From: Lactiplantibacillus garii
GTDB taxonomy: Bacteria; Bacillota; Bacilli; Lactobacillales; Lactobacillaceae
Direction: 5' to 3'
DNA: 64,000 bases
NCBI RefSeq assembly: GCF_003885105.1
Contig: NZ_QWZQ01000002.1
Span: 62,001-126,000 of the forward strand
Shown: piece after piece, positions 1 through 64,000 of the stretch
Position numbering within the stretch: the stretch's first letter is position 1
Layout: each line of letters begins with the position of its first letter
Translations under genes and position numbers: made by a program
The notes under the pieces: model-generated
What the model saw: only the letters and a program-made list of their open reading frames with translations
Databases searched by the model: none
What the model was told of the DNA's origin: nothing

Positions 1-1
1 C

Positions 2-424
2 ATCGGGGGGTCGGCCAGCTATATTCGCAAAATCATTCGCAAATTAGTCGTTGCCGGCTTAGTCGCGTCCAGTAGCGGTAACAATGGCGGGGTCCACCTC
101 GCCAAATCACCGGAAGAGATCTCTATCAAAGACGTCGTGTCCGCGATTGAGGGGACCCTCCACACTTTTCCCAACCTGGGGTATTTTGACCAGGTGTTTA
201 AAGACGTGGAACCGGTGGCCGACGAGGGGACTAAGGTGGTCAACGCCATCTTTTCACAAGCCGATGACCTGTGGTTGGACTTTTTGGATCAAAAAAAGAT
301 TGCAACCTTAATTAAGGAGCTCTTGGCGGTTAAGGAGATCCCGGTCCTAGACTGGACCAACCAATCCGAAGATAAAATGGCCCAGTTAAATACGCTCCTA
401 ACGCGTTTACGGGCAGATAAGTGA
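2..424 (+). CDS. Rrf2-family transcriptional regulator, 5' partial
   Basis: The reading frame is open from base 2 to the TGA at 422-424, so the gene is cut by the left window edge and about 140 residues remain. The visible part starts in the recognition-helix region (GGSASYIRKIIRKL), followed by AGLVASSSGNNGGVHLAKSP, which matches the wing of Rrf2 winged-helix proteins, and then EEISIKDVVSAIEG. No cysteines appear in the segment where IscR and NsrR carry their Fe-S ligands, so this looks like a cluster-free, YwnA-like member. A GTG at 137 is only an internal codon. The target is unknown; alsS lies about 190 bp downstream on the same strand, but nothing proves a regulatory link. Confidence 0.85.
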   Translation: MGGSASYIRKIIRKLVVAGLVASSSGNNGGVHLAKSPEEISIKDVVSAIEGTLHTFPNLGYFDQVFKDVEPVADEGTKVVNAIFSQADDLWLDFLDQKKIATLIKELLAVKEIPVLDWTNQSEDKMAQLNTLLTRLRADK

Positions 425-614
425 TTCGGATTACAAACTTGAACGGAATTGTATGCGGTTTCCAAACCCGATTCAAGTCTGGCAAGGCTTTGAACACCTT
501 TCAGAAAATTAAGCTTTATAAACTTTTTTCACAAGTCCCTAAAACCTATGATTACAGGGTTGTTTGTGTTATTCTAACATTACTTTTCACAAAGACGGAG
601 GAGACGGAACAGCA

Positions 615-2297
615 ATGGCAGATAAAAAATACTATGGTGCGGACGCGATCGTTGATAGCCTCGTTAACCATGACGTTAAATACGTATTTGGGATCCCGGG
701 TGCCAAAATTGACCGGGTCTTTGAACGACTTGATCACCCGGTGAACCCGAAGAGTCCTAAAATGATCGTCACGCGCCACGAACAAAACGCGGCGTTTATC
801 GCGGCGGGGATCGGTCGGATCACCGGGAAACCGGGGGTCGTTTTGACGACTTCTGGTCCCGGTGCCAGCAATTTAGCTACTGGTCTGGTTACCGCGACGG
901 CGGAAGGTGATCCCGTGCTGGCCATTTCTGGACAAGTGCAGCGGGCCGACCTGTTGCGCCTGACCCACCAGAGCATGAATAACGCGGCGCTGTTTAAACC
1001 CATCACTAAATACAGCGCCGAAGTCCAAGAACCCGAAAACATTTCGGAAGTAATCGCCAACGCTTACCAAGAAGCGACCGCGGCTAAGCAGGGGGCCAGC
1101 TTTGTCAGCATCCCCCAAGACGTGACCGACTCGGTTGTGCGCACCCCCGTGATCACGCCGATCCAAGCGCCTAAGTTGGGGCCGGCCAGTCCGGTCGAAA
1201 CCACGTTGTTGGCCCAAAAGATCAAGGCGGCCAAGTTGCCGGTCTTATTAGTTGGGATGCGCGCTTCCTCACCCGAAGTGACCAACGCCATCCGCAACTT
1301 AGTCACGGCCGCTAACTTGCCCGTTGTGGAAACTTTCCAAGCGGCCGGGGTGATCTCGCGTGACTTGGAAGCCCACCACTTCTTTGGCCGCGTGGGATTG
1401 TTCCGTAACCAACCCGGCGACATGTTACTGAAGAAGTCCGACCTGGTGATTGCCGTGGGTTACGACCCGATCGAATACGAACCCCGCAACTGGAACGCGG
1501 AAGGCAAGTCCCGCATCGTCGTGATCGACGACATGCGCGCCGAATTAGATCACAATTTCCAACCGGAAACCGAACTCATTGGTGACATCGCGCAGACCCT
1601 AGACTTCCTGTTACCTTACATGAAGGGGTATAACCTTAGCGCTGATTCCCAAACTTACCTGGACGACTTACAGGAACGGCTTCAAACGCGCGACTTCGTA
1701 CCGAATATTAATGAAGACTCCCACTTAAACCACCCGCTGTCCGTGATTGCGGCGTTACAAAAACGGGTGAGCGACGACATGACCGTGACGGTCGACGTGG
1801 GGAGCCACTACATTTGGATGGCCCGCCATTTCCGCAGTTACGAACCCCGGCACCTGTTATTTAGTAACGGGATGCAAACGCTCGGGGTCGCGTTACCGTG
1901 GGCGATCGCGGCGGCGTTAGTTCGGCCCAACACCCAAATCGTTTCGATTTCCGGGGACGGCGGCTTCCTATTTTCCGCCCAAGAATTGGAAACGGCGGTC
2001 CGCCTAAACTTAAACATCGTGCACTTAATTTGGAACGACGGCACGTACGACATGGTGAAATTCCAAGAAGAAATGAAGTACGGTGAAGACGCCGCGGTCA
2101 AGTTTGGCCCGGTCGACTTCGTGAAGTACGCTGAAAGCTTCGGTGCCACCGGTTTACGCGTGAACCAGCCCCAAGACTTAGACGGTGTTTTAGATCAAGC
2201 CTTTAAGACCCAGGGTCCGGTCATCGTGGACATCCCGATCGACTACTCCGATAACAAGGCCTTAGGCAAGACCATGTTGCCGGATCAATTCTATTAA
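615..2297 (+). CDS. alsS: Catabolic acetolactate synthase
   Basis: This 560-residue ThDP-dependent enzyme condenses two pyruvates to 2-acetolactate and CO2, the entry to acetoin and diacetyl formation and a way to relieve pyruvate and acid stress. The N-terminal PYR domain has RHEQNAA with the catalytic Glu at residue 56. The ThDP motif runs from GDGG (447-450) to ND (474-475). The opening [20 protein letters not shown] and the length fit the FAD-independent AlsS type rather than biosynthetic IlvB, and no IlvN small subunit follows. ATG 615 is chosen because GGAGGAG lies at about 596-602; the frame opens earlier at 564, but without a ribosome site. No acetolactate decarboxylase gene is adjacent. 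A strong terminator follows. Confidence 0.93.
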
Positions 2298-2306
2298 AAT
2301 GACGTT

Positions 2307-2339
2307 AAACCCCGGTTGTCAAAATAACCGGGGTTTTGT
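2307..2339 (+). terminator. Intrinsic terminator of alsS
   Basis: AAACCCCGGTT (2307-2317) pairs with AACCGGGGTTT (2326-2336) across an 8-nt loop, ending in a short T-rich tract. The loop and left arm contain the -35 box of the next promoter. Confidence 0.88.
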
Positions 2340-2344
2340 ATAAT
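2316..2344 (+). promoter_or_regulatory. Promoter of the lysine riboswitch-lysP unit
   Basis: TTGTCA (2316-2321) and a perfect TATAAT (2339-2344) are separated by 17 bp. The -35 box lies inside the alsS terminator hairpin, so termination and initiation signals overlap. Predicted start is near 2351, just before the riboswitch. Confidence 0.8.
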
Positions 2345-2348
2345 GATT

Positions 2349-2545
2349 GAGTATATCGAAAGAAGAGGACGCGGTTAACAAGAGTAACCAGCGCAAGACG
2401 GGTCACCGTCAGCGCGCGCTGGTGAAAGGGGCGACCGCCGAAATGACCGAACTGGTGACCGGTTTGGAAGTTGGGCCTTGGTTGAATAAATCAAGGACTG
2501 TCGCAGCTAGAATAGTTGCGGGGCGCTATCGACGATGAGATCAGC
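2349..2545 (+). ncRNA. Lysine riboswitch (L box)
   Basis: The leader of lysP carries conserved L-box core elements in order: AGAGGACGCGG (about 2363-2373), GTGAAAGGGGCGACCGCCGA in the middle, then TTGGGCCTTGG and AAGGACTGTC towards the 3' side. In the family lysine binding to the five-way junction favours a downstream terminator, and such a terminator is present at 2566-2601. An ORF of 63 codons across this stretch is fortuitous. The downstream gene is a lysine-type permease, which agrees with the ligand. Exact P1 ends were not resolved by eye. Confidence 0.88.
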
Positions 2546-2565
2546 ATTAGTTTATCAATCTGATT

Positions 2566-2601
2566 AAAGTCTTTTTGCGCAGTTTGCAAAGGGACTTTTT
2601 T
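2566..2601 (+). terminator. Riboswitch-controlled terminator before lysP
   Basis: AAAGTCTTTTTGC (2566-2578) pairs along its full length with GCAAAGGGACTTT (2586-2598), followed by T residues. Its position between the L box and lysP makes it the expression platform for lysine attenuation. Confidence 0.85.
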
Positions 2602-2671
2602 ATTTTGGTCGGGCTTACCTGAATCGGTGTGAACACTTTTAGATATAAATCGATTTTTTGGAGGTTCTGCA

Positions 2672-4120
2672 ATGGCAGAAGAACAACATCAGGAAGTGCA
2701 CCGATCGTTACAAACGCGGCACTTATCCATGATTGCACTAGGTGGTAGTATTGGGACCGGCTTATTCGTCGCGTCCGGTTCGGCAATTTCAACGGCGGGG
2801 CCCGGTGGGGCGTTACTCGCGTACGTTGGGATCGGGATCATGGTTTACTTTTTAATGACCAGTTTAGGGGAAATGGCGACCTACTTGCCAGTTTCCGGGT
2901 CGTTTTCAACTTACGCGACTAAGTTCGTAGACCCGGCCCTCGGGTTTGCGATGGGCTGGAACTACTGGTTTAACTGGGCGATCACCTTGGCGGTCGATAT
3001 CAGTACCGCGGCGATCGTCATGCAGTTCTGGTTACCGGAAGTTCCCGGCTGGGTGTTTAGTTTGATCGCGTTGATCCTGATTTTTACGATCAACGCCTTA
3101 TCGGTCCGTTCCTTTGGGGAGACCGAGTACTGGCTCTCGCTGATTAAAGTTGTGACCGTTTTGATCTTTTTAGTGGTGGGGGTACTGACCATCGTTGGGA
3201 TCATGGGTGGTCACGCGACCGGTTTAAGCAACTTTACCTATCACAAGGCGCCGTTTGTCGGCGGGATTCCAACGATTCTCAGCGTGTTCGTTGTGGCCGG
3301 CTTCTCGTTTCAGGGGACCGAACTGATTGGGATCACGGCCGGTGAATCGGCGACTCCGGAAAAGAGTATTCCGGCCGCCATCAAACAGGTTTTCTGGCGG
3401 ATCTTATTATTTTACATTTTAGCCATTTTCGTGATTGCGGCCATCATTCCCTACACGTCTAAGGACTTATTGGGCTCGTCGGCCAGCGATATTGCGATCA
3501 GTCCCTTTACCCTAGTTTTCAAACGCGCCGGTTTAGCCGCCGCTGCGAGCGTGATGAACGCCGTGATCTTAACGTCGGTCCTATCCGCCGCCAACTCGGG
3601 GATGTACGCGTCAACGCGGATGTTATACTCGCTGTCGCTGCAGGGTTACGCGCCGAAAACCTTTGGCCGGGTTAACCGGCGGGGCATTCCAATCATGGCG
3701 CTGCTCGGGACGACCGTGATTGGTTTGTTAACGTTCTTATCCAGTTTGTTTGGGGAACGGATCTACATCTTCCTCGTTTCAGCCAGTGGGTTGACCGGTT
3801 TTATTGCCTGGTTAGGGATTGCCATTTCACACTTGCGCTTCCGCAAGGCCTTCGTTAAACAGGGCCACCAGCTTAGCGAACTCCGTTACCATGCCAAGTG
3901 GTTCCCGTTTGGCCCGTGGTTCGCGTTCGCCCTGTGCCTGATCGTGATCATTGGCCAAGACTTGCACTCGTTTGCCACGCTGGATTGGCAGGCCATCGGG
4001 GTCACTTACATGAGTATCCCGCTGTTTATTATTTTGTACGTTTATTATAAAATTCGTTATAAGACCAAGATGATTCCGCTCGATAAAGTGGACCTCACCC
4101 AGAGTCACCACGATGATTAG
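2672..4120 (+). CDS. lysP: Lysine-specific permease
   Basis: A 482-residue APC-superfamily amino acid transporter with about 12 membrane segments. The N-terminal motif RHLSMIALGGSIGTGLFVASG and the GLSNF/FSFQGTELIGITAGE region are typical of LysP and related amino acid:proton symporters. It imports lysine across the cytoplasmic membrane. The assignment to lysine rests mainly on the L-box riboswitch upstream. ATG 2672 follows GGAGG at about 2660-2664. The gene is monocistronic, with its own promoter, riboswitch and terminator. Confidence 0.92.
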   Translation: MAEEQHQEVHRSLQTRHLSMIALGGSIGTGLFVASGSAISTAGPGGALLAYVGIGIMVYFLMTSLGEMATYLPVSGSFSTYATKFVDPALGFAMGWNYWFNWAITLAVDISTAAIVMQFWLPEVPGWVFSLIALILIFTINALSVRSFGETEYWLSLIKVVTVLIFLVVGVLTIVGIMGGHATGLSNFTYHKAPFVGGIPTILSVFVVAGFSFQGTELIGITAGESATPEKSIPAAIKQVFWRILLFYILAIFVIAAIIPYTSKDLLGSSASDIAISPFTLVFKRAGLAAAASVMNAVILTSVLSAANSGMYASTRMLYSLSLQGYAPKTFGRVNRRGIPIMALLGTTVIGLLTFLSSLFGERIYIFLVSASGLTGFIAWLGIAISHLRFRKAFVKQGHQLSELRYHAKWFPFGPWFAFALCLIVIIGQDLHSFATLDWQAIGVTYMSIPLFIILYVYYKIRYKTKMIPLDKVDLTQSHHDD

Positions 4121-4130
4121 TTAGTTAACG

Positions 4131-4172
4131 GATGGATGTTCCCAAATAATTTGGGCGCATCCATTTTTTCTT
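4131..4172 (+). terminator. Intrinsic terminator of lysP
   Basis: ATGGATG and CATCCAT arms enclose a second inverted repeat (CCCAAAT/ATTTGGG) and are followed by a T6 tract. Confidence 0.88.
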
Positions 4173-4290
4173 TGACCGGATGGCTAGTTTATTTATTACA
4201 AATTCGTTAAGATAAATTGAAGAAAGTTTCGTCGTACCAGTGCGGTATTCACAGGTATGCTAACCTAGACTTGAAAGGCAGCGAGAGAGA

Positions 4291-5058
4291 ATGATAAAGA
4301 GTAGCGTGTTGAAGGGGCTCACCTTCGTGGCGCTCGCGGGCGTGTTAAGCGGCTGTGGGACAACGACCCACCAGTCCAAATCGTCAACGGCCAGTCAGAA
4401 GAGTAGTCAGACCCAAACCAAACGTCAAAAATTGATCAGTGAACTGCCGAAGGGCGTTAAGTCCAGCGACAGTGATTTAGTTTTAGTCAATAAATGGCAT
4501 AAGCGGAGTGAAATGTCGTTTAGTAAATCCAGCGTGAACGGCATCGCGGTCCGTAGTTCCATCGTTAAACCACTGGAAGCTTTTTTAGCCGGTGCTAAGA
4601 AGGCCGGTTACCCCACGACGGTCGTCTCGGGTTACCGGTCCGTCGCCTACCAAAAAGAGGTCTGGGACCAATCGATCCAAACCTACGAAAACCAGGGCAA
4701 GTCGGCTAAGCAGGCCCTCAAATTAACGAAAGAGTTCGTGGCGGTTCCCAGTGGTAGCGAACACGAGACCGGCCTCGCCGTGGACATCATGAACACCCAC
4801 TGGTACAACACCCACGGCAACCAGTTACTATCCTCTTCGGATAAAAACAAGGGTCAGCAGTGGCTCATTAACCACGCCGCGGACTATGGCTTTGTCCTCC
4901 GTTTTCCTAAGGACGGTGTCAAATCTACCGGCATCGACTACGAGTCGTGGCACTTCCGCTACGTCGGTAAAAAGAGCGCGGCCTTTATGGTCAAGCACAA
5001 CCTGACCCTCGAACAGTACGTCAGCCTCCTGCAAGCCCGCGAAAAAGCCGGTAAGTAA
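4291..5058 (+). CDS. Lipoprotein M15B (VanY/LdcB-type) D-Ala carboxypeptidase
   Basis: A 255-residue exported lipoprotein with signal peptide and lipobox LSGC (Cys22), then a Ser/Thr/Gln/Lys-rich linker to about residue 50. The VanY domain (about 85-240) has the zinc motif SEHETGLAVD (His158, Asp165) and ESWHFRYVG (catalytic Glu218, zinc ligand His221). Family members trim terminal D-Ala from peptidoglycan stem peptides at the outer face of the membrane. Whether this one prefers pentapeptides (DD) or tetrapeptides (LD, LdcB) cannot be told here; there is no vanHAX context, so housekeeping wall remodelling is the likely role. Confidence 0.88.
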   Translation: MIKSSVLKGLTFVALAGVLSGCGTTTHQSKSSTASQKSSQTQTKRQKLISELPKGVKSSDSDLVLVNKWHKRSEMSFSKSSVNGIAVRSSIVKPLEAFLAGAKKAGYPTTVVSGYRSVAYQKEVWDQSIQTYENQGKSAKQALKLTKEFVAVPSGSEHETGLAVDIMNTHWYNTHGNQLLSSSDKNKGQQWLINHAADYGFVLRFPKDGVKSTGIDYESWHFRYVGKKSAAFMVKHNLTLEQYVSLLQAREKAGK

Positions 5059-5167
5059 CGGTTGACGCTGTGGGCGTCGTGTTTTTGAGTGGGACCTTGT
5101 TAGTCAAATTGACCGGTTCATTGATAGTTTCAAGGCCTAATGCAGTTTAAATCCATTAAATTCATAG

Positions 5168-5217
5168 TAGTCAGTAAATTGGGAACACGGGACTCAATTT
5201 GCTGACTATTTTTGTGT
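5168..5217 (+). terminator. Intrinsic terminator after the VanY-type gene
   Basis: TAGTCAGTAAATTG (5168-5181) pairs with CAATTTGCTGACTA (5195-5208), followed by a T-rich stretch. The gap 5059-5353 otherwise shows only a possible weak promoter close to the next gene. Confidence 0.8.
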
Positions 5218-5353
5218 ATTTTTGGGGATGAACTTTGTCGGGACAACGATTTTAGCAAACGTGTCGACCATTCATCGCAACCTGAATTATTCTCGTTATA
5301 CTTATGACAAGTCCACGATTATGATAGACTGAGTAAACATTAATGGAGGGATT

Positions 5354-5986
5354 ATGATGAGAAAAGAAGTTTATTCAGATCACCCCACGATTAGCTGGGT
5401 CTTAGATCATTGTAAAATTTTGCGGCTAGGTTTGACGGACGAACGGGGGACGTACGTGGTTCCGGTCAACTACGGCTACGAAGACGTTAACGGCACGTAC
5501 GTCCTTTACGTTCACGGAACCAGTGACGGGCAAAAGGGGCACGCGCTCAACCAAGAATCGCTGATTAGTTTTGAAACCGACGGCGGTCACGAACACTTGA
5601 CTTACACGCCGCCCAAGGAAGGTGCGTTCGGTCCGGCGTTTCGAAGCGTCATGGGCCACGGCCAGGTCAGTATCGTTACGGATGCCGATGAGAAAAGCCA
5701 CGCCCTGCGTACCATGTTACACCACTACGTTTTAGATATTCCGGTGGCGATTCACCCTGAAAAAGTCGCTAAAGTCCCCGTGTGGAAGATTACCGTGGTT
5801 GACGTAACGGCCCGCGTTCACCATCCCACGGCGGAGTGGCAGGCGGCGTTGGGCATCAACGCACCAATCGCCACTGGCTTGCACTACGATGCCCAGGGGG
5901 CGGTTCAACGGGATGATCGTGAGCAGGCGGCTAGTGAAGTTGACGACGTCTCCGGTGCGTCACAGCGGACGCCTAATCAGGATTAA
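5354..5986 (+). CDS. Pyridoxamine 5'-phosphate oxidase-like split-barrel flavoprotein
   Basis: A 210-residue protein with the NimA/Pyridox_ox_2-type FMN-binding split barrel over about residues 1-150 (RKEVYSDHPTISWVLDHCKI; VPVNYGYED; LYVHGTSDGQKGHAL; SVMGHGQVSIV). Relatives include nitroimidazole reductases and many uncharacterised flavoproteins; the substrate cannot be assigned here. The last 45 residues are hydrophilic and look unstructured. GGAGG at 5345-5349 supports ATG 5354; a second ATG follows immediately. It is a single gene with no partner. Confidence 0.75.
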   Translation: MMRKEVYSDHPTISWVLDHCKILRLGLTDERGTYVVPVNYGYEDVNGTYVLYVHGTSDGQKGHALNQESLISFETDGGHEHLTYTPPKEGAFGPAFRSVMGHGQVSIVTDADEKSHALRTMLHHYVLDIPVAIHPEKVAKVPVWKITVVDVTARVHHPTAEWQAALGINAPIATGLHYDAQGAVQRDDREQAASEVDDVSGASQRTPNQD

Positions 5987-6029
5987 AGGCGATTTTAACG
6001 GTTCGGTAGTTTGCCCCGAGTTTAAACAC

Positions 6030-6067
6030 CACTAAGGAAGCAGCTTCATCTGGAAGCCGTTTTAGTG
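6030..6067 (+). other. Nested hairpin in the gap 5987-6238
   Basis: CACTAA (6030-6035) pairs with TTAGTG (6062-6067) around an inner GCTTC/GAAGC stem. No T-tract follows, so it is not a standard terminator. The rest of the gap holds a TTGACA at 6158-6163 but no well-spaced -10 box. Confidence 0.4.
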
Positions 6068-6238
6068 CCGGTTAGCGGGTTAATTGATTGTCTTAAATGA
6101 AGTAAACCGGGGATCAAACGCTTGGAATTAAGATTACCTTGCCCCAGATATTGCATTTTGACATGTAGGTGCGTACAATATGTAGTGTTGCTTTAAAGAG
6201 AAAATGAAATTATCCGTATACTAAAGGAGAGACGCCCC

Positions 6239-6874
6239 ATGCTTGTAATGTCAGGAACAATCGGTGCCGGCAAGACGAGTTTAACGCAGTTGGTTGCCCA
6301 ACACTTTGGCTCCAAAGCGTTTTACGAATCCGTAGATGATAACCCCATTTTGCCGCTATTTTATAAGGACCCTAAAAAGTACGCTTTCTTACTACAAATC
6401 TACTTTTTAAATAAACGGTTGGACAGTATTAAATCCGCTTTTGCGAACGATTTGGACGTGTTGGACCGTTCGATCTTTGAAGATTCACTGTTGTTCCATT
6501 TAAACGGGGATCTCGGTCGCGCGACCAATACCGAAGTCGATATTTACGATTCCCTGTTGAACAACATGATGCAGGAGTTGCCAGAAGCCGAACACCAGAA
6601 GAGTCCGGACTTACTGATCCACATTAACATTTCGTTTGACACGATGTTAAAACGGATCCAGAAGCGGGGCCGGTCGTACGAACAGATCGACCAAGATCCG
6701 GATTTGTATAAGTACTACCAGACGTTAAACGAACGGTATACTGACTGGTACGCGAACTACGACCACAGTCCGAAGATGCAGATCGACGGGGACCAGTTAG
6801 ACTTCGTAGCCGATCCAGAGGCACGCAAAGAGGTTATCCGGTTGATCGATGAAAAGGTTGCGAGCTTAAGCTAG
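6239..6874 (+). CDS. Deoxynucleoside kinase (dAK/dGK family)
   Basis: A 211-residue cytoplasmic kinase that phosphorylates deoxynucleosides for salvage. The P-loop GTIGAGKTS is at residues 6-14, the dNK-family DRS motif at 76-78 (VLDRSIFED), and an Arg-rich LID (KRIQKRGRSYE) at about 138-148. Lactobacilli often carry dAK/dGK pairs; only one copy is visible, and the base specificity (dA, dG or dC) cannot be read from sequence. AAAGGAGA lies just before ATG 6239. The promoter of the next transcription unit begins right at the stop codon. Confidence 0.88.
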   Translation: MLVMSGTIGAGKTSLTQLVAQHFGSKAFYESVDDNPILPLFYKDPKKYAFLLQIYFLNKRLDSIKSAFANDLDVLDRSIFEDSLLFHLNGDLGRATNTEVDIYDSLLNNMMQELPEAEHQKSPDLLIHINISFDTMLKRIQKRGRSYEQIDQDPDLYKYYQTLNERYTDWYANYDHSPKMQIDGDQLDFVADPEARKEVIRLIDEKVASLS

Positions 6875-6903
6875 TTGCCTTTTAGCAGTCGATGCCTTAT
6901 AGT
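6875..6903 (+). promoter_or_regulatory. Promoter of the T-box-serS unit
   Basis: TTGCCT (6875-6880) and TATAGT (6898-6903) are separated by 17 bp; the -35 box starts immediately after the kinase stop codon. Confidence 0.7.
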
Positions 6904-6907
6904 AGAT

Positions 6908-7127
6908 GGTGAATATTAAACACGGCGCGTTTTAAGTAGGCCTTCAGAGAACCGGTGGGTGGTGTAAACCGGTGGCCGAAACTCCGGCGCGACAAAGTGG
7001 GCAGGTAATACTGCACGGCAAGGGCCGTTATCCGTTTTAAGGGTGGGATTTTTTAAAAATCCTGAACTTGGGTGGTACCGCGAATCGCAGTCTCTTCGTC
7101 CCAATTGGGAGGAGAGACTGTTTTTAT
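6908..7127 (+). ncRNA. T-box leader of serS
   Basis: The leader has the hallmark T-box sequence GGTGGTACCGCG at 7071-7082, an AGTA-containing stem I, and a following terminator. A likely specifier is the Ser codon UCC in GAAACTCCGG near 6977-6986, agreeing with serS downstream. The family model is that uncharged tRNA-Ser stabilises the antiterminator and permits serS transcription during serine starvation. Confidence 0.9.
7088..7126 (+). terminator. T-box-controlled terminator before serS
   Basis: CAGTCTCTTC (7088-7097) pairs with GGAGAGACTG (7111-7120) and is followed by T5. Its left arm overlaps the region that would form the antiterminator with the T-box sequence. Confidence 0.88.
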
Positions 7128-7161
7128 TTACTAAAATAGCCGAAAGGGACGTGTTGATGAG

Positions 7162-8439
7162 ATGTTAGATCTTAAAATGATTCGTCAAAAACCAGATTTT
7201 GTTAAGGAACAGTTGGGGCACCGTAACGTGGACCCCGCCGATATTGATGCCTTATTGGCCGAAGACGCTGCTCGCCGGGACTTGATCGCTAAGAGTGAAC
7301 AATTAAAGTCCACCCGTAACCAAGTTTCGGGCGAAATTTCTGCCAAGAAGCGGAATAAGGAAGATGCCAGCGGTGAAATTGCCGAAATGCAAAAAGTCAG
7401 CGCGGAAATCAAGGAACTGGACGAACAGCGGCGTGCCGCTGAAGCCAAGGTTCACGACATGGCCGCCCACTTGCCAAATATTCCGCACCCGGACGTCCCA
7501 ATCAGCGCGACCGAAGATGGTTCGGTAGAATTACGTCGGATCGGAACGCCGCGGAAATTTGATTTTGAACCGAAGGCCCACTGGACGCTGGGTGAAGACC
7601 TCGGTATCTTGGACTTTGAACGGGGTGCCAAAGTTTCTGGTAGTCGCTTCCTCTACTACGTTGGTGACGGGGCTAAGCTGGAACGGGCCGTCTACAACTT
7701 CTTCTTGGATCAACACGAAGCGGAAGGCTATACCGAAGTCTTACCACCATACATGGTAACGGACGAATCGATGTACGGGACCGGCCAATTTCCTAAATTT
7801 AAGAACGACGCTTTCCGGATCACGACCCAGGATCTTAGTTTGATCCCAACGGCGGAAGTGCCACTGGTCAACTACTACCGCGACGAAGTGATCCCGGCCG
7901 AAAAATTGCCGGTGTACTTTACCGCCTTATCACCAGCTTTCCGGGAAGAAGCCGGAAGTGCCGGTCGTGATACCAAGGGTTTGATTCGCTTACACCAATT
8001 CAATAAGGTTGAGATGGTGAAGTTCACTAAGCCGGAAGATTCATGGGATGAATTGGAAAAGCTGACCAATAACGCCGAATCACTATTGAAGAAACTGGGC
8101 TTGCCGTACCACGTCATTACTTTAACCACGAGTGACATGAGCTTCACCGCGGCGATGACCCACGACTTGGAAGTTTGGTTCCCAGAACAAAACAAGTACC
8201 GTGAAATTTCAAGTTGTTCAAACTGTACTGATTTCCAAGCCCGTCGCGCGCACATCCAGTACCGTGACGACAATGGCAAGTTACAGTTCGTGCACACGCT
8301 GAACGGGAGTGGTTTAGCCGTTGGTCGGACGGTGGCAGCCATCATGGAAAACTACCAAAACGAAGACGGCACCATCACGATTCCGGACGTCTTGGTCCCA
8401 TACATGCACGGCAAAACTAAAATTGAAAAGCAGGGCTAA
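7162..8439 (+). CDS. serS: Serine-tRNA ligase
   Basis: A 425-residue class II synthetase that charges tRNA-Ser. The N-terminal coiled-coil arm spans about residues 30-105. Class II motif 2 lies in [19 protein letters not shown] (about 253-271) and motif 3 in [20 protein letters not shown] (from residue 380). The length matches the family. ATG 7162 has only a modest ribosome site (AAAGGGA, 7143-7149). Expression is controlled by the T-box upstream. Confidence 0.96.
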
Positions 8440-8455
8440 TAACTAGTCCGCGAAA

Positions 8456-8636
8456 CCAGAGTGTGCCAAAAGTCGGTTAGCTGGTGAGCATTAACGGCGT
8501 ATGGCAAATAATCCTGGGCTTGGATTGTTTGCCATACGGGGTTAAGCGGAAACAGCTGACTTTTAGCGCACGTTTCGACAATAATTGTTTGGAGAGGAAA
8601 ACGAGACTGTGACTTTTGTCACGGTCTCGTTTTTTT
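8456..8636. repeat. Palindromic intergenic element, copy A, ending in a terminator
   Basis: Positions 8456-8488 are identical to 25576-25608. The left arm (AGAGTGTGCCAAAAGTC) is complementary, with a few mismatches, to GACTTTTAGCGCAC near 8561-8574, giving a long hairpin. An inner inverted repeat (GTATGGCAAA/TTTGCCATAC, about 8499-8537) is absent from copy B. The right side reads CACGTTTCGACAATAATTG and leads into the hairpin at 8601-8636. Related ends occur at 46722-46850. No transposase is present. Confidence 0.75.
8601..8636 (+). terminator. Terminator downstream of serS
   Basis: ACGAGACtgtGAC and GTCacgGTCTCGT arms are followed by T7. A version sharing CTGTGACTTTTGTCAC lies after fusA (25665-25695), both at the end of the same palindromic repeat. 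Confidence 0.85.
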
Positions 8637-8643
8637 GTATAAT
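8616..8643 (+). promoter_or_regulatory. Promoter nested in the serS terminator
   Basis: TTGTCA (8616-8621) lies in the hairpin and TATAAT (8638-8643) just after the T-run, with 16 bp between. The layout resembles that at 2316-2344. It would drive the untranslated region ahead of the tRNA cluster. Confidence 0.6.
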
Positions 8644-8860
8644 TAGGAAATATATGTTGGGGGATAAATAATTATAAATTAGCGAAAACGGGCGGTAACT
8701 ACCGCAATTCAGCTTAAGTAATGAAGCAAACGGACCAGTTAGCGTCCTGGGACCCGTGGAGGAAATAGTTGAGAAAACACCGGTGTTAAGCAGTTTGACG
8801 TCTGAGAGGGAAACGTTAAAATGAAAAAAATCCCAATATTTCAACTTTTTTTGAAAATAA
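8644..8860 (+). other. Unassigned region between serS terminator and tRNA promoters
   Basis: No gene is evident. The stretch contains short inverted repeats (GGCGGTAACTACCGC at about 8691-8705; ACGGACC with GGGACCCGT around 8729-8757) and could be a structured transcript from the promoter at 8616-8643. No known RNA family was recognised. A 32-codon frame (8821-8919) overlaps a promoter and is not called. Confidence 0.4.
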
Positions 8861-8863
8861 GCT

Positions 8864-8891
8864 TTGCTATTTTAGTGGAGCGTGCTATAAT
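8864..8891 (+). promoter_or_regulatory. Possible upstream promoter of the tRNA cluster
   Basis: TTGCTA (8864-8869) and a perfect TATAAT (8886-8891) are separated by 16 bp. Confidence 0.55.
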
Positions 8892-8964
8892 ATTTCTTGT
8901 CGGAAAATATACGACTTAAGCACTTCAGAAAGTATATTTATCCAAAAAGATTTATAAAAACTTG

Positions 8965-8993
8965 TTGACAATCATTTGGTTGAATGATAAAGT
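8965..8993 (+). promoter_or_regulatory. Main promoter of the tRNA cluster
   Basis: A perfect TTGACA (8965-8970) and TAAAGT (8988-8993) are separated by 17 bp, about 70 bp before the first tRNA. Confidence 0.8.
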
Positions 8994-9063
8994 TAAATAG
9001 TTGTCAAAGGCAAGCGAGTAAGGCTGTTAGATACGACAACATGGCATGGTTAATAATAATCAT

Positions 9064-9145
9064 GCGGGTGTGGCGGAACTGGCAGACGCGCTAGATTTAG
9101 GTTCTAGTGTCTTACGACGTGGGGGTTCGAGTCCCTTCACCCGCA
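9064..9145 (+). tRNA. tRNA-Leu (anticodon TAG)
   Basis: Acceptor GCGGGTG pairs with CACCCGC; the anticodon loop is TTTAGGT; a long variable arm typical of tRNA-Leu is present. CCA is not encoded. Confidence 0.96.
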
Positions 9146-9148
9146 CAT

Positions 9149-9221
9149 GCCGACTTAGCTCAGTTGGCAGAGCATCTCACTAGTAATGAGGAGGTCGGAG
9201 GTTCGAATCCTCTAGTCGGCA
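9149..9221 (+). tRNA. tRNA-Thr (anticodon AGT)
   Basis: Acceptor GCCGACT pairs with AGTCGGC. The anticodon stem TCTCA/TGAGG closes a 7-nt loop CTAGTAA, giving anticodon AGT with adenosine at position 34. CCA is not encoded. Confidence 0.93.
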
Positions 9222-9242
9222 TTTACAACTTAATATTATTAT

Positions 9243-9314
9243 GCGGAAGTAGTTCAGTGGTAGAACATCACCTTGCCATGGTGGGGGTCGCGAGTTCGAA
9301 TCTCGTCTTCCGCT
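9243..9314 (+). tRNA. tRNA-Gly (anticodon GCC)
   Basis: Acceptor GCGGAAG pairs with CTTCCGC, the anticodon loop carries GCC, and the discriminator base is T. CCA is not encoded. Confidence 0.96.
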
Positions 9315-9322
9315 TTTAATTT

Positions 9323-9408
9323 GCCGGGGTGGCGGAATTGGCAGACGCACAGGACTTAAAATCCTGCGGTTAGTGATAACCGTACCGGTTCGATCCCGGT
9401 CCTCGGCA
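9323..9408 (+). tRNA. tRNA-Leu (anticodon TAA)
   Basis: Acceptor GCCGGGG pairs with CCTCGGC, the anticodon loop is CTTAAAA, and a long variable arm (CGGTTAGTGATAACCG) marks a class II tRNA. Confidence 0.96.
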
Positions 9409-9417
9409 TATTAATTT

Positions 9418-9491
9418 GCACCCATAGCGCAATTGGATAGAGTGTCTGACTACGAATCAGAAGGTTGTAGGTTCGACTCCTACTGGGTGCA
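9418..9491 (+). tRNA. tRNA-Arg (anticodon ACG)
   Basis: Acceptor GCACCCA pairs with TGGGTGC and the anticodon loop is CTACGAA. A34 is expected to be edited to inosine, as is normal for this tRNA. Confidence 0.96.
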
Positions 9492-9498
9492 TTTGTAT

Positions 9499-9572
9499 CG
9501 GGAAATAGCTCAGCTTGGTAGAGCACCTGGTTTGGGACCAGGGGGTCGCAGGTTCGAATCCTGTTTTCCCGA
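9499..9572 (+). tRNA. tRNA-Pro (anticodon TGG)
   Basis: Acceptor CGGGAAA pairs with TTTCCCG and the anticodon loop is TTTGGGA. The body is nearly identical to the next tRNA. Confidence 0.96.
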
Positions 9573-9624
9573 TCGTATCTTAACAGTCTTAGTGTTAAAC
9601 TAGGGCTTTTTGTTTAAACTTTAA

Positions 9625-9698
9625 CGGGAAGTAGCTCAGCTTGGTAGAGCACTACGTTCGGGACGTAGGGGTCGCAGGTTCAAATCCTGTTTTCCCGA
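9625..9698 (+). tRNA. tRNA-Pro (anticodon CGG)
   Basis: Acceptor CGGGAAG pairs with TTTCCCG. The anticodon stem CTACG/CGTAG closes the loop TTCGGGA, giving CGG. It differs from the upstream tRNA-Pro mainly in the anticodon arm, suggesting duplication and divergence. Confidence 0.95.
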
Positions 9699-9717
9699 TT
9701 ACGGCTAAACCACTTAG

Positions 9718-9747
9718 TCCGGTCAATTCGTTGACCGGATTTTTTTG
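9718..9747 (+). terminator. Terminator of the tRNA cluster
   Basis: TCCGGTCAA and TTGACCGGA close a TTCG tetraloop and are followed by T7. Confidence 0.93.
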
Positions 9748-9949
9748 TGCCGAAAATTCAAGCTGGGTGCTCAGACCGGCGTTAGTTCGATAGGTTGCCG
9801 GTATCAGGATTCTTCACTATAAAGCAGTCGGATTAAAATGCGGCCTTTCCACGGGAATTACCGGTCCAATCAATTGAAAGCTTGCAGGGAGCGTGCTATG
9901 CTGGAACAACCGTGGAGACCGCGTCAGCGTGCGTGCTAGGTGAAATTCT
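9748..9949. other. Intergenic region with no recognised feature
   Basis: About 200 bp between the tRNA terminator and the ctsR promoter. No ORF with a ribosome site, no RNA family and no repeat were recognised. Confidence 0.5.
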
Positions 9950-9977
9950 TTGCTTTTTTCGATTATCCTCGTATAAT
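9950..9977 (+). promoter_or_regulatory. Promoter of ctsR-clpC
   Basis: TTGCTT (9950-9955) and a perfect TATAAT (9972-9977) are separated by 16 bp. The CtsR box begins 3 bp downstream. Confidence 0.75.
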
Positions 9978-9980
9978 AAT

Positions 9981-9997
9981 AGTCAATATTAGTCAAA
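9981..9997 (+). promoter_or_regulatory. CtsR operator (direct heptad repeat)
   Basis: AGTCAATATTAGTCAAA fits the CtsR consensus of two RGTCAAA heptads spaced by three bases, with one mismatch in the first heptad. It covers the expected transcription start, consistent with autorepression of ctsR-clpC and release on heat stress. Confidence 0.88.
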
Positions 9998-10019
9998 GAT
10001 AACGAAAAGGGTGAAGCAC

Positions 10020-10487
10020 ATGCAAAGTCAAAATATCTCCGATATTATTGAGAAGTATTTAAAAAGTATTTTGGCGGACGCAGAGCACGTTGAAATTCGG
10101 CGCTCCGAAATTGCCGACCTTTTTAACGTGGTACCTTCCCAGATTAACTACGTCATTAAGACCCGCTTTACCATTCAAAATGGTTACTTAGTTGAAAGTA
10201 AACGGGGCGGTGGCGGCTACATTCGAATTGAAAAGGTTAATTTGATGGATGATGCCGATGTTTTGGACACCCTCATTCAAGTGATTGGTGATTCAATAAC
10301 ACAGCGGGATGCCTATGCGGTCGTGCAAAGCTTGTATGAAGATAACGTTTTAAATCGCAGGGAAGCCCAGTTGATTTTAGTGGCCACCGATCGCAATACC
10401 TTAGGGGTTGACGATCACGACTTGGAAAATAGTCTGCGGGCCCGGATTATTATTGGGATTTTAAATCATCTGCGTTACGAAAGCTAA
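10020..10487 (+). CDS. ctsR: Class III heat-shock repressor CtsR
   Basis: A 155-residue winged-helix repressor of clp genes. The start MQSQNISDIIEKYLKSIL, the DNA-binding region (EIADLFNVVPSQINYVIKTRF, about 28-48) and the glycine-rich wing KRGGGGYIRI (about 60-69) are diagnostic. A GTG at 10011 is in frame but overlaps the ribosome site AAAAGGGTG; ATG 10020 is better placed. It lies 18 bp before clpC. The McsA/McsB kinase genes of Bacillus are absent from this operon, as in other lactobacilli. Confidence 0.95.
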   Translation: MQSQNISDIIEKYLKSILADAEHVEIRRSEIADLFNVVPSQINYVIKTRFTIQNGYLVESKRGGGGYIRIEKVNLMDDADVLDTLIQVIGDSITQRDAYAVVQSLYEDNVLNRREAQLILVATDRNTLGVDDHDLENSLRARIIIGILNHLRYES

Positions 10488-10505
10488 AGAAAGCGAGGAA
10501 TCGCA

Positions 10506-13010
10506 ATGGATAACCTATTTACCCCCAGTGCCAAAAGTGTCCTAGTTTTAGCCCAAGAACAGGCGAAGTATTTTAAACATCAGGCCGTTGGCACGGAACA
10601 TTTACTATTAGCTTTAGCCATTGAAAAAAATGGCATTGCCAATAAAGTTTTACAGCAATACGCCGTGAGTGAAGACGATATTCGTGAAGAAATCGAGCGC
10701 TTTACGGGTTATGGGACTTTGAGCAACGTTGGCAAGGATACCTACTTGCCGTATTCACCGAAAGCTAAAGAAATTTTGTCCGTTGCTGGCGACGAAGCAA
10801 AACGCTTAGGCGCTAATAAAATTGGGACGGAACACTTGCTGTTAGCAATGTTATCCGACGAAAGTATCCTGTCCTCGCGGATCTTAATGAACTTAAACTT
10901 AGATTTAGGCCAAACCCGGAAGGTGGTTCTGCGTAAACTCGGTGTCAGTGACGCCATGGGCAAACGTAAAACCAACGGCCCGGTTCGCGGTGGCAAAAAG
11001 GCCGAAGGGACCCCGACGTTGGATTCCTTAGCGCGGGACCTGACCCAGTTAGCTAGTGAAAAGGAAATGGACCCGGTCGTTGGCCGTTCCAAGGAAGTAA
11101 AGCGGGTCATTCAGATCTTATCACGGCGCACGAAGAATAACCCCGTTTTGATTGGGGAACCCGGGGTCGGTAAAACGGCCATCGCGGAAGGTTTAGCGCA
11201 AAAGATCGTGGCCGGGGACGTCCCGAGCGACATGGCTGATAAACGCCTAATGATGCTCGACATGGGCTCCCTGGTGGCCGGGACCAAGTACCGTGGTGAA
11301 TTTGAAGACCGCTTAAAGAAAGTGATCGACGAAATTTATAACGATGGTCACGTGATCCTGTTCATCGACGAACTGCATACCCTGATTGGGGCCGGTGGCG
11401 CGGAAGGTGCCATTGACGCTTCCAACATTTTGAAGCCGGCGCTAGCCCGGGGCGAACTCCAAACCATCGGGGCCACGACCTTAAACGAGTACCAAAAGTA
11501 CATTGAATCGGACGCGGCCTTAGAACGGCGCTTTGCGACCGTCATGGTCAACGAACCCAGCCAAGACGAAGCGGTTGAGATCTTACGCGGCTTACGGCCC
11601 CGTTACGAAGATCACCACCACGTTAACATTACGGACGAGGCGGTTGAACAAGCCGTTAAGCTGTCCAGTCGTTACATCAGTGACCGCTTCTTACCGGATA
11701 AGGCCATTGATTTAATGGATGAAGCCGCGGCGAAGGTTCGTATCGACCAAATGGGTAAGCCGAATAAGCTCACCAAGAATCAGGATAAGTTGGCTAAATT
11801 GCGCGCGGATAAGGAAGCGGCCATTGAAGCCCAGGACTTCGAAAAGGCGGCCGATATCCGCAAGCAGGAAATGCAACTGAAAAACCGGGTCGATAAGATC
11901 GAAGCCAACCAGGAAGAAGAAGCCGCCAAGGGTGACGGTCCCCGTTACACGTTAAACGTTAACGGTGAAGACATTGCCCAGGTCGTGGCCGAATGGACCG
12001 GTGTTCCGCTGACCCAGTTGCAAAAATCCGAAAGCGAACGTTTAGTGAACTTGGAGAAGATTTTGCACGAACGGGTCATCGGCCAACCGGAAGCCGTTTC
12101 CGCGGTTGCCCGAGCGATTCGCCGGGCACGCAGCGGCTTAAAGGATCCGAGTCGTCCAATTGGTTCCTTCATGTTCCTCGGACCGACCGGGGTTGGGAAG
12201 ACCGAACTGGCCAAGGCGTTAGCCGCCGCCATGTTTGGGTCGGAAGACAACATGATCCGGATCGATATGTCGGAATACATGGAACGTTACTCGACCAGTC
12301 GTTTGATTGGTTCGGCTCCCGGCTACGTGGGTTACGACGAAGGCGGGCAGTTGACCGAAAAGGTTCGCCAGAAACCATACTCGGTCGTGCTGTTTGACGA
12401 AGTTGAAAAGGCCCACCCGGACGTCTTTAACATTCTGTTACAAGTACTGGATGACGGTTACTTGACCGACTCGAAGGGCCGCAAAGTCGATTTCCGCAAC
12501 ACCATCCTGATCATGACTTCGAACCTCGGGGCCACGACCTTACGGGATGAAAAGTCGGTCGGGTTTGGTGCCGAAGACCGGGCTAACGATTACAACGCGG
12601 TCGCGGCGACGATTCGCCAAGCCTTGAAGCAAACGTTCCGGCCAGAGTTCTTGAACCGAATCGATGAGACCATCGTCTTCCACTCCTTAAATAAGGAACA
12701 GTTGCACGAAATCGTTAAGTTGATGTCCAAGGAAATTATCGACCGGGTGGCCCAACAAGATATTCGCCTGAAGATCACCCCGGCAGCCGTTGACGTGGTT
12801 GCTAAGGCTGGTTTTGATCCGGAATACGGGGCACGGCCAATTCGCCGGGCACTCCAAACCGAGATTGAAGACCGCTTGAGTGAAGAGTTACTGACCGGCG
12901 CGATCAAGGCGCACGACGTCGTGACGATTGGTGCCACCAAGGGTGTTATTAAAATTAACGTTAAAGAACAACCGAAAACGGACGGCCGTTCGACCGTTTC
13001 CGCGAAATAG
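10506..13010 (+). CDS. clpC: ATP-dependent Clp protease ATPase subunit ClpC
   Basis: An 834-residue Hsp100 unfoldase that feeds substrates to ClpP. Two Clp_N repeats occupy residues 1-145. AAA domain 1 has Walker A GEPGVGKT (217-224) and Walker B ILFIDE (284-289). A UVR-type middle segment ([20 protein letters not shown], about 431-450) sets ClpC apart from ClpB. AAA domain 2 has GPTGVGKT (559-566) and a C-terminal D2-small domain. GAGGAA precedes ATG 10506. It is co-transcribed with ctsR and ends in a strong terminator. Confidence 0.97.
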
Positions 13011-13041
13011 GCAAACAGTTTAAACTGTGACTATTAATGAT

Positions 13042-13087
13042 AAAACCGGTACTATTCCTAATTTTGGGGAATGGTACCGGTTTTGTG
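13042..13087 (+). terminator. Terminator of ctsR-clpC
   Basis: AAAACCGGTACTATTCC pairs with GGAATGGTACCGGTTTT and is followed by a short T tract. Confidence 0.88.
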
Positions 13088-13194
13088 CTTCAACCGAACC
13101 GTTGTTGCCGTTTTTTCGGCAGACTTACTTTGTATCCCCAAGCTGATTGGTGTAGATTATAATAGTAGATAAAAAGGGGAAGGAAGATGATGAA

Positions 13195-13797
13195 ATGGTG
13201 ACGCGCGCAGAACAGTTGGCTAAGACCCACCAGGCAATTTTAGAAACGTCACGAGAGCTGTTTTTAAAAAACGGCTACGCCGCAACGAGTACCCGCGACA
13301 TTGCCAACGCGATTGGCATTACCCAGCCGGCTTTATATCATCATTTCAAAGATAAAGAAGTGATTTTTTTGGCGGTGATCAACACCGTCGGGGCGGAAAT
13401 CAAAACGGGGATCGAAGCAATTTTAACGAGTGACCAACCGCCACTGGAACAGCTAACGGACGTTTCAATGTTATTGACCCATAAGCACCCGGCCGACGTC
13501 TTTACACTGATCCATACTAGTTTTAAGGCGTTGTCACCGGAACATATCCGGGAATTAGCGGGGATGTTTACGACCGACTACGCTCAGCCGATTCAGGCGG
13601 TCTTTGAACAGCCGGCCATGCACTTGCAGGCCAACGTCACGCCCGCGATGGCGGCCAACTTCTATTTGACTAGTCTGAGTCCGCTATTTAACAGTTTTCA
13701 CCAGATTGGGGACCCGAACGCGGACGAACGGACCCGGGTCCAAACGCTATTAAAGATGATTTTGTACGGGGTGGCCCAGGCTCCAACTAACAACTAA
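13195..13797 (+). CDS. TetR-family transcriptional regulator
   Basis: A 200-residue repressor-type protein. The N-terminal helix-turn-helix is clear (YAATSTRDIANAIGITQPALYHHF, about residues 28-51). The C-terminal ligand domain gives no recognisable specificity. It stands alone between clpC and rpoB, so no target can be inferred from neighbours. ATG 13195 lies behind GGAAG; two other ATGs just upstream are out of frame. A TATAAT at 13158-13163 may be its -10 box but lacks a good -35. Confidence 0.85.
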   Translation: MVTRAEQLAKTHQAILETSRELFLKNGYAATSTRDIANAIGITQPALYHHFKDKEVIFLAVINTVGAEIKTGIEAILTSDQPPLEQLTDVSMLLTHKHPADVFTLIHTSFKALSPEHIRELAGMFTTDYAQPIQAVFEQPAMHLQANVTPAMAANFYLTSLSPLFNSFHQIGDPNADERTRVQTLLKMILYGVAQAPTNN

Positions 13798-13814
13798 AAA
13801 AACGGGGTTGCAAC

Positions 13815-13843
13815 TTGACAACCGCTGGTCCAAGCGGTATATT
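13815..13843 (+). promoter_or_regulatory. Promoter upstream of rpoB
   Basis: A perfect TTGACA (13815-13820) and TATATT (13838-13843) are separated by 17 bp, giving a leader of about 200 nt before rpoB. Confidence 0.82.
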
Positions 13844-13913
13844 ATAACTTGTCTGTAACCGTGAACTCGAACAACGGCGCAATCTATTGTCTGCGCGGTT
13901 CGTTAATAATAAT

Positions 13914-13953
13914 CCAAAAATAGTTAACTTAAATGACTATTTTTGGTTTTTTT
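13914..13953 (+). terminator. Terminator-like hairpin in the rpoB leader
   Basis: CCAAAAATAGT (13914-13924) pairs with ACTATTTTTGG (13936-13946), followed by T7. It lies between the TTGACA/TATATT promoter and rpoB, so it either attenuates the rpoBC transcript or ends a short RNA of about 100 nt. Confidence 0.8.
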
Positions 13954-14049
13954 ATGCTCAAAATTCGGTTAATAACGCATTTGTAACATAAATGTAATAT
14001 TTGATTGAACGGCGAGCGGGTTCCGGAATAATAAGAAGGGGTGAACAAC

Positions 14050-17000
14050 TTGGCCGGACATTTAGTAAAATACGGTAAACACCGTACCCGTAGAAGTTAT
14101 GCGCGTATCAAGGAAGTTCTTGATTTGCCTAACTTGATCGAAATCCAAACCGATTCTTACCAATGGTTCTTGGACGAAGGTCTCCGGGAAATGTTTGAAG
14201 ATATTATGCCAATCGACGATTTCGCAGGGAAACTTTCACTTGAATTTGTCGACTATCAACTATTAGAACCAAAGTACACCGTCGAAGAAGCTCGTGAACA
14301 TGATGCCAACTACTCGGCACCATTGCATGTGACCTTGCGTTTGACTAACCACGAAACTGGTGAAATCAAATCGCAAGACGTATTCTTCGGTGATTTTCCA
14401 TTAATGACTGAACAAGGGACGTTCATCATTAACGGTGCCGAACGGGTCATTGTTTCACAATTGGTTCGTTCACCCGGCGTTTACTTCAATGAAGAATTAG
14501 ATAAAAACGGCCGTCCAAGCTACGGTACCACCGTTATTCCTAACCGTGGGGCTTGGCTGGAATTAGAAACCGACGCCAAGAACATCGCCTACGTTCGGAT
14601 CGATCGGACGCGGAAGATTCCGTTAACGGAATTAGTCCGGGCCTTAGGTTTCGGTTCCGACGACGATATCATCGATATGTTGGGTGAAACTGACAGTTTG
14701 ATGAACACGTTGGAAAAGGACGTTCATAAAAACACCGACGATTCCCGGGTCGAAGAATCCTTAAAGGATATCTACGAACGGCTACGTCCTGGTGAACCCA
14801 AAACTGCCGACAGTTCCCGGAGTTTGTTAACGGCTCGGTTCTTTGATCCGAAACGTTACGACTTCGCACCGGTTGGTCGTTACAAGGTCAACAAGAAGTT
14901 AAGTATGAAGACCCGTTTAACTGGTCAAACCTTAGCGGAAACCTTAGCTGATCCCGACACTGGTGAAGTGATCGCGCAAAAGGGCGACGTCATTGACAAG
15001 AACGTGATGGCCAAGTTAGCACCATACTTGGAACGTGACGATTTCAAGACGATCACCTACACGCCTTCCGACGAATCAGTCGTCACTAACCCGATGGTCT
15101 TACAAGTGGTTAAAGTTTACTCCCAAAACGACCCTGAAAAGGTGCTGAACGTGATTGGGAACGGCAACATTGATTTGAAGTTCAAGCACATTTTGCCAGC
15201 GGATATCATTGCTTCCATTAACTACTTCTTTAACTTGCAAGAAGGCCTCGGCACGACCGATGACATTGATCACTTGGGTAACCGGCGGATTCGTTCCGTG
15301 GGTGAATTATTGCAAAACCAATTCCGGATCGGGTTATCCCGGATGGAACGGGTCGTTCGTGAACGGATGTCGATCCAAGACGCCGCAACCGTAACGCCGC
15401 AACAATTGATCAACATTCGTCCCGTGGTTGCTTCAATCAAAGAATTCTTCGGGTCATCACAACTGTCACAATTCATGGACCAAACCAACCCGTTAGGTGA
15501 ATTAACGCATAAGCGGCGTTTATCAGCCTTAGGACCTGGTGGTTTGACCCGTGACCGTGCCGGTTATGAAGTTCGAGACGTGCACTATACCCACTACGGT
15601 CGGATGTGCCCAATCGAAACGCCTGAAGGCCCGAACATCGGTTTGATCAACAGTTTGGCTTCTTACGCCAAGGTCAACCGTTACGGGTTCATCGAAACAC
15701 CGTATCGCCGGGTTGACTGGACGACGCATAAGGTTACCGATAAGATCGACTACTTAGCAGCCGACGAAGAAGACCAATTTGTGATCGCGCAAGCCAACTC
15801 GCCATTGAACGATGACGGTTCGTTCGTTGAAGACACCGTTTTAGCCCGGGAAAAGGAAGAAAACTTGGAAACGTCAATCGAAAATGTCGATTACATGGAC
15901 GTTTCACCTAAACAAGTGGTTGCCGTCGCAACGGCATGTATTCCTTTCTTGGAAAACGATGACTCTAACCGGGCCCTCATGGGTGCCAACATGCAACGGC
16001 AAGCCGTTCCGCTGGTTGATCCGCACGCTCCGTTAATCGGGACTGGGATTGAATACAAAGCGGCCCACGACTCCGGGATCGCCTTGATCTGTCGTCATGA
16101 AGGGACCGTTGAATACGTTGACGCGCGTGAAGTTCGCGTTCGCCGCGACGATGGTTCGCTTGACACTTACAAATTAATGAAATTCCGCCGGTCAAACGGT
16201 GGTAAGAACTATAACCAACGGCCAATCGTTAAAGTCGGCGACCACGTCGATAATGACGAAGTCTTAGCCGACGGGCCAGCCATGGAAGGCGGGGAATTAG
16301 CCTTAGGTCAAAACCCATTAGTAGCCTTCATGACTTGGAACGGTTATAACTTCGAAGATGCCATCATCATTAACGAACGGTTAGTTCGCGAAGATGTTTA
16401 CACTTCGATTCACATTGAAGAATACGAATCAGAAGCGCGTGATACGAAGTTAGGACCTGAAGAAATGACCCGCGAAATCCCTAACGTTGGGGAAGACGCT
16501 TTGAAGAACTTGGACGAAGACGGGATCATCCGGATCGGTGCCGAAGTTAAAGACGGTGACATCTTAGTTGGTAAGGTAACGCCTAAAGGGGTTACGGAAT
16601 TATCAGCCGAAGAACGGTTACTACACGCCATCTTTGGTGAAAAGGCCCGTGAAGTCCGGGATACCTCACTGCGGGTTCCTCACGGTGGCGGCGGGATCAT
16701 CCAGGACGTTAAGATCTTTACCCGTGAAAACGGGGACGAACTTTCACCTGGTGTTAACATGATGGTCCGCGTTTACATCGCGCAAAAGCGGAAGATTCAA
16801 GTTGGTGACAAGATGGCCGGTCGTCATGGTAACAAGGGGACCGTTTCCATCGTGGTACCGCAAGAAGATATGCCGTACATGCCAGACGGGACGCCAATCG
16901 ATATCATGTTGAGTCCCATGGGTGTGCCTTCACGGATGAACATCGGACAAGTTTTGGAATTGCACTTGGGGATGGCCGCACGTAAGCTCGGTATCCACAT

Positions 17001-17655
17001 GGCCACACCAGTCTTTGATGGGGCGCGTGATTCTGATATTTGGAAGGCCGTTCGTGAAGCCGGTGTCGACGAAGACGGTAAGTCAATCGTCTACGATGGT
17101 CGGACCGGGGAACCTTTCGACAAGCGGATTGCCGTTGGGGTCATGCACTACATGAAACTTAGCCACATGGTCGATGATAAGATCCACGCCCGTTCAATTG
17201 GACCGTACTCCTTAGTTACGCAACAACCCCTTGGTGGGAAAGCGCAATTTGGTGGCCAACGGTTTGGTGAAATGGAAGTTTGGGCCCTTGAAGCGTACGG
17301 GGCAGCCTACACCCTTCAAGAAATCTTGACTTACAAGTCCGATGACGTGGTTGGTCGGGTTAAGACCTATGAAGCCATCGTTAAGGGTGAACCAATTCCT
17401 AAGCCGGGTGTGCCGGAATCCTTCCGCGTGCTGGTTAAAGAATTACAAGCACTGGGCCTTGATATGAAGGTGCTGGATGCTGACGATAAAGAAATTGAAT
17501 TGCGGGACATGGACGATGACGACGATGAAGTGGTTAACGTGGATGCCTTAAGCAAATTCCAACAAGAACAACAACAAAAGGCCGCTGACAAGTCGGGTAA
17601 GACCGATACAACGACGACTGAAGCAACAACGAACGCGCACCAGGATAATCAATAA
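14050..17655 (+). CDS. rpoB: DNA-directed RNA polymerase subunit beta
   Basis: A 1201-residue beta subunit. TTG 14050 gives the conserved start [20 protein letters not shown] and is preceded by GGGGTG; the frame also opens at GTG 14041, which overlaps that ribosome site. The rifampicin region ([20 protein letters not shown]) has the usual sensitive-type residues. The conserved [12 protein letters not shown] and [20 protein letters not shown] segments are intact. The tail is acidic (DDDDDE), then Gln/Thr-rich and likely disordered. It is followed 17 bp later by rpoC. Confidence 0.98.
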
Positions 17656-17672
17656 AAAGGGAGGTCGGTCCT

Positions 17673-20600
17673 TTGATCGATGTCAACAAGTTTGAAAGCA
17701 TGCAGATCGGTCTGGCATCACCAGATAAGATCCGCAGCTGGTCATATGGCGAAGTCAAAAAGCCGGAAACCATTAACTACCGGACATTGAAACCCGAAAA
17801 AGACGGTCTGTTTGACGAACGGATTTTCGGTCCTACCAAGGATTGGGAATGTGCTTGTGGTAAATACAAACGGATCCGTTATAAGGGAATCGTCTGTGAC
17901 CGGTGTGGGGTCGAAGTTACCCGTTCTAAAGTTCGTCGTGAACGGATGGGTCACATCGAACTCGCCGCGCCAGTAACGCACATCTGGTACTTTAAGGGTA
18001 TCCCTAGCCGGATGGGCTTAGTGTTAGACATGAGCCCCCGTGCACTTGAAGAAATCATTTACTTCGCTTCATACGTCGTTATCGAACCTGGTAACACGCC
18101 GCTTGAAAAGAAGCAACTGCTTTCTGAACGTGAATACCGTGAAAAGAAGGCCCAGTACGGCAATGAATTTGACGCCGAAATGGGTGCTGAAGCCATCAAG
18201 CGCTTATTAAATGACGTGGACCTTGAAAAAGAAGCCCGCGACTTGAAAGAAGCCTTAAAGGACGCTTCGGGTCAAAAACGGACCCGGGCCGTTCGGCGTT
18301 TGGATATCGTTGAAGCCTTCATTACTTCTGGTAACGAACCGGCTTGGATGGTAATGGACGCGATTCCGGTCATCCCACCGGATCTTCGACCGATGGTTCA
18401 ACTGGAAGGTGGCCGTTTTGCCACTTCCGACTTGAACGATCTGTACCGGCGGGTCATCAACCGTAACAACCGGTTGAAGCGTTTATTAGACTTAAACGCG
18501 CCCGGCATCATCGTACAAAACGAAAAACGGATGCTCCAAGAAGCCGTCGACGCCTTGATCGATAACGGTCGGCGGGGTCGTCCGGTGGCTGGTCCTGGTA
18601 ACCGTCCGCTGAAGTCCCTCTCACACATGTTGAAGGGGAAGCAAGGTCGTTTCCGTCAAAACTTACTTGGTAAGCGGGTTGACTATTCTGGTCGTTCCGT
18701 TATCGACGTTGGTCCTTTCTTGAAGATGAACCAAATGGGTCTGCCGCGTCAAATGGCGTTGGAACTCTTCAAGCCGTTTATTATGAAGGAATTGGTCAAG
18801 CGCGAATTAGCTTCGAACATTAAGAACGCTAAGCGTAAGATCGAACGGGCTGACGACGACGTTTGGGGCGTCTTGGAAGACGTTATCAAGGAACACCCCG
18901 TTCTGTTGAACCGGGCCCCTACGCTTCACCGTTTAGGGATTCAAGCGTTCGAACCCGTATTGGTTAGTGGTAAAGCGATGCGGTTGCACCCGTTGGCTTG
19001 TGAAGCTTACAACGCCGATTTTGACGGGGACCAAATGGCCATTCACTTGCCGTTATCCGACGAAGCCCAAGCCGAAGCCCGGTTGTTAATGTTAGCTGCC
19101 CACCATATTTTGGCGCCTAAGGACGGGAAACCCGTTGTGACGCCGTCTCAAGATATGGTTATCGGTAACTACTACTTGACGACCGAAGAAGTTGGTCGTG
19201 AAGGCGAAGGCATGATCTTTAAGGACTTGAACGAAGCCCAAAAAGCTTACCAAGCTGGTTACGTGCACATGCACAGCCGGGTTGGGATCCAAGCCTCATC
19301 GATGCCCGAAAAGCCGTTTACCGACGAAGAAAAACAAGAAATCTTAGTAACGACCGTTGGTAAGGCGATCTTTAATGACATTTTGCCGAAGAAGTTCCCT
19401 TACTTGAACGAACCGACTAACGATAACTTGATCGACGGGACGCCGGACAAGTACTTCTTGAAGCCGGGTGAAGATATTCACCAATTCTTAGACGCGCAGG
19501 ACTTGATCATGCCGTTTAAGAAGGGCTTCTTGGCCGACATCATCGCCGAAGTTTACAAACAGTACCACGTGACGGCAACGTCACTCTTGCTTGACCGGAT
19601 GAAGGACTTAGGTTACAACATTTCAACTAAGTCTGGTTTGACGGTCGGGGTTGCCGATATTACCGACTTGAAAGAAAAGCCAGCCATTATCGACGCCGCC
19701 CACAAGCAAGTTAACACGATTTCAAAACAGTTCCGTCGTGGTTTAATTACCGATGACGAACGGTACGAACGGGTCATTGGTGTCTGGAACGACGCTAAGG
19801 ACCAAATTCAACAAAAACTGGTTGAAAGTTTCAGTCCGGATAACCCAATCTTCATGATGAGTGATTCTGGTGCCCGTGGTAACATCTCAAACTTTACTCA
19901 ATTAGCCGGGATGCGTGGTTTGATGGCCGCTCCTAACGGGAAGATCATGGAATTACCAATTCTTTCGAACTTCCGTGAAGGGCTGTCCGTCTTGGAAATG
20001 TTTATTTCGACCCACGGTGCCCGTAAAGGGATGACCGATACGGCCCTGAAGACTGCCAACTCAGGTTACTTGACTCGTCGTCTGGTTGACGTTGCGCAAG
20101 ACGTGATCGTGCGTGAAAAGGATTGTGGGACTGACCGTGGTTTACGGATCAGTGCCATTATGGAAGGTAACGAAGTCATCGAACCATTGTACGACCGGAT
20201 CTTAGGTCGTTACACGATGAAGACGGTCTTCAACCCTGAAACCCACGAAGAAATCGTTGGCAACAACGTGATGATCGACGAAGAGTTAGCCCAAAAGATC
20301 GTGGACGCCGGTGTGACTGAAGTAACCATTCGTTCAGCCTTTACTTGCAACACGAAACACGGGGTTTGTGAACACTGCTACGGCCGTAACATGGCCACTG
20401 GTGACGAAGTTGAAGTCGGCGAAGCCGTTGGTACGGTTGCCGCTCAATCAATCGGTGAACCCGGTACGCAACTGACCATGCGGACTTTCCATACTGGTGG
20501 GGTTGCCGGGGACGATATTACCCAAGGGTTGCCACGGGTTCAAGAAATTGTTGAATCACGTAATCCTAAAGGTCGTGCCGAAATCACCGAAGTTACTGGT

Positions 20601-21314
20601 ACGGTGCAATCAATCGAAGAAAACCCAGCGGAACGGACTAAGGAAGTTACGGTTAAGGGTGAAACTGATACCCGGACTTACACCTTACCGTTGACGGCGC
20701 GGATGGCGGTTAGTGAAGGCGACTTTATTCACCGTGGCGCGGCCTTAAACGTTGGGTCAATCGATCCTAAGCAATTAATTCAAGTTCGGGACGTCTTATC
20801 AACTGAAAACTACTTGCTCCGTGAAGTCCAACGGGTTTACCGGATGCAAGGGGTTGAAATTGGCGATAAGCACGTTGAAATCATGATTCGTCAGATGTTA
20901 CGTAAAGTTCGGGTCATGGATCCGGGCGATACCGACGTCTTACCTGGTACGTTAATGGATATTGCGGACTTCAAGGATGATAACTACAAGACCTTGATTT
21001 CCGGTGGTATTCCGGCGACGGCCCGTCCAGTTATCCTTGGGATCACCAAGGCCGCCCTTGAAACCAACAGTTTCTTATCAGCGGCTTCATTCCAAGAAAC
21101 GACCCGGGTCTTAACCGATGCTGCTATCCGTGGTAAGAACGATCCACTGATCGGTCTTAAGGAAAATGTTATCATTGGTAAGATTATTCCTGCCGGGACT
21201 GGGATGCCAAACTATCGGCACATCAAGCCCAAGGAAGTTGGCAACGTGGCTGACGGGGTTTACTCGATCAGCGACCTTGAAAAACAAATGCAAGAACAAG
21301 ACGCTAGCAAGTAA
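17673..21314 (+). CDS. rpoC: DNA-directed RNA polymerase subunit beta'
   Basis: A 1213-residue beta' subunit. The N-terminal zinc site has Cys60, Cys62, Cys75 and Cys78. The catalytic magnesium motif NADFDGDQM is at residues 447-455. The second zinc region ([15 protein letters not shown]) and the [16 protein letters not shown] segment of the bridge/trigger region are intact. The start is TTG 17673 behind GGGAGGT. It forms an operon with rpoB. Confidence 0.98.
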
Positions 21315-21329
21315 TTGTTAGCCGTTAGT

Positions 21330-21359
21330 AAAAGGACGACCCCCGTGGGCCGTCCTTTT
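21330..21359 (+). terminator. Terminator of rpoBC, probably bidirectional
   Basis: AAAAGGACGACCC pairs with GGGCCGTCCTTTT. The A-rich left side also gives a T-tract on the other strand, so it can serve the convergent comC gene. Confidence 0.88.
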
Positions 21360-21380
21360 GCGTTACATAGCGCAACGCGG

Positions 21381-22058
21381 TTAGTTGCCGAACTGCGTGC
21401 AGAGCACGAAGCCCCAGGTCATGAACGGCACGAAGGGGAGTCGGCGCGCGGAGCGGCGGTCCAAACTAAACGTGACTAGTGCGGCAAAGGCAGCGAGGGT
21501 CAGACTTGTGATGACCGTTACCGGGGGCGCCAGGCAGCTGAGCATGAGTAAAACGTCCACGTCGCCCATGCCAAATTTGGCCGAGTAGCGGGCCAGCAAA
21601 AACAACCCGAGCAGTAACCCGCCTAAAATGACTAAGGGCATGTCGGGGAAGGGGAATCCCCCCATCAGTCCCAACAGGGCGGGAGGCAGCAGCGTGATTG
21701 GATACACCGTGAACTGGAGGGTGTCGGTCAGGCTGTTAAAAAACAGCACCGCGTACCCGCAGAGCAGGGCCAGATTGGGTTGCGGGAAACTGGTCAGGGC
21801 CAACGTTCCGCAAAGTAATTCGACGTAACTGGAACGCAAGTTGATCGGGTGGTGACAGTCCCAGCAGCGGCCCCGCTGAATCAACACGCCAATCAGCGGC
21901 AGGAGCTGCCACCAGCGCAACTGCCGCAAACAAGTCGGGCACACGGACCGCTGGCGATTAAGCAGCGGTCGCGCGGCACAGGTCCGTTCCGCCATACAAG
22001 TAATAAACGACCCCACGCAGGTGCCGCAAATAAATAGGTAACCGGATAATAAAAGCAA
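21381..22058 (-). CDS. comC: Prepilin peptidase / N-methyltransferase (A24 family)
   Basis: A 225-residue polytopic membrane protease that cleaves type IV-like prepilin leaders; in Firmicutes the substrates are the ComG pseudopilins of the DNA-uptake machine. GSF at residues 16-18, the CxxC pairs Cys40/Cys43 and Cys65/Cys68, and the two catalytic aspartates Asp112 (SLTD) and Asp166 (GMGD) are present. The start is TTG at 22058 with GGGAGGGAG just upstream. It converges on rpoC. No comG genes are in the window, so function in competence is inferred from the family. Confidence 0.9.
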   Translation of the reverse strand: MLLLSGYLFICGTCVGSFITCMAERTCAARPLLNRQRSVCPTCLRQLRWWQLLPLIGVLIQRGRCWDCHHPINLRSSYVELLCGTLALTSFPQPNLALLCGYAVLFFNSLTDTLQFTVYPITLLPPALLGLMGGFPFPDMPLVILGGLLLGLFLLARYSAKFGMGDVDVLLMLSCLAPPVTVITSLTLAAFAALVTFSLDRRSARRLPFVPFMTWGFVLCTQFGN

Positions 22059-22095
22059 CGTTGCTCCCTCCCTCGTCTAACCCTAACTCCGTAAA

Positions 22096-22118
22096 GCGGG
22101 GGGCGGCCCCGTTTTTTT
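22096..22118 (+). terminator. GC hairpin with T7, no gene upstream on this strand
   Basis: CGGGG (22097-22101) pairs with CCCCG (22107-22111), followed by T7. No plus-strand gene ends here; it may end transcripts running antisense to comC. Confidence 0.6.
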
Positions 22119-22175
22119 AAGGCGGATAAGTTGGGAGCCGGGGACTGAAAACTACCGCTAAACTTACATTTCTGG

Positions 22176-22205
22176 TTGACAGTTGCGGTGATGCCGTGTT
22201 ACCTT
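22176..22205 (+). promoter_or_regulatory. Promoter of rpsL-rpsG
   Basis: A perfect TTGACA (22176-22181) is followed after 18 bp by a weak TACCTT (22200-22205). The leader to rpsL is about 165 nt and contains inverted repeats such as TTCCTG/CAGGAA (about 22230-22242). Confidence 0.55.
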
Positions 22206-22376
22206 AGTAAAGGTGCTTTTTGCAGACAGATTCCTGTATCAGGAATACAGACATGCTGACTGGTCGGCTTATCGCACAATCGCCATCGTTTGGGTGTCGT
22301 TTTTTTACTTAAAAAAGAACCACCTGGATGTGTGGACTTAAAATCAGACAATTTTGGAAGGAGGACACTTTAGAAT

Positions 22377-22790
22377 ATGCCTACAATTAACCAATTAATT
22401 CGTAAAGGTCGTAAAACTAAAGTATCAAAATCAAATTCCCCAGCTTTAAACTTTGGGTATAACAGTTACAAGAAGGTTGCAACTAAGAACCCAGCACCGC
22501 AAAAACGTGGGGTTGCCACTCGTGTCGGTACCATGACTCCTAAGAAGCCTAACTCGGCTTTACGGAAATACGCACGTGTACGTTTATCAAACTTAATCGA
22601 AGTTACTGCTTACATTCCTGGTATTGGTCATAACCTCCAAGAACATAGTGTTGTTTTAATTCGTGGTGGTCGTGTTAAGGATTTACCTGGGGTTCGTTAC
22701 CACGTTATCCGTGGTGCTTTGGATACTGCCGGTGTTGAAGACCGTCGCCAAAGCCGTTCCAAGTACGGTACCAAGAAACCTAAGAAATAA
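22377..22790 (+). CDS. rpsL: 30S ribosomal protein S12
   Basis: A 137-residue decoding-site protein. The diagnostic loop [11 protein letters not shown] and the segment [14 protein letters not shown], the classic streptomycin-resistance positions, are wild-type in form. ATG 22377 sits behind GGAAGGAGG. It is followed by rpsG after 16 bp. Codon use is clearly that of a highly expressed gene, more AT-rich than the flanking accessory genes. Confidence 0.98.
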
Positions 22791-22806
22791 TAAGGAGGTA
22801 AGTTAA

Positions 22807-23277
22807 ATGCCAAGAAAAGGTGCACCAGCAAAGCGCGAAGTTTTGCCAGATCCAATGTATAATTCTAAGTTAGTTACGCGTTTAATTAACCACTTAATGT
22901 TAGATGGTAAACGCGGTACCGCATCAACGATCCTTTACGATGCGTTTGATCAAATTAAGGAACAAACTGGTAACGATCCTTTGGAAGTCTTCGAAGAAGC
23001 CATGAAGAACGTTATGCCAGTACTTGAAGTTAAGGCCCGCCGTGTTGGTGGTTCTAACTACCAAGTTCCAATCGAAGTTCGCCCAGACCGTAAAACGACC
23101 TTAGGCCTTCGTTGGATTACCCAATATGCTCGTTCACGTGGCGAACATACAATGTCCGACCGGTTAGCTCGTGAAATCATGGATGCTGCTAACAACACCG
23201 GTGCTTCCGTTAAGAAACGTGAAGATACTCACCGGATGGCAGAAGCCAACCGTGCCTTCGCACATTATCGTTGGTAA
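22807..23277 (+). CDS. rpsG: 30S ribosomal protein S7
   Basis: A 156-residue 16S rRNA-binding protein of the small-subunit head. The start [16 protein letters not shown] and the C-terminal [15 protein letters not shown] are typical. AAGGAGG precedes the ATG. It is the last gene before a terminator, so in this genome fusA is uncoupled from the rpsL-rpsG pair. Confidence 0.98.
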
Positions 23278-23328
23278 TATTTCTGTGATTTGGTTAAAGC
23301 TCGCCTTTAACTAAAACGCAACAACAAG

Positions 23329-23366
23329 GTGGCTATTATATGTGAGCATATAGTAGTCACTTTTTT
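23329..23366 (+). terminator. Terminator between rpsG and fusA
   Basis: GTGGCTATTATATG (23329-23342) pairs with CATATAGTAGTCAC (23347-23360), with G-U pairs, followed by T6. It covers the upstream extension of the fusA frame, which argues against an early GTG start. Confidence 0.88.
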
Positions 23367-23378
23367 CAAGAAATGTTA

Positions 23379-23384
23379 TATAAT
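23379..23384 (+). promoter_or_regulatory. -10 box of a fusA promoter
   Basis: TATAAT lies 13 bp after the rpsG terminator T-run. The best -35 candidate, TAGTCA at 23354-23359 inside the terminator, has a long 19-bp spacer, so only the -10 box is called. Confidence 0.5.
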
Positions 23385-23424
23385 TGTTTATTCCATTTAT
23401 TTTGAGAGGAGAAACACATTACTA

Positions 23425-25524
23425 ATGGCTAATACAAGAGAATTTTCACTCGATAAGACTCGTAACATTGGTATTATGGCCCATATCGATGCCGGTAAGA
23501 CTACTACTACCGAACGTATCTTGTACTATACTGGTAAGATCCACAAAATTGGTGAAACCCATGATGGTGCTTCACAAATGGACTGGATGGCCCAAGAACA
23601 AGAACGTGGGATTACCATTACCTCTGCTGCGACTACCGCACAGTGGAAAAACCACCGTATCAACATTATCGATACCCCAGGACACGTGGACTTCACCGTT
23701 GAAGTTGAACGTTCCCTCCGGGTTTTAGATGGTGCCATCGCCGTATTGGATGCCCAATCTGGTGTTGAACCCCAAACTGAAACGGTTTGGCGTCAAGCTT
23801 CAACGTATAACGTTCCCCGGATCGTTTTCGTTAACAAGATGGACAAAATTGGTGCGGACTTCAAGTACTCTGTAAGCACGATCCACGATCGTTTACAAGC
23901 TAACGCCCACGCCATCCAATTACCAATTGGTGCCGAAGACAATTTCGAAGGGGTCATTGACTTAATCGAAATGAAGGCTGACCTTTATGATGAAGATCAA
24001 CTTGGTACTGAATGGGATACGGTTGACGTTCCTGACGAATACAAAGAAGAAGCCCAAGCTGCCCGTGACGACTTGATCGAAGCCTTAGCCGACATCGATG
24101 ACGGTATCATGGAAAAGTACCTTGGCGGTGAAGAAATTTCTAAAGACGAAATTAAAGCTGCTATCCGTAAAGGGACTTTGGCACTTGAATTCTTCCCTGT
24201 TCTGGCTGGTTCAGCCTTCAAGAACAAGGGTGTTCAAATGTTAATGGACGCCGTTGTGGACTACTTACCATCACCTCTTGATGTTAAGCCTTACAAGGCC
24301 ACTGATCCTGAAACCGACCAAGAAGTTGACTTGATTGCCGGTGATGACAAGCCATTTGCCGCCTTAGCATTTAAGGTTGCTACCGACCCATTCGTTGGTC
24401 GTTTGACTTTCATCCGGGTTTACCAAGGAACTTTGGAATCTGGTTCATACGTCTTGAACGCCACTAAGGACAAGCGTGAACGGGTTGGTCGTTTGCTTCA
24501 AATGCACTCGAACCAACGTAAAGAAATCCCAGAAGTATTCTCTGGTGATATCGCCGCTGCCATTGGTTTGAAGAACACCACGACTGGTGACTCATTGACT
24601 TCGATTGACCATCCATACCACTTGGAATCAATGGAATTCCCTGACCCAGTTATCCAGGTTGCCGTTGAACCTAAGACTAAGGCTGACCAAGACAAGATGA
24701 ACGTTGCCTTACAAAAGCTTTCTGAAGAAGACCCAACTTTCAAGGCTGAAACTAACCCTGAAACTGGTGAAACTTTGATCGCTGGGATGGGTGAACTTCA
24801 CTTGGACATCATCGTTGACCGGATGCGTCGTGAATTCAACGTTGAAGCAACCGTTGGTGCCCCTCAAGTTTCCTACCGTGAAACCTTCACGAAACCAACT
24901 AAGGTTCAAGGGAAATTCGTTCACCAATCTGGTGGTAAAGGTCAATACGGGGATGTTTGGGTTGAATTTACACCTAACGAAGAAGGTAAAGGCTTCGAAT
25001 TCGAAGACGCCATCGTCGGTGGGGTTGTTCCTCGCGAATACATTCCTTCAGTTGAACAAGGTTTGAAGGAATCCATGGCTAACGGTGTGTTAGCTGGTTA
25101 TCCGTTAGTTGACGTTAAGGCTAAGCTCTATGATGGGTCTTACCATGATGTCGATTCTAGTGAAGCAGCCTTCAAGATTGCCGCTTCATTGGCCTTACGG
25201 AACGCCGCTAAGAGTGCCGGTCCGGTTATCCTCGAACCAATCATGAAGGTTGATATCGTTGCCCCAGAAGATTACTTAGGTGATGTTATGGGTCACGTTA
25301 CCGCCCGTCGTGGTAACATCGAAGGTATGGAAGAACGTGGGAATGCCCAAGAAGTGCACGCTTACGTTCCGTTAGCTGAAATGTTTGGTTACGCAACCAC
25401 GTTACGTTCAGCTACGCAAGGTCGTGGGACTTTCACCATGACCTTTGACCATTACGAAAAGGTACCAAAGTCTGTTCAAGAAGAAATCATCAAGAAGAAC
25501 GGTGGCACTCCCGCTGCCAACTAA
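23425..25524 (+). CDS. fusA: Elongation factor G
   Basis: A 699-residue translational GTPase that drives ribosome translocation and recycling. G1 is [12 protein letters not shown] near residues 17-28, switch II is DTPGHVDF, and NKMD is the G4 motif; domains II-V follow and end in [21 protein letters not shown] 23425 yields [14 protein letters not shown]; the preceding 32 codons overlap the terminator and promoter and are not coding. AGAGGAG is the ribosome site. Confidence 0.98.
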
Positions 25525-25541
25525 GCTTGGTTAAAACCTTT

Positions 25542-25574
25542 AAGCCTCGAGCCGCGTGCTCGGGGCTTTTTTTT
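25542..25574 (+). terminator. Terminator of fusA
   Basis: AAGCCTCGAGC pairs with GCTCGGGGCTT around a CGCGT loop, followed by T8. Confidence 0.93.
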
Positions 25575-25575
25575 G

Positions 25576-25696
25576 CCAGAGTGTGCCAAAAGTCGGTTAG
25601 CTGGTGAGTGGAGCCGGCTGACTTTTGACACTCGTTTCAACAATAAATGTTCGGAGATGAAGAAGAGGCTGTGACTTTTGTCACCGCCTTTTTTTG
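25576..25696. repeat. Palindromic intergenic element, copy B, ending in a second terminator
   Basis: The first 33 bases equal those of copy A at 8456-8488. The right arm GGCTGACTTTTGACACTC (about 25615-25632) closes a hairpin without the inner stem of copy A. The shared right flank (GTTTCaACAATAA, GGAGA) leads to GGCTGTGACTTTTGTCACCGCC plus a T7 run at 25665-25695, matching the terminator at the end of copy A. Confidence 0.78.
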
Positions 25697-25796
25697 CGTT
25701 CACGGACGGTCTGGGAGTGCCCGGGTATGAAAATCAAGTCATTTTTCACGGGGACTTGTGATGTGTTAAACTGATATTTTTAGAGGAGGTGCCAAG

Positions 25797-26618
25797 ATGA
25801 CCATCAAATTAGTGGCGTTTGACATGGATGGGACGTTTTTAAATGATCAAAACACGTATAATCATCAGCGTTACGGGGCGTTACTGCCTAAGCTGCGCCA
25901 ACGGGGCATTCGGGTAGTCGCGGCCAGTGGTTCGCAGTACCAACGCTTACAGACTCAGTTTGGGGCTTTTCAAGACCAGATGGACTTCGTTTCGCAAAAC
26001 GGCGCGGTCGTCCACAGCGATGGCCAACTTTTGCGGGTCACGGCGATGCCGGCGAGTGCGGTAAGGACCACGCTTGTGGCGATCGCACGTGCGTTTACGG
26101 CTAGTGAGGTGGCGGAACACTTGGTGGTGGGGGTTAAGTCGGCGTACGTTGATCAGTTGATCTCCGATGCCAGTTGGCAACAAACTTACCATTACTATGA
26201 CCATTTACAACGGGTCCCCAATTTAGCAGGCGTCACGGCGGCCCGGTTAAACGACCAGATCACGAGCATTGGCATCACCTTTGCCGAGCAGGTGAACTTT
26301 CAACGGGCGTTAACGCGGCTCCGCCCCCAATTACCAGCGGGAGTGACCAGTCAGACGTCCGGGTACCAGACCGAACTGATCAGCGCGGCGACGGTCAATA
26401 AGGGGGCCGGGATCCGTGAACTGCAAAATAAGTACGGCATCGCCGACGATGAGTTAATGACCTTTGGTGATAACGAGAACGACCTAAGCATGCTAACGGT
26501 GACCCCCCACGCCTACGCCATGGCTAACGCCGTTGAACACGTCAAGGCGCGGGTACCGCACCAGACGACGAGTAATAACGCGGAAGGGGTCTTAGACGTG
26601 CTGAGCCGGCTAGTATGA
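25797..26618 (+). CDS. Cof-type HAD-IIB sugar-phosphate phosphatase
   Basis: A 273-residue haloacid-dehalogenase hydrolase. Motif I is FDMDGT (nucleophile Asp9, acid Asp11), motif II is AASGSQYQ near residues 42-49, and motif IV is GDNENDLSM near residue 220. The type IIB cap lies between. Family members dephosphorylate sugar phosphates or flavin and pyridoxal phosphates; the substrate cannot be named. AGAGGAGGTG precedes ATG 25797. It stands alone. Confidence 0.85.
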   Translation: MTIKLVAFDMDGTFLNDQNTYNHQRYGALLPKLRQRGIRVVAASGSQYQRLQTQFGAFQDQMDFVSQNGAVVHSDGQLLRVTAMPASAVRTTLVAIARAFTASEVAEHLVVGVKSAYVDQLISDASWQQTYHYYDHLQRVPNLAGVTAARLNDQITSIGITFAEQVNFQRALTRLRPQLPAGVTSQTSGYQTELISAATVNKGAGIRELQNKYGIADDELMTFGDNENDLSMLTVTPHAYAMANAVEHVKARVPHQTTSNNAEGVLDVLSRLV

Positions 26619-26928
26619 GGCACGGTGCGAGTTGGTGACACCATACTATAGAAGTAACCCGTTAAAAGGAGCTAAGTTGATGGGCCGTAACGGGAGTACT
26701 TAAAATTTGGAAGTGCATATTGGCCAGAAAATCGAGCGTTGTGTGGTATGCTTGCTTCTGTTGGTTTTAAGACTAACGGTTGGATAATGGCGAGCCGCGA
26801 AAACGGTTTACATAAATTAATCCAGTAAAACCCTACTAATCAGTATTGATTCATGTTATATTTATTGATGCTGGTTCAAAAAAGGTAACACGGTTTACAA
26901 CGATGGTTAGAAAAAAGTGCGAAAACAC
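26619..26928. other. Long intergenic region ahead of the S10 promoter
   Basis: About 310 bp without a convincing gene. An extended -10 like TGGTATGCT occurs near 26743-26751. A GGAGCTAAGTTGATG site opens only a 7-codon frame. No repeat or RNA family was recognised. Confidence 0.45.
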
Positions 26929-26957
26929 TTGCTATTACAAAGCTTTTCATTTATTAT
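26929..26957 (+). promoter_or_regulatory. Promoter of the S10-spc-alpha cluster
   Basis: TTGCTA (26929-26934) and TATTAT (26952-26957) are separated by 17 bp. The leader to rpsJ is about 165 nt and begins with a hairpin (GGGGAGTAC/GTACCCCCC around 26980-26998). Confidence 0.7.
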
Positions 26958-27127
26958 AGATTGTGCTTGGTATTTAGAAGGGGAGTACTGTACCCCCCAG
27001 CATCAAGTAGTCGTAGTTAGCTTTGATGTGAAAGGTTGCGACACGCCCGGCCACATTGTCATGGGACGTGGCGGTAATTTTCACGGAGCTAGTCTTATTT
27101 TCAAAATAGACGAAGGAGGTCACAACA

Positions 27128-27436
27128 ATGGCAAAGCAAAAAATTCGTATTCGCTTAAAGGCATACGAACACCGCATTCTTGATCAGTCAGCTGACAAGA
27201 TTGTCGAAACGGCAAAGAGAACTGGTGCTACTATTTCAGGTCCAATTCCTTTACCAACTGAACGGACCATTTACACCGTTCTACGTTCACCACATAAGTT
27301 TAAGGACTCACGTGAACAATTCGAAATGCGGACTCACAAGCGGTTAATCGATATCGTTAACCCAACGCCTAAGACGGTCGACTCATTAATGAAGTTAGAC
27401 TTGCCTAGCGGTGTGGATATTGAAATCAAGCTTTAA
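27128..27436 (+). CDS. rpsJ: 30S ribosomal protein S10
   Basis: 102 residues; also the NusE partner of NusB in antitermination. [20 protein letters not shown] and the loop [19 protein letters not shown] are diagnostic. GAAGGAGG precedes the ATG. It is the first gene of the S10 cluster, whose genes are spaced a few to about 40 bp apart up to secY. Confidence 0.98.
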
Positions 27437-27473
27437 TTTTTAATACTAAAATCAATTAATTGGAGGTGTACTC

Positions 27474-28103
27474 ATGACCACTAAAGGAATCTTAGGGAAA
27501 AAGGTAGGAATGACGCAAGTCTTCACTGAAAACGGGGAATTAGTCCCAGTTACAGTTGTTGAAGTTCAACCAAACGTTGTGTTGCAAGTTAAGACCGTTG
27601 AAAACGACGGTTACGATGCAATTCAATTAGGTGTTGACGACAAGCGTGAAGTCTTGACGAACAAACCTGCTCAAGGTCATGCAGCAAAAGCAAAAACGAC
27701 TCCTAAGCGCTTCATTCGTGAAATTCGTAATGTTGAGCTTGGAGATTACACACAAGGTGACGAAGTCAAGGCTGACATTTTCGCAGCTGGCGACGCCGTT
27801 GACGTTACGGGTATCACCAAAGGTCATGGTTACCAAGGTAATATCCATAAGGACGGCCAAAGCCGCGGTCCTATGGCTCACGGTTCTCGTTACCACCGTC
27901 GTCCTGGTTCATTAGGTGCCATTATCAACCGGGTCTTCAAAGGTAAGAAGTTACCAGGCCGGATGGGTAATCACCAACGGACGATGCAAAACTTACAAGT
28001 TGTTCGTGCCGACGTTGAAAACAACGTATTGTTAATCAAAGGGAACGTCCCTGGCGCTAACAAATCATTTGTAACGATTAAAACATCTGTTAAGAGTAAA
28101 TAA
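27474..28103 (+). CDS. rplC: 50S ribosomal protein L3
   Basis: 209 residues, a primary 23S-binding assembly initiator reaching the peptidyl transferase centre. The tip segment [20 protein letters not shown] and the C-terminal [14 protein letters not shown] are conserved. The start ATG 27474 has TGGAGGTG upstream. Confidence 0.98.
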
Positions 28104-28121
28104 GGAAGGAGGACATAATAC

Positions 28122-28745
28122 ATGACTAGCGTAGCATTATACAAACAAGACGGTACGCAAAATGGTGACGTTACTTTAAACGACGCTGTGTTTGGTATTG
28201 AACCAAACGAAAACGTGGTATTTGACGCCATTTTGATGCAACGTGCATCTTTGCGTCAAGGAACTCACGCAGTTAAGAACCGTAGTGCTCGTCGCGGTGG
28301 TGGTCGTAAACCATGGCGTCAAAAGGGTACTGGTCGTGCGCGTCAAGGTTCTATCCGTTCGCCACAATGGCGTAAAGGTGGGATCGTCTTCGGACCAACT
28401 CCACGCTCATACAGCTACAAATTACCTAAGAAGGTTATGCGCTTAGCTTTGAAGTCTGTCCTTTCACAAAAGGTCTTAGACAACAGCTTAGTTGCCGTTG
28501 AAACTTTAGCTTTCGACGCACCAAAGACTAAGGAATTTGCTAACGTATTAAATAACCTCAACTTAGACACCAAGACTCTTGTTTTGGTTGAAGAGGACAA
28601 TGAAAAGGCTGCTTTGGCAGGTCGGAACTTACCAAATGTTAAGATCCTTAAAGCCAAAGGTGTTAACGTCTTAGATGTCGCTAATAGTGACAAATTAGTC
28701 GTTACTCAAAAAGCCCTCGATCAATTAGGGGAGGCGCTCGCATAA
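28122..28745 (+). CDS. rplD: 50S ribosomal protein L4
   Basis: 207 residues, lining the exit tunnel. The loop [20 protein letters not shown] and the [13 protein letters not shown] segment identify it. Its stop codon TAA shares its last base with the ATG of rplW (28745), so the two genes are likely translationally coupled. Confidence 0.98.
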
Positions 28746-29038
28746 TGGAAGCACGCGATGTAATTCTACGTCCTGTAGTTACTGAAGCATCAATGGCTGA
28801 CTTGGACGACAAGCGCTACACATTTGATGTCAACGTACAGGCGACAAAAACACAAGTTAAAAAAGCCATCGAAGAAATCTTCGATGTTAAGGTCGTTAAA
28901 GTTAACGTGATGAACGTTAAAGGGAAATTTAAGCGTCAAGGTCGTTACGCCGGCTACACTAAGAAGCGTCGTAAGGCTATTGTTACCTTAAGTTCTGATT
29001 CTAACGAAATTAAGTTGTTCAACGACGATCAACAATAA
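28745..29038 (+). CDS. rplW: 50S ribosomal protein L23
   Basis: 97 residues at the tunnel exit, where trigger factor and SRP dock. [16 protein letters not shown] and the [19 protein letters not shown] segment fit the family. The ATG overlaps the rplD stop by one base. Confidence 0.98.
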
Positions 29039-29061
29039 ATCTAATTTAGGAGGTAACTCTA

Positions 29062-29901
29062 GTGGGTATTAAGAAGTATAAACCAACCACTAACGGCCGT
29101 CGTAACATGACTGGTTCTGATTTCGCCGAAATTACTAAGACTAAACCAGAAAAGTCATTATTAGACTCACAAAGTCATACTGCCGGTCGTAACAGTTATG
29201 GTCACATTACTGTTCGTCACCGTGGTGGCGGTCACAAGCAACAATACCGTTTGGTTGACTTTAAGCGGATCAAGGATGAACTTCCTGCAACCGTTAAAGC
29301 AATCGAATATGATCCTAACCGGACAGCAAACATCGCTTTATTAGTTTACGCTGACGGTGTGAAATCATACATTTTAGCACCAAAAGGTTTGGAAGTTGGT
29401 ATGACGGTTCAATCAGGTGCCGAAGCCGACATCAAGGTTGGTAACGCCTTACCATTAAACAACATTCCAGTTGGTACTGTTATTCACAACATCGAATTGA
29501 AGCCGGGTAAGGGTGGCCAATTAGCTCGCTCTGCTGGTGCTTCAGCTCAATTACTTGGTAAGGAAGGCAAGTACGCCATTGTTCGTTTGTCTTCTGGTGA
29601 AGTTCGCTTAGTTCTGTTAACTAGCCGTGCTACGATTGGTACTGTTGGTAACGAACAACACGAATTGATCAACTCAGGTAAAGCCGGTCGTACGCGTTGG
29701 CAAGGTAAACGTCCAACGGTTCGTGGTTCTGTAATGAACCCTAACGATCACCCTCATGGTGGTGGTGAAGGTAAAGCACCAATCGGTCATCCATCTCCAA
29801 TGTCTCCATGGGGTAAGAAGACGCTTGGTAAGAAGACTCGTAACACTAAGGCTCGTTCAAACAAGCTGATTGTTCGTGGTCGTCGCCCAGGCAAACACTA
29901 A
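29062..29901 (+). CDS. rplB: 50S ribosomal protein L2
   Basis: 279 residues, needed for subunit joining and peptidyl transfer. The C-terminal [20 protein letters not shown] contains the conserved histidine of the active-centre loop. The start is GTG 29062 behind AGGAGG. Confidence 0.98.
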
Positions 29902-29940
29902 TATTTGAAATTACTGTAGTTCTCGAGAGGAGGTCACACG

Positions 29941-30216
29941 ATGGGTCGTAGTTTAAAGAAGGGACCTTTCGCAGATGCACATCTTTTAAAGAAGATCGAT
30001 GCGCAATCTGATTCTGACAAGAAATCTGTCATCAAGACGTGGTCACGTCGTTCAACAATTTTCCCAAGTTTTATTGGGTACACTATCGCTGTATATGATG
30101 GGCGTAAGCATGTCCCAGTTTATATCCAAGACGATATGGTAGGTCACAAGTTAGGCGAATTCGTTCCAACTCGTACTTTCCATGGTCACGGTACAGACGA
30201 TAAGACAACTAAGTAG
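29941..30216 (+). CDS. rpsS: 30S ribosomal protein S19
   Basis: 91 residues in the small-subunit head. [18 protein letters not shown] and the [16 protein letters not shown] segment are diagnostic. GAGGAGG lies upstream of ATG 29941. Confidence 0.98.
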
Positions 30217-30233
30217 TTAGGAGGATATATAGA

Positions 30234-30581
30234 ATGGCTGAACAAGTAACATCTGCACGTGCAACTGCAAAAACTGTTCGTATCGCCGCTCGTAAGGTCC
30301 GCCTAGTTGTCGATCTTATCAGAGGTAAAAGCGTTGCCGAAGCCTTAGCAACTTTGAAGTTCACTCCACGGGGTGCTTCTCCAGTAGTTGAAAAGGTATT
30401 ATTATCAGCAGTTGCTAACGCTGAAAACAACTTTGACTTAGATCGTGAAGATTTGGTCGTAAGCGAAGCTTTTGTTAACGAAGGACCAACCTTAAAACGG
30501 TTCCGTCCACGGGCAAAGGGTTCTGCTTCCCCAATCAACAAGCGGACTAGCCACATTACGATCACAGTTACTGAAAAATAG
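30234..30581 (+). CDS. rplV: 50S ribosomal protein L22
   Basis: 115 residues. [20 protein letters not shown] is the conserved N-terminal helix region, and the beta-hairpin ([19 protein letters not shown]) reaches into the exit tunnel, a site of macrolide-resistance changes in other bacteria. Confidence 0.98.
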
Positions 30582-30593
30582 GAGGGATAACGC

Positions 30594-31250
30594 GTGGGTC
30601 AAAAAGTAAATCCAACCGGATTACGTGTAGGGATCATTCGTGATTGGGACGCAAAATGGTATGCTGAAAAAGATTTTGCTGCCTACTTGAACGAAGATTT
30701 ACGCATCCGTAAGTATATCGAACAACGACTTGCCGACGCTTCCGTCTCCACCGTTGAAATCGAACGCGCCGCAAATCGCGTCAACATTTCAATCCACACC
30801 GCAAAACCAGGGATGGTTATCGGTAAGGGTGGTTCTGAAGTTGAAGCACTTCGTAAAGAATTAAACAATTTAACTGGTAAGCGAGTACACATCAACATCA
30901 TCGAAATCAAGAAGCCTGATTTAGATGCTAAATTAGTTGGTGAAAGTATTGCGCGTCAATTGGAAGGCCGGGTTGCTTTCCGTCGTGCAATGCGTGGTGC
31001 TATGCAACGTACTATGCGTTCAGGTGCCAAGGGTATTAAGACCCAAGTTGCCGGCCGTTTAAACGGTGCCGACATGTCTCGTGTTGAAGCTTACTCTGAT
31101 GGAACGGTTCCGTTGCATACTTTGCGTGCGGACATCGACTACTCATGGGTTGAAGCTCGTACCACTTACGGTAAGTTAGGTGTTAAGACCTGGATCTACC
31201 GTGGCGAAATCTTGCCAGAAAAGAAATCTGCAGCTAAAGGAGGGAAATAA
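30594..31250 (+). CDS. rpsC: 30S ribosomal protein S3
   Basis: 218 residues with a KH domain ([20 protein letters not shown]) at the mRNA entry. The start is GTG 30594 ([18 protein letters not shown]) behind GGAGGG. It ends 2 bp before rplP. Confidence 0.98.
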
Positions 31251-31252
31251 AC

Positions 31253-31687
31253 ATGCTGGTACCTAAACGGGTTAAGTACCGTCGTGTTCACCGTGGTAAG
31301 ATGCGCGGTGAAGCTAAAGGCGGTAAAACAGTTGCTTTTGGTGAATACGGGTTACAAACACTCGAATCACACTGGATCAGTAACCGGCAGATTGAAGCTG
31401 CCCGTGTTGCTATGAACCGTTACATGAAGCGTGGCGGTAAGGTATGGATTAAGATTTTCCCTCACAAGTCCTACACTGAAAAAGGTGTTGGTGTGCGGAT
31501 GGGTAATGGGAAAGGTACTCCTGCAGGTTGGGTTGCCCCAGTAAAGCGTAACAAGGTTATGTTTGAAGTCGGTGGCGTTTCCGAAGAAGTTGCTCGCGAA
31601 GCTTTACGCTTAGCCGGCACCAAGTTACCTGTTAAAACTAAGATTGTTAAGCGTGAGGAAGTAGGTGGCGAATCAGATGAAGGCTAA
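31253..31687 (+). CDS. rplP: 50S ribosomal protein L16
   Basis: 144 residues near the A site. [20 protein letters not shown] and [16 protein letters not shown] are diagnostic. AAAGGAGGG precedes ATG 31253. Its 3' end overlaps the start of rpmC by 11 bp. Confidence 0.98.
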
Positions 31688-31871
31688 GGAAATTAAAGCA
31701 TTGTCCACTGCTGAAATGCTCGAAAAAGAAAAGTCTTACAAAGACGAACTTTTCAACTTGCGTTTTCAATTGGCCACTGGTCAGCTTGAAAACACCGCTC
31801 GTTTAAAACAAGTTCGTAAGAACATTGCGCGTATCAAAACTGCGTTGCGTGAACAAGAGTTAAACAAGTAG
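31677..31871 (+). CDS. rpmC: 50S ribosomal protein L29
   Basis: 64 residues at the tunnel exit. [19 protein letters not shown] is the family signature. ATG 31677 ([14 protein letters not shown]) is preferred over GTG 31665 because AGGTGG at 31663-31668 is well placed and the resulting length fits the family. Confidence 0.97.
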
Positions 31872-31893
31872 AGTATAAAGGAGGCAATCACGA

Positions 31894-32163
31894 ATGAGTG
31901 AAGATACTCGTAACAGCCGTAAGGTAATCCAAGGACGCGTTGTTTCTGATAAGATGGATAAGACCATCGTTGTCGTTCAAGAAACTTACAAGAACCATCC
32001 GGTATACGGCAAACGTGTTCGTTATTCAAAGAAATTCAAGGCTCATGATGAAAAGAATGAAGCCAAAATTGGCGATATCGTCAAGATCATGGAAACTCGT
32101 CCTCTTTCAGCTACTAAGCGTTTCCGCTTACTTGAAGTTGTTCAAAAAGCTGTTATTATCTAG
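31894..32163 (+). CDS. rpsQ: 30S ribosomal protein S17
   Basis: 89 residues, an early 16S-binding OB-fold protein. [14 protein letters not shown] and the [16 protein letters not shown] segment are conserved. AAAGGAGG lies before ATG 31894. Confidence 0.98.
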
Positions 32164-32202
32164 ATTAGCTGAATAAAATTACATGAAGGGAGGACACTTA
32201 CT

Positions 32203-32571
32203 GTGATCCAACAAGAAAGTCGTTTAAAAGTTGCTGACAACTCCGGTGCCCGTGAAATCCTTACTATTAAGGTATTAGGTGGCTCTGGTCGGAAAACTGC
32301 TAACATTGGTGACATTATCGTTGCTACGGTCAAACAAGCAACACCCGGTGGTGTTGTCAAAGCTCACGATGTCGTTAAAGCCGTAATCGTTCGGACTAAG
32401 TCTGGCGTTCACCGTGCTGACGGTTCATACATCAAGTTTGACGAAAATGCTGCAGTTATTATCAAAGATGACAAGACTCCGCAAGGGACTCGTATCTTTG
32501 GCCCTGTCGCTCGTGAATTACGTGATAAGGACTTCATGCGTATCGTTTCATTAGCGCCAGAAGTTCTGTAG
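32203..32571 (+). CDS. rplN: 50S ribosomal protein L14
   Basis: 122 residues at the subunit interface. [20 protein letters not shown] and [20 protein letters not shown] identify it. The start is GTG 32203 behind GGGAGGAC. Confidence 0.98.
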
Positions 32572-32604
32572 TCACACACCGTAAATAAGGAGGTGCGCAA
32601 CCTA

Positions 32605-32919
32605 ATGTTGATTAAAACTGGTGATAAAGTTCGTGTAATCAGCGGTAAGGATCGTGGTCAAGAAGGTACTGTTAAAAAGGTACTCGTTGCCAAGAACCGT
32701 GTCGTTGTTGAAGGTGTTAACAAGATCAAGAAACACCAAAAACCAACGAACGTTAACCCACAAGGCGGGATCGTAGATATCGAAGCACCAATTGATATTT
32801 CGAACGTTATGTTCCTTGACCCATCGACCAACGAACCTACGCGTTTAGGTGTTCGTCGCGAAGATGATGGCAAGCGTGTCCGTTTTGCTAAAAAGTCTGG
32901 TAAGGACTTAGAAAACTAA
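32605..32919 (+). CDS. rplX: 50S ribosomal protein L24
   Basis: 104 residues with an N-terminal KOW motif ([20 protein letters not shown]), an assembly initiator for the 50S subunit. ATG 32605 is chosen: an in-frame GTG at 32593 lies inside the ribosome site AAGGAGGTG. Confidence 0.97.
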
Positions 32920-32947
32920 AACTGACTGAAAGGAGGAAGCAAGTTTC

Positions 32948-33490
32948 ATGGAAAACCGTTTAAAAGCTCAATATGAAAAAGAAATCGTTCCAGCATTAGT
33001 TGACAAGTTCAATTACACTTCAGTAATGCAAGTTCCTAAGCTGGCAAAGATCGTTTTGAACATGGGTGTTGGTGATGCAGTTACCAACGCTAAAAACTTA
33101 GACGAAGCAGTCGAAGAATTGACTTTGATCTCCGGTCAAAAACCATTGGTTACCCGGGCAAAGAAATCTATCGCCGGTTTCCGTCTTCGTGAAGGTATGG
33201 CAATTGGTGCCAAAGTTGACTTACGTGGTGAACGTATGTATGACTTCTTGGACAAGTTGATCAACGTTTCATTACCACGTGTTCGTGACTTCCATGGTGT
33301 AAGTACTCGTTCATTTGATGGTCGCGGTAACTACACGTTGGGTGTCCGTGAACAATTGATCTTCCCAGAAATCAACTATGACAATGTTAACCGTGTTCGC
33401 GGTTTGGACATTGTAATCGTCACGACGGCTGATAGTGATGAAGAATCACGTGAGCTGTTAACTCAATTTGGCATGCCATTTGCCAAATAA
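32948..33490 (+). CDS. rplE: 50S ribosomal protein L5
   Basis: 180 residues, binding 5S rRNA in the central protuberance. [16 protein letters not shown] and [20 protein letters not shown] are family signatures. AAAGGAGG precedes ATG 32948. Confidence 0.98.
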
Positions 33491-33510
33491 CCGAAGGGGG
33501 TTAATCGAAG

Positions 33511-33696
33511 TTGGCTAAAAAATCACAAATTGCTAAACAAAAGCGTGGCGCCAAGTTTAACGTACAAAACTACACGCGCTGCGAACGTTGTGGTCGTCCA
33601 CATTCAGTTTACCGTAAATTCCACTTGTGCCGTATCTGCTTACGCGACCTGGCCCACAAAGGTCAAATCCCTGGCATGAAAAAGGCCAGCTGGTAA
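33511..33696 (+). CDS. rpsN: 30S ribosomal protein S14, zinc-binding type
   Basis: 61 residues. The two pairs CERC and CRIC make this the Zn-dependent (type Z) S14, in contrast to the longer zinc-free paralogue that many Firmicutes keep for zinc limitation. The start is TTG 33511 behind GAAGGGGG. Confidence 0.97.
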
Positions 33697-33729
33697 AAAC
33701 GAACCCAAGTTAAAGGAGGTTAAACTTTC

Positions 33730-34125
33730 ATGATGACTGATCCAATCGCAGATTTCTTGACTCGTATCCGTAACGCTAACATGGTACGTCACGATTCATT
33801 AGAAGTTCCTGCATCAAAAATCAAACGCAACATTGCTGAAATTTTAAAGAATGAAGGTTTTGTTCGCGACGTTGAATACATCGATGATGACAAACAGGGC
33901 ATCATCCGTGTCTTCTTGAAGTATGGTAAGGACAATGAACGGGTTATTTCTGGTTTGAAGCGTATTTCAAAGCCAGGTTTACGTTCATACGTCAAAGCTG
34001 ATGCTGTTCCTAAGGTTTTAAACGGTTTAGGGATTGCTATCATCTCAACTTCAGAAGGCGTAATTACTGATAAAGAAGCTCGCGCTAAGAAGCTTGGCGG
34101 CGAAGTTTTAGCTTACGTTTGGTAA
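33730..34125 (+). CDS. rpsH: 30S ribosomal protein S8
   Basis: 131 residues, a central-domain 16S binder. [16 protein letters not shown] and the C-terminal [20 protein letters not shown] are diagnostic. Two adjacent ATG codons (33730 and 33733) are possible; the first is closer to AAAGGAGG. Confidence 0.97.
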
Positions 34126-34154
34126 TATCTAAATAAGACGGGAGGTGCAACTAA

Positions 34155-34691
34155 GTGAGTCGTATTGGTTATAAAGTAATTGAATTACCCGCTGGGGTAG
34201 AAGTTTCACAAGCTGGCGAAGTCGTTACGGTTAAGGGACCTAAGGGAACGTTAACGCGGAACATCGACAGCAAGATTACGATGTCAGTTGAAGGCAACGA
34301 AGTTAAATTCACGCGCCCAACTGATGATTACAAAATGAAGGCATTACACGGTACTACCCGTGCCAATGTCAACAACATGGTTGAAGGGGTTACTAAAGGC
34401 TTTACTAAGAACCTTCAATTGGTCGGTGTTGGTTACCGTGCCCAATTGCAAGGCAAGAAGTTAGTATTAAGCGTTGGTTACTCCCACCCAGTTGAATTCG
34501 CAACGCCCGAAGGCTTAACGGTCGAAGTTCCTGACAACACGCACATCAATATCTCTGGTATTGGTAAGCAAGCTGTTGGTGACTTTGCTGCCGAAGTTCG
34601 GGCGATTCGTTCGCCTGAACCTTACAAAGGTAAAGGGATTCGTTACGTCGATGAATATGTTCGTCGTAAGGAAGGTAAAACTGGTAAATAA
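34155..34691 (+). CDS. rplF: 50S ribosomal protein L6
   Basis: 178 residues built of two similar domains. [17 protein letters not shown] and the C-terminal [16 protein letters not shown] are typical. The start is GTG 34155 behind GGGAGGTG. Confidence 0.98.
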
Positions 34692-34734
34692 TGCAGCTTA
34701 AAGCTGTCCATACTAATATATAGAGGTGACTATT

Positions 34735-35091
34735 GTGATTTCAAAACCAGATAAAAACAAAACACGTCAACGTCGTCACGCACGTGTTCGCGGTAAGATT
34801 TCTGGTACTGCTGAGCGCCCACGCTTAAATGTTTATCGTTCAAACAAAAACATCTACGCTCAAGTTATTGATGATGTAGAGGGTGTAACGCTCGCAAGTG
34901 CCTCAACTTTAGATAGCGAAGTTAAGGGTAACAACAAAACCGAAAAGGCTGCGTCCGTCGGTGAAGTTGTTGCTAAACGAGCTGCTGAAAAGAAGATCTC
35001 AGACGTAGTCTTTGATCGTGGCGGTTACTTATATCACGGTCGGGTTCAAGCCTTGGCTGAAGCCGCTCGTGAAAACGGACTTAAATTCTAA
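34735..35091 (+). CDS. rplR: 50S ribosomal protein L18
   Basis: 118 residues, binding 5S r[23 protein letters not shown] and the C-terminal [17 protein letters not shown] identify it. GTG 34735 is preferred over GTG 34726, because the latter sits inside the ribosome site GAGGTG. Confidence 0.96.
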
Positions 35092-35111
35092 CAAAGGAGG
35101 AATAATACCAT

Positions 35112-35612
35112 ATGACTTTCATTGATCCATCAAAATTAGATCTTGACGATAACGTTGTTGCCATTAACCGGATTACCAAAGTTGTTAAAGGTGGTCGTCG
35201 CCTACGTTTTGCTGCGTTAGTAATCGTTGGGGACCACAAAGGACACGTTGGTTTCGGTACTGGTAAGGCTCAAGAAGTTCCAGAAGCAATTCGGAAAGCT
35301 TCCGAAGCTGCTAAAAAGAACTTGATCACTGTACCAATGGTTGGTACCACCATTCCTCATGAAACTATCGGTGTTTACGGCGGTGGCCGCATTTTGCTTA
35401 AGCCTGCCGTTGAAGGTTCTGGGGTTGCCGCTGGTGGCGCCGTTCGTGCCGTCATGGAATTAGCCGGTGTGGATGATGTTACTAGTAAGCGACTTGGCTC
35501 AAACACGCCCGTTAACGTTGTTCGTGCAACGTTCGAAGGCTTAAAGAGCTTAAAGACTGCTGAACAAATTGCCGCTTTACGTGGTGTTTCAGCCGAACAC
35601 TTAGCTGAATAA
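35112..35612 (+). CDS. rpsE: 30S ribosomal protein S5
   Basis: 166 residues. The double-stranded-RNA-binding-like region has [20 protein letters not shown] and the glycine loop [26 protein letters not shown] precedes ATG 35112. Confidence 0.98.
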
Positions 35613-35628
35613 TAGGAGGACAAACAAC

Positions 35629-35811
35629 ATGGCTCAATTAAAGATCACTTTAGTTCGCAGCGCAGCTCACCGTCTTCCTAAGCAACGTAAAATTGTTAAG
35701 GAATTAGGTTTGGGCCGGGTTAACAGCTCAGTTATCAAACCTGATGACGCGGCAACTCGCGGACAAATCTTTCACATCGCTCACTTGATCGATGTTGAAA
35801 TCGTTAAGTAA
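35629..35811 (+). CDS. rpmD: 50S ribosomal protein L30
   Basis: 60 residues, the usual bacterial length. [20 protein letters not shown] is the conserved N-terminal half. TAGGAGG lies upstream of ATG 35629. Confidence 0.97.
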
Positions 35812-35842
35812 TTAAAATTTTCAAAGAGGAGGTGCCTACTAA

Positions 35843-36274
35843 ATGAAGTTACATGAATTAACACCTAGTGAAGGTTCACGTTTTTCACGTCGTCGCATTG
35901 GTCGTGGTGACTCAAGTGGCCAAGGTAAGACTTCTGGTCGTGGCCAAAAGGGTCAAAAGGCGCGTGGTAAGGTTCGTGTAGGTTTCGAAGGTGGCCAAAT
36001 GCCATTGTACCGTCGGATTCCTAAACGTGGATTTACTAACATCAACCGTAAAGAATATGCGGTTGTTAACCTTGACGGCTTAAACCGTTTTGATGATGGT
36101 GCCGAAGTAACACCAGAATCATTAAAGGAAGCCGGCTTAGTTAAAAAGAGTTCTGCTGTTAAAGTTCTCGGTAATGGTAAACTCAACAAAAAATTAACAG
36201 TTAAGGCAAGCAAGTTCTCCGCAACCGCTGTTGCGGCAATTGAAGCTGCTGGCGGTAAAACTGAGGTGATCTAA
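35843..36274 (+). CDS. rplO: 50S ribosomal protein L15
   Basis: 143 residues. The glycine/lysine-rich extension [20 protein letters not shown] threads into 23S rRNA. Its stop is one base from the TTG start of secY, suggesting translational coupling. Confidence 0.98.
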
Positions 36275-36275
36275 T

Positions 36276-37571
36276 TTGCTGACTACCATGAAGAACGCTC
36301 TCAAAGTAAAGGATATTCGGAATAAACTTCTGTTCACGTTGGGCGTTTTGATTGTATTTCGTCTTGGCTCTTATATCACAGTTCCCGGGGTTAACGCCCA
36401 GGCGCTCCAATCGGTTGCGTCGTCGGGGCTGATAAGTATGTTGAATACATTCAGTGGTGGCGGTTTAACAAATTATTCCATCCTTGCTATGGGGGTATCC
36501 CCCTACATTACTGCACAAATCATTGTCCAACTGTTACAAATGGATATCGTTCCGAAGTTTGTTGAATGGGGCAAACAGGGTGAAGTTGGTCGGCGCAAGC
36601 TTAATCAAGCGACCCGCTGGCTGACCATCGCCCTAGCGTTCATTCAATCGATTGGGATCACTGCCGGGTTTAACTCCCTCAGTCAACTTAAATTAGTTGA
36701 TAATCCAAGCATTAGCACCTACCTGACGATTGGGATCATCCTAACCGGTGGGGCGATGTTAACGACTTGGATGGGGGACATGATCACCGACCGCGGGATC
36801 GGTAATGGGGTTTCCATTATCATCTTCGCCGGGATCATTGCCCGCATGCCTACGTCGATTTATCAAATTTACCAAGAACAATTCGTTAACGTAGCCAAGG
36901 ATCAATGGTGGCAAAGTGGGTTGTTTGTCGTTGGGTTGTTATTAATTGTTTTGATCATCGTCATGTTTGTGACCTGGGTCGAACAAGCAAATGACCGAAT
37001 TCCAATTCAATACACGCGTCGTGCAGCTGGTGCGCCTGACAGTAGTTACCTACCACTGAAGGTGAACGTTGCCGGGGTTATTCCCGTTATTTTCGCGAGT
37101 TCCTTCATTGCAACACCCCAAACGATTTTACTAGGTTTCCAAGCGAGTCATGGTGACGAAACTTGGTACCAAGTCATGAGTAACATCTTTAATATGCAGT
37201 CGACGACCGGTGCGATCCTATATACCGTTCTGATCGTGCTCTTCACGTTCTTCTACGCGTTTGTTCAGGTCAACCCTGAAAAACTCTCCAAGAACTTGCA
37301 AAAGCAAGGCAGCTATATTCCTGGTGTTTGGCCGGGTAAGGATACTCAGGACTGGGTTTCAAAATTGTTGATGCGGTTAAGTACGGTTGGTTCCCTTTAC
37401 CTTGGGTTGATTTCCTTGATTCCATTATTAGCTTCTGATATTTGGGGCTTGGATGAATCCATTGGTTTAGGTGGGACGAGCTTACTGATCGTTGTCGGGG
37501 TTGCCCTTGAAACTATTCGTCAAATTAAAGGATTAATGATGAAACGCGATTACGTCGGTTTTATCCGTTAA
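36276..37571 (+). CDS. secY: Protein translocase subunit SecY
   Basis: 431 residues with about ten membrane segments, forming the channel of the Sec translocon. ITVPGVNAQAL near the N-terminus and the plug/TM2 region (SGGGLTNYSILAMGVSPYIT) are conserved. The start is TTG 36276 with GAGGTG inside the end of rplO. It is followed by adk after 56 bp. Confidence 0.97.
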   Translation: MLTTMKNALKVKDIRNKLLFTLGVLIVFRLGSYITVPGVNAQALQSVASSGLISMLNTFSGGGLTNYSILAMGVSPYITAQIIVQLLQMDIVPKFVEWGKQGEVGRRKLNQATRWLTIALAFIQSIGITAGFNSLSQLKLVDNPSISTYLTIGIILTGGAMLTTWMGDMITDRGIGNGVSIIIFAGIIARMPTSIYQIYQEQFVNVAKDQWWQSGLFVVGLLLIVLIIVMFVTWVEQANDRIPIQYTRRAAGAPDSSYLPLKVNVAGVIPVIFASSFIATPQTILLGFQASHGDETWYQVMSNIFNMQSTTGAILYTVLIVLFTFFYAFVQVNPEKLSKNLQKQGSYIPGVWPGKDTQDWVSKLLMRLSTVGSLYLGLISLIPLLASDIWGLDESIGLGGTSLLIVVGVALETIRQIKGLMMKRDYVGFIR

Positions 37572-37627
37572 TCAAGCGAATGTGTTGGGGAAACTCAGCA
37601 CATTTGTACTTTTAGGAGGAAAAAAGC

Positions 37628-38287
37628 ATGGGAACAATGAACCTGATTTTAATGGGACTACCAGGTGCCGGTAAGGGTACTCAAGCTCAGAAGATCCTCG
37701 AAGATTTTGATATTCCGCATATTTCGACGGGGGATATCTTCCGAGCCGCTATTAAGAACGAAACTAAGATGGGCCTTGAAGCCAAAAAGTATATCGACCA
37801 GGGTAACTTGGTTCCGGACGAAGTCACTAACGGCATCGTTCGTGACCGTTTAGCCGAAGCGGATACGAAAAATGGTTTCTTGCTTGACGGTTATCCACGT
37901 AACATTGATCAAGCCCACGCTTTGAAACAAATCGGGAAAGACCTCAACAAGCCGTTGGACGGCGTGATCAACATTCACGTTGAACCAGCCGTGTTAGTTG
38001 AACGGCTTTCCGGTCGTTTCATTTGCCGGACTTGTGGCACGACTTACCACAAGATTTACAACAAGCCTAAAGTTGAAGGCACTTGTGACGTTTGTGGTGG
38101 GCACGACTTCTATCAACGTGAAGATGACAAGCCCGCAACCGTTAAGAACCGGTTAGACGTGAACGTTAAGTTGAACACGCCGTTAATTGATTTTTACGGT
38201 CAAGAAAACTTATTACACAATGTTGACGGTGACCGTGACATTGATGATGTTTACAAGGACATTAAAAAAATTCTTGATAACCTTTAA
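37628..38287 (+). CDS. adk: Adenylate kinase
   Basis: 219 residues; interconverts ATP plus AMP and two ADP. The P-loop [10 protein letters not shown] is at about residues 10-19. The long LID carries a four-cysteine zinc site (CRTC and CDVC), as in other Gram-positive adenylate kinases. ATG 37628 lies 9 bp after AGGAGG; an in-frame ATG at 37637 is the alternative. Confidence 0.97.
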
Positions 38288-38381
38288 AACCAGGGTTCCT
38301 AAAGGGCGGCGTTTGCTTTTCAAATGCCGTTGTGATAAACTTATTCAGGTTTAGCCGTTGACTGATTTAATATTTTCTTAA

Positions 38382-38390
38382 TGTTATGAT
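38382..38390 (+). promoter_or_regulatory. Extended -10 promoter before infA
   Basis: TGTTATGAT gives an extended -10 element without a good -35. Just downstream a hairpin TGGTTCG/CGAACCA (about 38401-38419) forms in the leader. This would allow separate expression of infA and the alpha operon. Confidence 0.5.
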
Positions 38391-38465
38391 TAGCTAATGA
38401 CTGGTTCGAAAAGCGAACCAAATACGTGGCAGCACGAAACCATATAATAAGGGAGGGACACATAC

Positions 38466-38684
38466 TTGGCAAAGGAAGACGTCATTGAAATTCAAGGAAC
38501 CATCAAAGAAACATTGCCGAACGCAATGTTTAAGGTTGAACTTGAAAACGGCGCTGAAATCTTGGCACACGTTTCTGGTAAAATCCGGATGCACTACATT
38601 CGAATCTTACCTGGTGACAAGGTTACGGTCGAAATGTCACCTTATGATTTAACTAAGGGCCGGATTACCTACCGTTTCAAGTAG
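38466..38684 (+). CDS. infA: Translation initiation factor IF-1
   Basis: 72 residues, a single OB fold that occupies the A site during initiation. [20 protein letters not shown] and the ending [11 protein letters not shown] are canonical. The start is TTG 38466 behind GGGAGGG. Confidence 0.98.
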
Positions 38685-38720
38685 GACCGACGCTTCGTAC
38701 CTTATAGGAGGTAAAAATTC

Positions 38721-38840
38721 ATGAAAGTAAGACCATCTGTAAAGCCGATGTGCGAACACTGCAAAGTTATTCGCCGTAAAGGCCGCGTAATGGTTATTTG
38801 CTCTGCTAACCCAAAGCATAAGCAACGCCAAGGTAAATAA
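38721..38840 (+). CDS. rpmJ: 50S ribosomal protein L36
   Basis: 39 residues, from ATG 38721 to TAA 38838-38840, with AGGAGG upstream. [20 protein letters not shown], a third cysteine (Cys27) and a histidine (His33) make the Cys3-His zinc ribbon of the zinc-dependent L36. It is the shortest protein gene of the window. Confidence 0.97.
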
Positions 38841-38867
38841 TTCAAATAATTCGGAGGTGAAATATTA

Positions 38868-39233
38868 ATGGCTCGTATTGAAGGGATTGACTTACCACGT
38901 GACAAGCGTATTGTCATTGGTTTGACTTATATCTACGGTATCGGTAACACTTCTGCACAGAAGATCCTTGCTGAAGCCGGTGTTTCAGAAGACGTTCGTG
39001 TACGCGACTTAACTCCTGACCAGGAAGATAAGATCCGTACCGTCGTTGACGGTTACAAAACTGAAGGTGACTTACGTCGTGAAGTCAGCTTAAACATCAA
39101 GTTATTGCAAGAAATCGGTTCATACCGTGGGATGCGCCATCGTCGTGGCTTACCTGTTCGTGGTCAACACACCAAGAACAACGCCCGTACTCGTAAGGGT
39201 AAAAAGGTCAGCATCGCTGGACGTAAAAAATAA
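38868..39233 (+). CDS. rpsM: 30S ribosomal protein S13
   Basis: 121 residues at the head-50S bridge. [19 protein letters not shown] and [20 protein letters not shown] are diagnostic. CGGAGGTG precedes ATG 38868. Confidence 0.98.
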
Positions 39234-39257
39234 TTATAAGGGAGGTTTTCGAATTTT

Positions 39258-39647
39258 ATGGCAACTAGAAAGACAACCCGTCGTCGTCGGGTAAAAAAGA
39301 ACATTGAATCCGGTGTGGCTCACATCCATTCAACGTTCAACAACACGCTTGTTATGATCACTGATATGCAAGGGAACGCCGTTGCGTGGTCATCAGCTGG
39401 TTCATTAGGTTTCAAGGGTTCTCGTAAGTCAACGCCTTTTGCTGCTCAAATGGCCGCAGAAGCCGCTGCCAAGGCCTCAATGGAACATGGCATGAAGACT
39501 GTTGAAGTCGCTGTTAAGGGCCCTGGTTCGGGTCGTGAAGCCGCTATCCGTGCTTTACAAGCCACTGGTTTGGAAGTTAGCGCCATTCGCGATGTTACGC
39601 CAGTTCCTCATAATGGTTCTCGTCCTCCAAAGCGCCGTCGTGTTTAA
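39258..39647 (+). CDS. rpsK: 30S ribosomal protein S11
   Basis: 129 residues on the platform near the E site. [16 protein letters not shown] and the tail [18 protein letters not shown] are conserved. GGGAGG precedes ATG 39258. Confidence 0.98.
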
Positions 39648-39733
39648 TCTGTGACGTTCATTTTGAGGGCAAACTTCATTTTGTGCGCACAACTACTAAA
39701 CACCACGCGTTTTGAAAGGGGTAAAAGATAAGA

Positions 39734-40678
39734 ATGATTGAATTTGAAAAACCTAACATTCATAAAATTGATGAAAACGACAACTATGGTAAGTTTGTTG
39801 TAGAACCACTCGAACGTGGTTATGGTACAACTTTAGGGAATTCACTTCGTCGGATTCTTCTTTCTTCTTTACCTGGCGCTGCTGTTACTAGTATTCAAAT
39901 TGACGGGGTTCTCCACGAATTCTCAACGGTGGAAGGCGTAACCGAAGACGTTACGGCAATCATCTTGAATGTGAAGAAGATCGCGCTTAAGTTGAATTCA
40001 GATGAAACCAAGACGTTGGAAATCGACGTTAAGGGACCAGCGAACGTGACTGCCGGTGATATCATTGGCGACGCGGACGTTGAAGTCTTAAATCCAGACT
40101 TAGCAATTTGTACTGTAGCGGACGGTGCACACTTCCATATGCGTATGACCGCTAATACTGGTCGTGGTTATGTTTCCGCTGAGGATAACAAACATCGTGA
40201 AGATGATATGCCAATTGGCGTTTTAGCTGTTGATTCATTATATTCCCCAATCGAACGTGTCAACTACCAAGTTGAAAACACGCGGGTTGGCCAACGTGAT
40301 GATTTCGATAAGTTAACCTTAGACGTTTGGACAAATGGTTCAATCACTCCAAGTGAAGCCATTAGTCTATCAGCCAAAATCCTGACTGATCACCTTTCAA
40401 TCTTCGTAAATCTCACTGATGAAGCTAAAAACACTGACGTGATGGTTGAGAAGGAAGAAACGCATAAGGAAAAAATGTTAGAAATGACGATCGAAGAATT
40501 AGACCTCTCCGTCCGTTCATACAATTGCTTGAAGCGTGCTGGTATTAACACGGTCCAAGAATTAACTAACAAAACTGAAGCTGATATGATGAAGGTTCGC
40601 AACCTTGGACGCAAGTCACTCGAAGAAGTTAAAGCAAAATTAGCTGACCTCGGGTTATCATTACGCAAAGAAGACTAA
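39734..40678 (+). CDS. rpoA: DNA-directed RNA polymerase subunit alpha
   Basis: 314 residues. The N-terminal dimerisation domain (about 1-230) has [20 protein letters not shown]. The C-terminal DNA/activator-binding domain (about 250-310) has [17 protein letters not shown] and [26 protein letters not shown] lies upstream of ATG 39734. Confidence 0.98.
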
Positions 40679-40699
40679 TACAAGGGAGGATATCCGTTC

Positions 40700-41083
40700 A
40701 TGAGTTACCGTAAATTACAACGTACAAGTTCACAACGTCGTGCCTTACTCCGTGATTTAACGACTTCATTGATCGTTAACGGTAAGATCGAAACGACTGA
40801 AGCACGTGCTAAGGAAGTTCGTTCAACTGCCGACAAGATGATCACTTTGGCAAAGAAGGGTGATTTAAGCGCCCGTCGTCAAGCTGCTACCTTTATGCGT
40901 GACGTCGTTGCCGATGTTAAGGAAGATGGCGACAACGTGGCTGTACAAACCGCTTTGCAAAAGCTATTTAGTGACTTAGGTCCTCAATACGCTGACCGCA
41001 ATGGTGGGTACACACGAATTTACAAGACTATGCCTCGTCGTGGCGACGGTGCACAAATGGTTGTCTTGCAACTCGTTGACTAG
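40700..41083 (+). CDS. rplQ: 50S ribosomal protein L17
   Basis: 127 residues. [20 protein letters not shown] and the C-terminal [20 protein letters not shown] are typical. It is the last gene of the alpha operon, and the conserved rplQ-ecfA1 junction is interrupted right after it. Confidence 0.98.
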
Positions 41084-41240
41084 TTAAATTGTTTTACGGA
41101 TCACTGGGATTGATGATTGACGGACGCTATGATGATGGGCAGCCCCACGGGGTTCCAAGTCTAGTTCGGAAGTTGTTTATGGTTAACATAGATGGCATAT
41201 CGCAGTCTTAAGTGATTTTTTTTGGCGCCAGCCAAAAGCA

Positions 41241-41289
41241 AACCGTTCGGTGGTTACTTCGATCAAGAAGGCCAGCGAACGGTTTTTTG
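41241..41289 (+). terminator. Terminator of the alpha operon
   Basis: AACCGTTCG (41241-41249) pairs with CGAACGGTT (41276-41284), with an inner TGG/CCA pairing, followed by T residues. The preceding 150 bp after rplQ show no gene. Confidence 0.8.
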
Positions 41290-41333
41290 GTGTTGGCGTG
41301 GTGGACTAACGTTAAGTTGTCTATTAAGCGAGT

Positions 41334-41373
41334 AAAAAAGGACGGCCTGCTTTAACGCAAACCGTCCTTTTTG
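41334..41373 (-). terminator. Terminator of the minus-strand EET operon
   Basis: AAAAAGGACGG and CCGTCCTTTTT arms surround a 16-nt loop. The A-tract on the plus strand is the T-tract for minus-strand transcripts leaving the polyprenyl synthase gene; it may work in both directions. Confidence 0.85.
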
Positions 41374-41383
41374 TGTGTAACTG

Positions 41384-42376
41384 TTAGTTATGCCGAGTCA
41401 GTAATTGAGTGGTGAGTTGGATCAACGCATCCTTGGCCGGCTGGTTTGGTAACTTATTTAATAGTCGCAGCGCGTCGTGGGTGTACTTCTCGGCGAGCTG
41501 TTGGGCCCGCTGGACACCGCCCGCGGCAATTACGATGGCTTGCAGTTCACGGCGTTGTTCGTCCGTAATGGCCCCTTGGAGGCGCATCAGGGGCAGCAGG
41601 TCGCGGCGGGCCGTCGTTTGTAAGGCGAAGATCAGTGGGGAGGTGTAGACGCCCTCAGCGACGTCTTCGAGGACCGGCTTTCCCGTTTCTTGACTAGCTT
41701 CCTGGTAATCAAGGATGTCGTCCAAGATTTGGAAAGCCATCCCGATGGCCATGCCGGCTTTACGGGCCCGTTGCGCGAAGAGCGTGCTTTCACCGGATTC
41801 GAACGCGCCCAAGAAACAGCTCAGCGCGAATAGTTCGGCCGTTTTCCCCTGGATCTGTTCTTTATATTCGTCCATGGTAATGTCGATGCGGTAATGGCGG
41901 TCCTTTTGCTGGACCTCACCAACTAGAATCTTTTCCATGTTTTCGGAGTTTAGTTGGATACTCTTAAAACTGCTGGAGTACTTGGCTAAAATCTTAAAGA
42001 CGACGACGAACAGGTAGTCGCCGGCGTACACCGCAACGTCTTTACCGAAGCGGGCCTGAATGGTCTCCTGGTGCCGGCGCAGTTCCGAGTCGTCAATGAT
42101 GTCGTCGTGGATCAGCGTTGCCGTGTGCAGGGTCTCTAAGGACGCGGCTAAGGCGATCATCCGGTCACGGTCGGTCTCTTTAAACTGGGAAAATAGTAGG
42201 CAGTAGGCGGGACGCAGGAGCTTACCACCGCTGTGAATCATGTCAACGATGGCGTCGGAAACGGCGCTATCCTGAATATTAATGTTATCGGTCATGAGTT
42301 GCATGACTTTGCTTAGTTCCGGCTGCATCGCCGGATAATCACGCCAGATGGGGTGTAATTGCGTTGCCGATTGCAT
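41384..42376 (-). CDS. Polyprenyl diphosphate synthase for the EET quinone
   Basis: 330-residue trans-prenyltransferase. The first Asp-rich motif DDIIDD begins at residue 91 and the second, DDILD, at 219; GGKLLRPAYCLL (50-61) is the substrate-binding region. It makes a C30-C40-type prenyl diphosphate, probably the side chain of a demethylmenaquinone. In Listeria and L. plantarum EET loci the equivalent is called DmkB or HepT. It lies 6 bp after eetB. No MenA-like prenyltransferase (DmkA) is in the window. Confidence 0.88.
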   Translation of the reverse strand: MQSATQLHPIWRDYPAMQPELSKVMQLMTDNINIQDSAVSDAIVDMIHSGGKLLRPAYCLLFSQFKETDRDRMIALAASLETLHTATLIHDDIIDDSELRRHQETIQARFGKDVAVYAGDYLFVVVFKILAKYSSSFKSIQLNSENMEKILVGEVQQKDRHYRIDITMDEYKEQIQGKTAELFALSCFLGAFESGESTLFAQRARKAGMAIGMAFQILDDILDYQEASQETGKPVLEDVAEGVYTSPLIFALQTTARRDLLPLMRLQGAITDEQRRELQAIVIAAGGVQRAQQLAEKYTHDALRLLNKLPNQPAKDALIQLTTQLLTRHN

Positions 42377-42382
42377 AAATTG

Positions 42383-42952
42383 TTACTCCTTTTTTTCGCT
42401 TGGGTGTTTTTCGTGGTTAAACCGTAAGTAGCTAAGAATCGTCACGTGCGTAAACAGGTAGTTGGCGGCGATTCCGAGGGCGATGCCGGCTGCGAGGCCG
42501 ATGATCGACATGGCCGGCAAATATAACATCACCGTCCACGTCTGGGCGATCAGACTCGCCACTAGTAATTGCCCAACGTTGTGCATCACGCCCCCCGTCG
42601 CAGAAATGCCAATGATGCTCACCCGTTTCGGCCCGAGTAGTTTGACGAGCAGCATCGAAAACAGGCTGAGAAAAGCACCACCAAAGCTGTACAGGAACGT
42701 GGACATGGTTCCCCCCAGTAGGGCGGTCAGAATCAGGCGCAACCAGGTCAGCGTGATGACGTCACGGAACGACAACGTAAAAATGGCAACGATGGTGATT
42801 AAGTTGGCCAACCCCAATTTGGCCCCCGGTGCAAACGCAAACGGGAAGGGAATCATCCGCTCTAAGATCCCGATGATCACCCCTTGAGCAACCAGGAGGG
42901 CAATGTAAATATTGCGATGGGTCTTGTTTGATTGTCCAAATGAATTATTCAA
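42383..42952 (-). CDS. eetB: EET-associated membrane protein EetB (Gx transporter family)
   Basis: 189 residues with five to six predicted membrane segments. The sequence ERMIPFPFAFAPGAKLGLAN and GATGGVMHN-like SATGGVMHNVGQLL are typical of the family annotated as heptaprenyl diphosphate synthase component I or Gx transporter, which resembles ECF substrate-binding subunits. In Listeria EetB is required for extracellular electron transfer; its exact role is not settled. It lies 5 bp after eetA, so the two are co-transcribed. Confidence 0.85.
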   Translation of the reverse strand: MNNSFGQSNKTHRNIYIALLVAQGVIIGILERMIPFPFAFAPGAKLGLANLITIVAIFTLSFRDVITLTWLRLILTALLGGTMSTFLYSFGGAFLSLFSMLLVKLLGPKRVSIIGISATGGVMHNVGQLLVASLIAQTWTVMLYLPAMSIIGLAAGIALGIAANYLFTHVTILSYLRFNHEKHPSEKKE

Positions 42953-42957
42953 TAGTT

Positions 42958-43449
42958 TTACTCCGTAACTAGCCCGTTACCGCCGGACTTGACGTGTCCG
43001 CTATCCGACTTGATCTCGATCAAAACCTTATGCGGCAAACACACGATGGTCTGTCCGGGTTTCGTGATCCAGCCGCGACGGATGCAAACTTGGTCACTAC
43101 AGTTGGCCTTCGTAATGGCCACTTTGTGGGGCTTAAAGGTCACCGTATTGTAGTCACCGTCCTTAGCGCGGTACGTGTAGTGGGTGGTTTTACTCAGGGT
43201 GGTCAGGTTGACCCGTTTGAGCACCGTCCCGTTATGGGAAACGACGGCGGTGTAATCCGTCCGGCGTTTTTGGGCGCGCTGTTTGGCAACCTGCTCGGCC
43301 CGCTGGGCTTGTTGTTTTTGCTGGTATGAAAAAATAACTATCGGGGTAAACGATAAAATAATCAAGGCAATAATAATAATAATATCAAAAGGCCGAATCA
43401 TACCGCCGTAACGTTTGAGCACGTCAACGGTTGCCCGTAACTTCTTCAT
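42958..43449 (-). CDS. eetA: EET-associated protein EetA (NusG domain II)
   Basis: 163 residues. One membrane anchor (21-41) is followed by a charged stretch and an extracytoplasmic NusG domain II (about 65-150) with three cysteines (117, 122, 137) in the conserved NCSDQVCIRRGWI and GQTIVCLPHKV segments. In Listeria EetA is part of the extracellular electron transfer pathway. AAAGGAGGG precedes the ATG at 43449. It starts 96 bp after ndh2 ends, with a terminator between. Confidence 0.87.
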   Translation of the reverse strand: MKKLRATVDVLKRYGGMIRPFDIIIIIALIILSFTPIVIFSYQQKQQAQRAEQVAKQRAQKRRTDYTAVVSHNGTVLKRVNLTTLSKTTHYTYRAKDGDYNTVTFKPHKVAITKANCSDQVCIRRGWITKPGQTIVCLPHKVLIEIKSDSGHVKSGGNGLVTE

Positions 43450-43473
43450 CGTTAGCCCTCCTTTTTTCGTGGC

Positions 43474-43514
43474 ATAAAAAATGGTTCAAGGGGAAAAAGC
43501 CACCCTCGAACCAT
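43474..43514 (-). terminator. Terminator between ndh2 and eetA
   Basis: On the minus strand ATGGTTCGAGGG pairs with CCCCTTGAACCAT, followed by T6. It would end most ndh2 transcripts, with read-through or a separate promoter needed for eetA. Confidence 0.85.
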
Positions 43515-43532
43515 CGGGAAACTATTCAATTA

Positions 43533-43561
43533 ATTATAACGCATCTAGCGGGTTTTGACAG
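43533..43561 (-). promoter_or_regulatory. Possible eetA promoter at the ndh2 stop
   Basis: On the minus strand CTGTCA (43561-43556) and a perfect TATAAT (43538-43533) are separated by 17 bp. A transcript from here would meet the terminator hairpin within about 15 nt, so its activity is doubtful or controlled. Confidence 0.4.
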
Positions 43562-45455
43562 CATCGTAATGTGAACGAACGTTGCCGTACCACCAGTGCC
43601 CGAGGTGCTTTTGCATCCACGGAACGACCCAGTAGTCCAAACCAAATGTCCGGCCGGAACCGTTCATTAAGGCGAGGGCCACGAAGACCATCCAGATGTT
43701 GACCCAGTAGAACATCCCTGACAAGCAGAAGACGACGACTAAGCCGATCGTGATGGCGTTCGCTAACCAGCTGAACAAACCAAAGAAGATGCAAAGGGCG
43801 ATAACGATTTCCACGCAGGTCATGAACTTCTGGAAGAAGAGCGCCATCTGCATGTTTGGTACGAAGACCTTAGTAACGGATTCGAACCAGTGTGGCATCT
43901 TGTCAAAGACCATCAACGGTTCCTTACCATACATGTAAGATAAACTGAAGACACCTTTGGCAGCCTTCGTGGTTGCGGAAGCGGCTTCGGAAGCACCGCT
44001 GGTTGCGGCCGCCTTAGTTGCTTGACTAGCACCACTCGTAGCGGCAGCTTGTAACCAACTAAACGGTAAGCGCAACTTGTCGGTGAACCAGGATTCAGAA
44101 CCCTGAACCTTCGTCCAGCAGTCCCACAGCCACATCGCACCGTAGAAGAACCGGAGTGGGACACTCCACAAAACGTTACCGGCACGTGAAATCCAGCCAC
44201 GCCCGAGGTTCCGACCGTTGCGGGTCCGGAAGAATTCGTGCATGAAGTACTGGAAGAGGTAGTAGCCGGAGAAAATCTGGCAGTAGTACAACCAGTTGAT
44301 CGCGTGCTTCAAGAGAACGGCGATGAAACCGGAAACGTTCCAGTGGTCCATAACTTGGGCAACGGCGTACTTAGACCCAATTGAGTCCACGGAAGCTTGG
44401 TAAGCACCCTTGAACGGTTTGATTTCTTTGCTGCCGCCGTCCACGTTCTTGATAATTCCTTCAACCGCTTTAGCAGCCGTTTCTTCGGCCCCTTGAACGA
44501 TTTGAGGAACTGGCCGTGGTTGGTCGGGTTCTTGGTAGCTGGTCGAGTCACCGGCTAATAAGACGTTCTTGGTGTCCTTAGCTTGCATGAACTCGTTGGC
44601 AATTAAACGACCCCCACGCGGGTTGGTTTCAATCCCGAAGTTCTTAACCACGCTGTTAGCCCGCACACCGGCGGTCCAAATTAACGTATAGGTCGGAATT
44701 GGATCCTTGCCCTTTAAGTTAACGTGGTCTTCGAAGACTTCGGTGATCATGGAGTTGGTCATAATATCAACGCCATGTTTAGTCATGTACTTTTCAGCTT
44801 TACCGGCTTGCGTCCGGTTGAGCATGTTGATGATGGTTGGTGCCGCTTCAACTAATTGAAGGGTGATCTCGCTCGGGTCCAACTTGTTTTCCTTCGCTAA
44901 GACGTCCCGGTATTCAATTAATTCACCGACTAATTCGGAACCAGTAAAACCGGACCCGCAGACGGTCAGCGTTAACATTGCTTTCCGTTTAGCCGGATCA
45001 AGTTCGGCCGCACCGCGCCGGATGATGGCCGCTAAGTGAGCCCGTAAGGCCATGGCCTGTTCAAATGACCACAGTTCAAAACCGTGTTCCTTAACACCGG
45101 GAGTTCCGAAGTCGTTGGATTCCCCACCTAAACTAATGAGGAGTTGATCATATTGATAACTTCCATTTTGAGTGGTAACAACTTGTTTCTCCTTATCAAC
45201 GCCGGTTACCGTGTCGGTAACTAGGCGAACATTCTTCCGCCGTGCGAACAACCGTTGCAAATCGTATTGGATATGCCCTGGTTCCACCCGTTCAGTGGCT
45301 ACTTCATGTAGTTCGGTCATGTACGTGAAGTATGAATGCCGATCGATAAGCGTGATCTCAACGTCCGGGTTCTTCTTAAAATGCTTGGACAGTTTCTTGG
45401 TCGCGTAGACACCGGCAAACCCCGCACCGACAACGACAATGTTTTTCTTTGCCAT
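43545..45455 (-). CDS. ndh2: Type II NADH dehydrogenase of the EET pathway, with C-terminal membrane extension
   Basis: 636 residues, against about 400 for ordinary Ndh. Residues 1-370 are the flavoprotein: FAD motif GAGFAG (10-15), NADH motif CGSGFTGSELVGEL (166-179) and LLAGDS (299-304). Hydrophobic segments follow at about 373-450, then an Ala/Ser-rich linker (470-500) with a repeated AAATSGAS, then a membrane block (535-600) resembling DoxX proteins. This extended form is the Ndh2 that feeds a separate demethylmenaquinone pool for electron export in Listeria. The ATG at 45455 has AAGGGAG upstream; the frame opens 17 codons earlier without a ribosome site. It is divergent from pplA. Confidence 0.92.
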   Translation of the reverse strand: MAKKNIVVVGAGFAGVYATKKLSKHFKKNPDVEITLIDRHSYFTYMTELHEVATERVEPGHIQYDLQRLFARRKNVRLVTDTVTGVDKEKQVVTTQNGSYQYDQLLISLGGESNDFGTPGVKEHGFELWSFEQAMALRAHLAAIIRRGAAELDPAKRKAMLTLTVCGSGFTGSELVGELIEYRDVLAKENKLDPSEITLQLVEAAPTIINMLNRTQAGKAEKYMTKHGVDIMTNSMITEVFEDHVNLKGKDPIPTYTLIWTAGVRANSVVKNFGIETNPRGGRLIANEFMQAKDTKNVLLAGDSTSYQEPDQPRPVPQIVQGAEETAAKAVEGIIKNVDGGSKEIKPFKGAYQASVDSIGSKYAVAQVMDHWNVSGFIAVLLKHAINWLYYCQIFSGYYLFQYFMHEFFRTRNGRNLGRGWISRAGNVLWSVPLRFFYGAMWLWDCWTKVQGSESWFTDKLRLPFSWLQAAATSGASQATKAAATSGASEAASATTKAAKGVFSLSYMYGKEPLMVFDKMPHWFESVTKVFVPNMQMALFFQKFMTCVEIVIALCIFFGLFSWLANAITIGLVVVFCLSGMFYWVNIWMVFVALALMNGSGRTFGLDYWVVPWMQKHLGHWWYGNVRSHYDAVKTR

Positions 45456-45669
45456 TGCGTAACAACTCCCTTGAATAATAATGTAAAATAATAATTCCAC
45501 TAACAATTATAACGATAATGTAAGCGGTTGTCTATGGATTATTGAACAGAATGCATAATATATCACATTGCCGATGGCCCGAATGAAGTGGTAACCGGAG
45601 TAGATTAGGTGAACCGCTCTCATTTGCGCTGTTATCAGCATAAAATACTATTATTTTGTTAAAATATGA

Positions 45670-45698
45670 TTGACTAATTTAATTTTAAACGTTAAGAT
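45670..45698 (+). promoter_or_regulatory. Promoter of pplA
   Basis: TTGACT (45670-45675) and TAAGAT (45693-45698) are separated by 17 bp. The 284-bp gap between the divergent ndh2 and pplA starts holds no gene. Confidence 0.72.
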
Positions 45699-45739
45699 AA
45701 ATGTGAATTTTCATACAAAAAGGTTAGGAGTGGGATATT

Positions 45740-46663
45740 ATGAAGTTTAAATCAGTTTCTGCAGTTGCGTCAGTCGTTGCAATTTCAGCATTAGCCTTAG
45801 CAGGTTGTGGGAGCAGTTCGTCAAGTTCTAGCTCATCATCATCAAAGAAGAGTTCATCATCGAGCTCAGCTAAGACCACCAAGGTTGCTAAGTTAACCGC
45901 CGGCAGCAAAATGAAAGCGGGTACTTACAAACTCGAAGAAGAAAACTACTCATACGGTTACCGTACTAAGATGAGCATCACCGTTAACAGCAAGGGCAAA
46001 ATCACTAAGTCCAGTTATGATCAAGTGAATAAAAAGGGTAAGTCCAAAGTTGACGATACGTCGTACAACAAACAAATGAAGAAGGGCTCCGGGACTAACC
46101 CGAAGGCTTACATTCCTAAGTTGAACAAGGCTTTGACGACCAGCGCTGCAACTGGTAACGTAGGTTCAATTGACGTTGTTACGGGTGCAACGGAATCTTC
46201 CAAGACTTTCCAAAACTACACGCAACAATTAGTTCAAGCCGCACAAGCTGGCGATACTGCTACCATCAAGATCAACAACGGCAAGAAGATGAAGGACGGG
46301 ACTTACAAGTTAGCTGAAAAGAACTACTCACACGGCTACCGGGTAACGTTTGCCATCACCGTTAAGAATGGTAAGATTACGAAGTCAGACTATGACAACG
46401 TAAACAAGAAGGGCAAGTCCAAGGTTGACGACGCTGCTTACAACAAGCAAATGAAGAAAATCGCCAAGACTAATCCAAAGGCTTACCAACCAGCTTTGAA
46501 CAAGTCATTGGTTAAGAGCAGTGACCCAACTAAGGTTGACGTTGTTACGGGTGCAACTGAATCATCCAACACCTTCGTTTTGTATGCTGAACAATTACAA
46601 AACGCGGCACAAAAGGGTGACACTAAGACCATCTCCGTTGACAACATGATCTTCGCTGAATAA
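45740..46663 (+). CDS. pplA: Flavinylated electron-transfer lipoprotein PplA
   Basis: 307 residues. Signal peptide with lipobox LAGC (Cys23), then a serine-rich linker to about residue 45. Two FMN-binding domains follow (about 55-170 and 180-295), each with the covalent attachment motif DVVTGAT; the acceptor threonines are Thr151 and Thr273. The domains are near repeats of each other (both have YNKQMKK and NKKGKSKVDD). ApbE is expected to attach FMN through a phosphoester bond, and the protein would carry electrons from the membrane to outside acceptors. TAGGAG precedes ATG 45740. Confidence 0.94.
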   Translation: MKFKSVSAVASVVAISALALAGCGSSSSSSSSSSSKKSSSSSSAKTTKVAKLTAGSKMKAGTYKLEEENYSYGYRTKMSITVNSKGKITKSSYDQVNKKGKSKVDDTSYNKQMKKGSGTNPKAYIPKLNKALTTSAATGNVGSIDVVTGATESSKTFQNYTQQLVQAAQAGDTATIKINNGKKMKDGTYKLAEKNYSHGYRVTFAITVKNGKITKSDYDNVNKKGKSKVDDAAYNKQMKKIAKTNPKAYQPALNKSLVKSSDPTKVDVVTGATESSNTFVLYAEQLQNAAQKGDTKTISVDNMIFAE

Positions 46664-46683
46664 GAAATTAAGCATTATTAAAG

Positions 46684-46720
46684 TAGGAGCCTGAGGCGAA
46701 AGCTGAGGGCTCTTTATTTT
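46684..46720 (+). terminator. Terminator of pplA
   Basis: GGAGCCTGAG and a GGGCTC arm around a GCGAAAGC core are followed by a T-rich tract. The array of palindromic repeats begins directly after. Confidence 0.65.
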
Positions 46721-46721
46721 T

Positions 46722-46850
46722 AGAGTGTAGTAAAAGGCGGGAGCTTCCGAGCATTGCCTAGCTATTGGTGGAATGGCGGGTTTTGCCATTTTGCCGATAG
46801 CGTAGCAAGCGGAAGAGGCTGCCTTTCACTACACGTTTCGGCACCCAAGG
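46722..46850. repeat. Palindromic intergenic element, copy C (long nested hairpin)
   Basis: The ends resemble copies A and B: AGAGTGT at 46722, AAAAGGCGG, AGCT, GAGCATT on the left, and AAGCGGAAGAGGCTG with CACGTTTCGGCAC on the right. GTGTAGT pairs perfectly with ACTACAC, CTTCCG with CGGAAG, GCTAT with ATAGC and AATGGC with GCCATT, giving four nested stems. Confidence 0.75.
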
Positions 46851-47160
46851 TAGGGCGGGCCTGGCCATTGTTGGTTAACCGTAGCTAAGCGGAAGAAGTT
46901 GCCCCCACGAGCACGTTTCGGCACCCAAGGAATGGCGGGTTTTGCCATTTTGCCGATAGCGTAGCAAGCGGAAGAAGCTGCCTTTCACTACACGTTTCGG
47001 CACTCTAGGTAAGGCGGGCTTTGCCACGATTGCGTTAGCGTAGCAAGCGGAGGAGGCTGCTCCCCACACACGTTTCGGCACCCAAGGTAGGGCGGGCCTT
47101 GCCATTGTTGGTTAATCGTAGCTAAGCGGAAGAAGTTGTCCCCATGAGCCCGGTTTGCGG
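46835..47160. repeat. Tandem array of about 80-bp units derived from the palindrome
   Basis: GTTTCGG recurs at 46835, 46915, 46994 and 47072 (spacing 80, 79, 78), and a decayed copy GTTTGCGG at 47153. Each unit carries GGCGGG, a GCCATT or GCCATTG, AGCGGAAGAAG or AGCGGAGGAGG and CACGTTTCGGCAC. No ORF with a ribosome site covers it. Confidence 0.8.
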
Positions 47161-47245
47161 GGAGGGTGGACAGCGAATAGTATGTATAGTTACGTCTATC
47201 ACATAGTAGTGCAAAGTTCACGGTGAATTTACAAAATAAATTGTG

Positions 47246-47271
47246 AACAATGTGTTGGTTCGCACATTGTT
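47246..47271. promoter_or_regulatory. Perfect inverted repeat upstream of apbE
   Basis: AACAATGTG and CACATTGTT are separated by 8 bp, about 50 bp before the apbE -10 box. There is no T-tract, so an operator is as likely as a terminator. A GTTCAC/GTGAAC pair (about 47216-47248) overlaps it. Confidence 0.5.
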
Positions 47272-47315
47272 TCTGAAAGGGTTTTAAATTCGGTATCACT
47301 GGGTTATAGAAACTT

Positions 47316-47324
47316 TGGTATAAT
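47316..47324 (+). promoter_or_regulatory. Extended -10 promoter of apbE
   Basis: TTGGTATAAT contains an extended -10 (TGGTATAAT) ending at 47324. No clear -35 is seen. Confidence 0.6.
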
Positions 47325-47358
47325 TACGATTGAAATTATATGTAGGGGAAGTAAAGAC

Positions 47359-48474
47359 ATGAAACTGAGAAAATTGGTTCAGTTAGGTTTAGCAGTGGCC
47401 ATGGTAGTGCCACTGACCGCTTGTGGGACGAGTACGAGTTCTAAGGGGGCCGCTAGCAGTAGCCGGCCCAAACCCACGAAGGTAGTTCAGACCCCGTCTG
47501 AAGATACCCAGTTTATGATGGGGACCGTGGTTACACTGCGGGTTTATAACAAGGGTAAGGATAACGTGATCGACGGGGCCTTTAAGCTGCTTAAAAAAGA
47601 AGCTAAGGAAGTCACCGTTAATCAGAAGGGGTCGGAAATCGATAAGATCAACGCGGCCGCCGGTAAACATCCGGTCACCGTTAGCAAGGACCTTTACCCG
47701 ATGCTCAAGGCGGCTTACTACTATAGTAAGAATTCCGACGAGTCGTTTGACATGGCAATTGGGCCCATTACCCAGTTATGGCACATCGGGTTCTCCGACG
47801 CGAAGGTCCCGACTCAAAAGGAAATTGACACCAACGTTAAACTGGTCGACTACACCAAGGTCAAATTGAACGACCAGAAACGCACGGTCTACTTGGAAAA
47901 GAAGGGCATGCAACTGGACTTAGGCGGAATCGCCAAGGGTTACATGGCCGATCAAGTGAAGACTTATTTCTTGAATCACGGCGTTTCGACCGCCATTATT
48001 GACTTAGGTGGTAACATTTACGTCTTGGGTGACAGTCCAAAGGGCACCAAGTCTGGTAACTGGACGGTTGGTATCCAAGATCCGAAGGCTTCCCGGGGAA
48101 CGGCGATCGGCTCGGTTCCCGAAAAGAACATGTCGATCGTGACGTCCGGGATCTACGAACGTTATTTGAAGAAGAACGGTAAGGTCTATAGTCATTTGAT
48201 GGACCCTAAGACCGGGGCACCGTACCAAAACAACTTGATGGGCGTTTCAATCATCTCGAAGAAGTCCACGGACGGTGACGCCTTGTCAACGGCAACCTTT
48301 GATAAGGGGCTGAAGGACGGGATGAAGTACATTAATGGCAAGGCCGATGAAGGTATCGGGGCCATTTTCATCACCAAGGACAAAAAGGTCTACGTTTCAA
48401 ATAACTTAAAGAAAAAGTTTACGTTGTTTGGTGACAACGGCTATAAATACGGACCGACTAGTGATTTGAAATAG
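47359..48474 (+). CDS. apbE: FAD:protein FMN transferase (ApbE), lipoprotein
   Basis: 371 residues. Lipobox LTAC (Cys22) anchors it outside the membrane. The ApbE domain has SFDMAIGPI (129-137), DLGGIAKGY (187-195), DLGGN (215-219), HLMDPKTG (279-286) and TDGDALST (304-311), which bind FAD and magnesium. The enzyme transfers FMN from FAD to threonine in TGAT motifs, and the adjacent pplA supplies two such sites, so this is its likely partner (FmnB in Listeria). It is separated from pplA by the repeat array and has its own promoter. Confidence 0.94.
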   Translation: MKLRKLVQLGLAVAMVVPLTACGTSTSSKGAASSSRPKPTKVVQTPSEDTQFMMGTVVTLRVYNKGKDNVIDGAFKLLKKEAKEVTVNQKGSEIDKINAAAGKHPVTVSKDLYPMLKAAYYYSKNSDESFDMAIGPITQLWHIGFSDAKVPTQKEIDTNVKLVDYTKVKLNDQKRTVYLEKKGMQLDLGGIAKGYMADQVKTYFLNHGVSTAIIDLGGNIYVLGDSPKGTKSGNWTVGIQDPKASRGTAIGSVPEKNMSIVTSGIYERYLKKNGKVYSHLMDPKTGAPYQNNLMGVSIISKKSTDGDALSTATFDKGLKDGMKYINGKADEGIGAIFITKDKKVYVSNNLKKKFTLFGDNGYKYGPTSDLK

Positions 48475-48481
48475 TTAGGTA

Positions 48482-48490
48482 TGTTATGAT
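48482..48490 (+). promoter_or_regulatory. Extended -10 promoter of ecfA1
   Basis: TGTTATGAT forms an extended -10 element 32 bp before ecfA1, similar to the one before infA. It would uncouple the ecf genes from apbE. Confidence 0.5.
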
Positions 48491-48521
48491 TAGAACCAGC
48501 AATTTATGGAAATGAGGGACG

Positions 48522-49367
48522 ATGGTGAGTCCGATTATTGACGTTGAACATTTGAATTACCGCTACCCGCAACAGCCAGCGGACGAATTAACGCTGCGCG
48601 ACGTTTCGTTTTCGATTGCGGCGGGCGAATGGGTCGCCATTGTCGGGCACAACGGTTCGGGTAAGTCGACGCTGGCGAAAAACATCAACGGGTTGTTGGC
48701 CCCGGCTTCGGGGACGATTACCGTGGACGGCCAGGTGCTGGCGGAAGACACGGTCTGGGACATTCGGCGCAAAATCGGGATGGTTTTTCAAAACCCCGAT
48801 AACCAGTTTGTCGGTGCGACCGTGGCTGACGACGTGGCGTTTGGCTTGGAAAACCAGGGCGTTTCCCGCGAGGAGATGCTAACGCGGGTCCCGGCGGCGT
48901 TAAAGCAGGTCAACATGCAGGACTTCGCGACCCGTGAACCGGCCCGCTTATCCGGTGGTCAAAAACAACGGGTGGCGTTGGCTGGGATGATTGCGGCCCG
49001 CCCGCAGATCCTAATTTTGGACGAAGCGACTTCGATGCTGGACCCGCGTGGCCGCGAAGAAGTCTTGGCCACGATTCGCCAGATGAAAGCCGCTTCGGAT
49101 CTGACGGTGCTGTCGATCACCCATGACATTGACGAGGCTGCCAGTGCGAACCGGATCCTGGTGGTCAACGACGGACAATTAAAAGAAGAGGGCACCCCGG
49201 CGGAGATTTTTAAACACGGGGAAGACCTGATCAAAATGGGACTGGACATGCCCTACGCCGAACGTTTAAAGGCGGCGCTAAAACGGCAAAACGTCCAGGT
49301 TCCCGCAACTTACTTAACGGAGAAAGGGATGGCGGACTGGTTATGGCAATTACGTTCAAACAAGTAG
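48522..49367 (+). CDS. ecfA1: ECF transporter ATPase EcfA1
   Basis: 281 residues. Walker [10 protein letters not shown] (42-50), [14 protein letters not shown] near 143, Walker [10 protein letters not shown]. With EcfA2 and EcfT it forms the shared energising module for exchangeable vitamin-binding S subunits such as RibU. No S subunit gene is nearby, so this is a group II module. It overlaps ecfA2 by 25 bp. Confidence 0.94.
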
Positions 49368-50230
49368 ATTTTACTTACCAACCGGGCACCCCCTTTGAAA
49401 CTAAGGCGTTAACCGACATTAACCTAACGATTCCGGACGGTTCCTACACCGCGTTGATTGGGCACACCGGGAGTGGGAAGTCCACCCTGTTGCAACACTT
49501 AAACGCGTTATTAAAACCAACCAGCGGGACCGTCACGATTGGTGAACGGGTGATTACGCCGGAAACCAGTAATAAGGATTTAAAAAAACTGCGCCAACAC
49601 GTGGGCATCGTTTTTCAGTTTCCGGAAAGTCAGCTGTTTGAGGAGACCGTCGCTAAGGACATCGCCTTTGGCCCGCAAAATTTTGGGGTCAGTGAAGCCG
49701 ACGCGCTTAAAACGGCTGCCGAAATGTTAGACTTGGTCGGTTTGGACCAGTCGTTACTGGACCGCTCGCCGTTTGACCTCTCCGGGGGCCAGATGCGGCG
49801 GGTCGCGATTGCCGGCGTGTTAGCTATGCAGCCGCGGGTACTGGTTTTAGACGAACCCACGGCCGGGCTTGATCCGCAGGGCCGGCTGGACATGATGGAA
49901 ATGTTCGCCAAGCTGCGGCGTGAACGGGATTTGACGGTTGTTTTGGTCACCCACCAAATGGACGACGTTGCCAACTACGCCGACCACGTGATCGTGATGG
50001 ATCAGGGGCGGGTCGTCAAGACCGGCGCTCCGCGGGAGATTTTTAAGGACCCGCAGTGGCTGGTGGCCCACCAACTGGGCCTACCGAAAACGACGGCCTT
50101 TGCCCAGCAGCTGATCGACCGCGGCTGGCAGTTTGACCGGATGCCGCTGACTGAAGACGAACTAGCGGCCGACTTGATTGCACAGTTGCCGGCCACGGCG
50201 TTTGGGGGTGCACCGACCGATGATGAATAA
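49343..50230 (+). CDS. ecfA2: ECF transporter ATPase EcfA2
   Basis: 295 residues. Walker [10 protein letters not shown] (40-48), [17 protein letters not shown] and [16 protein letters not shown] are intact. It is the second ATPase of the ECF heterodimer. ATG 49343 lies inside ecfA1 and its own end overlaps ecfT by 11 bp, so the three genes are translationally coupled. Confidence 0.94.
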
Positions 50231-51020
50231 GCTGATTTTTGGTCGCTACATTCCGGGCGATTCCGTGATCCACCACATGGATCCGCGGGCTAAATTATTA
50301 CTGAGCTTTTATTTTATTGGAATTATTTTTATCGCGAATAACTGGCTGACGTACCTGCTATTGTTTGCCTTTACCTTTTTGGCAATTACGCTGTCGGGTG
50401 TCAAGTGGTCGTTTTTCATTAACGGGGTCAAGCCGTTGATTTGGTTGATCTTGTTCACGGTGGTCTTACAGATCTTGTTTAGTGCCAGTGGCGGCCACGT
50501 TTACTGGCACTGGGGCATTATCACGATCAGCCAACTGGGCCTGATCAACGGGGCGTACATCTTCTGTCGCTTCGTCTTGATCATCTTTATGTCCACGCTG
50601 CTGACGCTGACGACGCCCCCGTTGGAACTGTCCGACGCCATCGAATACATTCTGATGCCGCTCAAAGCCGTGCACTTTCCGGTGTACGAAGTGGCGTTAA
50701 TGTTATCGATTGCGCTGCGGTTCGTGCCAACGTTGATGGACGAAACCGAAAAGATCATGAACGCGCAACGGGCCCGCGGGGTCGACTTTGGGGAAGGCAA
50801 CATCTTCCAACAAATGCGTGCCGTGGTGCCGTTACTGATTCCCCTGTTTGTCAGCTCGTTTAACCGGGCTGAGGACCTGGCGACCGCGATGGAAGCCCGG
50901 GGTTATCAGGGCGGTGAAGGTCGGAGCAAGTTTCGGATTTTGAAGTGGCACGCCCGCGATTCGTGGGCGACCGTCAGTTTTGCCGTGTTAACGGCGGCGC
51001 TGATTTTCTTAAGAGCGTAG
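50220..51020 (+). CDS. ecfT: ECF transporter transmembrane subunit EcfT
   Basis: 266 residues with about five to six membrane segments. Two coupling motifs of the Ala-Arg-Gly type, RARG (in [14 protein letters not shown]) and EARG (in [10 protein letters not shown]), contact the ATPases. ATG 50220 follows GGGGGTG; the frame opens at 50178 without a ribosome site. The EcfT scaffold recruits S subunits for riboflavin and other vitamins, which is relevant to the flavin-dependent genes upstream. Confidence 0.94.
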
Positions 51021-51026
51021 TTAATC

Positions 51027-51062
51027 AAGTTGGTACGGCCAGTTGGGCGCACCAACTTTTTC
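51027..51062 (+). terminator. Hairpin with T-run between ecfT and truA
   Basis: AAGTTGGT (51027-51034) pairs with ACCAACTT (51051-51058), followed by T residues. It lies only about 17 bp before the truA start, so termination may be partial. Confidence 0.7.
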
Positions 51063-51078
51063 AATCATGGAGGGTATT

Positions 51079-51876
51079 GTGACAACCAGGTATAAAGTAG
51101 TTTTGGCGTATGACGGCACCAACTTTGCCGGCTTTCAGCGCCAACCGCACCAGCGGACCGTTGAACAGGTTTTTAGTAAGGCCGTCAATAAAATGGCTAA
51201 GGATCCGGCTGAACCGATCATGATTTACGGTGCCGGGCGCACCGACGCCGGGGTACACGCCTTTGGGCAAACGATTCACTTTGATTTGCCGTACGCGATC
51301 AACGCCGAGGGAGTGCGCCGGGGGCTCAACAGCCTGTTGCCGACCGACGTGCTGGTCAAGTCGGCCGCCATCGTCGCCGACGATTTTCACGCGCGGTACG
51401 ACACGGTCGGCAAGCGTTACTGGTACCGGGCGTACCAAAACGAGTTCGTCGACCCGTTTAAGCGCCACTACACCGGCCACTTCAAGTTCCAAGCGGACAT
51501 TGACCGGATTCAGCGGGCGTTGCCCGACCTAGTCGGCAAACACGACTTTTCAAGTTTTGTGGCGTCCGGTTCGCAGGCCCACGACCACGTGCGGGAAATT
51601 TATTCCGCGACTGCCTGGGCGCTTCCGGGTGAAGGCGAGATTCAGTTTGAATTTTGCGGGAGTGGTTTTTTGTACAACCAGGTACGCATCATGGTGGCCG
51701 TGCTGATGGAAATTGGTCAGGGCCGGCGGGCGGTTGACTGCATTCCGGCGTTGTTAGCGGCGCAAGACCGTGAACAAGCACGGGGGACCGCCCCGGCGTC
51801 CGGCCTTTACATGAAAAAGGTGTACTACGACGCGGCCGAATTACGGGCGGACCTGGCTAACGATCCCCACCAATAA
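51079..51876 (+). CDS. truA: tRNA pseudouridine(38-40) synthase TruA
   Basis: 265 residues from GTG 51079. The catalytic aspartate is Asp56 in GAGRTDAGVHAFGQ. GSGFLYNQVRIMVAVLMEIG is the conserved C-terminal motif. It isomerises uridines 38-40 in the tRNA anticodon arm. GGAGGG is close (about 5 bp) to GTG; the in-frame ATG 51067 overlaps this site and is less likely. Confidence 0.94.
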   Translation: MTTRYKVVLAYDGTNFAGFQRQPHQRTVEQVFSKAVNKMAKDPAEPIMIYGAGRTDAGVHAFGQTIHFDLPYAINAEGVRRGLNSLLPTDVLVKSAAIVADDFHARYDTVGKRYWYRAYQNEFVDPFKRHYTGHFKFQADIDRIQRALPDLVGKHDFSSFVASGSQAHDHVREIYSATAWALPGEGEIQFEFCGSGFLYNQVRIMVAVLMEIGQGRRAVDCIPALLAAQDREQARGTAPASGLYMKKVYYDAAELRADLANDPHQ

Positions 51877-51888
51877 TTAGTGTGGGGG

Positions 51889-51917
51889 GCGACAGGACGC
51901 TGAAAATGTGGTAGACT
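51889..51917 (+). promoter_or_regulatory. Promoter of rplM-rpsI
   Basis: GCGACA (51889-51894) and an extended -10 TGGTAGACT (TAGACT at 51912-51917) are separated by 17 bp. The leader to rplM is about 165 nt; a ribosomal-protein leader (L13 type) is possible but was not verified. Confidence 0.55.
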
Positions 51918-52090
51918 GTTCACTCGTGTTCGATTGCCAGTTTTGGTGGCCGACACGCTTACTGAAAACGAATTAAAGATTGACTTCTGAAGCTAAGTTA
52001 GGTAAACTAATCGTTGGTATTGTTTGCCCCACGATAAGCCCCGGAAATCTTATTGAGTGTCAAGCAAAACAGAAAATGGAGGAACACAAC

Positions 52091-52534
52091 GTGCGTACAA
52101 CATATATGGCTAAACCAGGTGAAATTGAACGTAAATGGTATGTAGTTGATGCAACCGATGTACCTATGGGTCGCTTATCTACTGTCGTAGCATCAATCTT
52201 ACGTGGTAAGAACAAACCCACCTTTACCCCTAACGTGGATACTGGTGACAACGTTATTGTTATTAATGCAAGCAAGGTCGCTTTGACTGGGAAGAAAGCA
52301 GAAAAGAAGATTTATTATCATCATACTGCTTATGCTGGTGGTTTAAAGGAACGGACTGCCGGTGACTTCTTAGCTAAGGAACCTACTAAGTTAATTGAAA
52401 CTTCAGTTAAGGGTATGCTTCCTCACAACTCTTTAGGTCACAAGATGGGCTTGAAGTTGCATGTTTATGCTGGTGCAGAACATACGCAACAAGCACAAAA
52501 GCCTGAAGTTTTGGACATCACTAACTTAATCTAA
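52091..52534 (+). CDS. rplM: 50S ribosomal protein L13
   Basis: 147 residues from GTG 52091 ([20 protein letters not shown]), behind [26 protein letters not shown] and the [11 protein letters not shown] segment are diagnostic. The frame is open further upstream, but this region is the leader. It is followed 13 bp later by rpsI. Confidence 0.98.
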
Positions 52535-52547
52535 GGAGGAAACTACA

Positions 52548-52940
52548 TTGGCTCAAGTACAATATCGCGGCACAGGCCGTCGTAAAGATTCAGTTGCCCG
52601 CGTACGTTTAGTACCAGGTACTGGTAAAATTGTTATGAATGATAAGTCCGTTGAAGACTACATTCCATTTGCAGATATTCGCAAGGAATTGTTACAACCA
52701 TTCGAAGTTACTGAAACCTCAGATCAATACGATGTTTTAGTTAACGTTAATGGTGGTGGCTTCCATGGTCAAGCCGGCGCAACTCGTCATGGGATCGCTC
52801 GGGCATTGCTCGAAGTTGACCCTGATTTCCGTACTCCATTAAAGCGCGCGGGTCTCTTAACTCGTGACGCTCGTATGAAGGAACGTAAGAAGCCAGGTTT
52901 GAAGAAAGCCCGGAAAGCTTCACAATTCTCAAAGCGTTAA
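52548..52940 (+). CDS. rpsI: 30S ribosomal protein S9
   Basis: 130 residues from TTG 52548. [20 protein letters not shown] and the C-terminal [17 protein letters not shown], whose last residues reach the P-site tRNA, identify it. TAAGGAGG is the ribosome site. Confidence 0.98.
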
Positions 52941-52983
52941 TATTTTTAGAAAATTCGTTGTTTTACCAACATTTTCGCCAAAG

Positions 52984-53016
52984 AAAAGCACGCGTCTGCG
53001 GACGGGTGCTTTTTTA
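52984..53016 (+). terminator. Terminator of rplM-rpsI
   Basis: AAAAGCACGCGTC pairs with GACGGGTGCTTTT around TGCG, followed by T residues. Confidence 0.9.
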
Positions 53017-53080
53017 TTACGGGTAAAATCAAATTGCGTTCCGGAGTATGGAACGGTAAGCTAGGACTGAGGTAATTAAA

Positions 53081-53479
53081 ATGATAAAAAAACTAGTTAC
53101 GGATTATTTGCTGGCACTTCCCGGTTACTTGATCAGTTTATACTTAGTTAGCCCGGTGAACGGGGTTAGTTGGTGGCTGTGGGTAAGCTACCTCTCCGTT
53201 GGTTACTGGTTAGCCGCTCCGTATTTACTAAAAGTACGGCCGACCGTGGGTGTGATTCGGGGAATGGAGTCGTACGAGCCCCCGTACGTTAAACAGTTGA
53301 CGGATCCGGACAAACGGGCGCCGCGCGAACCCGTCACCGCTCCGGCAACCATTGGAACGGTCGTACGTGAGGTCGGGGGCTTCGGCCTTTTGCGGGTCGT
53401 TTTGACCCGGTGGGGATTGTTTGTAATCGCCCTGCCGTGGTTACTGGGAATTGTAATTCATCACGTGATTAAACACTAA
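53081..53479 (+). CDS. Small membrane protein of unknown function
   Basis: 132 residues, not recognised. Hydrophobic segments lie at about residues 8-25 and 30-50 and at 108-130, with a basic/proline-rich cytoplasmic-type stretch (PDKRAPREPVTAP) between. A start at ATG 53081 follows GACTGAGGT. It has its own terminator and no partner genes, and its GC-rich codon use resembles the neighbouring non-ribosomal genes. No catalytic motif was seen. Confidence 0.65.
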   Translation: MIKKLVTDYLLALPGYLISLYLVSPVNGVSWWLWVSYLSVGYWLAAPYLLKVRPTVGVIRGMESYEPPYVKQLTDPDKRAPREPVTAPATIGTVVREVGGFGLLRVVLTRWGLFVIALPWLLGIVIHHVIKH

Positions 53480-53488
53480 TTCAAAGTG

Positions 53489-53521
53489 AAAGAACGAACG
53501 CTCGGCGGACGTTCTTTTTTT
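53489..53521 (+). terminator. Terminator after the small membrane protein gene
   Basis: AAAGAACG and CGTTCTTT arms, followed by T7. Confidence 0.85.
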
Positions 53522-53587
53522 GACCACGTTGTTTTGAAAGGGAGAACGACCTGGGTAGTCTACTTTTTTATTTATTTTTACAAAAAA

Positions 53588-53603
53588 GTTAACGACACCT
53601 AAC
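53588..53603. promoter_or_regulatory. Candidate metal-regulator site before the Mn transporter
   Basis: GTTAACGACACCTAAC lies just upstream of the -35 box. Read on the other strand it contains TTAGGTG and GTTAAC, weakly like DtxR/MntR half-sites. This is an inference from position and partial similarity only. Confidence 0.3.
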
Positions 53604-53609
53604 AATTAT

Positions 53610-53638
53610 TTGCATAAAAGTTAATTATCCGTTATGAT
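53610..53638 (+). promoter_or_regulatory. Promoter of the Mn ABC transporter operon
   Basis: TTGCAT (53610-53615) and TATGAT (53633-53638) are separated by 17 bp. Confidence 0.7.
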
Positions 53639-53688
53639 GAGGGTTGAACGTAGTATTACTGACAACCGCGATGAACGGAGGAAATTAC

Positions 53689-54426
53689 ATGCTAAAAGTA
53701 CAAAACCTCACCGTGGCCTACAGTGACACACCAGTCTTTACCGACGTTGCCGTTAACTTTAACGCCGGCAAAATTACTGGGATCATTGGCCCTAACGGTG
53801 CGGGAAAATCCACCCTGATCAAAGCCATGCTCGGCTTGATCAAAGCGCAAACTGGAACGGTCGAATTTAATGGTCATACGTTAAAACAATTTCAAAAACA
53901 AATTGCTTACGTGGAACAGCGCAAAGATCTTGATTTGACCTTCCCAATTAGCGTTTTTGACGTCGTTTTGACTGGGACCTACGGCAGGCTGGGGCTGTTT
54001 CGTCAGCCCAGTAAAGCGGACCGGCAACGGTGTTTAGCCGCCTTACAACGGGTCGACCTGGCGGACCTGGCCGACCGCCAAATTGGCCAACTTTCCGGTG
54101 GACAACTGCAACGGGTCTTTGTGGCCCGCGCCATTTTACAAGACGCCCAGCTGATTATTTTAGACGAACCCTTCGTGGGGATCGACCTGCAAAGTGAAAC
54201 GGCCATCATGGCGATCCTGCACCAGTGGCGGGACGCGGGTAAAACCATCATCGTCGTCCACCACGATTTAAATAAGGTCTCGCGGTACTTCGACGACCTG
54301 GTGATCTTAAATCACGGCATCGTCGACTACGGCCCGGTGCAGGACGTTTATACGCCGGCCAACATTGAACGCACGTTTAGCGCTGATCTCTCAGCCGTGT
54401 TATTCACTCAGGGAGGTGCCCAATAA
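53689..54426 (+). CDS. Manganese/zinc ABC transporter ATP-binding protein
   Basis: 245 residues. Walker A GPNGAGKST, the signature LSGGQLQRV and Walker B LIILDEP are intact, and the sequence is of the MntB/ZnuC-like family for cluster 9 (metal) transporters. ATG 53689 follows CGGAGG; the longer frame from 53644 has no ribosome site. Its stop shares a base with the permease ATG. Manganese is the likelier metal in lactobacilli, which hoard Mn(II). Confidence 0.9.
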   Translation: MLKVQNLTVAYSDTPVFTDVAVNFNAGKITGIIGPNGAGKSTLIKAMLGLIKAQTGTVEFNGHTLKQFQKQIAYVEQRKDLDLTFPISVFDVVLTGTYGRLGLFRQPSKADRQRCLAALQRVDLADLADRQIGQLSGGQLQRVFVARAILQDAQLIILDEPFVGIDLQSETAIMAILHQWRDAGKTIIVVHHDLNKVSRYFDDLVILNHGIVDYGPVQDVYTPANIERTFSADLSAVLFTQGGAQ

Positions 54427-55301
54427 TGCAATCAATAACGACTTTTATCACCGCGCTCGGTAAGTACGATTTCCTGCAAAGCGCACTGATTACCGCCATC
54501 ATGGTGGGAATCATGTCCGGGATGATCGGGAGCTTTATTATCTTACGGGGGATGTCGATGATGGGGGACGCCATCTCGCACGCCGTGTTACCGGGGGTCG
54601 CCGTGGCCTACATGCTGGGCATCAACGTGATGATTGGTGCCTCGGTCTTTGGCATTCTCGCCGCTGGTCTGATTGGGCTGGTCGCCAATAAAAGTAAAAT
54701 CAAAACCGATACCTCGATTGGAATCGTGTTTAGCGCCTTCTACGCGCTGGGTTTCATTCTGATTTCACTGGCCGAGAGTTCGACCAACTTGCACCACATC
54801 CTGTTCGGAAACATCCTGGCGGTGAGTGACACCGATATGATGACGACCACCGTGGTGCTGGGACTAGTGATCCTGTTTATCGTGTTCTTCTATAAAGAAC
54901 TGCTGATCACGTCGTTTGACCCGACCTTCGCGCAAACGTACGGGTTTAAAGTCCAAGTGTTACACTACGCCCTCATGTTGGTGTTAACGCTGGTTACCGT
55001 TTCGGCGTTGCAGACCGTTGGGATCATTCTAGTCGTGGCGATGCTGATCACCCCGGCCGCGACCGCCTTTTTATGGACGGACCGCCTGGGCGTGATGCTG
55101 GGCCTGGCCGCCGGAATTGGGGCGGTGGCGTCGGTCGTTGGACTGTACTTCAGTTACACCTTTAACTGGGCGTCCGGCCCCGCCATCGTACTGGTGGCCG
55201 CCGTGTTATTCGGAATCTCGTTTGTGATTTCGCCTAAGCAGGCGTTACTGCCGAGTTTGTTTAAGGGCAAGGCGCGGATGGGGCGCCGGGTGCCCGCATG
55301 A
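54426..55301 (+). CDS. Manganese/zinc ABC transporter permease
   Basis: 291 residues with about eight to nine membrane segments, of the ABC-3 family. GDAISHAVLPGVAVAYMLG is the conserved early motif and QTVGIILVVAMLITPAATA the conserved late one. It overlaps both its neighbours (1 bp with the ATPase, 4 bp with the binding protein), so the three are tightly coupled. Confidence 0.92.
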   Translation: MQSITTFITALGKYDFLQSALITAIMVGIMSGMIGSFIILRGMSMMGDAISHAVLPGVAVAYMLGINVMIGASVFGILAAGLIGLVANKSKIKTDTSIGIVFSAFYALGFILISLAESSTNLHHILFGNILAVSDTDMMTTTVVLGLVILFIVFFYKELLITSFDPTFAQTYGFKVQVLHYALMLVLTLVTVSALQTVGIILVVAMLITPAATAFLWTDRLGVMLGLAAGIGAVASVVGLYFSYTFNWASGPAIVLVAAVLFGISFVISPKQALLPSLFKGKARMGRRVPA

Positions 55302-56233
55302 AAAAGAATCTAATCGCCTTGATTGGCGTGATTGCGATGATCACGGGGATGGCGGTATTTTTAAACCAGCGCCAAAACGTGGAAGCGGAAACGACGACGA
55401 GTGAGCGTCTCCGGGTCGTTAGTACCAACTCGATCATCGACGACATGGTTAAAAACGTGGGCGGCAAGTACGTTGACCATTACAGTATCGTGCAGCGCGG
55501 GACCGACCCGCACGAATACGAACCGCGGCCGACCGACATTGCGGCGACCGCCGAAGCCGACGTGGTTTTTTACAACGGCCTGAACCTGGAAACGGGCGGT
55601 AACGGCTGGTTCAAAAAGCTCGTCCAGTCGTCCAAAAAGCGATTTAACGAGGACGTCTTTGCGGTCAGTCGGGGCGTTCAGGTCAAGTACCTGACGACTA
55701 ACGTGAACGAACCCGATCCGCACGCCTGGTTAGACCTCGCTAACGGGATCAAGTACGTTGAAAACATTAACCAGACGCTGCAAAAAAAAGATCCGCAGCA
55801 CGCCGCGCAGTACCAGCAAAATACGGACCGCTACGTGGCCAAACTGACGAAGCTGCATACGCGGGCCCAGACCAAGTTTAAGCAGATTCCCAAGGCGCAG
55901 CGCTTGCTGGTAACGTCGGAAGGGGCCTTTAAATACTTTTCCGCGGCGTACCACGTGCCGGCGACCTACATTTGGGAGCTGAACACCGAAGCCCAGGGGA
56001 CGCCGGAACAGATGCGGACCGTCATTAAAAAAATTGACCAGTCCCAAGTCAAGCACCTGTTCGTCGAGTCCTCGGTCTCACCCAAGTCGATGCACAAGTT
56101 GGCTAAAGAGACCGGCGTGCCGGTTGCTAACACAATCTTTACCGATTCGTTAGCCGCCAAGGGCCGCGTGGGGGACACCTACTATACAATGATGAAATGG
56201 AACCTGGATAAGATTTACGCGGGTTTGAAATAA
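55298..56233 (+). CDS. Manganese/zinc ABC transporter substrate-binding protein
   Basis: 311 residues of the cluster 9 metal-binding family. Predicted metal ligands are His72 (DPHEYEP), His142 (DPHAWLD), Glu208 and Asp283, matching the His-His-Glu-Asp set of PsaA/MtsA. There is no His-rich loop, which favours Mn over Zn. The N-terminus is a hydrophobic segment (4-21) without a lipobox cysteine, so it is probably held by an uncleaved anchor instead of lipid, unlike PsaA. Confidence 0.9.
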   Translation: MKKNLIALIGVIAMITGMAVFLNQRQNVEAETTTSERLRVVSTNSIIDDMVKNVGGKYVDHYSIVQRGTDPHEYEPRPTDIAATAEADVVFYNGLNLETGGNGWFKKLVQSSKKRFNEDVFAVSRGVQVKYLTTNVNEPDPHAWLDLANGIKYVENINQTLQKKDPQHAAQYQQNTDRYVAKLTKLHTRAQTKFKQIPKAQRLLVTSEGAFKYFSAAYHVPATYIWELNTEAQGTPEQMRTVIKKIDQSQVKHLFVESSVSPKSMHKLAKETGVPVANTIFTDSLAAKGRVGDTYYTMMKWNLDKIYAGLK

Positions 56234-56238
56234 CTAAG

Positions 56239-56276
56239 TACGCCCACCTTCGAGAATGGAAGGTGGGCGTATTTTT
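56239..56276 (+). terminator. Terminator of the Mn transporter operon
   Basis: TACGCCCACCTTC pairs with GAAGGTGGGCGTA, followed by T5. Confidence 0.93.
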
Positions 56277-56370
56277 GGTTTGTGAGGATGATGAGCGCTA
56301 AAACCATGCTTTTTACGTTCATTCATACGGAAAATAAGAGCGACTGATGATTCATAAAAAGTGATGTAAT

Positions 56371-56401
56371 AAAAAAACGACCACCCGCATAGCGGGTGAT
56401 C
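56371..56401 (-). terminator. Minus-strand intrinsic terminator
   Basis: On the minus strand CACCCGC and GCGGGTG close a TAT loop and are followed by GTCG and T7. It serves the small gene at 56512-56823, the candidate small RNA, or both. Confidence 0.88.
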
Positions 56402-56473
56402 GCGTGGCCGGCTTCACAGACCTTCGGAACGCTTGCGCGCCGATCCGGAGCTGCCGGCCGTGGTTTGGCACCG
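56371..56473 (-). ncRNA. Candidate small RNA of about 100 nt
   Basis: On the minus strand TTGACG (56509-56504) and CATAAT (56485-56480) are 18 bp apart, and a strong terminator closes the unit. The body is GC-rich and contains GGCCGGC and GCCGGCC that can pair. No RNA family was recognised. It could instead be the 3' untranslated region of the gene at 56512-56823. Confidence 0.4.
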
Positions 56474-56511
56474 TCAAACATTATGGCATGAATGGTGGGT
56501 GGCCGTCAACC

Positions 56512-56823
56512 TTAATCTTGTTGTTCGAATGATAATTCGCTCATCGAGAGTTCGAGGTCGTCTAACACGTCGTTTTCACTTAAGAACTGGTCCCAGGCGG
56601 CCGGCGTTTGTTCGCGGGTGTGGGGCTGGATCTGGTCGTGGATCTTGGTGATGACGTCGTCCAGCATTTTTTCGGCTTTTCGGTTGATCTCGGCGTCGTT
56701 AAAGCGCCGGGCGGGGAGCCGTTCCATGTTTTGTTTGTTTAAAAAGGCCGTGGCCTTGTCCATAAAGATGGTGACCACCTGTGAGTTGGTTTCAAGGTAC
56801 GTTTTGAGCGTTTCGTTATCCAA
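56512..56823 (-). CDS. Small protein of unknown function
   Basis: 103 residues, not recognised. It is hydrophilic, predicted mostly helical, with an acidic C-terminus (DVLDDLELSMSELSFEQQD) and no cysteine, signal peptide or membrane segment. The start is TTG 56823 with a good TAGGAGG upstream, which supports real translation. It lies 30 bp downstream of the LysR gene on the same strand and may be transcribed with it. Confidence 0.65.
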   Translation of the reverse strand: MDNETLKTYLETNSQVVTIFMDKATAFLNKQNMERLPARRFNDAEINRKAEKMLDDVITKIHDQIQPHTREQTPAAWDQFLSENDVLDDLELSMSELSFEQQD

Positions 56824-56853
56824 GTTAGTTTCCTCCTAATTAGGCTAGTTTCA

Positions 56854-57750
56854 TTATACCGGTTTTTCCGGTTCCAGGGAGGCGTGCAGGATCTCCAGTA
56901 ATTTTAGCTGGGCCGGCGTTAAGATGTGCGACGTCCGGTAAACGATACTGGTAATGAATTCGGGCTGTTCGTCATCGAGTAACTCCAAACGCACCACGTC
57001 GTCGATGTAGTGATCCACAATGTTGGTCAAAAAGCCGACGCCGACGTTTTCACTGATCACCTTCATTAACATGTGGGTGTCGTTGGAACGGAAGACGATG
57101 TTGGGGCGGAAGTGGTTGCGACGGGCTAGCCGGTTAAAGGCGGTGTTGTGCACGAAGTTACTATTAAAGAAAACGAACTTTTCGTGCCGCAGCTCACTGA
57201 AGTAGATCCGCTTACGGTTGGCGAGCGGGTGGTTTTTGGCGACAAAAATACTAAACGGGGCCCGGTCGAACTCCTCGGCAATCAACGCCGTGTAGGAAAT
57301 GGGGTCGACCGACCCCAGTAAAGTCATGTCCACGCGGCCGTCGCGGACGGCGTCGCGCAGCGCGTTGGAGCCGCCCTCAACGGTTTCAATGTTGCCCAGC
57401 AGACCGGCCCGTTCCAACTTAGCCGCAATTGGCGGGAAGTAGTGGTTTTCGATGATCGGTGGCAACCCCAGGACGATCTGTTGCTCGGTCAGGTTGTTAA
57501 TTTCCTGGTGGGCAATGCTCAGCTGACGCAGGATGATGGCCGCGTGTTCGGCGAGTTGCCGCCCGCTGGCCGTGACCGTAATGTCATTGTGGACCCGGTC
57601 TCTGATAATCAGTTTGGCCCCGAATTCGGCCTCTAACCGTTTAACTGCCAGCGTAATGGTCGGCTGACTAACATCAAAATACTTAGCAACTTTTGAAAAG
57701 TTTTTTTGTAAAATTATTTGATTGAAATAAGCAAGGTCCTTTGTGTTCAT
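56854..57750 (-). CDS. mleR: LysR-family regulator of malolactic genes
   Basis: 298 residues. The N-terminal helix-turn-helix (FSKVAKYFDVSQPTITLAVKRL, about 16-37) and a periplasmic-binding-like effector domain are typical of LTTRs. It is divergent from the malolactic enzyme gene, the classic arrangement for an LTTR and its target, so control by L-malate is likely. The ATG at 57750 follows AAAGGAG; the frame opens 11 codons earlier without need. The family name rests on context. Confidence 0.85.
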   Translation of the reverse strand: MNTKDLAYFNQIILQKNFSKVAKYFDVSQPTITLAVKRLEAEFGAKLIIRDRVHNDITVTASGRQLAEHAAIILRQLSIAHQEINNLTEQQIVLGLPPIIENHYFPPIAAKLERAGLLGNIETVEGGSNALRDAVRDGRVDMTLLGSVDPISYTALIAEEFDRAPFSIFVAKNHPLANRKRIYFSELRHEKFVFFNSNFVHNTAFNRLARRNHFRPNIVFRSNDTHMLMKVISENVGVGFLTNIVDHYIDDVVRLELLDDEQPEFITSIVYRTSHILTPAQLKLLEILHASLEPEKPV

Positions 57751-57865
57751 TTTTTCTCCTTTAATACCAGCGTTTGTCAACACCTTATAAATTATATTTA
57801 TATCATACCACGGATTTGACTATAAGATTTCCTTAAGATTAAACTGTTGTTTGTAAATTGATAAG

Positions 57866-57874
57866 CGCATTGCG
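57866..57874. promoter_or_regulatory. Candidate LysR operator in the mleR-mle intergenic region
   Basis: CGCATTGCG is a short perfect dyad about 30 bp upstream of a TATAAA (57904-57909) that is the best -10 candidate for the malolactic genes. TTGACG at 57874-57879 is too far (24 bp) for a normal -35, as expected for an activator-dependent promoter. Confidence 0.45.
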
Positions 57875-57968
57875 TTGACGAAATGAAACGTAATCCGTTA
57901 GCCTATAAAATGTTGTAGGCCTAGTTAACACAATTAACTAATTAATCAAAAAAATGGAGGAATTAATT

Positions 57969-59609
57969 ATGACAAAAACTGCTGACAGTATTTTAAATAA
58001 CCCATTTTTAAATAAGGGGACCGCGTTTACCAAAGCGGAACGGAAAGCTTTAGGGCTGACCGGGACGTTGCCAAGCAACGTTCAAACGATCGATGAACAA
58101 ACGACCCAGGCCTACGCGCAGTTCCAAAGCAAGAGCACCCGTTTAGAAAAGCGGATCTTCTTGATGAACTTATTCAACGAAAACCGGACGTTGTTCTACC
58201 ACTTGATGGACGAACACGTGGTTGAATTCATGCCGATCGTGTACGATCCGGTCGTTGCGGATTCCATCGAACAATATAACGAATTATTCTTAGATCCTCA
58301 AAACGCCGCCTTCGTTTCCGTTGACGCACCGGAAGACGTGGAAGACACGTTACGCAACGCCGCGGAAGGTCGCGACATTCGCTTGGTCGTAGTGACCGAC
58401 GCGGAAGGGATCTTAGGTATGGGCGACTGGGGTGTTAACGGGGTTGACATCGCCGTTGGTAAATTAATGGTTTACACCGCCGCTGCCGGGATCGACCCGT
58501 CACAAGTTTTACCGGTCAGCATCGATGCCGGGACTAACAATCAAAAATTATTGGACGACCCGTTGTACTTAGGTAACCGTCACAAGCGCGTTTACGGTGA
58601 CCAGTACTACGACGTTATCGACAAGTTTGTCGAAGCTGAACAAAAATTATTCCCAGACTCATTGCTTCACTGGGAAGACTTCGGTCGTTCAAACGCCCAA
58701 GTGATCTTAGACAAGTACAAGGATAAGATCGCCACGTTTAACGATGATATTCAAGGAACCGGGATGGTTGTTTTAGCCGGAATCTTGGGTGCCCTGAACA
58801 TTTCTAAGGAAAGTATCAAGGACCAAAAAATCTTATCATTCGGTGCCGGAACCGCCGGGATGGGGATCGCCAACCAAATCATGGACGAACTCATGCAAGC
58901 TGGTTTGACCGAAGAAGAAGCCAAGCAACACTTCTACGCCGTTGATAAGCAAGGGTTGTTATTCGACGATACCGAAGACTTAACCCCAGCCCAAAAAGCC
59001 TTCACCCGTAAGCGCAGTGAATTTAGCAACGCCGACGAATTAACCAACTTGGAAGCCGTTGTTAAGGCCGTGCACCCAACCGTGATGATCGGGACGTCAA
59101 CGCAACCAGGGACCTTTACCGAAAGCATCATTAAGGAAATGGCCGCTCACACCGACCGGCCAATCATCTTCCCACTGTCCAACCCGACGAAGTTAGCCGA
59201 AGCCAAGGCCGAAGACTTGATCAAGTGGACCGATGGCCGGGCCTTAGTTGCCACCGGGATCCCAGCGGACGACGTGGAATACAAGGGCGTGACTTACCAA
59301 ATTGGTCAAGGAAACAACGCCTTGATGTACCCGGGACTTGGGTTTGGTTTGATTGCCGCTACCGCCAAGGTCTTGAACAACGAAACCTTGTCCGCCGCTT
59401 GCCACGCATTAGGCGGCATCGTCGACACGTCCAAGCCAGGGGCCGCCGTATTACCACCCGTTTCTAAGATCACGGAATTCTCCCAGACCTTAGCCGAAGT
59501 GGTTGCCCAAAGTGTCCTGGATCAGAAGTTGAACAAGGAACCAATCAGCGACGCTAAAAAGGCCGTTGCTGACATGAAGTGGGTTCCAGAATACAAGGCC
59601 GTTAAGTAA
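57969..59609 (+). CDS. mleA: Malolactic enzyme
   Basis: 546 residues of the malic-enzyme family; converts L-malate directly to L-lactate and CO2 with NAD and Mn(II), raising pH and, with malate/lactate exchange, generating a proton-motive force. Conserved features are [16 protein letters not shown] (151-166), NDDIQGT (258-264) and the NAD-binding [11 protein letters not shown] (291-301). It is separated from malic enzyme MaeE by length and by its close link with an AEC permease and LysR gene. ATG 57969 follows GGAGGAA; an upstream ATG at 57954 overlaps that site. Confidence 0.94.
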
Positions 59610-59692
59610 TTAGTGGTCGGCAAAAAAGAGAGAAGTACTAAATTAGTTTTTAGAGAGAACTAAAATTGTAGAGAAGTGGGGCTAAATAACTC

Positions 59693-60664
59693 ATGACTGT
59701 TTTATGGAATTCGATTCAAAGTGTCCTGGTGGTCGTTTTAATTATGATCCTCGGGTACGTACTACGGCGGACCGGTTGGTTTGACGATAAGTTTGCGGGG
59801 ACCATCTCGAAATTTATCAAGAACATCGCGCTGCCCGCATCAATCTTCGTGTCCGTGTTAGGACGGTTGACCCGTGGCCAGCTGGCGTCGTTTGCCGGCT
59901 ACCTGGCGTACGCCTTCATCGCCGTTATCATCGGCTACTTGATCGCGTTCGCGCTGGTTAAAATCATGAAGATCCGGCCAGGACGTAAGGGGATCTTCGT
60001 TAACGCCATCGTCAACGCCAACACCATCTTCATCGGGTTACCTTTGAACATGGCGCTGTTCGGCGAAAAGAGTATGACGTACTTCCTGGTTTACTACGTG
60101 GTCAACACCGTTTCAACCTGGGCCTTCGGGGTCTTCTTGATCTCAAACGATGACCCGACTAAGCCGAAGGAAAAGACGCACAACAAGATCGACTGGAAAA
60201 AGGTTATCCCAATGCCATTAGTTGGTTTCTTAGTGGCCTTAGTATTCTTACTATTGAACGTGAACCCAACTAAGATCTCGTTCATCGGTTCAACGTTAAC
60301 TTACGTTGGGAACTTGGTAACGCCGTTATCCCTGATCTACATCGGGATCGTGCTGGCCGACGCCGGTTTGAAGAGTATCCGCTTTGACCGCGACACGGTC
60401 GTGGCCTTGATTGGCCGGTTCATCTTATCACCAATCATCATGATCGCGGTCTTGATGGTCGTTGGTAACCTGGGTGTTCAGATGCCATCCTTGGCTTCAC
60501 AAACGTTGATCGTGCAATCCGCAACGCCAATGTTGGCCGTCTTGCCAATCTTAGCGAACGAAGCTCACGGGGACGTGGAATACGCCACCAACGTGGTCAC
60601 GACCAGTACGGTGCTGTTCATCGTGGTCGTACCAGTCTTGATGACTTTGATTCAATATATTTAA
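59693..60664 (+). CDS. mleP: Malate permease (AEC family)
   Basis: 323 residues with about ten membrane segments, of the auxin efflux carrier family to which MleP belongs. GRKGIFVNAIVNANTIFIGLP is the conserved segment after TM3-4. It would import L-malate or exchange it for lactate. It follows the malolactic enzyme by 83 bp without a terminator, so the two form an operon. The ribosome site GAAGTGG is modest. Confidence 0.92.
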   Translation: MTVLWNSIQSVLVVVLIMILGYVLRRTGWFDDKFAGTISKFIKNIALPASIFVSVLGRLTRGQLASFAGYLAYAFIAVIIGYLIAFALVKIMKIRPGRKGIFVNAIVNANTIFIGLPLNMALFGEKSMTYFLVYYVVNTVSTWAFGVFLISNDDPTKPKEKTHNKIDWKKVIPMPLVGFLVALVFLLLNVNPTKISFIGSTLTYVGNLVTPLSLIYIGIVLADAGLKSIRFDRDTVVALIGRFILSPIIMIAVLMVVGNLGVQMPSLASQTLIVQSATPMLAVLPILANEAHGDVEYATNVVTTSTVLFIVVVPVLMTLIQYI

Positions 60665-60685
60665 TTTAATGACGCTGTAATGATT

Positions 60686-60728
60686 GCGGTCCGAGTATCC
60701 CGAAAACGGGTGCTGGGGCCGCTTTTTT
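60686..60728 (+). terminator. Terminator of the malolactic operon
   Basis: GCGGTCC pairs with GGGGCCGC with an inner CCCG/CGGG stem, followed by T6. Confidence 0.88.
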
Positions 60729-60907
60729 GATGGTTATGGCATTAAAACTTTTGTTCTTAATATATTAAGAATTTGATAAATTAAAGAGTAGTTATGGTAA
60801 AGTAAGCATAGGGAAAAGTTGGTTGTGCAGACCGACTGCCGTGCCAATCGGCAAGTGGGGATGAGCAACTCAGCTCGTGCTGATCAATTACAGAGGAGTG
60901 ATGGGAA

Positions 60908-61789
60908 ATGAAATTTTGTCCAAATTGTGGGGAGCCGGTAGAATCCGACACCCGGTTTTGTACCCACTGTGGCTTTGACCTAGAACAGGCCACGGGAGCG
61001 GGGAGCAGCGCGGCCACGAGCAATGCTGGTGCGGCCACGACGAGTGCTGCCAGCCAGTCGGAGCAACCGGCAGCGGGGGAAGCCCAGCCGGACCGGGTGG
61101 CGCAGTTGCAGTCCCTGTCGAAAAACTACTTTAAGTGGTTCGTCGATTCTTTAAAGCGACCGAACGAAGAAGTCGCGGCCCAGAAGTACTTCGGCCTCGT
61201 GTCGATGTTAATTAGCGCGTTACTTTTGACGGTGGCGATCGTGGCGGCCATCAACCGGTGCATTAAGCAGGTCGCGGCGGCCGCCAGCAACGTGGTAACG
61301 GTCAAGGGGCTCTCGTTTTCAATGGACTTTAAACTGTTTACGTTAGTGGTGATTGGGATCCTTTTTTACGTTTTGATTGGCTTTGGTGCCAGCATGCTGG
61401 GGGACAAAAATAACGCCGTCAACTTCTTCGACTACGTTAACCGCTTTGGTCACCTGACGAACGTTGCAATTATTTTTAATTTAATTTTGATTATTTCGGT
61501 TTACACGGTGACCTTTAACGTGGATTCACCACTGACCTTCTTTAAACAGCTCGGATTTACGCTGATGGTCACGATGGTGATTAGTTTAATTTGGCAAGTG
61601 GGTTACATTCTCTCCATTAATAATTCGATTCACACGGAACGTTTTAATAAGTTTTACGTGATCGTGTTAGCCATGATCGTGCTGTCAATTGCGTTTTATA
61701 TTTTTGGCCGGGTCGAATGGGAGAACTTAGCCCTGGACTTTTCGTCGGAATTTTCACGTTACACCAACGGATTAGGCAACTTGTTCTAA
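60908..61789 (+). CDS. Zinc-ribbon membrane protein with five membrane segments
   Basis: 293 residues. An N-terminal zinc ribbon has Cys4, Cys7, Cys18 and Cys21. An Ala/Ser-rich linker (30-60) follows, then five predicted membrane segments between about 95 and 285. Similar zinc-ribbon plus membrane proteins of unknown function are common in Firmicutes; no enzyme motif is visible. ATG 60908 follows AGAGGAG. It is the first of three consecutive zinc-ribbon genes, all on the plus strand. Confidence 0.8.
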   Translation: MKFCPNCGEPVESDTRFCTHCGFDLEQATGAGSSAATSNAGAATTSAASQSEQPAAGEAQPDRVAQLQSLSKNYFKWFVDSLKRPNEEVAAQKYFGLVSMLISALLLTVAIVAAINRCIKQVAAAASNVVTVKGLSFSMDFKLFTLVVIGILFYVLIGFGASMLGDKNNAVNFFDYVNRFGHLTNVAIIFNLILIISVYTVTFNVDSPLTFFKQLGFTLMVTMVISLIWQVGYILSINNSIHTERFNKFYVIVLAMIVLSIAFYIFGRVEWENLALDFSSEFSRYTNGLGNLF

Positions 61790-61809
61790 GGTCATGGGAG
61801 GCAAACGAA

Positions 61810-63303
61810 ATGCAAACTAATCATAAACGTTACCGGGCGGCCGATGACCAGGGCGGCAATCAAACCATGTTCTGTCCGAACTGTGGCAAACCAGTCAACG
61901 CCACGGATGAATTTTGTGGGAACTGTGGGTTCAATTTGAAGGCCTACCACGCCAAAAGTACGGCTTCCGCGACCGCCGGACAACCTGCGAGCGCGGCAAG
62001 TCAAACGACCCGGGAAAGTCCGGTGGCACCAACGCGCAGTGGCCACGGCACGTCCACGCCAACTACGGCACGCCCTAGTCACCCGACGCCCAAGTGGGTC
62101 TGGATCACGGTGGTCGTGGTGGTACTCGTGTTAATCGGGGGCTACCTGTTCGGTAAGAACTACTATTCCCGTTCGGCGCAGTTGGACCGGGCGGTGACCG
62201 CCGTGAAAAACGGCAACAAGGGCGTGGCCGACTACTTTAGTACGTCCGACCCGAATTTGAAGCTCAGTGACGCCAAAATCGCGCCGCTGACCAAGTACTT
62301 TAAGTCCAAACCCGCGAGCCTGGCTAGTTTTAAACGCCAGCTTAACGCGGGACAGACGGATGATGACCGCTTTACCTACCAGTTAAGTGGCAAGGCCTGG
62401 TTGTTCTTCGACAAGTACACCATCCACGTTAAACCGGTTTACCCGACCGCAACGACTAACCGGGACGGCGCGAAAATCAGCGTTGACGGCAAGCAGGTGG
62501 CGACGTCTAACAGTACCAGCTATTCCAAGCAGCTCGGGCCGCTGGTTCCCGGTAACTATAAAATTGCGGCGACCGGGACCGTGAACGGACGGAAGATGAC
62601 CAATACCGGGACCTATTACGTGGATAAGGCTGGCCAAAGTATCGACCTCGCGCTGCGGACGATCTCCTTTACGGTCGAAACGTCCCCGAAGACGGTCGTT
62701 TACGTGAATAATGAGAAGATTGGCACGGCCGACTCCGCCGGGGAACTGGACGTCAGCGAATTACCGTGGTCCGGGAACTTGGAAGTGACCGGGAAGTACG
62801 GCAGCGGTTCGTCGACCGTGACGTCCAAACCGTACCAGGTGACCAGCAATGACGAGACCGTTAACCTGGAATTTACCGGGGTCATGAGTTTAGACGATGC
62901 CAAGGACTACATGGACGAATTATGGACGGCGGTCAACAACGTGACTTCCAGTGGTGACGAAAGTGATGCCAGTGACGATAACGACACTTCGCTGAGTGAC
63001 TACTACGTCGACGGTGCCGACAACGCTCAGTATAAGGAAATGATCCGGATGGCGAAGGGCTACTACAACGACGATGACATTTACAGTGTCGACTACGACT
63101 GTGAAGTCCGGTCGGTGGTCCCAACCGGGAAGGACAAGTTTACCGTAACGTACTACTTGACCTACACCTTTGAACTGGAAGATTCAACTCACACCCAGGA
63201 ATTTAGTTATAACGCCGACATGGAAAAGTCCGGCACGGACGACTACAAGATCATTAAGGTCACGGGTGGTCAGAAGTTGCGGGACACCCACGAAGACGAT
63301 TAA
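61810..63303 (+). CDS. Zinc-ribbon, single-pass, TcaA/YvbJ-like extracellular protein
   Basis: 497 residues. The zinc ribbon (Cys22, Cys25, Cys36, Cys39) is followed by a Ser/Thr/Pro-rich linker, one membrane segment (96-115) and a large outside part made of repeated beta domains and an Asp-rich C-terminal domain (about 360-497). This order matches the TcaA/YvbJ family; TcaA of Staphylococcus aureus affects teicoplanin susceptibility and wall polymers, but the role here is unknown. GGGAGG lies before ATG 61810; ATG 61867 is an alternative start just before the ribbon. The gene begins 20 bp after the preceding one. Confidence 0.8.
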   Translation: MQTNHKRYRAADDQGGNQTMFCPNCGKPVNATDEFCGNCGFNLKAYHAKSTASATAGQPASAASQTTRESPVAPTRSGHGTSTPTTARPSHPTPKWVWITVVVVVLVLIGGYLFGKNYYSRSAQLDRAVTAVKNGNKGVADYFSTSDPNLKLSDAKIAPLTKYFKSKPASLASFKRQLNAGQTDDDRFTYQLSGKAWLFFDKYTIHVKPVYPTATTNRDGAKISVDGKQVATSNSTSYSKQLGPLVPGNYKIAATGTVNGRKMTNTGTYYVDKAGQSIDLALRTISFTVETSPKTVVYVNNEKIGTADSAGELDVSELPWSGNLEVTGKYGSGSSTVTSKPYQVTSNDETVNLEFTGVMSLDDAKDYMDELWTAVNNVTSSGDESDASDDNDTSLSDYYVDGADNAQYKEMIRMAKGYYNDDDIYSVDYDCEVRSVVPTGKDKFTVTYYLTYTFELEDSTHTQEFSYNADMEKSGTDDYKIIKVTGGQKLRDTHEDD

Positions 63304-63330
63304 TTTAGAAGACGAAGAGGGGAACAGAAC

Positions 63331-63762
63331 ATGCTGAATGAACGTTACCGGGTCTGCCCGAAGTGTCAGCACGAAAATGGCATTGATGCTAATTTTTGTT
63401 TAAACTGTGGTAACCAACTATCCACGGACGATGAGGAGTTGCGCCTACCGAACGCCGGTGACCAACACTTCTCACACCCGGCGGTGCAGTTGGACGCCGC
63501 GGAACAGGCGGCCGTTGACCAACTAGTCGTGACAACCGGCACCATTCCAAACGGCTTCACCCGCGGCGGCGCGGTGTTTGCGACCGGCAACAACCAGGGC
63601 GTCCGGGGTTATAAGGGTGCCTGGGAAGATCTCAACGTCAACCTTTGGCGCCTGTGCGTGGGGCACCACTACGCCGGGGTGGCCAACTTAAAAATTGTGC
63701 CGACGGTCCGTGGGGACTACGTGGAACTGTTCGGGTACGCGGACGGCTTAAACCGAAATTAA
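63331..63762 (+). CDS. Small zinc-ribbon protein of unknown function
   Basis: 143 residues. The zinc ribbon has Cys9, Cys12, Cys23 and Cys26, then a hydrophilic linker and a compact domain (about 60-140: GTIPNGFTRGGAVFATGNNQ, GAWEDLNVNLWRL, YVELFGYADGL) that was not recognised. There is no membrane segment, so it may be the cytosolic partner of the two preceding membrane proteins. AAGAGGGG precedes ATG 63331, 27 bp after the previous gene. Confidence 0.75.
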   Translation: MLNERYRVCPKCQHENGIDANFCLNCGNQLSTDDEELRLPNAGDQHFSHPAVQLDAAEQAAVDQLVVTTGTIPNGFTRGGAVFATGNNQGVRGYKGAWEDLNVNLWRLCVGHHYAGVANLKIVPTVRGDYVELFGYADGLNRN

Positions 63763-63773
63763 AGCTAATTTTT

Positions 63774-63811
63774 AAAGGGAATCACTTCAGAATGGAGGCG
63801 ATTCCCTTTTT
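63774..63811 (+). terminator. Terminator of the zinc-ribbon gene block
   Basis: AAAGGGAATC pairs with GATTCCCTTT, followed by T5. The absence of an earlier hairpin between the three genes supports one operon. Confidence 0.9.
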
Positions 63812-63848
63812 GTAATCAAATTGTTAGATTGCAAATTTTATCATTTCA

Positions 63849-63871
63849 CATTGTTTTATTCATGAACAATG
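63849..63871. other. Inverted repeat in the AT-rich right end
   Basis: CATTGTT and AACAATG are separated by 9 bp. The remaining sequence 63812-64000 is AT-rich and shows no gene before the window ends. Confidence 0.4.
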
Positions 63872-64000
63872 ACGTGTTAAAGGTTATGAGGTTTATCAGG
63901 ATTGGATTTTTACAGGATAGGAAATCTAACAGAATTAACAAAATTACAATAATTTATAAATTATGATATACATAATTTCATTTGAGCGATGAAAAGATAA

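Follow-up and report, generated by a model that had tools for sequence, protein, structure and literature searches.

The window analysed here, a stretch of 64,000 nucleotides from Lactiplantibacillus garii, contains a flavin-based electron-transfer (FLEET) locus between rplQ and ecfA1, which is arranged in two arms, with hepT-eetB-eetA-ndh2 running leftward and pplA and apbE running rightward. The features, with the evidence on which each assignment is based, are as follows:

40700-41083, plus strand: rplQ, left flank, closing the alpha operon (PF01196, 125.8 bits)
41384-42376, minus strand: hepT-type long-chain polyprenyl diphosphate synthase (PF00348 polyprenyl_synt, 209.6 bits; two DDxxD motifs)
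42383-42952, minus strand: eetB, ECF substrate-subunit-like protein (PF07456 Hpre_diP_synt_I, 156.6 bits)
42958-43449, minus strand: eetA, membrane-anchored NusG domain II protein (PF07009 NusG_II, 104.4 bits)
43545-45455, minus strand: ndh2, FLEET-type type II NADH dehydrogenase with a membrane C-terminal extension (PF07992 Pyr_redox_2, 132.6 bits; start by comparison; trees)
45456-45739, no strand: divergent promoter region of ndh2 and pplA (alignment; promoter scan)
45740-46663, plus strand: pplA, lipoprotein bearing a pair of FMN_bind domains and a pair of TGAT motifs (NCBIfam NF041941, "extracellular electron transfer flavoprotein PplA", 438 bits, cut-off 325; FMN_bind, 48.7 bits, two stretches)
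46770-47135, no strand: about 4.6 diverged copies of a 79-bp tandem repeat, separating pplA from apbE (TRF; repeat search; genus search)
47359-48474, plus strand: apbE, FAD:protein FMN transferase lipoprotein, FmnB role (PF02424 ApbE, 281.4 bits)
48522-51020, plus strand: ecfA1-ecfA2-ecfT, housekeeping ECF module, right flank and proposed partner of EetB (profile matches; EcfT tree)
51043-52940, plus strand: truA-rplM-rpsI, remainder of the ancestral ecf operon, used as an anchor in the comparisons

The six FLEET genes were all recovered at these coordinates with Pfam scores far above chance, and together with the NCBIfam match they bear out the gene content, order and divergent arms that a preceding sequence-only reading had given for this junction. 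The TGAT motifs of PplA lie at residues 148-151 and 270-273, and both PplA and ApbE have lipoprotein-type N-termini; we take the former to be flavinylation motifs and the N-terminus of PplA to hold a lipobox. FLEET-type Ndh2, PplA, ApbE, EetA and EetB, by which such a locus is recognised, are thus all present. DmkA, a UbiA prenyltransferase, is absent from the locus interval, the three UbiA genes of the genome being located on other contigs, which was not treated as excluding FLEET membership because dmkA and dmkB mutants of L. plantarum are reported to keep their current and to lose little iron reduction (PMC9888254).

Within Lactiplantibacillus the locus is general. EetB was found in all 21 genomes of the genus, and the 20 congeners share the same gene order as far as their contigs reach, the interval from rplQ to ecfA1 being complete in 17 and interrupted by contig ends in the remaining three. 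The order, with rplQ and ecfA1 as neighbours, is identical in a genome labelled L. plantarum (L135). The sequence-only reading had described the locus as inserted at this junction, while itself equating presence in all related genomes with ancestry, and by that measure FLEET at rplQ-ecfA1 is ancestral to the genus. The word "inserted" is appropriate only at a greater depth, as a derived state relative to the reconstructed Bacilli ancestor, in which the ecf operon is described as following the operon of rplQ (PMC8046335). In the comparison of the interval across Lactobacillaceae which that reading had proposed, the genes are common to 20/20 congeners where in view, and nothing lies between rplQ and ecfA1 in 23 of the 39 other genera of the family. 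A recent insertion special to the species or genus would agree with the empty junctions, but the congeners refute it at the species level and ndh2 occupies the same place in further genera, so that this literal reading is highly improbable.

The system as such is already known, since FLEET and its activity have been published for Lactiplantibacillus. The locus of L. plantarum NCIMB8826, from the same genus, comprises ndh2, eetA, eetB, pplA and the prenyl synthase as here, and its activity on iron or an anode has been reported (PMC8837199, PMC9888254). In Listeria (L. grayi L104 and L194, together with L102 and L103, which were assigned by group code) the order is the same, with hepT-eetB-(eetA)-ndh2 on one side and pplA-apbE on the other, and the proteins are 36-60% identical to those of the window; the Listeria locus differs in ending in dmkA and a dedicated ecfT with the role of FmnA, and in not lying beside rplQ or nusG in the stretch examined. 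Lacticaseibacillus and Loigolactobacillus share the left arm and the orientation, with pplA in most loci examined and apbE in Lacticaseibacillus but not in Loigolactobacillus, and differ by carrying dmk genes and by lying near nusG, with sigH opposite where it is in view.

In other genera, referred to here by code (g1 being Lactiplantibacillus), part of the locus occupies the same junction. Counting Lactiplantibacillus, nine genera carry ndh2 upstream of the housekeeping ecfA1, and this link, common to eight other genera, is older than the genus. It consists of ndh2 alone in g21 and g19 and of hepT-ndh2 in g7, g8, g17 and g39, with no eetB, pplA or apbE in the stretch in any of these six. The loci of g7, g8, g17, g39 and g21 resemble the window in place, strand and Ndh2 clade and differ from it in lacking eetA as well and in a shorter Ndh2 (507-581 aa). 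In g25 and g29, an ORF of about 170 aa that precedes ecfA1 drew attention through weak hits to the PplA model, but the two examples tested matched no Pfam family. The gap between rplQ and ecfA1 could also be a permissive landing site at which ndh2 and hepT arrived independently in several genera, and other ORFs do lie there in 8/39 other genera; in addition, the HepT proteins of g7, g8, g17 and g39 are separated from that of g1 by a branch of length 3.4. Independent arrivals nevertheless appear improbable, as strand and order are constant wherever hepT and ndh2 are both present at the junction and all ecf-linked Ndh2 proteins fall in one clade.

A second position of FLEET lies at the opposite, sigH-nusG end of the ribosomal cluster. 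There, with the pplA arm toward nusG, it is found in Lacticaseibacillus, Loigolactobacillus, g26, g28, family f2 and Pisciglobus, with sigH in view on the far side in part of the loci, and in Trichococcus it lies beside sigH with rearranged arms. The orientation is the same at both sites, the hepT arm facing the upstream operon and the pplA arm the downstream one. In the four Lactiplantibacillus genomes checked, including that of the window, the sigH-nusG site holds no FLEET, and of 11 further loci, drawn from nine other genera, ten likewise lack FLEET genes in the interval from rlmB/sigH to nusG; the eleventh, from g17, has different genes upstream of nusG, again without any of FLEET. Since neither site is in view in most Enterococcus and all Listeria loci, we infer rather than observe the ancestral FLEET place for the order as a whole.

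The Ndh2 tree (48/48 rows), rooted on other families, was compared with a housekeeping tree of RplQ, TruA, RplM and RpsI, from which the ECF genes were left out and which has no outgroup. All 19 rows in which ndh2 lies beside the housekeeping ecfA1 form, together with g14, whose own ndh2 is located elsewhere, one clade (95/92), although with long Ndh2 branches in the tree some attraction is possible. Position requires two state changes on this tree, with FLEET of Oenococcus and g25 scored as not linked because the ecf genes there are extra copies; a grouping of g1 with Loigolactobacillus is rejected (p-AU 0.0018). The clade had first been noticed in an earlier tree, and the position labels were set by the analyst; the rows added later (g19, g20, G203, more g21 and g17) were fetched with their neighbours unknown and agreed with it, although the scoring was not blind. 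The branching g20,(g19,(g30,((g7,g39),(g8,g17)))) is identical in the two trees. They conflict in the placement of g1, which joins g20 in the Ndh2 clade (92/89, not starred) but g21/g14/g16 in the housekeeping tree (98/96). The EetB tree also places g1 with g20 (96/90), which counts in favour of the relocation proposed below. The HepT tree (46/48 rows of an earlier Ndh2 tree) was of no use for the question of relocation on account of its long branches.

These trees also bear on horizontal arrival, in which a former FLEET near sigH-secE would have disappeared from the genus and another would have been acquired at rplQ-ecfA1 through transfer. Transfer of FLEET seems to have occurred elsewhere, as Ndh2 and EetB of the loci of g25 and Oenococcus group with Lacticaseibacillus and g26 (90/88 for EetB, not starred), unlike their housekeeping placement. 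For Lactiplantibacillus, however, transfer is unlikely: the Ndh2 proteins of Lactobacillaceae cluster together, apart from those of the other families sampled (100/100), and the branching within the ecf-linked clade is largely that of the housekeeping tree.

The reading we prefer, to which we assign a probability of roughly 0.78, is that of a complete FLEET locus that reached the alpha-ecf junction by one ancient move and whose EetB, together with the neighbouring Ecf module, probably exports FAD. FLEET would originally have been located near sigH and nusG and would have been carried once, in the same orientation, to the downstream end of the same ancient ribosomal cluster, in an ancestor common to at least eight other genera; we infer the direction, single origin and mechanism of this move. 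Lactiplantibacillus would afterwards have kept the whole locus, and other descendants hepT-ndh2, ndh2 alone or nothing. The adjacency of ndh2 and ecfA1 even where rplQ is not nearby (g19, g20, G203) speaks for this reading; against it stands g19, whose ndh2 is next to the ecf genes and yet about 7 kb or less from nusG. In the literature searched, as far as it was covered, we found no account of FLEET at rplQ-ecfA1, of FLEET at sigH-secE or of a move, nor a description of FLEET history or of its ECF partner in lactobacilli. A move from one end of a strongly conserved operon cluster to the other, in unchanged orientation and with no FLEET left at the former site, would be a clear case for testing cluster rearrangement.

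At residue 18 the EetB of the window carries the AxxxA motif ALLVA, to which we presumptively attach its usual meaning, and its ECF role here is assigned from homology and this motif. Ndh2 is expected to oxidise NADH at the membrane, with electrons passing via quinone taken from outside and EetA to PplA, to which ApbE would attach FMNs outside the cell and which would then reduce iron or electrodes; L. plantarum is reported to make no quinone itself (PMC10746273). Electron export through flavinylated PplA, as the sequence-only reading had supposed, is well supported by homology and by the L. plantarum work, in which export to iron or an anode depends on ndh2 and pplA, the latter under some conditions only (PMC8837199, PMC9888254). 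Deletion of eetA/B there abolished the riboflavin-dependent current and part of the iron reduction and left the DHNA-dependent current, and EetA and EetB were regarded as electron carriers or as part of quinone synthesis, not of FAD export (PMC9888254). In Listeria, EetB is described as the substrate subunit of an ECF FAD exporter, which has FmnA as a T subunit of its own and uses the same EcfA/EcfA' as the importer (PMC9973259).

By analogy, EetB as substrate subunit and the neighbouring EcfA1-EcfA2-EcfT would probably export the FAD needed by ApbE. The neighbouring EcfT is a housekeeping copy, outside both FLEET-EcfT clades in the EcfT tree, and the only strong EcfT of the genome; a dedicated FmnA was not found among its other three T-family matches, which reach at most 84 bits. 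The Lacticaseibacillus FLEET loci examined are likewise without one, and four of six Lacticaseibacillus genomes searched combine a full FLEET with a single T-family match each. The "FmnA/B and ATPase 1/2" counted in the L. plantarum locus (PMC9888254) would, judging from the EcfT tree, most likely be the housekeeping EcfT/EcfA1/EcfA2 in the case of FmnA and the ATPases. It is a tentative proposal, to which we give slightly under even odds, that EetB-dependent FAD export in lactobacilli relies on the same ordinary module, a single EcfT and EcfA1/EcfA2, that imports vitamins, with no dedicated FmnA. The Listeria EcfT, in contrast, appears unable to replace FmnA. Should a single EcfT in lactobacilli handle import as well as FAD export, the arrangement of Listeria, with its own T subunit for export, would not apply to them, which would bear on how ECF transporters set direction.

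Whether the position itself couples flavin supply to ApbE, as the sequence-only reading had suggested, is a separate matter. Such coupling is plausible given the function of EetB in Listeria (PMC9973259), and FLEET might have been selected beside ecfA1-ecfA2-ecfT because EetB needs the module for the FAD of ApbE, with import and export co-ordinated. This would agree with the ATPases shared in Listeria, with FLEET copies elsewhere that are accompanied by a further ecfT (Listeria, g25) or by a further ecfA1-ecfA2-ecfT set (Oenococcus, and Niallia, where no truA is in view), with the end of apbE 47 bp before ecfA1, and with the adjacency of ndh2 and ecfA1 in g19, g20 and G203, where rplQ is not nearby. 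Since rplQ and hepT converge, however, the rplQ side may just be where breaks occur more easily; FLEET of Lacticaseibacillus (full), Loigolactobacillus and Enterococcus lies away from the housekeeping ECF genes, and as the six genera without eetB, pplA and apbE keep the link, inheritance alone could explain the position. A selected position is therefore conceivable but doubtful, and the ancient move followed by inheritance is preferred.

The start of ndh2 is most likely ATG 45455 (636 aa) rather than TTG 45506, as judged from comparison: in 5/11 genus genomes compared, a frame of 637-641 aa leaves no room for the TTG start. The 636-aa Ndh2 has full-length matches in congeners and other genera. 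The 79-bp repeat array was found in the genus search in the genome of the window only, with scattered partial copies elsewhere; it was set aside as a component of the mechanism, to which it probably does not belong. The promoter scan of the ndh2/pplA region gave seven sites against 8.2 expected in shuffles, among them promoter-like sites for pplA (45670-45698) and ndh2 (45534-45506), and no strict match to a catabolite-repression site was found there. Alignment shows blocks in this region that are conserved in at least 20 of the 21 genus genomes, and a conserved TGtAA.CG.TTGTC element is present in the ndh2-pplA promoter.

The FLEET locus of the window consists of hepT-eetB-eetA-ndh2 on the minus strand and, divergently, pplA and apbE on the plus strand, placed between rplQ, which ends the alpha operon, and ecfA1 of the housekeeping ECF module. 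The Pfam scores of these genes and the NCBIfam match of PplA far exceed the cut-offs, confirming their presence at the rplQ-ecfA1 junction as described in the sequence-only reading. Genes of the left arm are separated by 5-95 bp, and 47 bp lie between the end of apbE and ecfA1. The best start of ndh2 is predicted to be the ATG at 45455, which would yield a product of 636 aa, because in 5 of the 11 genus genomes compared the reading frame does not reach as far as the upstream TTG. The divergent promoter region between ndh2 and pplA spans 284 bp, and its alignment contains blocks that are shared by at least 20 of 21 genus genomes, among them a sigma-A-like site for pplA; promoter-like sites are no commoner there than in shuffles. 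Two minor features of the window are:

46770-47135, between pplA and apbE: about 4.6 diverged 79-bp tandem repeats, two types alternating with a period of 159; the array was found in the window genome only, with partial copies scattered through the genus, where 13 of 21 genomes gave matches
21381-22058, minus strand: prepilin-peptidase-like gene (A24_N_bact), directly past rpoC

FLEET is already known for Lactiplantibacillus. For L. plantarum, PMC8837199 reports that ndh2 is required for iron reduction and pplA conditionally, and FLEET is termed highly conserved in the genus in PMC9888254, which lists Ndh2, FmnA/B, ATPase 1/2, DmkA, EetB/DmkB, PplA and EetA. EetB was found in 21/21 genus genomes. 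The window genome belongs to this genus, as its EetB has named relatives in L. xiangfangensis (96%), L. plajomi (93%) and further genus members, besides one from an uncultured Lactobacillus bin (96%). The rplQ-hepT distance is 0.3 kb in the window, and in two congeners 7.4 kb (L024, about 9925-17362) and 5.8 kb (L034, about 4203-9961).

The claim that the locus is an insertion does not hold within the genus, where the order hepT-eetB-eetA-ndh2|pplA is identical in all 20 congener stretches (one genome each; rplQ visible in 19, ecfA1 in 18 and both in 17, the absences being contig ends). Across the family, the interval was surveyed in one or two genomes per genus of 39 other sampled genera (41 loci, genera given by g codes). 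It is empty (92-472 bp) in 23 genera, occupied by other ORFs in eight, and contains ndh2 with or without hepT in five (g7, g8, g17, g39, g21); ecfA1 was not found within the stretch in g18, g19 and g20, nor in the stretch of one of the two g23 genomes. The term insertion is true only as an ancient relocation. In g25 and g29, the position immediately upstream of ecfA1 is taken by an ORF of about 170 aa weakly similar to the PplA model (L082:893-1417, L065:709-1215, L061:754-1263), and the two tested gave no Pfam match.

Twenty further stretches with Ndh2 matches were fetched before their neighbours were examined. The ndh2 gene adjoins both ecfA1 and rplQ in 5/5 more g21, 7/7 more g17 and 1/1 more g7 genomes. 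It adjoins ecfA1 in stretches lacking rplQ in 2/2 g19, in g20 and in one Oenococcus (g30) genome of incomplete assembly (G203). It lies away from ecfA1 in 2/2 g14, with neighbours resembling cydAB by eye, and in 1/1 g36. In g20, hepT-eetB-ndh2-dmk directly upstream of ecfA1 is a form between the full FLEET locus and the trimmed ones. In g19 (L217, L218, L235), only a few kb separate nusG-rplK-rplA, ndh2 and the ecf block in genome G153, and the rpoBC-to-alpha part of the cluster does not lie between them.

In the Ndh2 tree (48 rows, rooted on other families), all 19 rows adjoining housekeeping ecfA1, from nine genera, form one clade together with g14 (95/92). The linkage to ecfA1 requires two changes on this tree, with labels that were not blind to the first Ndh2 tree and with the additional ecf copies in Oenococcus and g25 scored as not linked. 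The inner order g20,(g19,(g30,((g7,g39),(g8,g17)))) is the same in the RplQ+TruA+RplM+RpsI tree, and the EetB tree joins Lactiplantibacillus (g1) with g20 (96/90). We infer that FLEET reached the rplQ-ecfA1 junction in one ancient move and was then trimmed. Counter to a single move, Lactiplantibacillus groups with g20 in the Ndh2 tree, whereas the housekeeping tree places it with g21/g14/g16, and the Ndh2 tree contains long branches; the HepT tree is uninformative on this point. A grouping of Lactiplantibacillus with Loigolactobacillus in the Ndh2 tree was rejected (p-AU 0.0018).

The proposed older place is the sigH-nusG site at the opposite end of the same ribosomal gene cluster. PplA scores above the curated cut-off in 32 of 251 family genomes (11 Lactiplantibacillus, 11 Lacticaseibacillus, 3 g26, 3 Loigolactobacillus, 2 g28, 2 Oenococcus). 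The pplA arm points toward nusG in Lacticaseibacillus, Loigolactobacillus, g26 and g28, part of these loci show sigH on the side of hepT, and the first three groups have dmk genes in between; neither anchor is visible in L092, L094 and L137 (Loigolactobacillus). Family f2 and Pisciglobus have FLEET at the same nusG-side place, in Trichococcus the genes adjoin sigH with rearranged arms, and in two f5 loci they occur close to nusG, all on one strand. In total, 12 loci show divergent nusG and sigH, 10 nusG only and 6 sigH only, a tally in which L107 appears again as L121, and the genomes of L084 and L087 contribute second copies, L161 and L197. A further 79 ndh2-bearing loci show neither anchor, including most Enterococcus, all Listeria and 11 short Lactiplantibacillus stretches. 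The sigH-nusG site of Lactiplantibacillus is intact and FLEET-empty in 4/4 genomes read, including that of the window. Arm orientation relative to the ribosomal cluster is identical at both sites. The SNAP model, named in a passage of PMC8046335, describes duplication of a block followed by loss of opposite copies; if the block from FLEET through alpha had been duplicated and opposite copies then lost, FLEET would lie at rplQ-ecfA1 with its orientation kept. This is only a suggestion, because a single event offers one orientation test.

A coupling of FLEET to the ECF module is a good hypothesis. The EetB of Listeria serves FAD export as the ECF substrate subunit, together with a T subunit of its own, FmnA; the authors of PMC9973259 conclude that EcfT seems unable to substitute for FmnA in this export. 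The FLEET-linked T genes found in this analysis fall into two clades, one of g25 and Oenococcus (100/98) and one of Listeria and Niallia (97/96); the adjoining EcfT of the window lies outside both. It is the only strong one (186 bits) of four T-family matches in the window genome, the rest reaching at most 84 bits. Of six Lacticaseibacillus genomes searched, four (G031, G098, G124, G228) have a single T-family match each, and all four contain full FLEET. Judged from these sequences, EetB in these lactobacilli would therefore have to use the housekeeping T subunit, or not export. That FLEET lies beside ecfA1 for the sake of such coupling is nevertheless rather doubtful: six genera keep ndh2 there without eetB, pplA or apbE in the stretch, and the FLEET of Lacticaseibacillus is located apart from its housekeeping ecf genes. 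The model outlined in PMC9888254 assigns EetA/EetB a different role, and the eetA/B deletion data of that paper do not decide.

Among the remaining loci, the FLEET locus of Oenococcus G161 (L098) seems to be decaying, with ndh2 split into two frames and pplA incomplete. L097 (G238, g38) has a pplA fragment and apbE at a contig end, no further FLEET gene in view and neighbours resembling metS-tatD-rnmV-ksgA by eye. Four genomes of four genera (G256, G061, G019, G069) share a NusG_II match of 68.5-68.7 bits with the same two kinds of internal stop, as if it were one shared element or contaminant.
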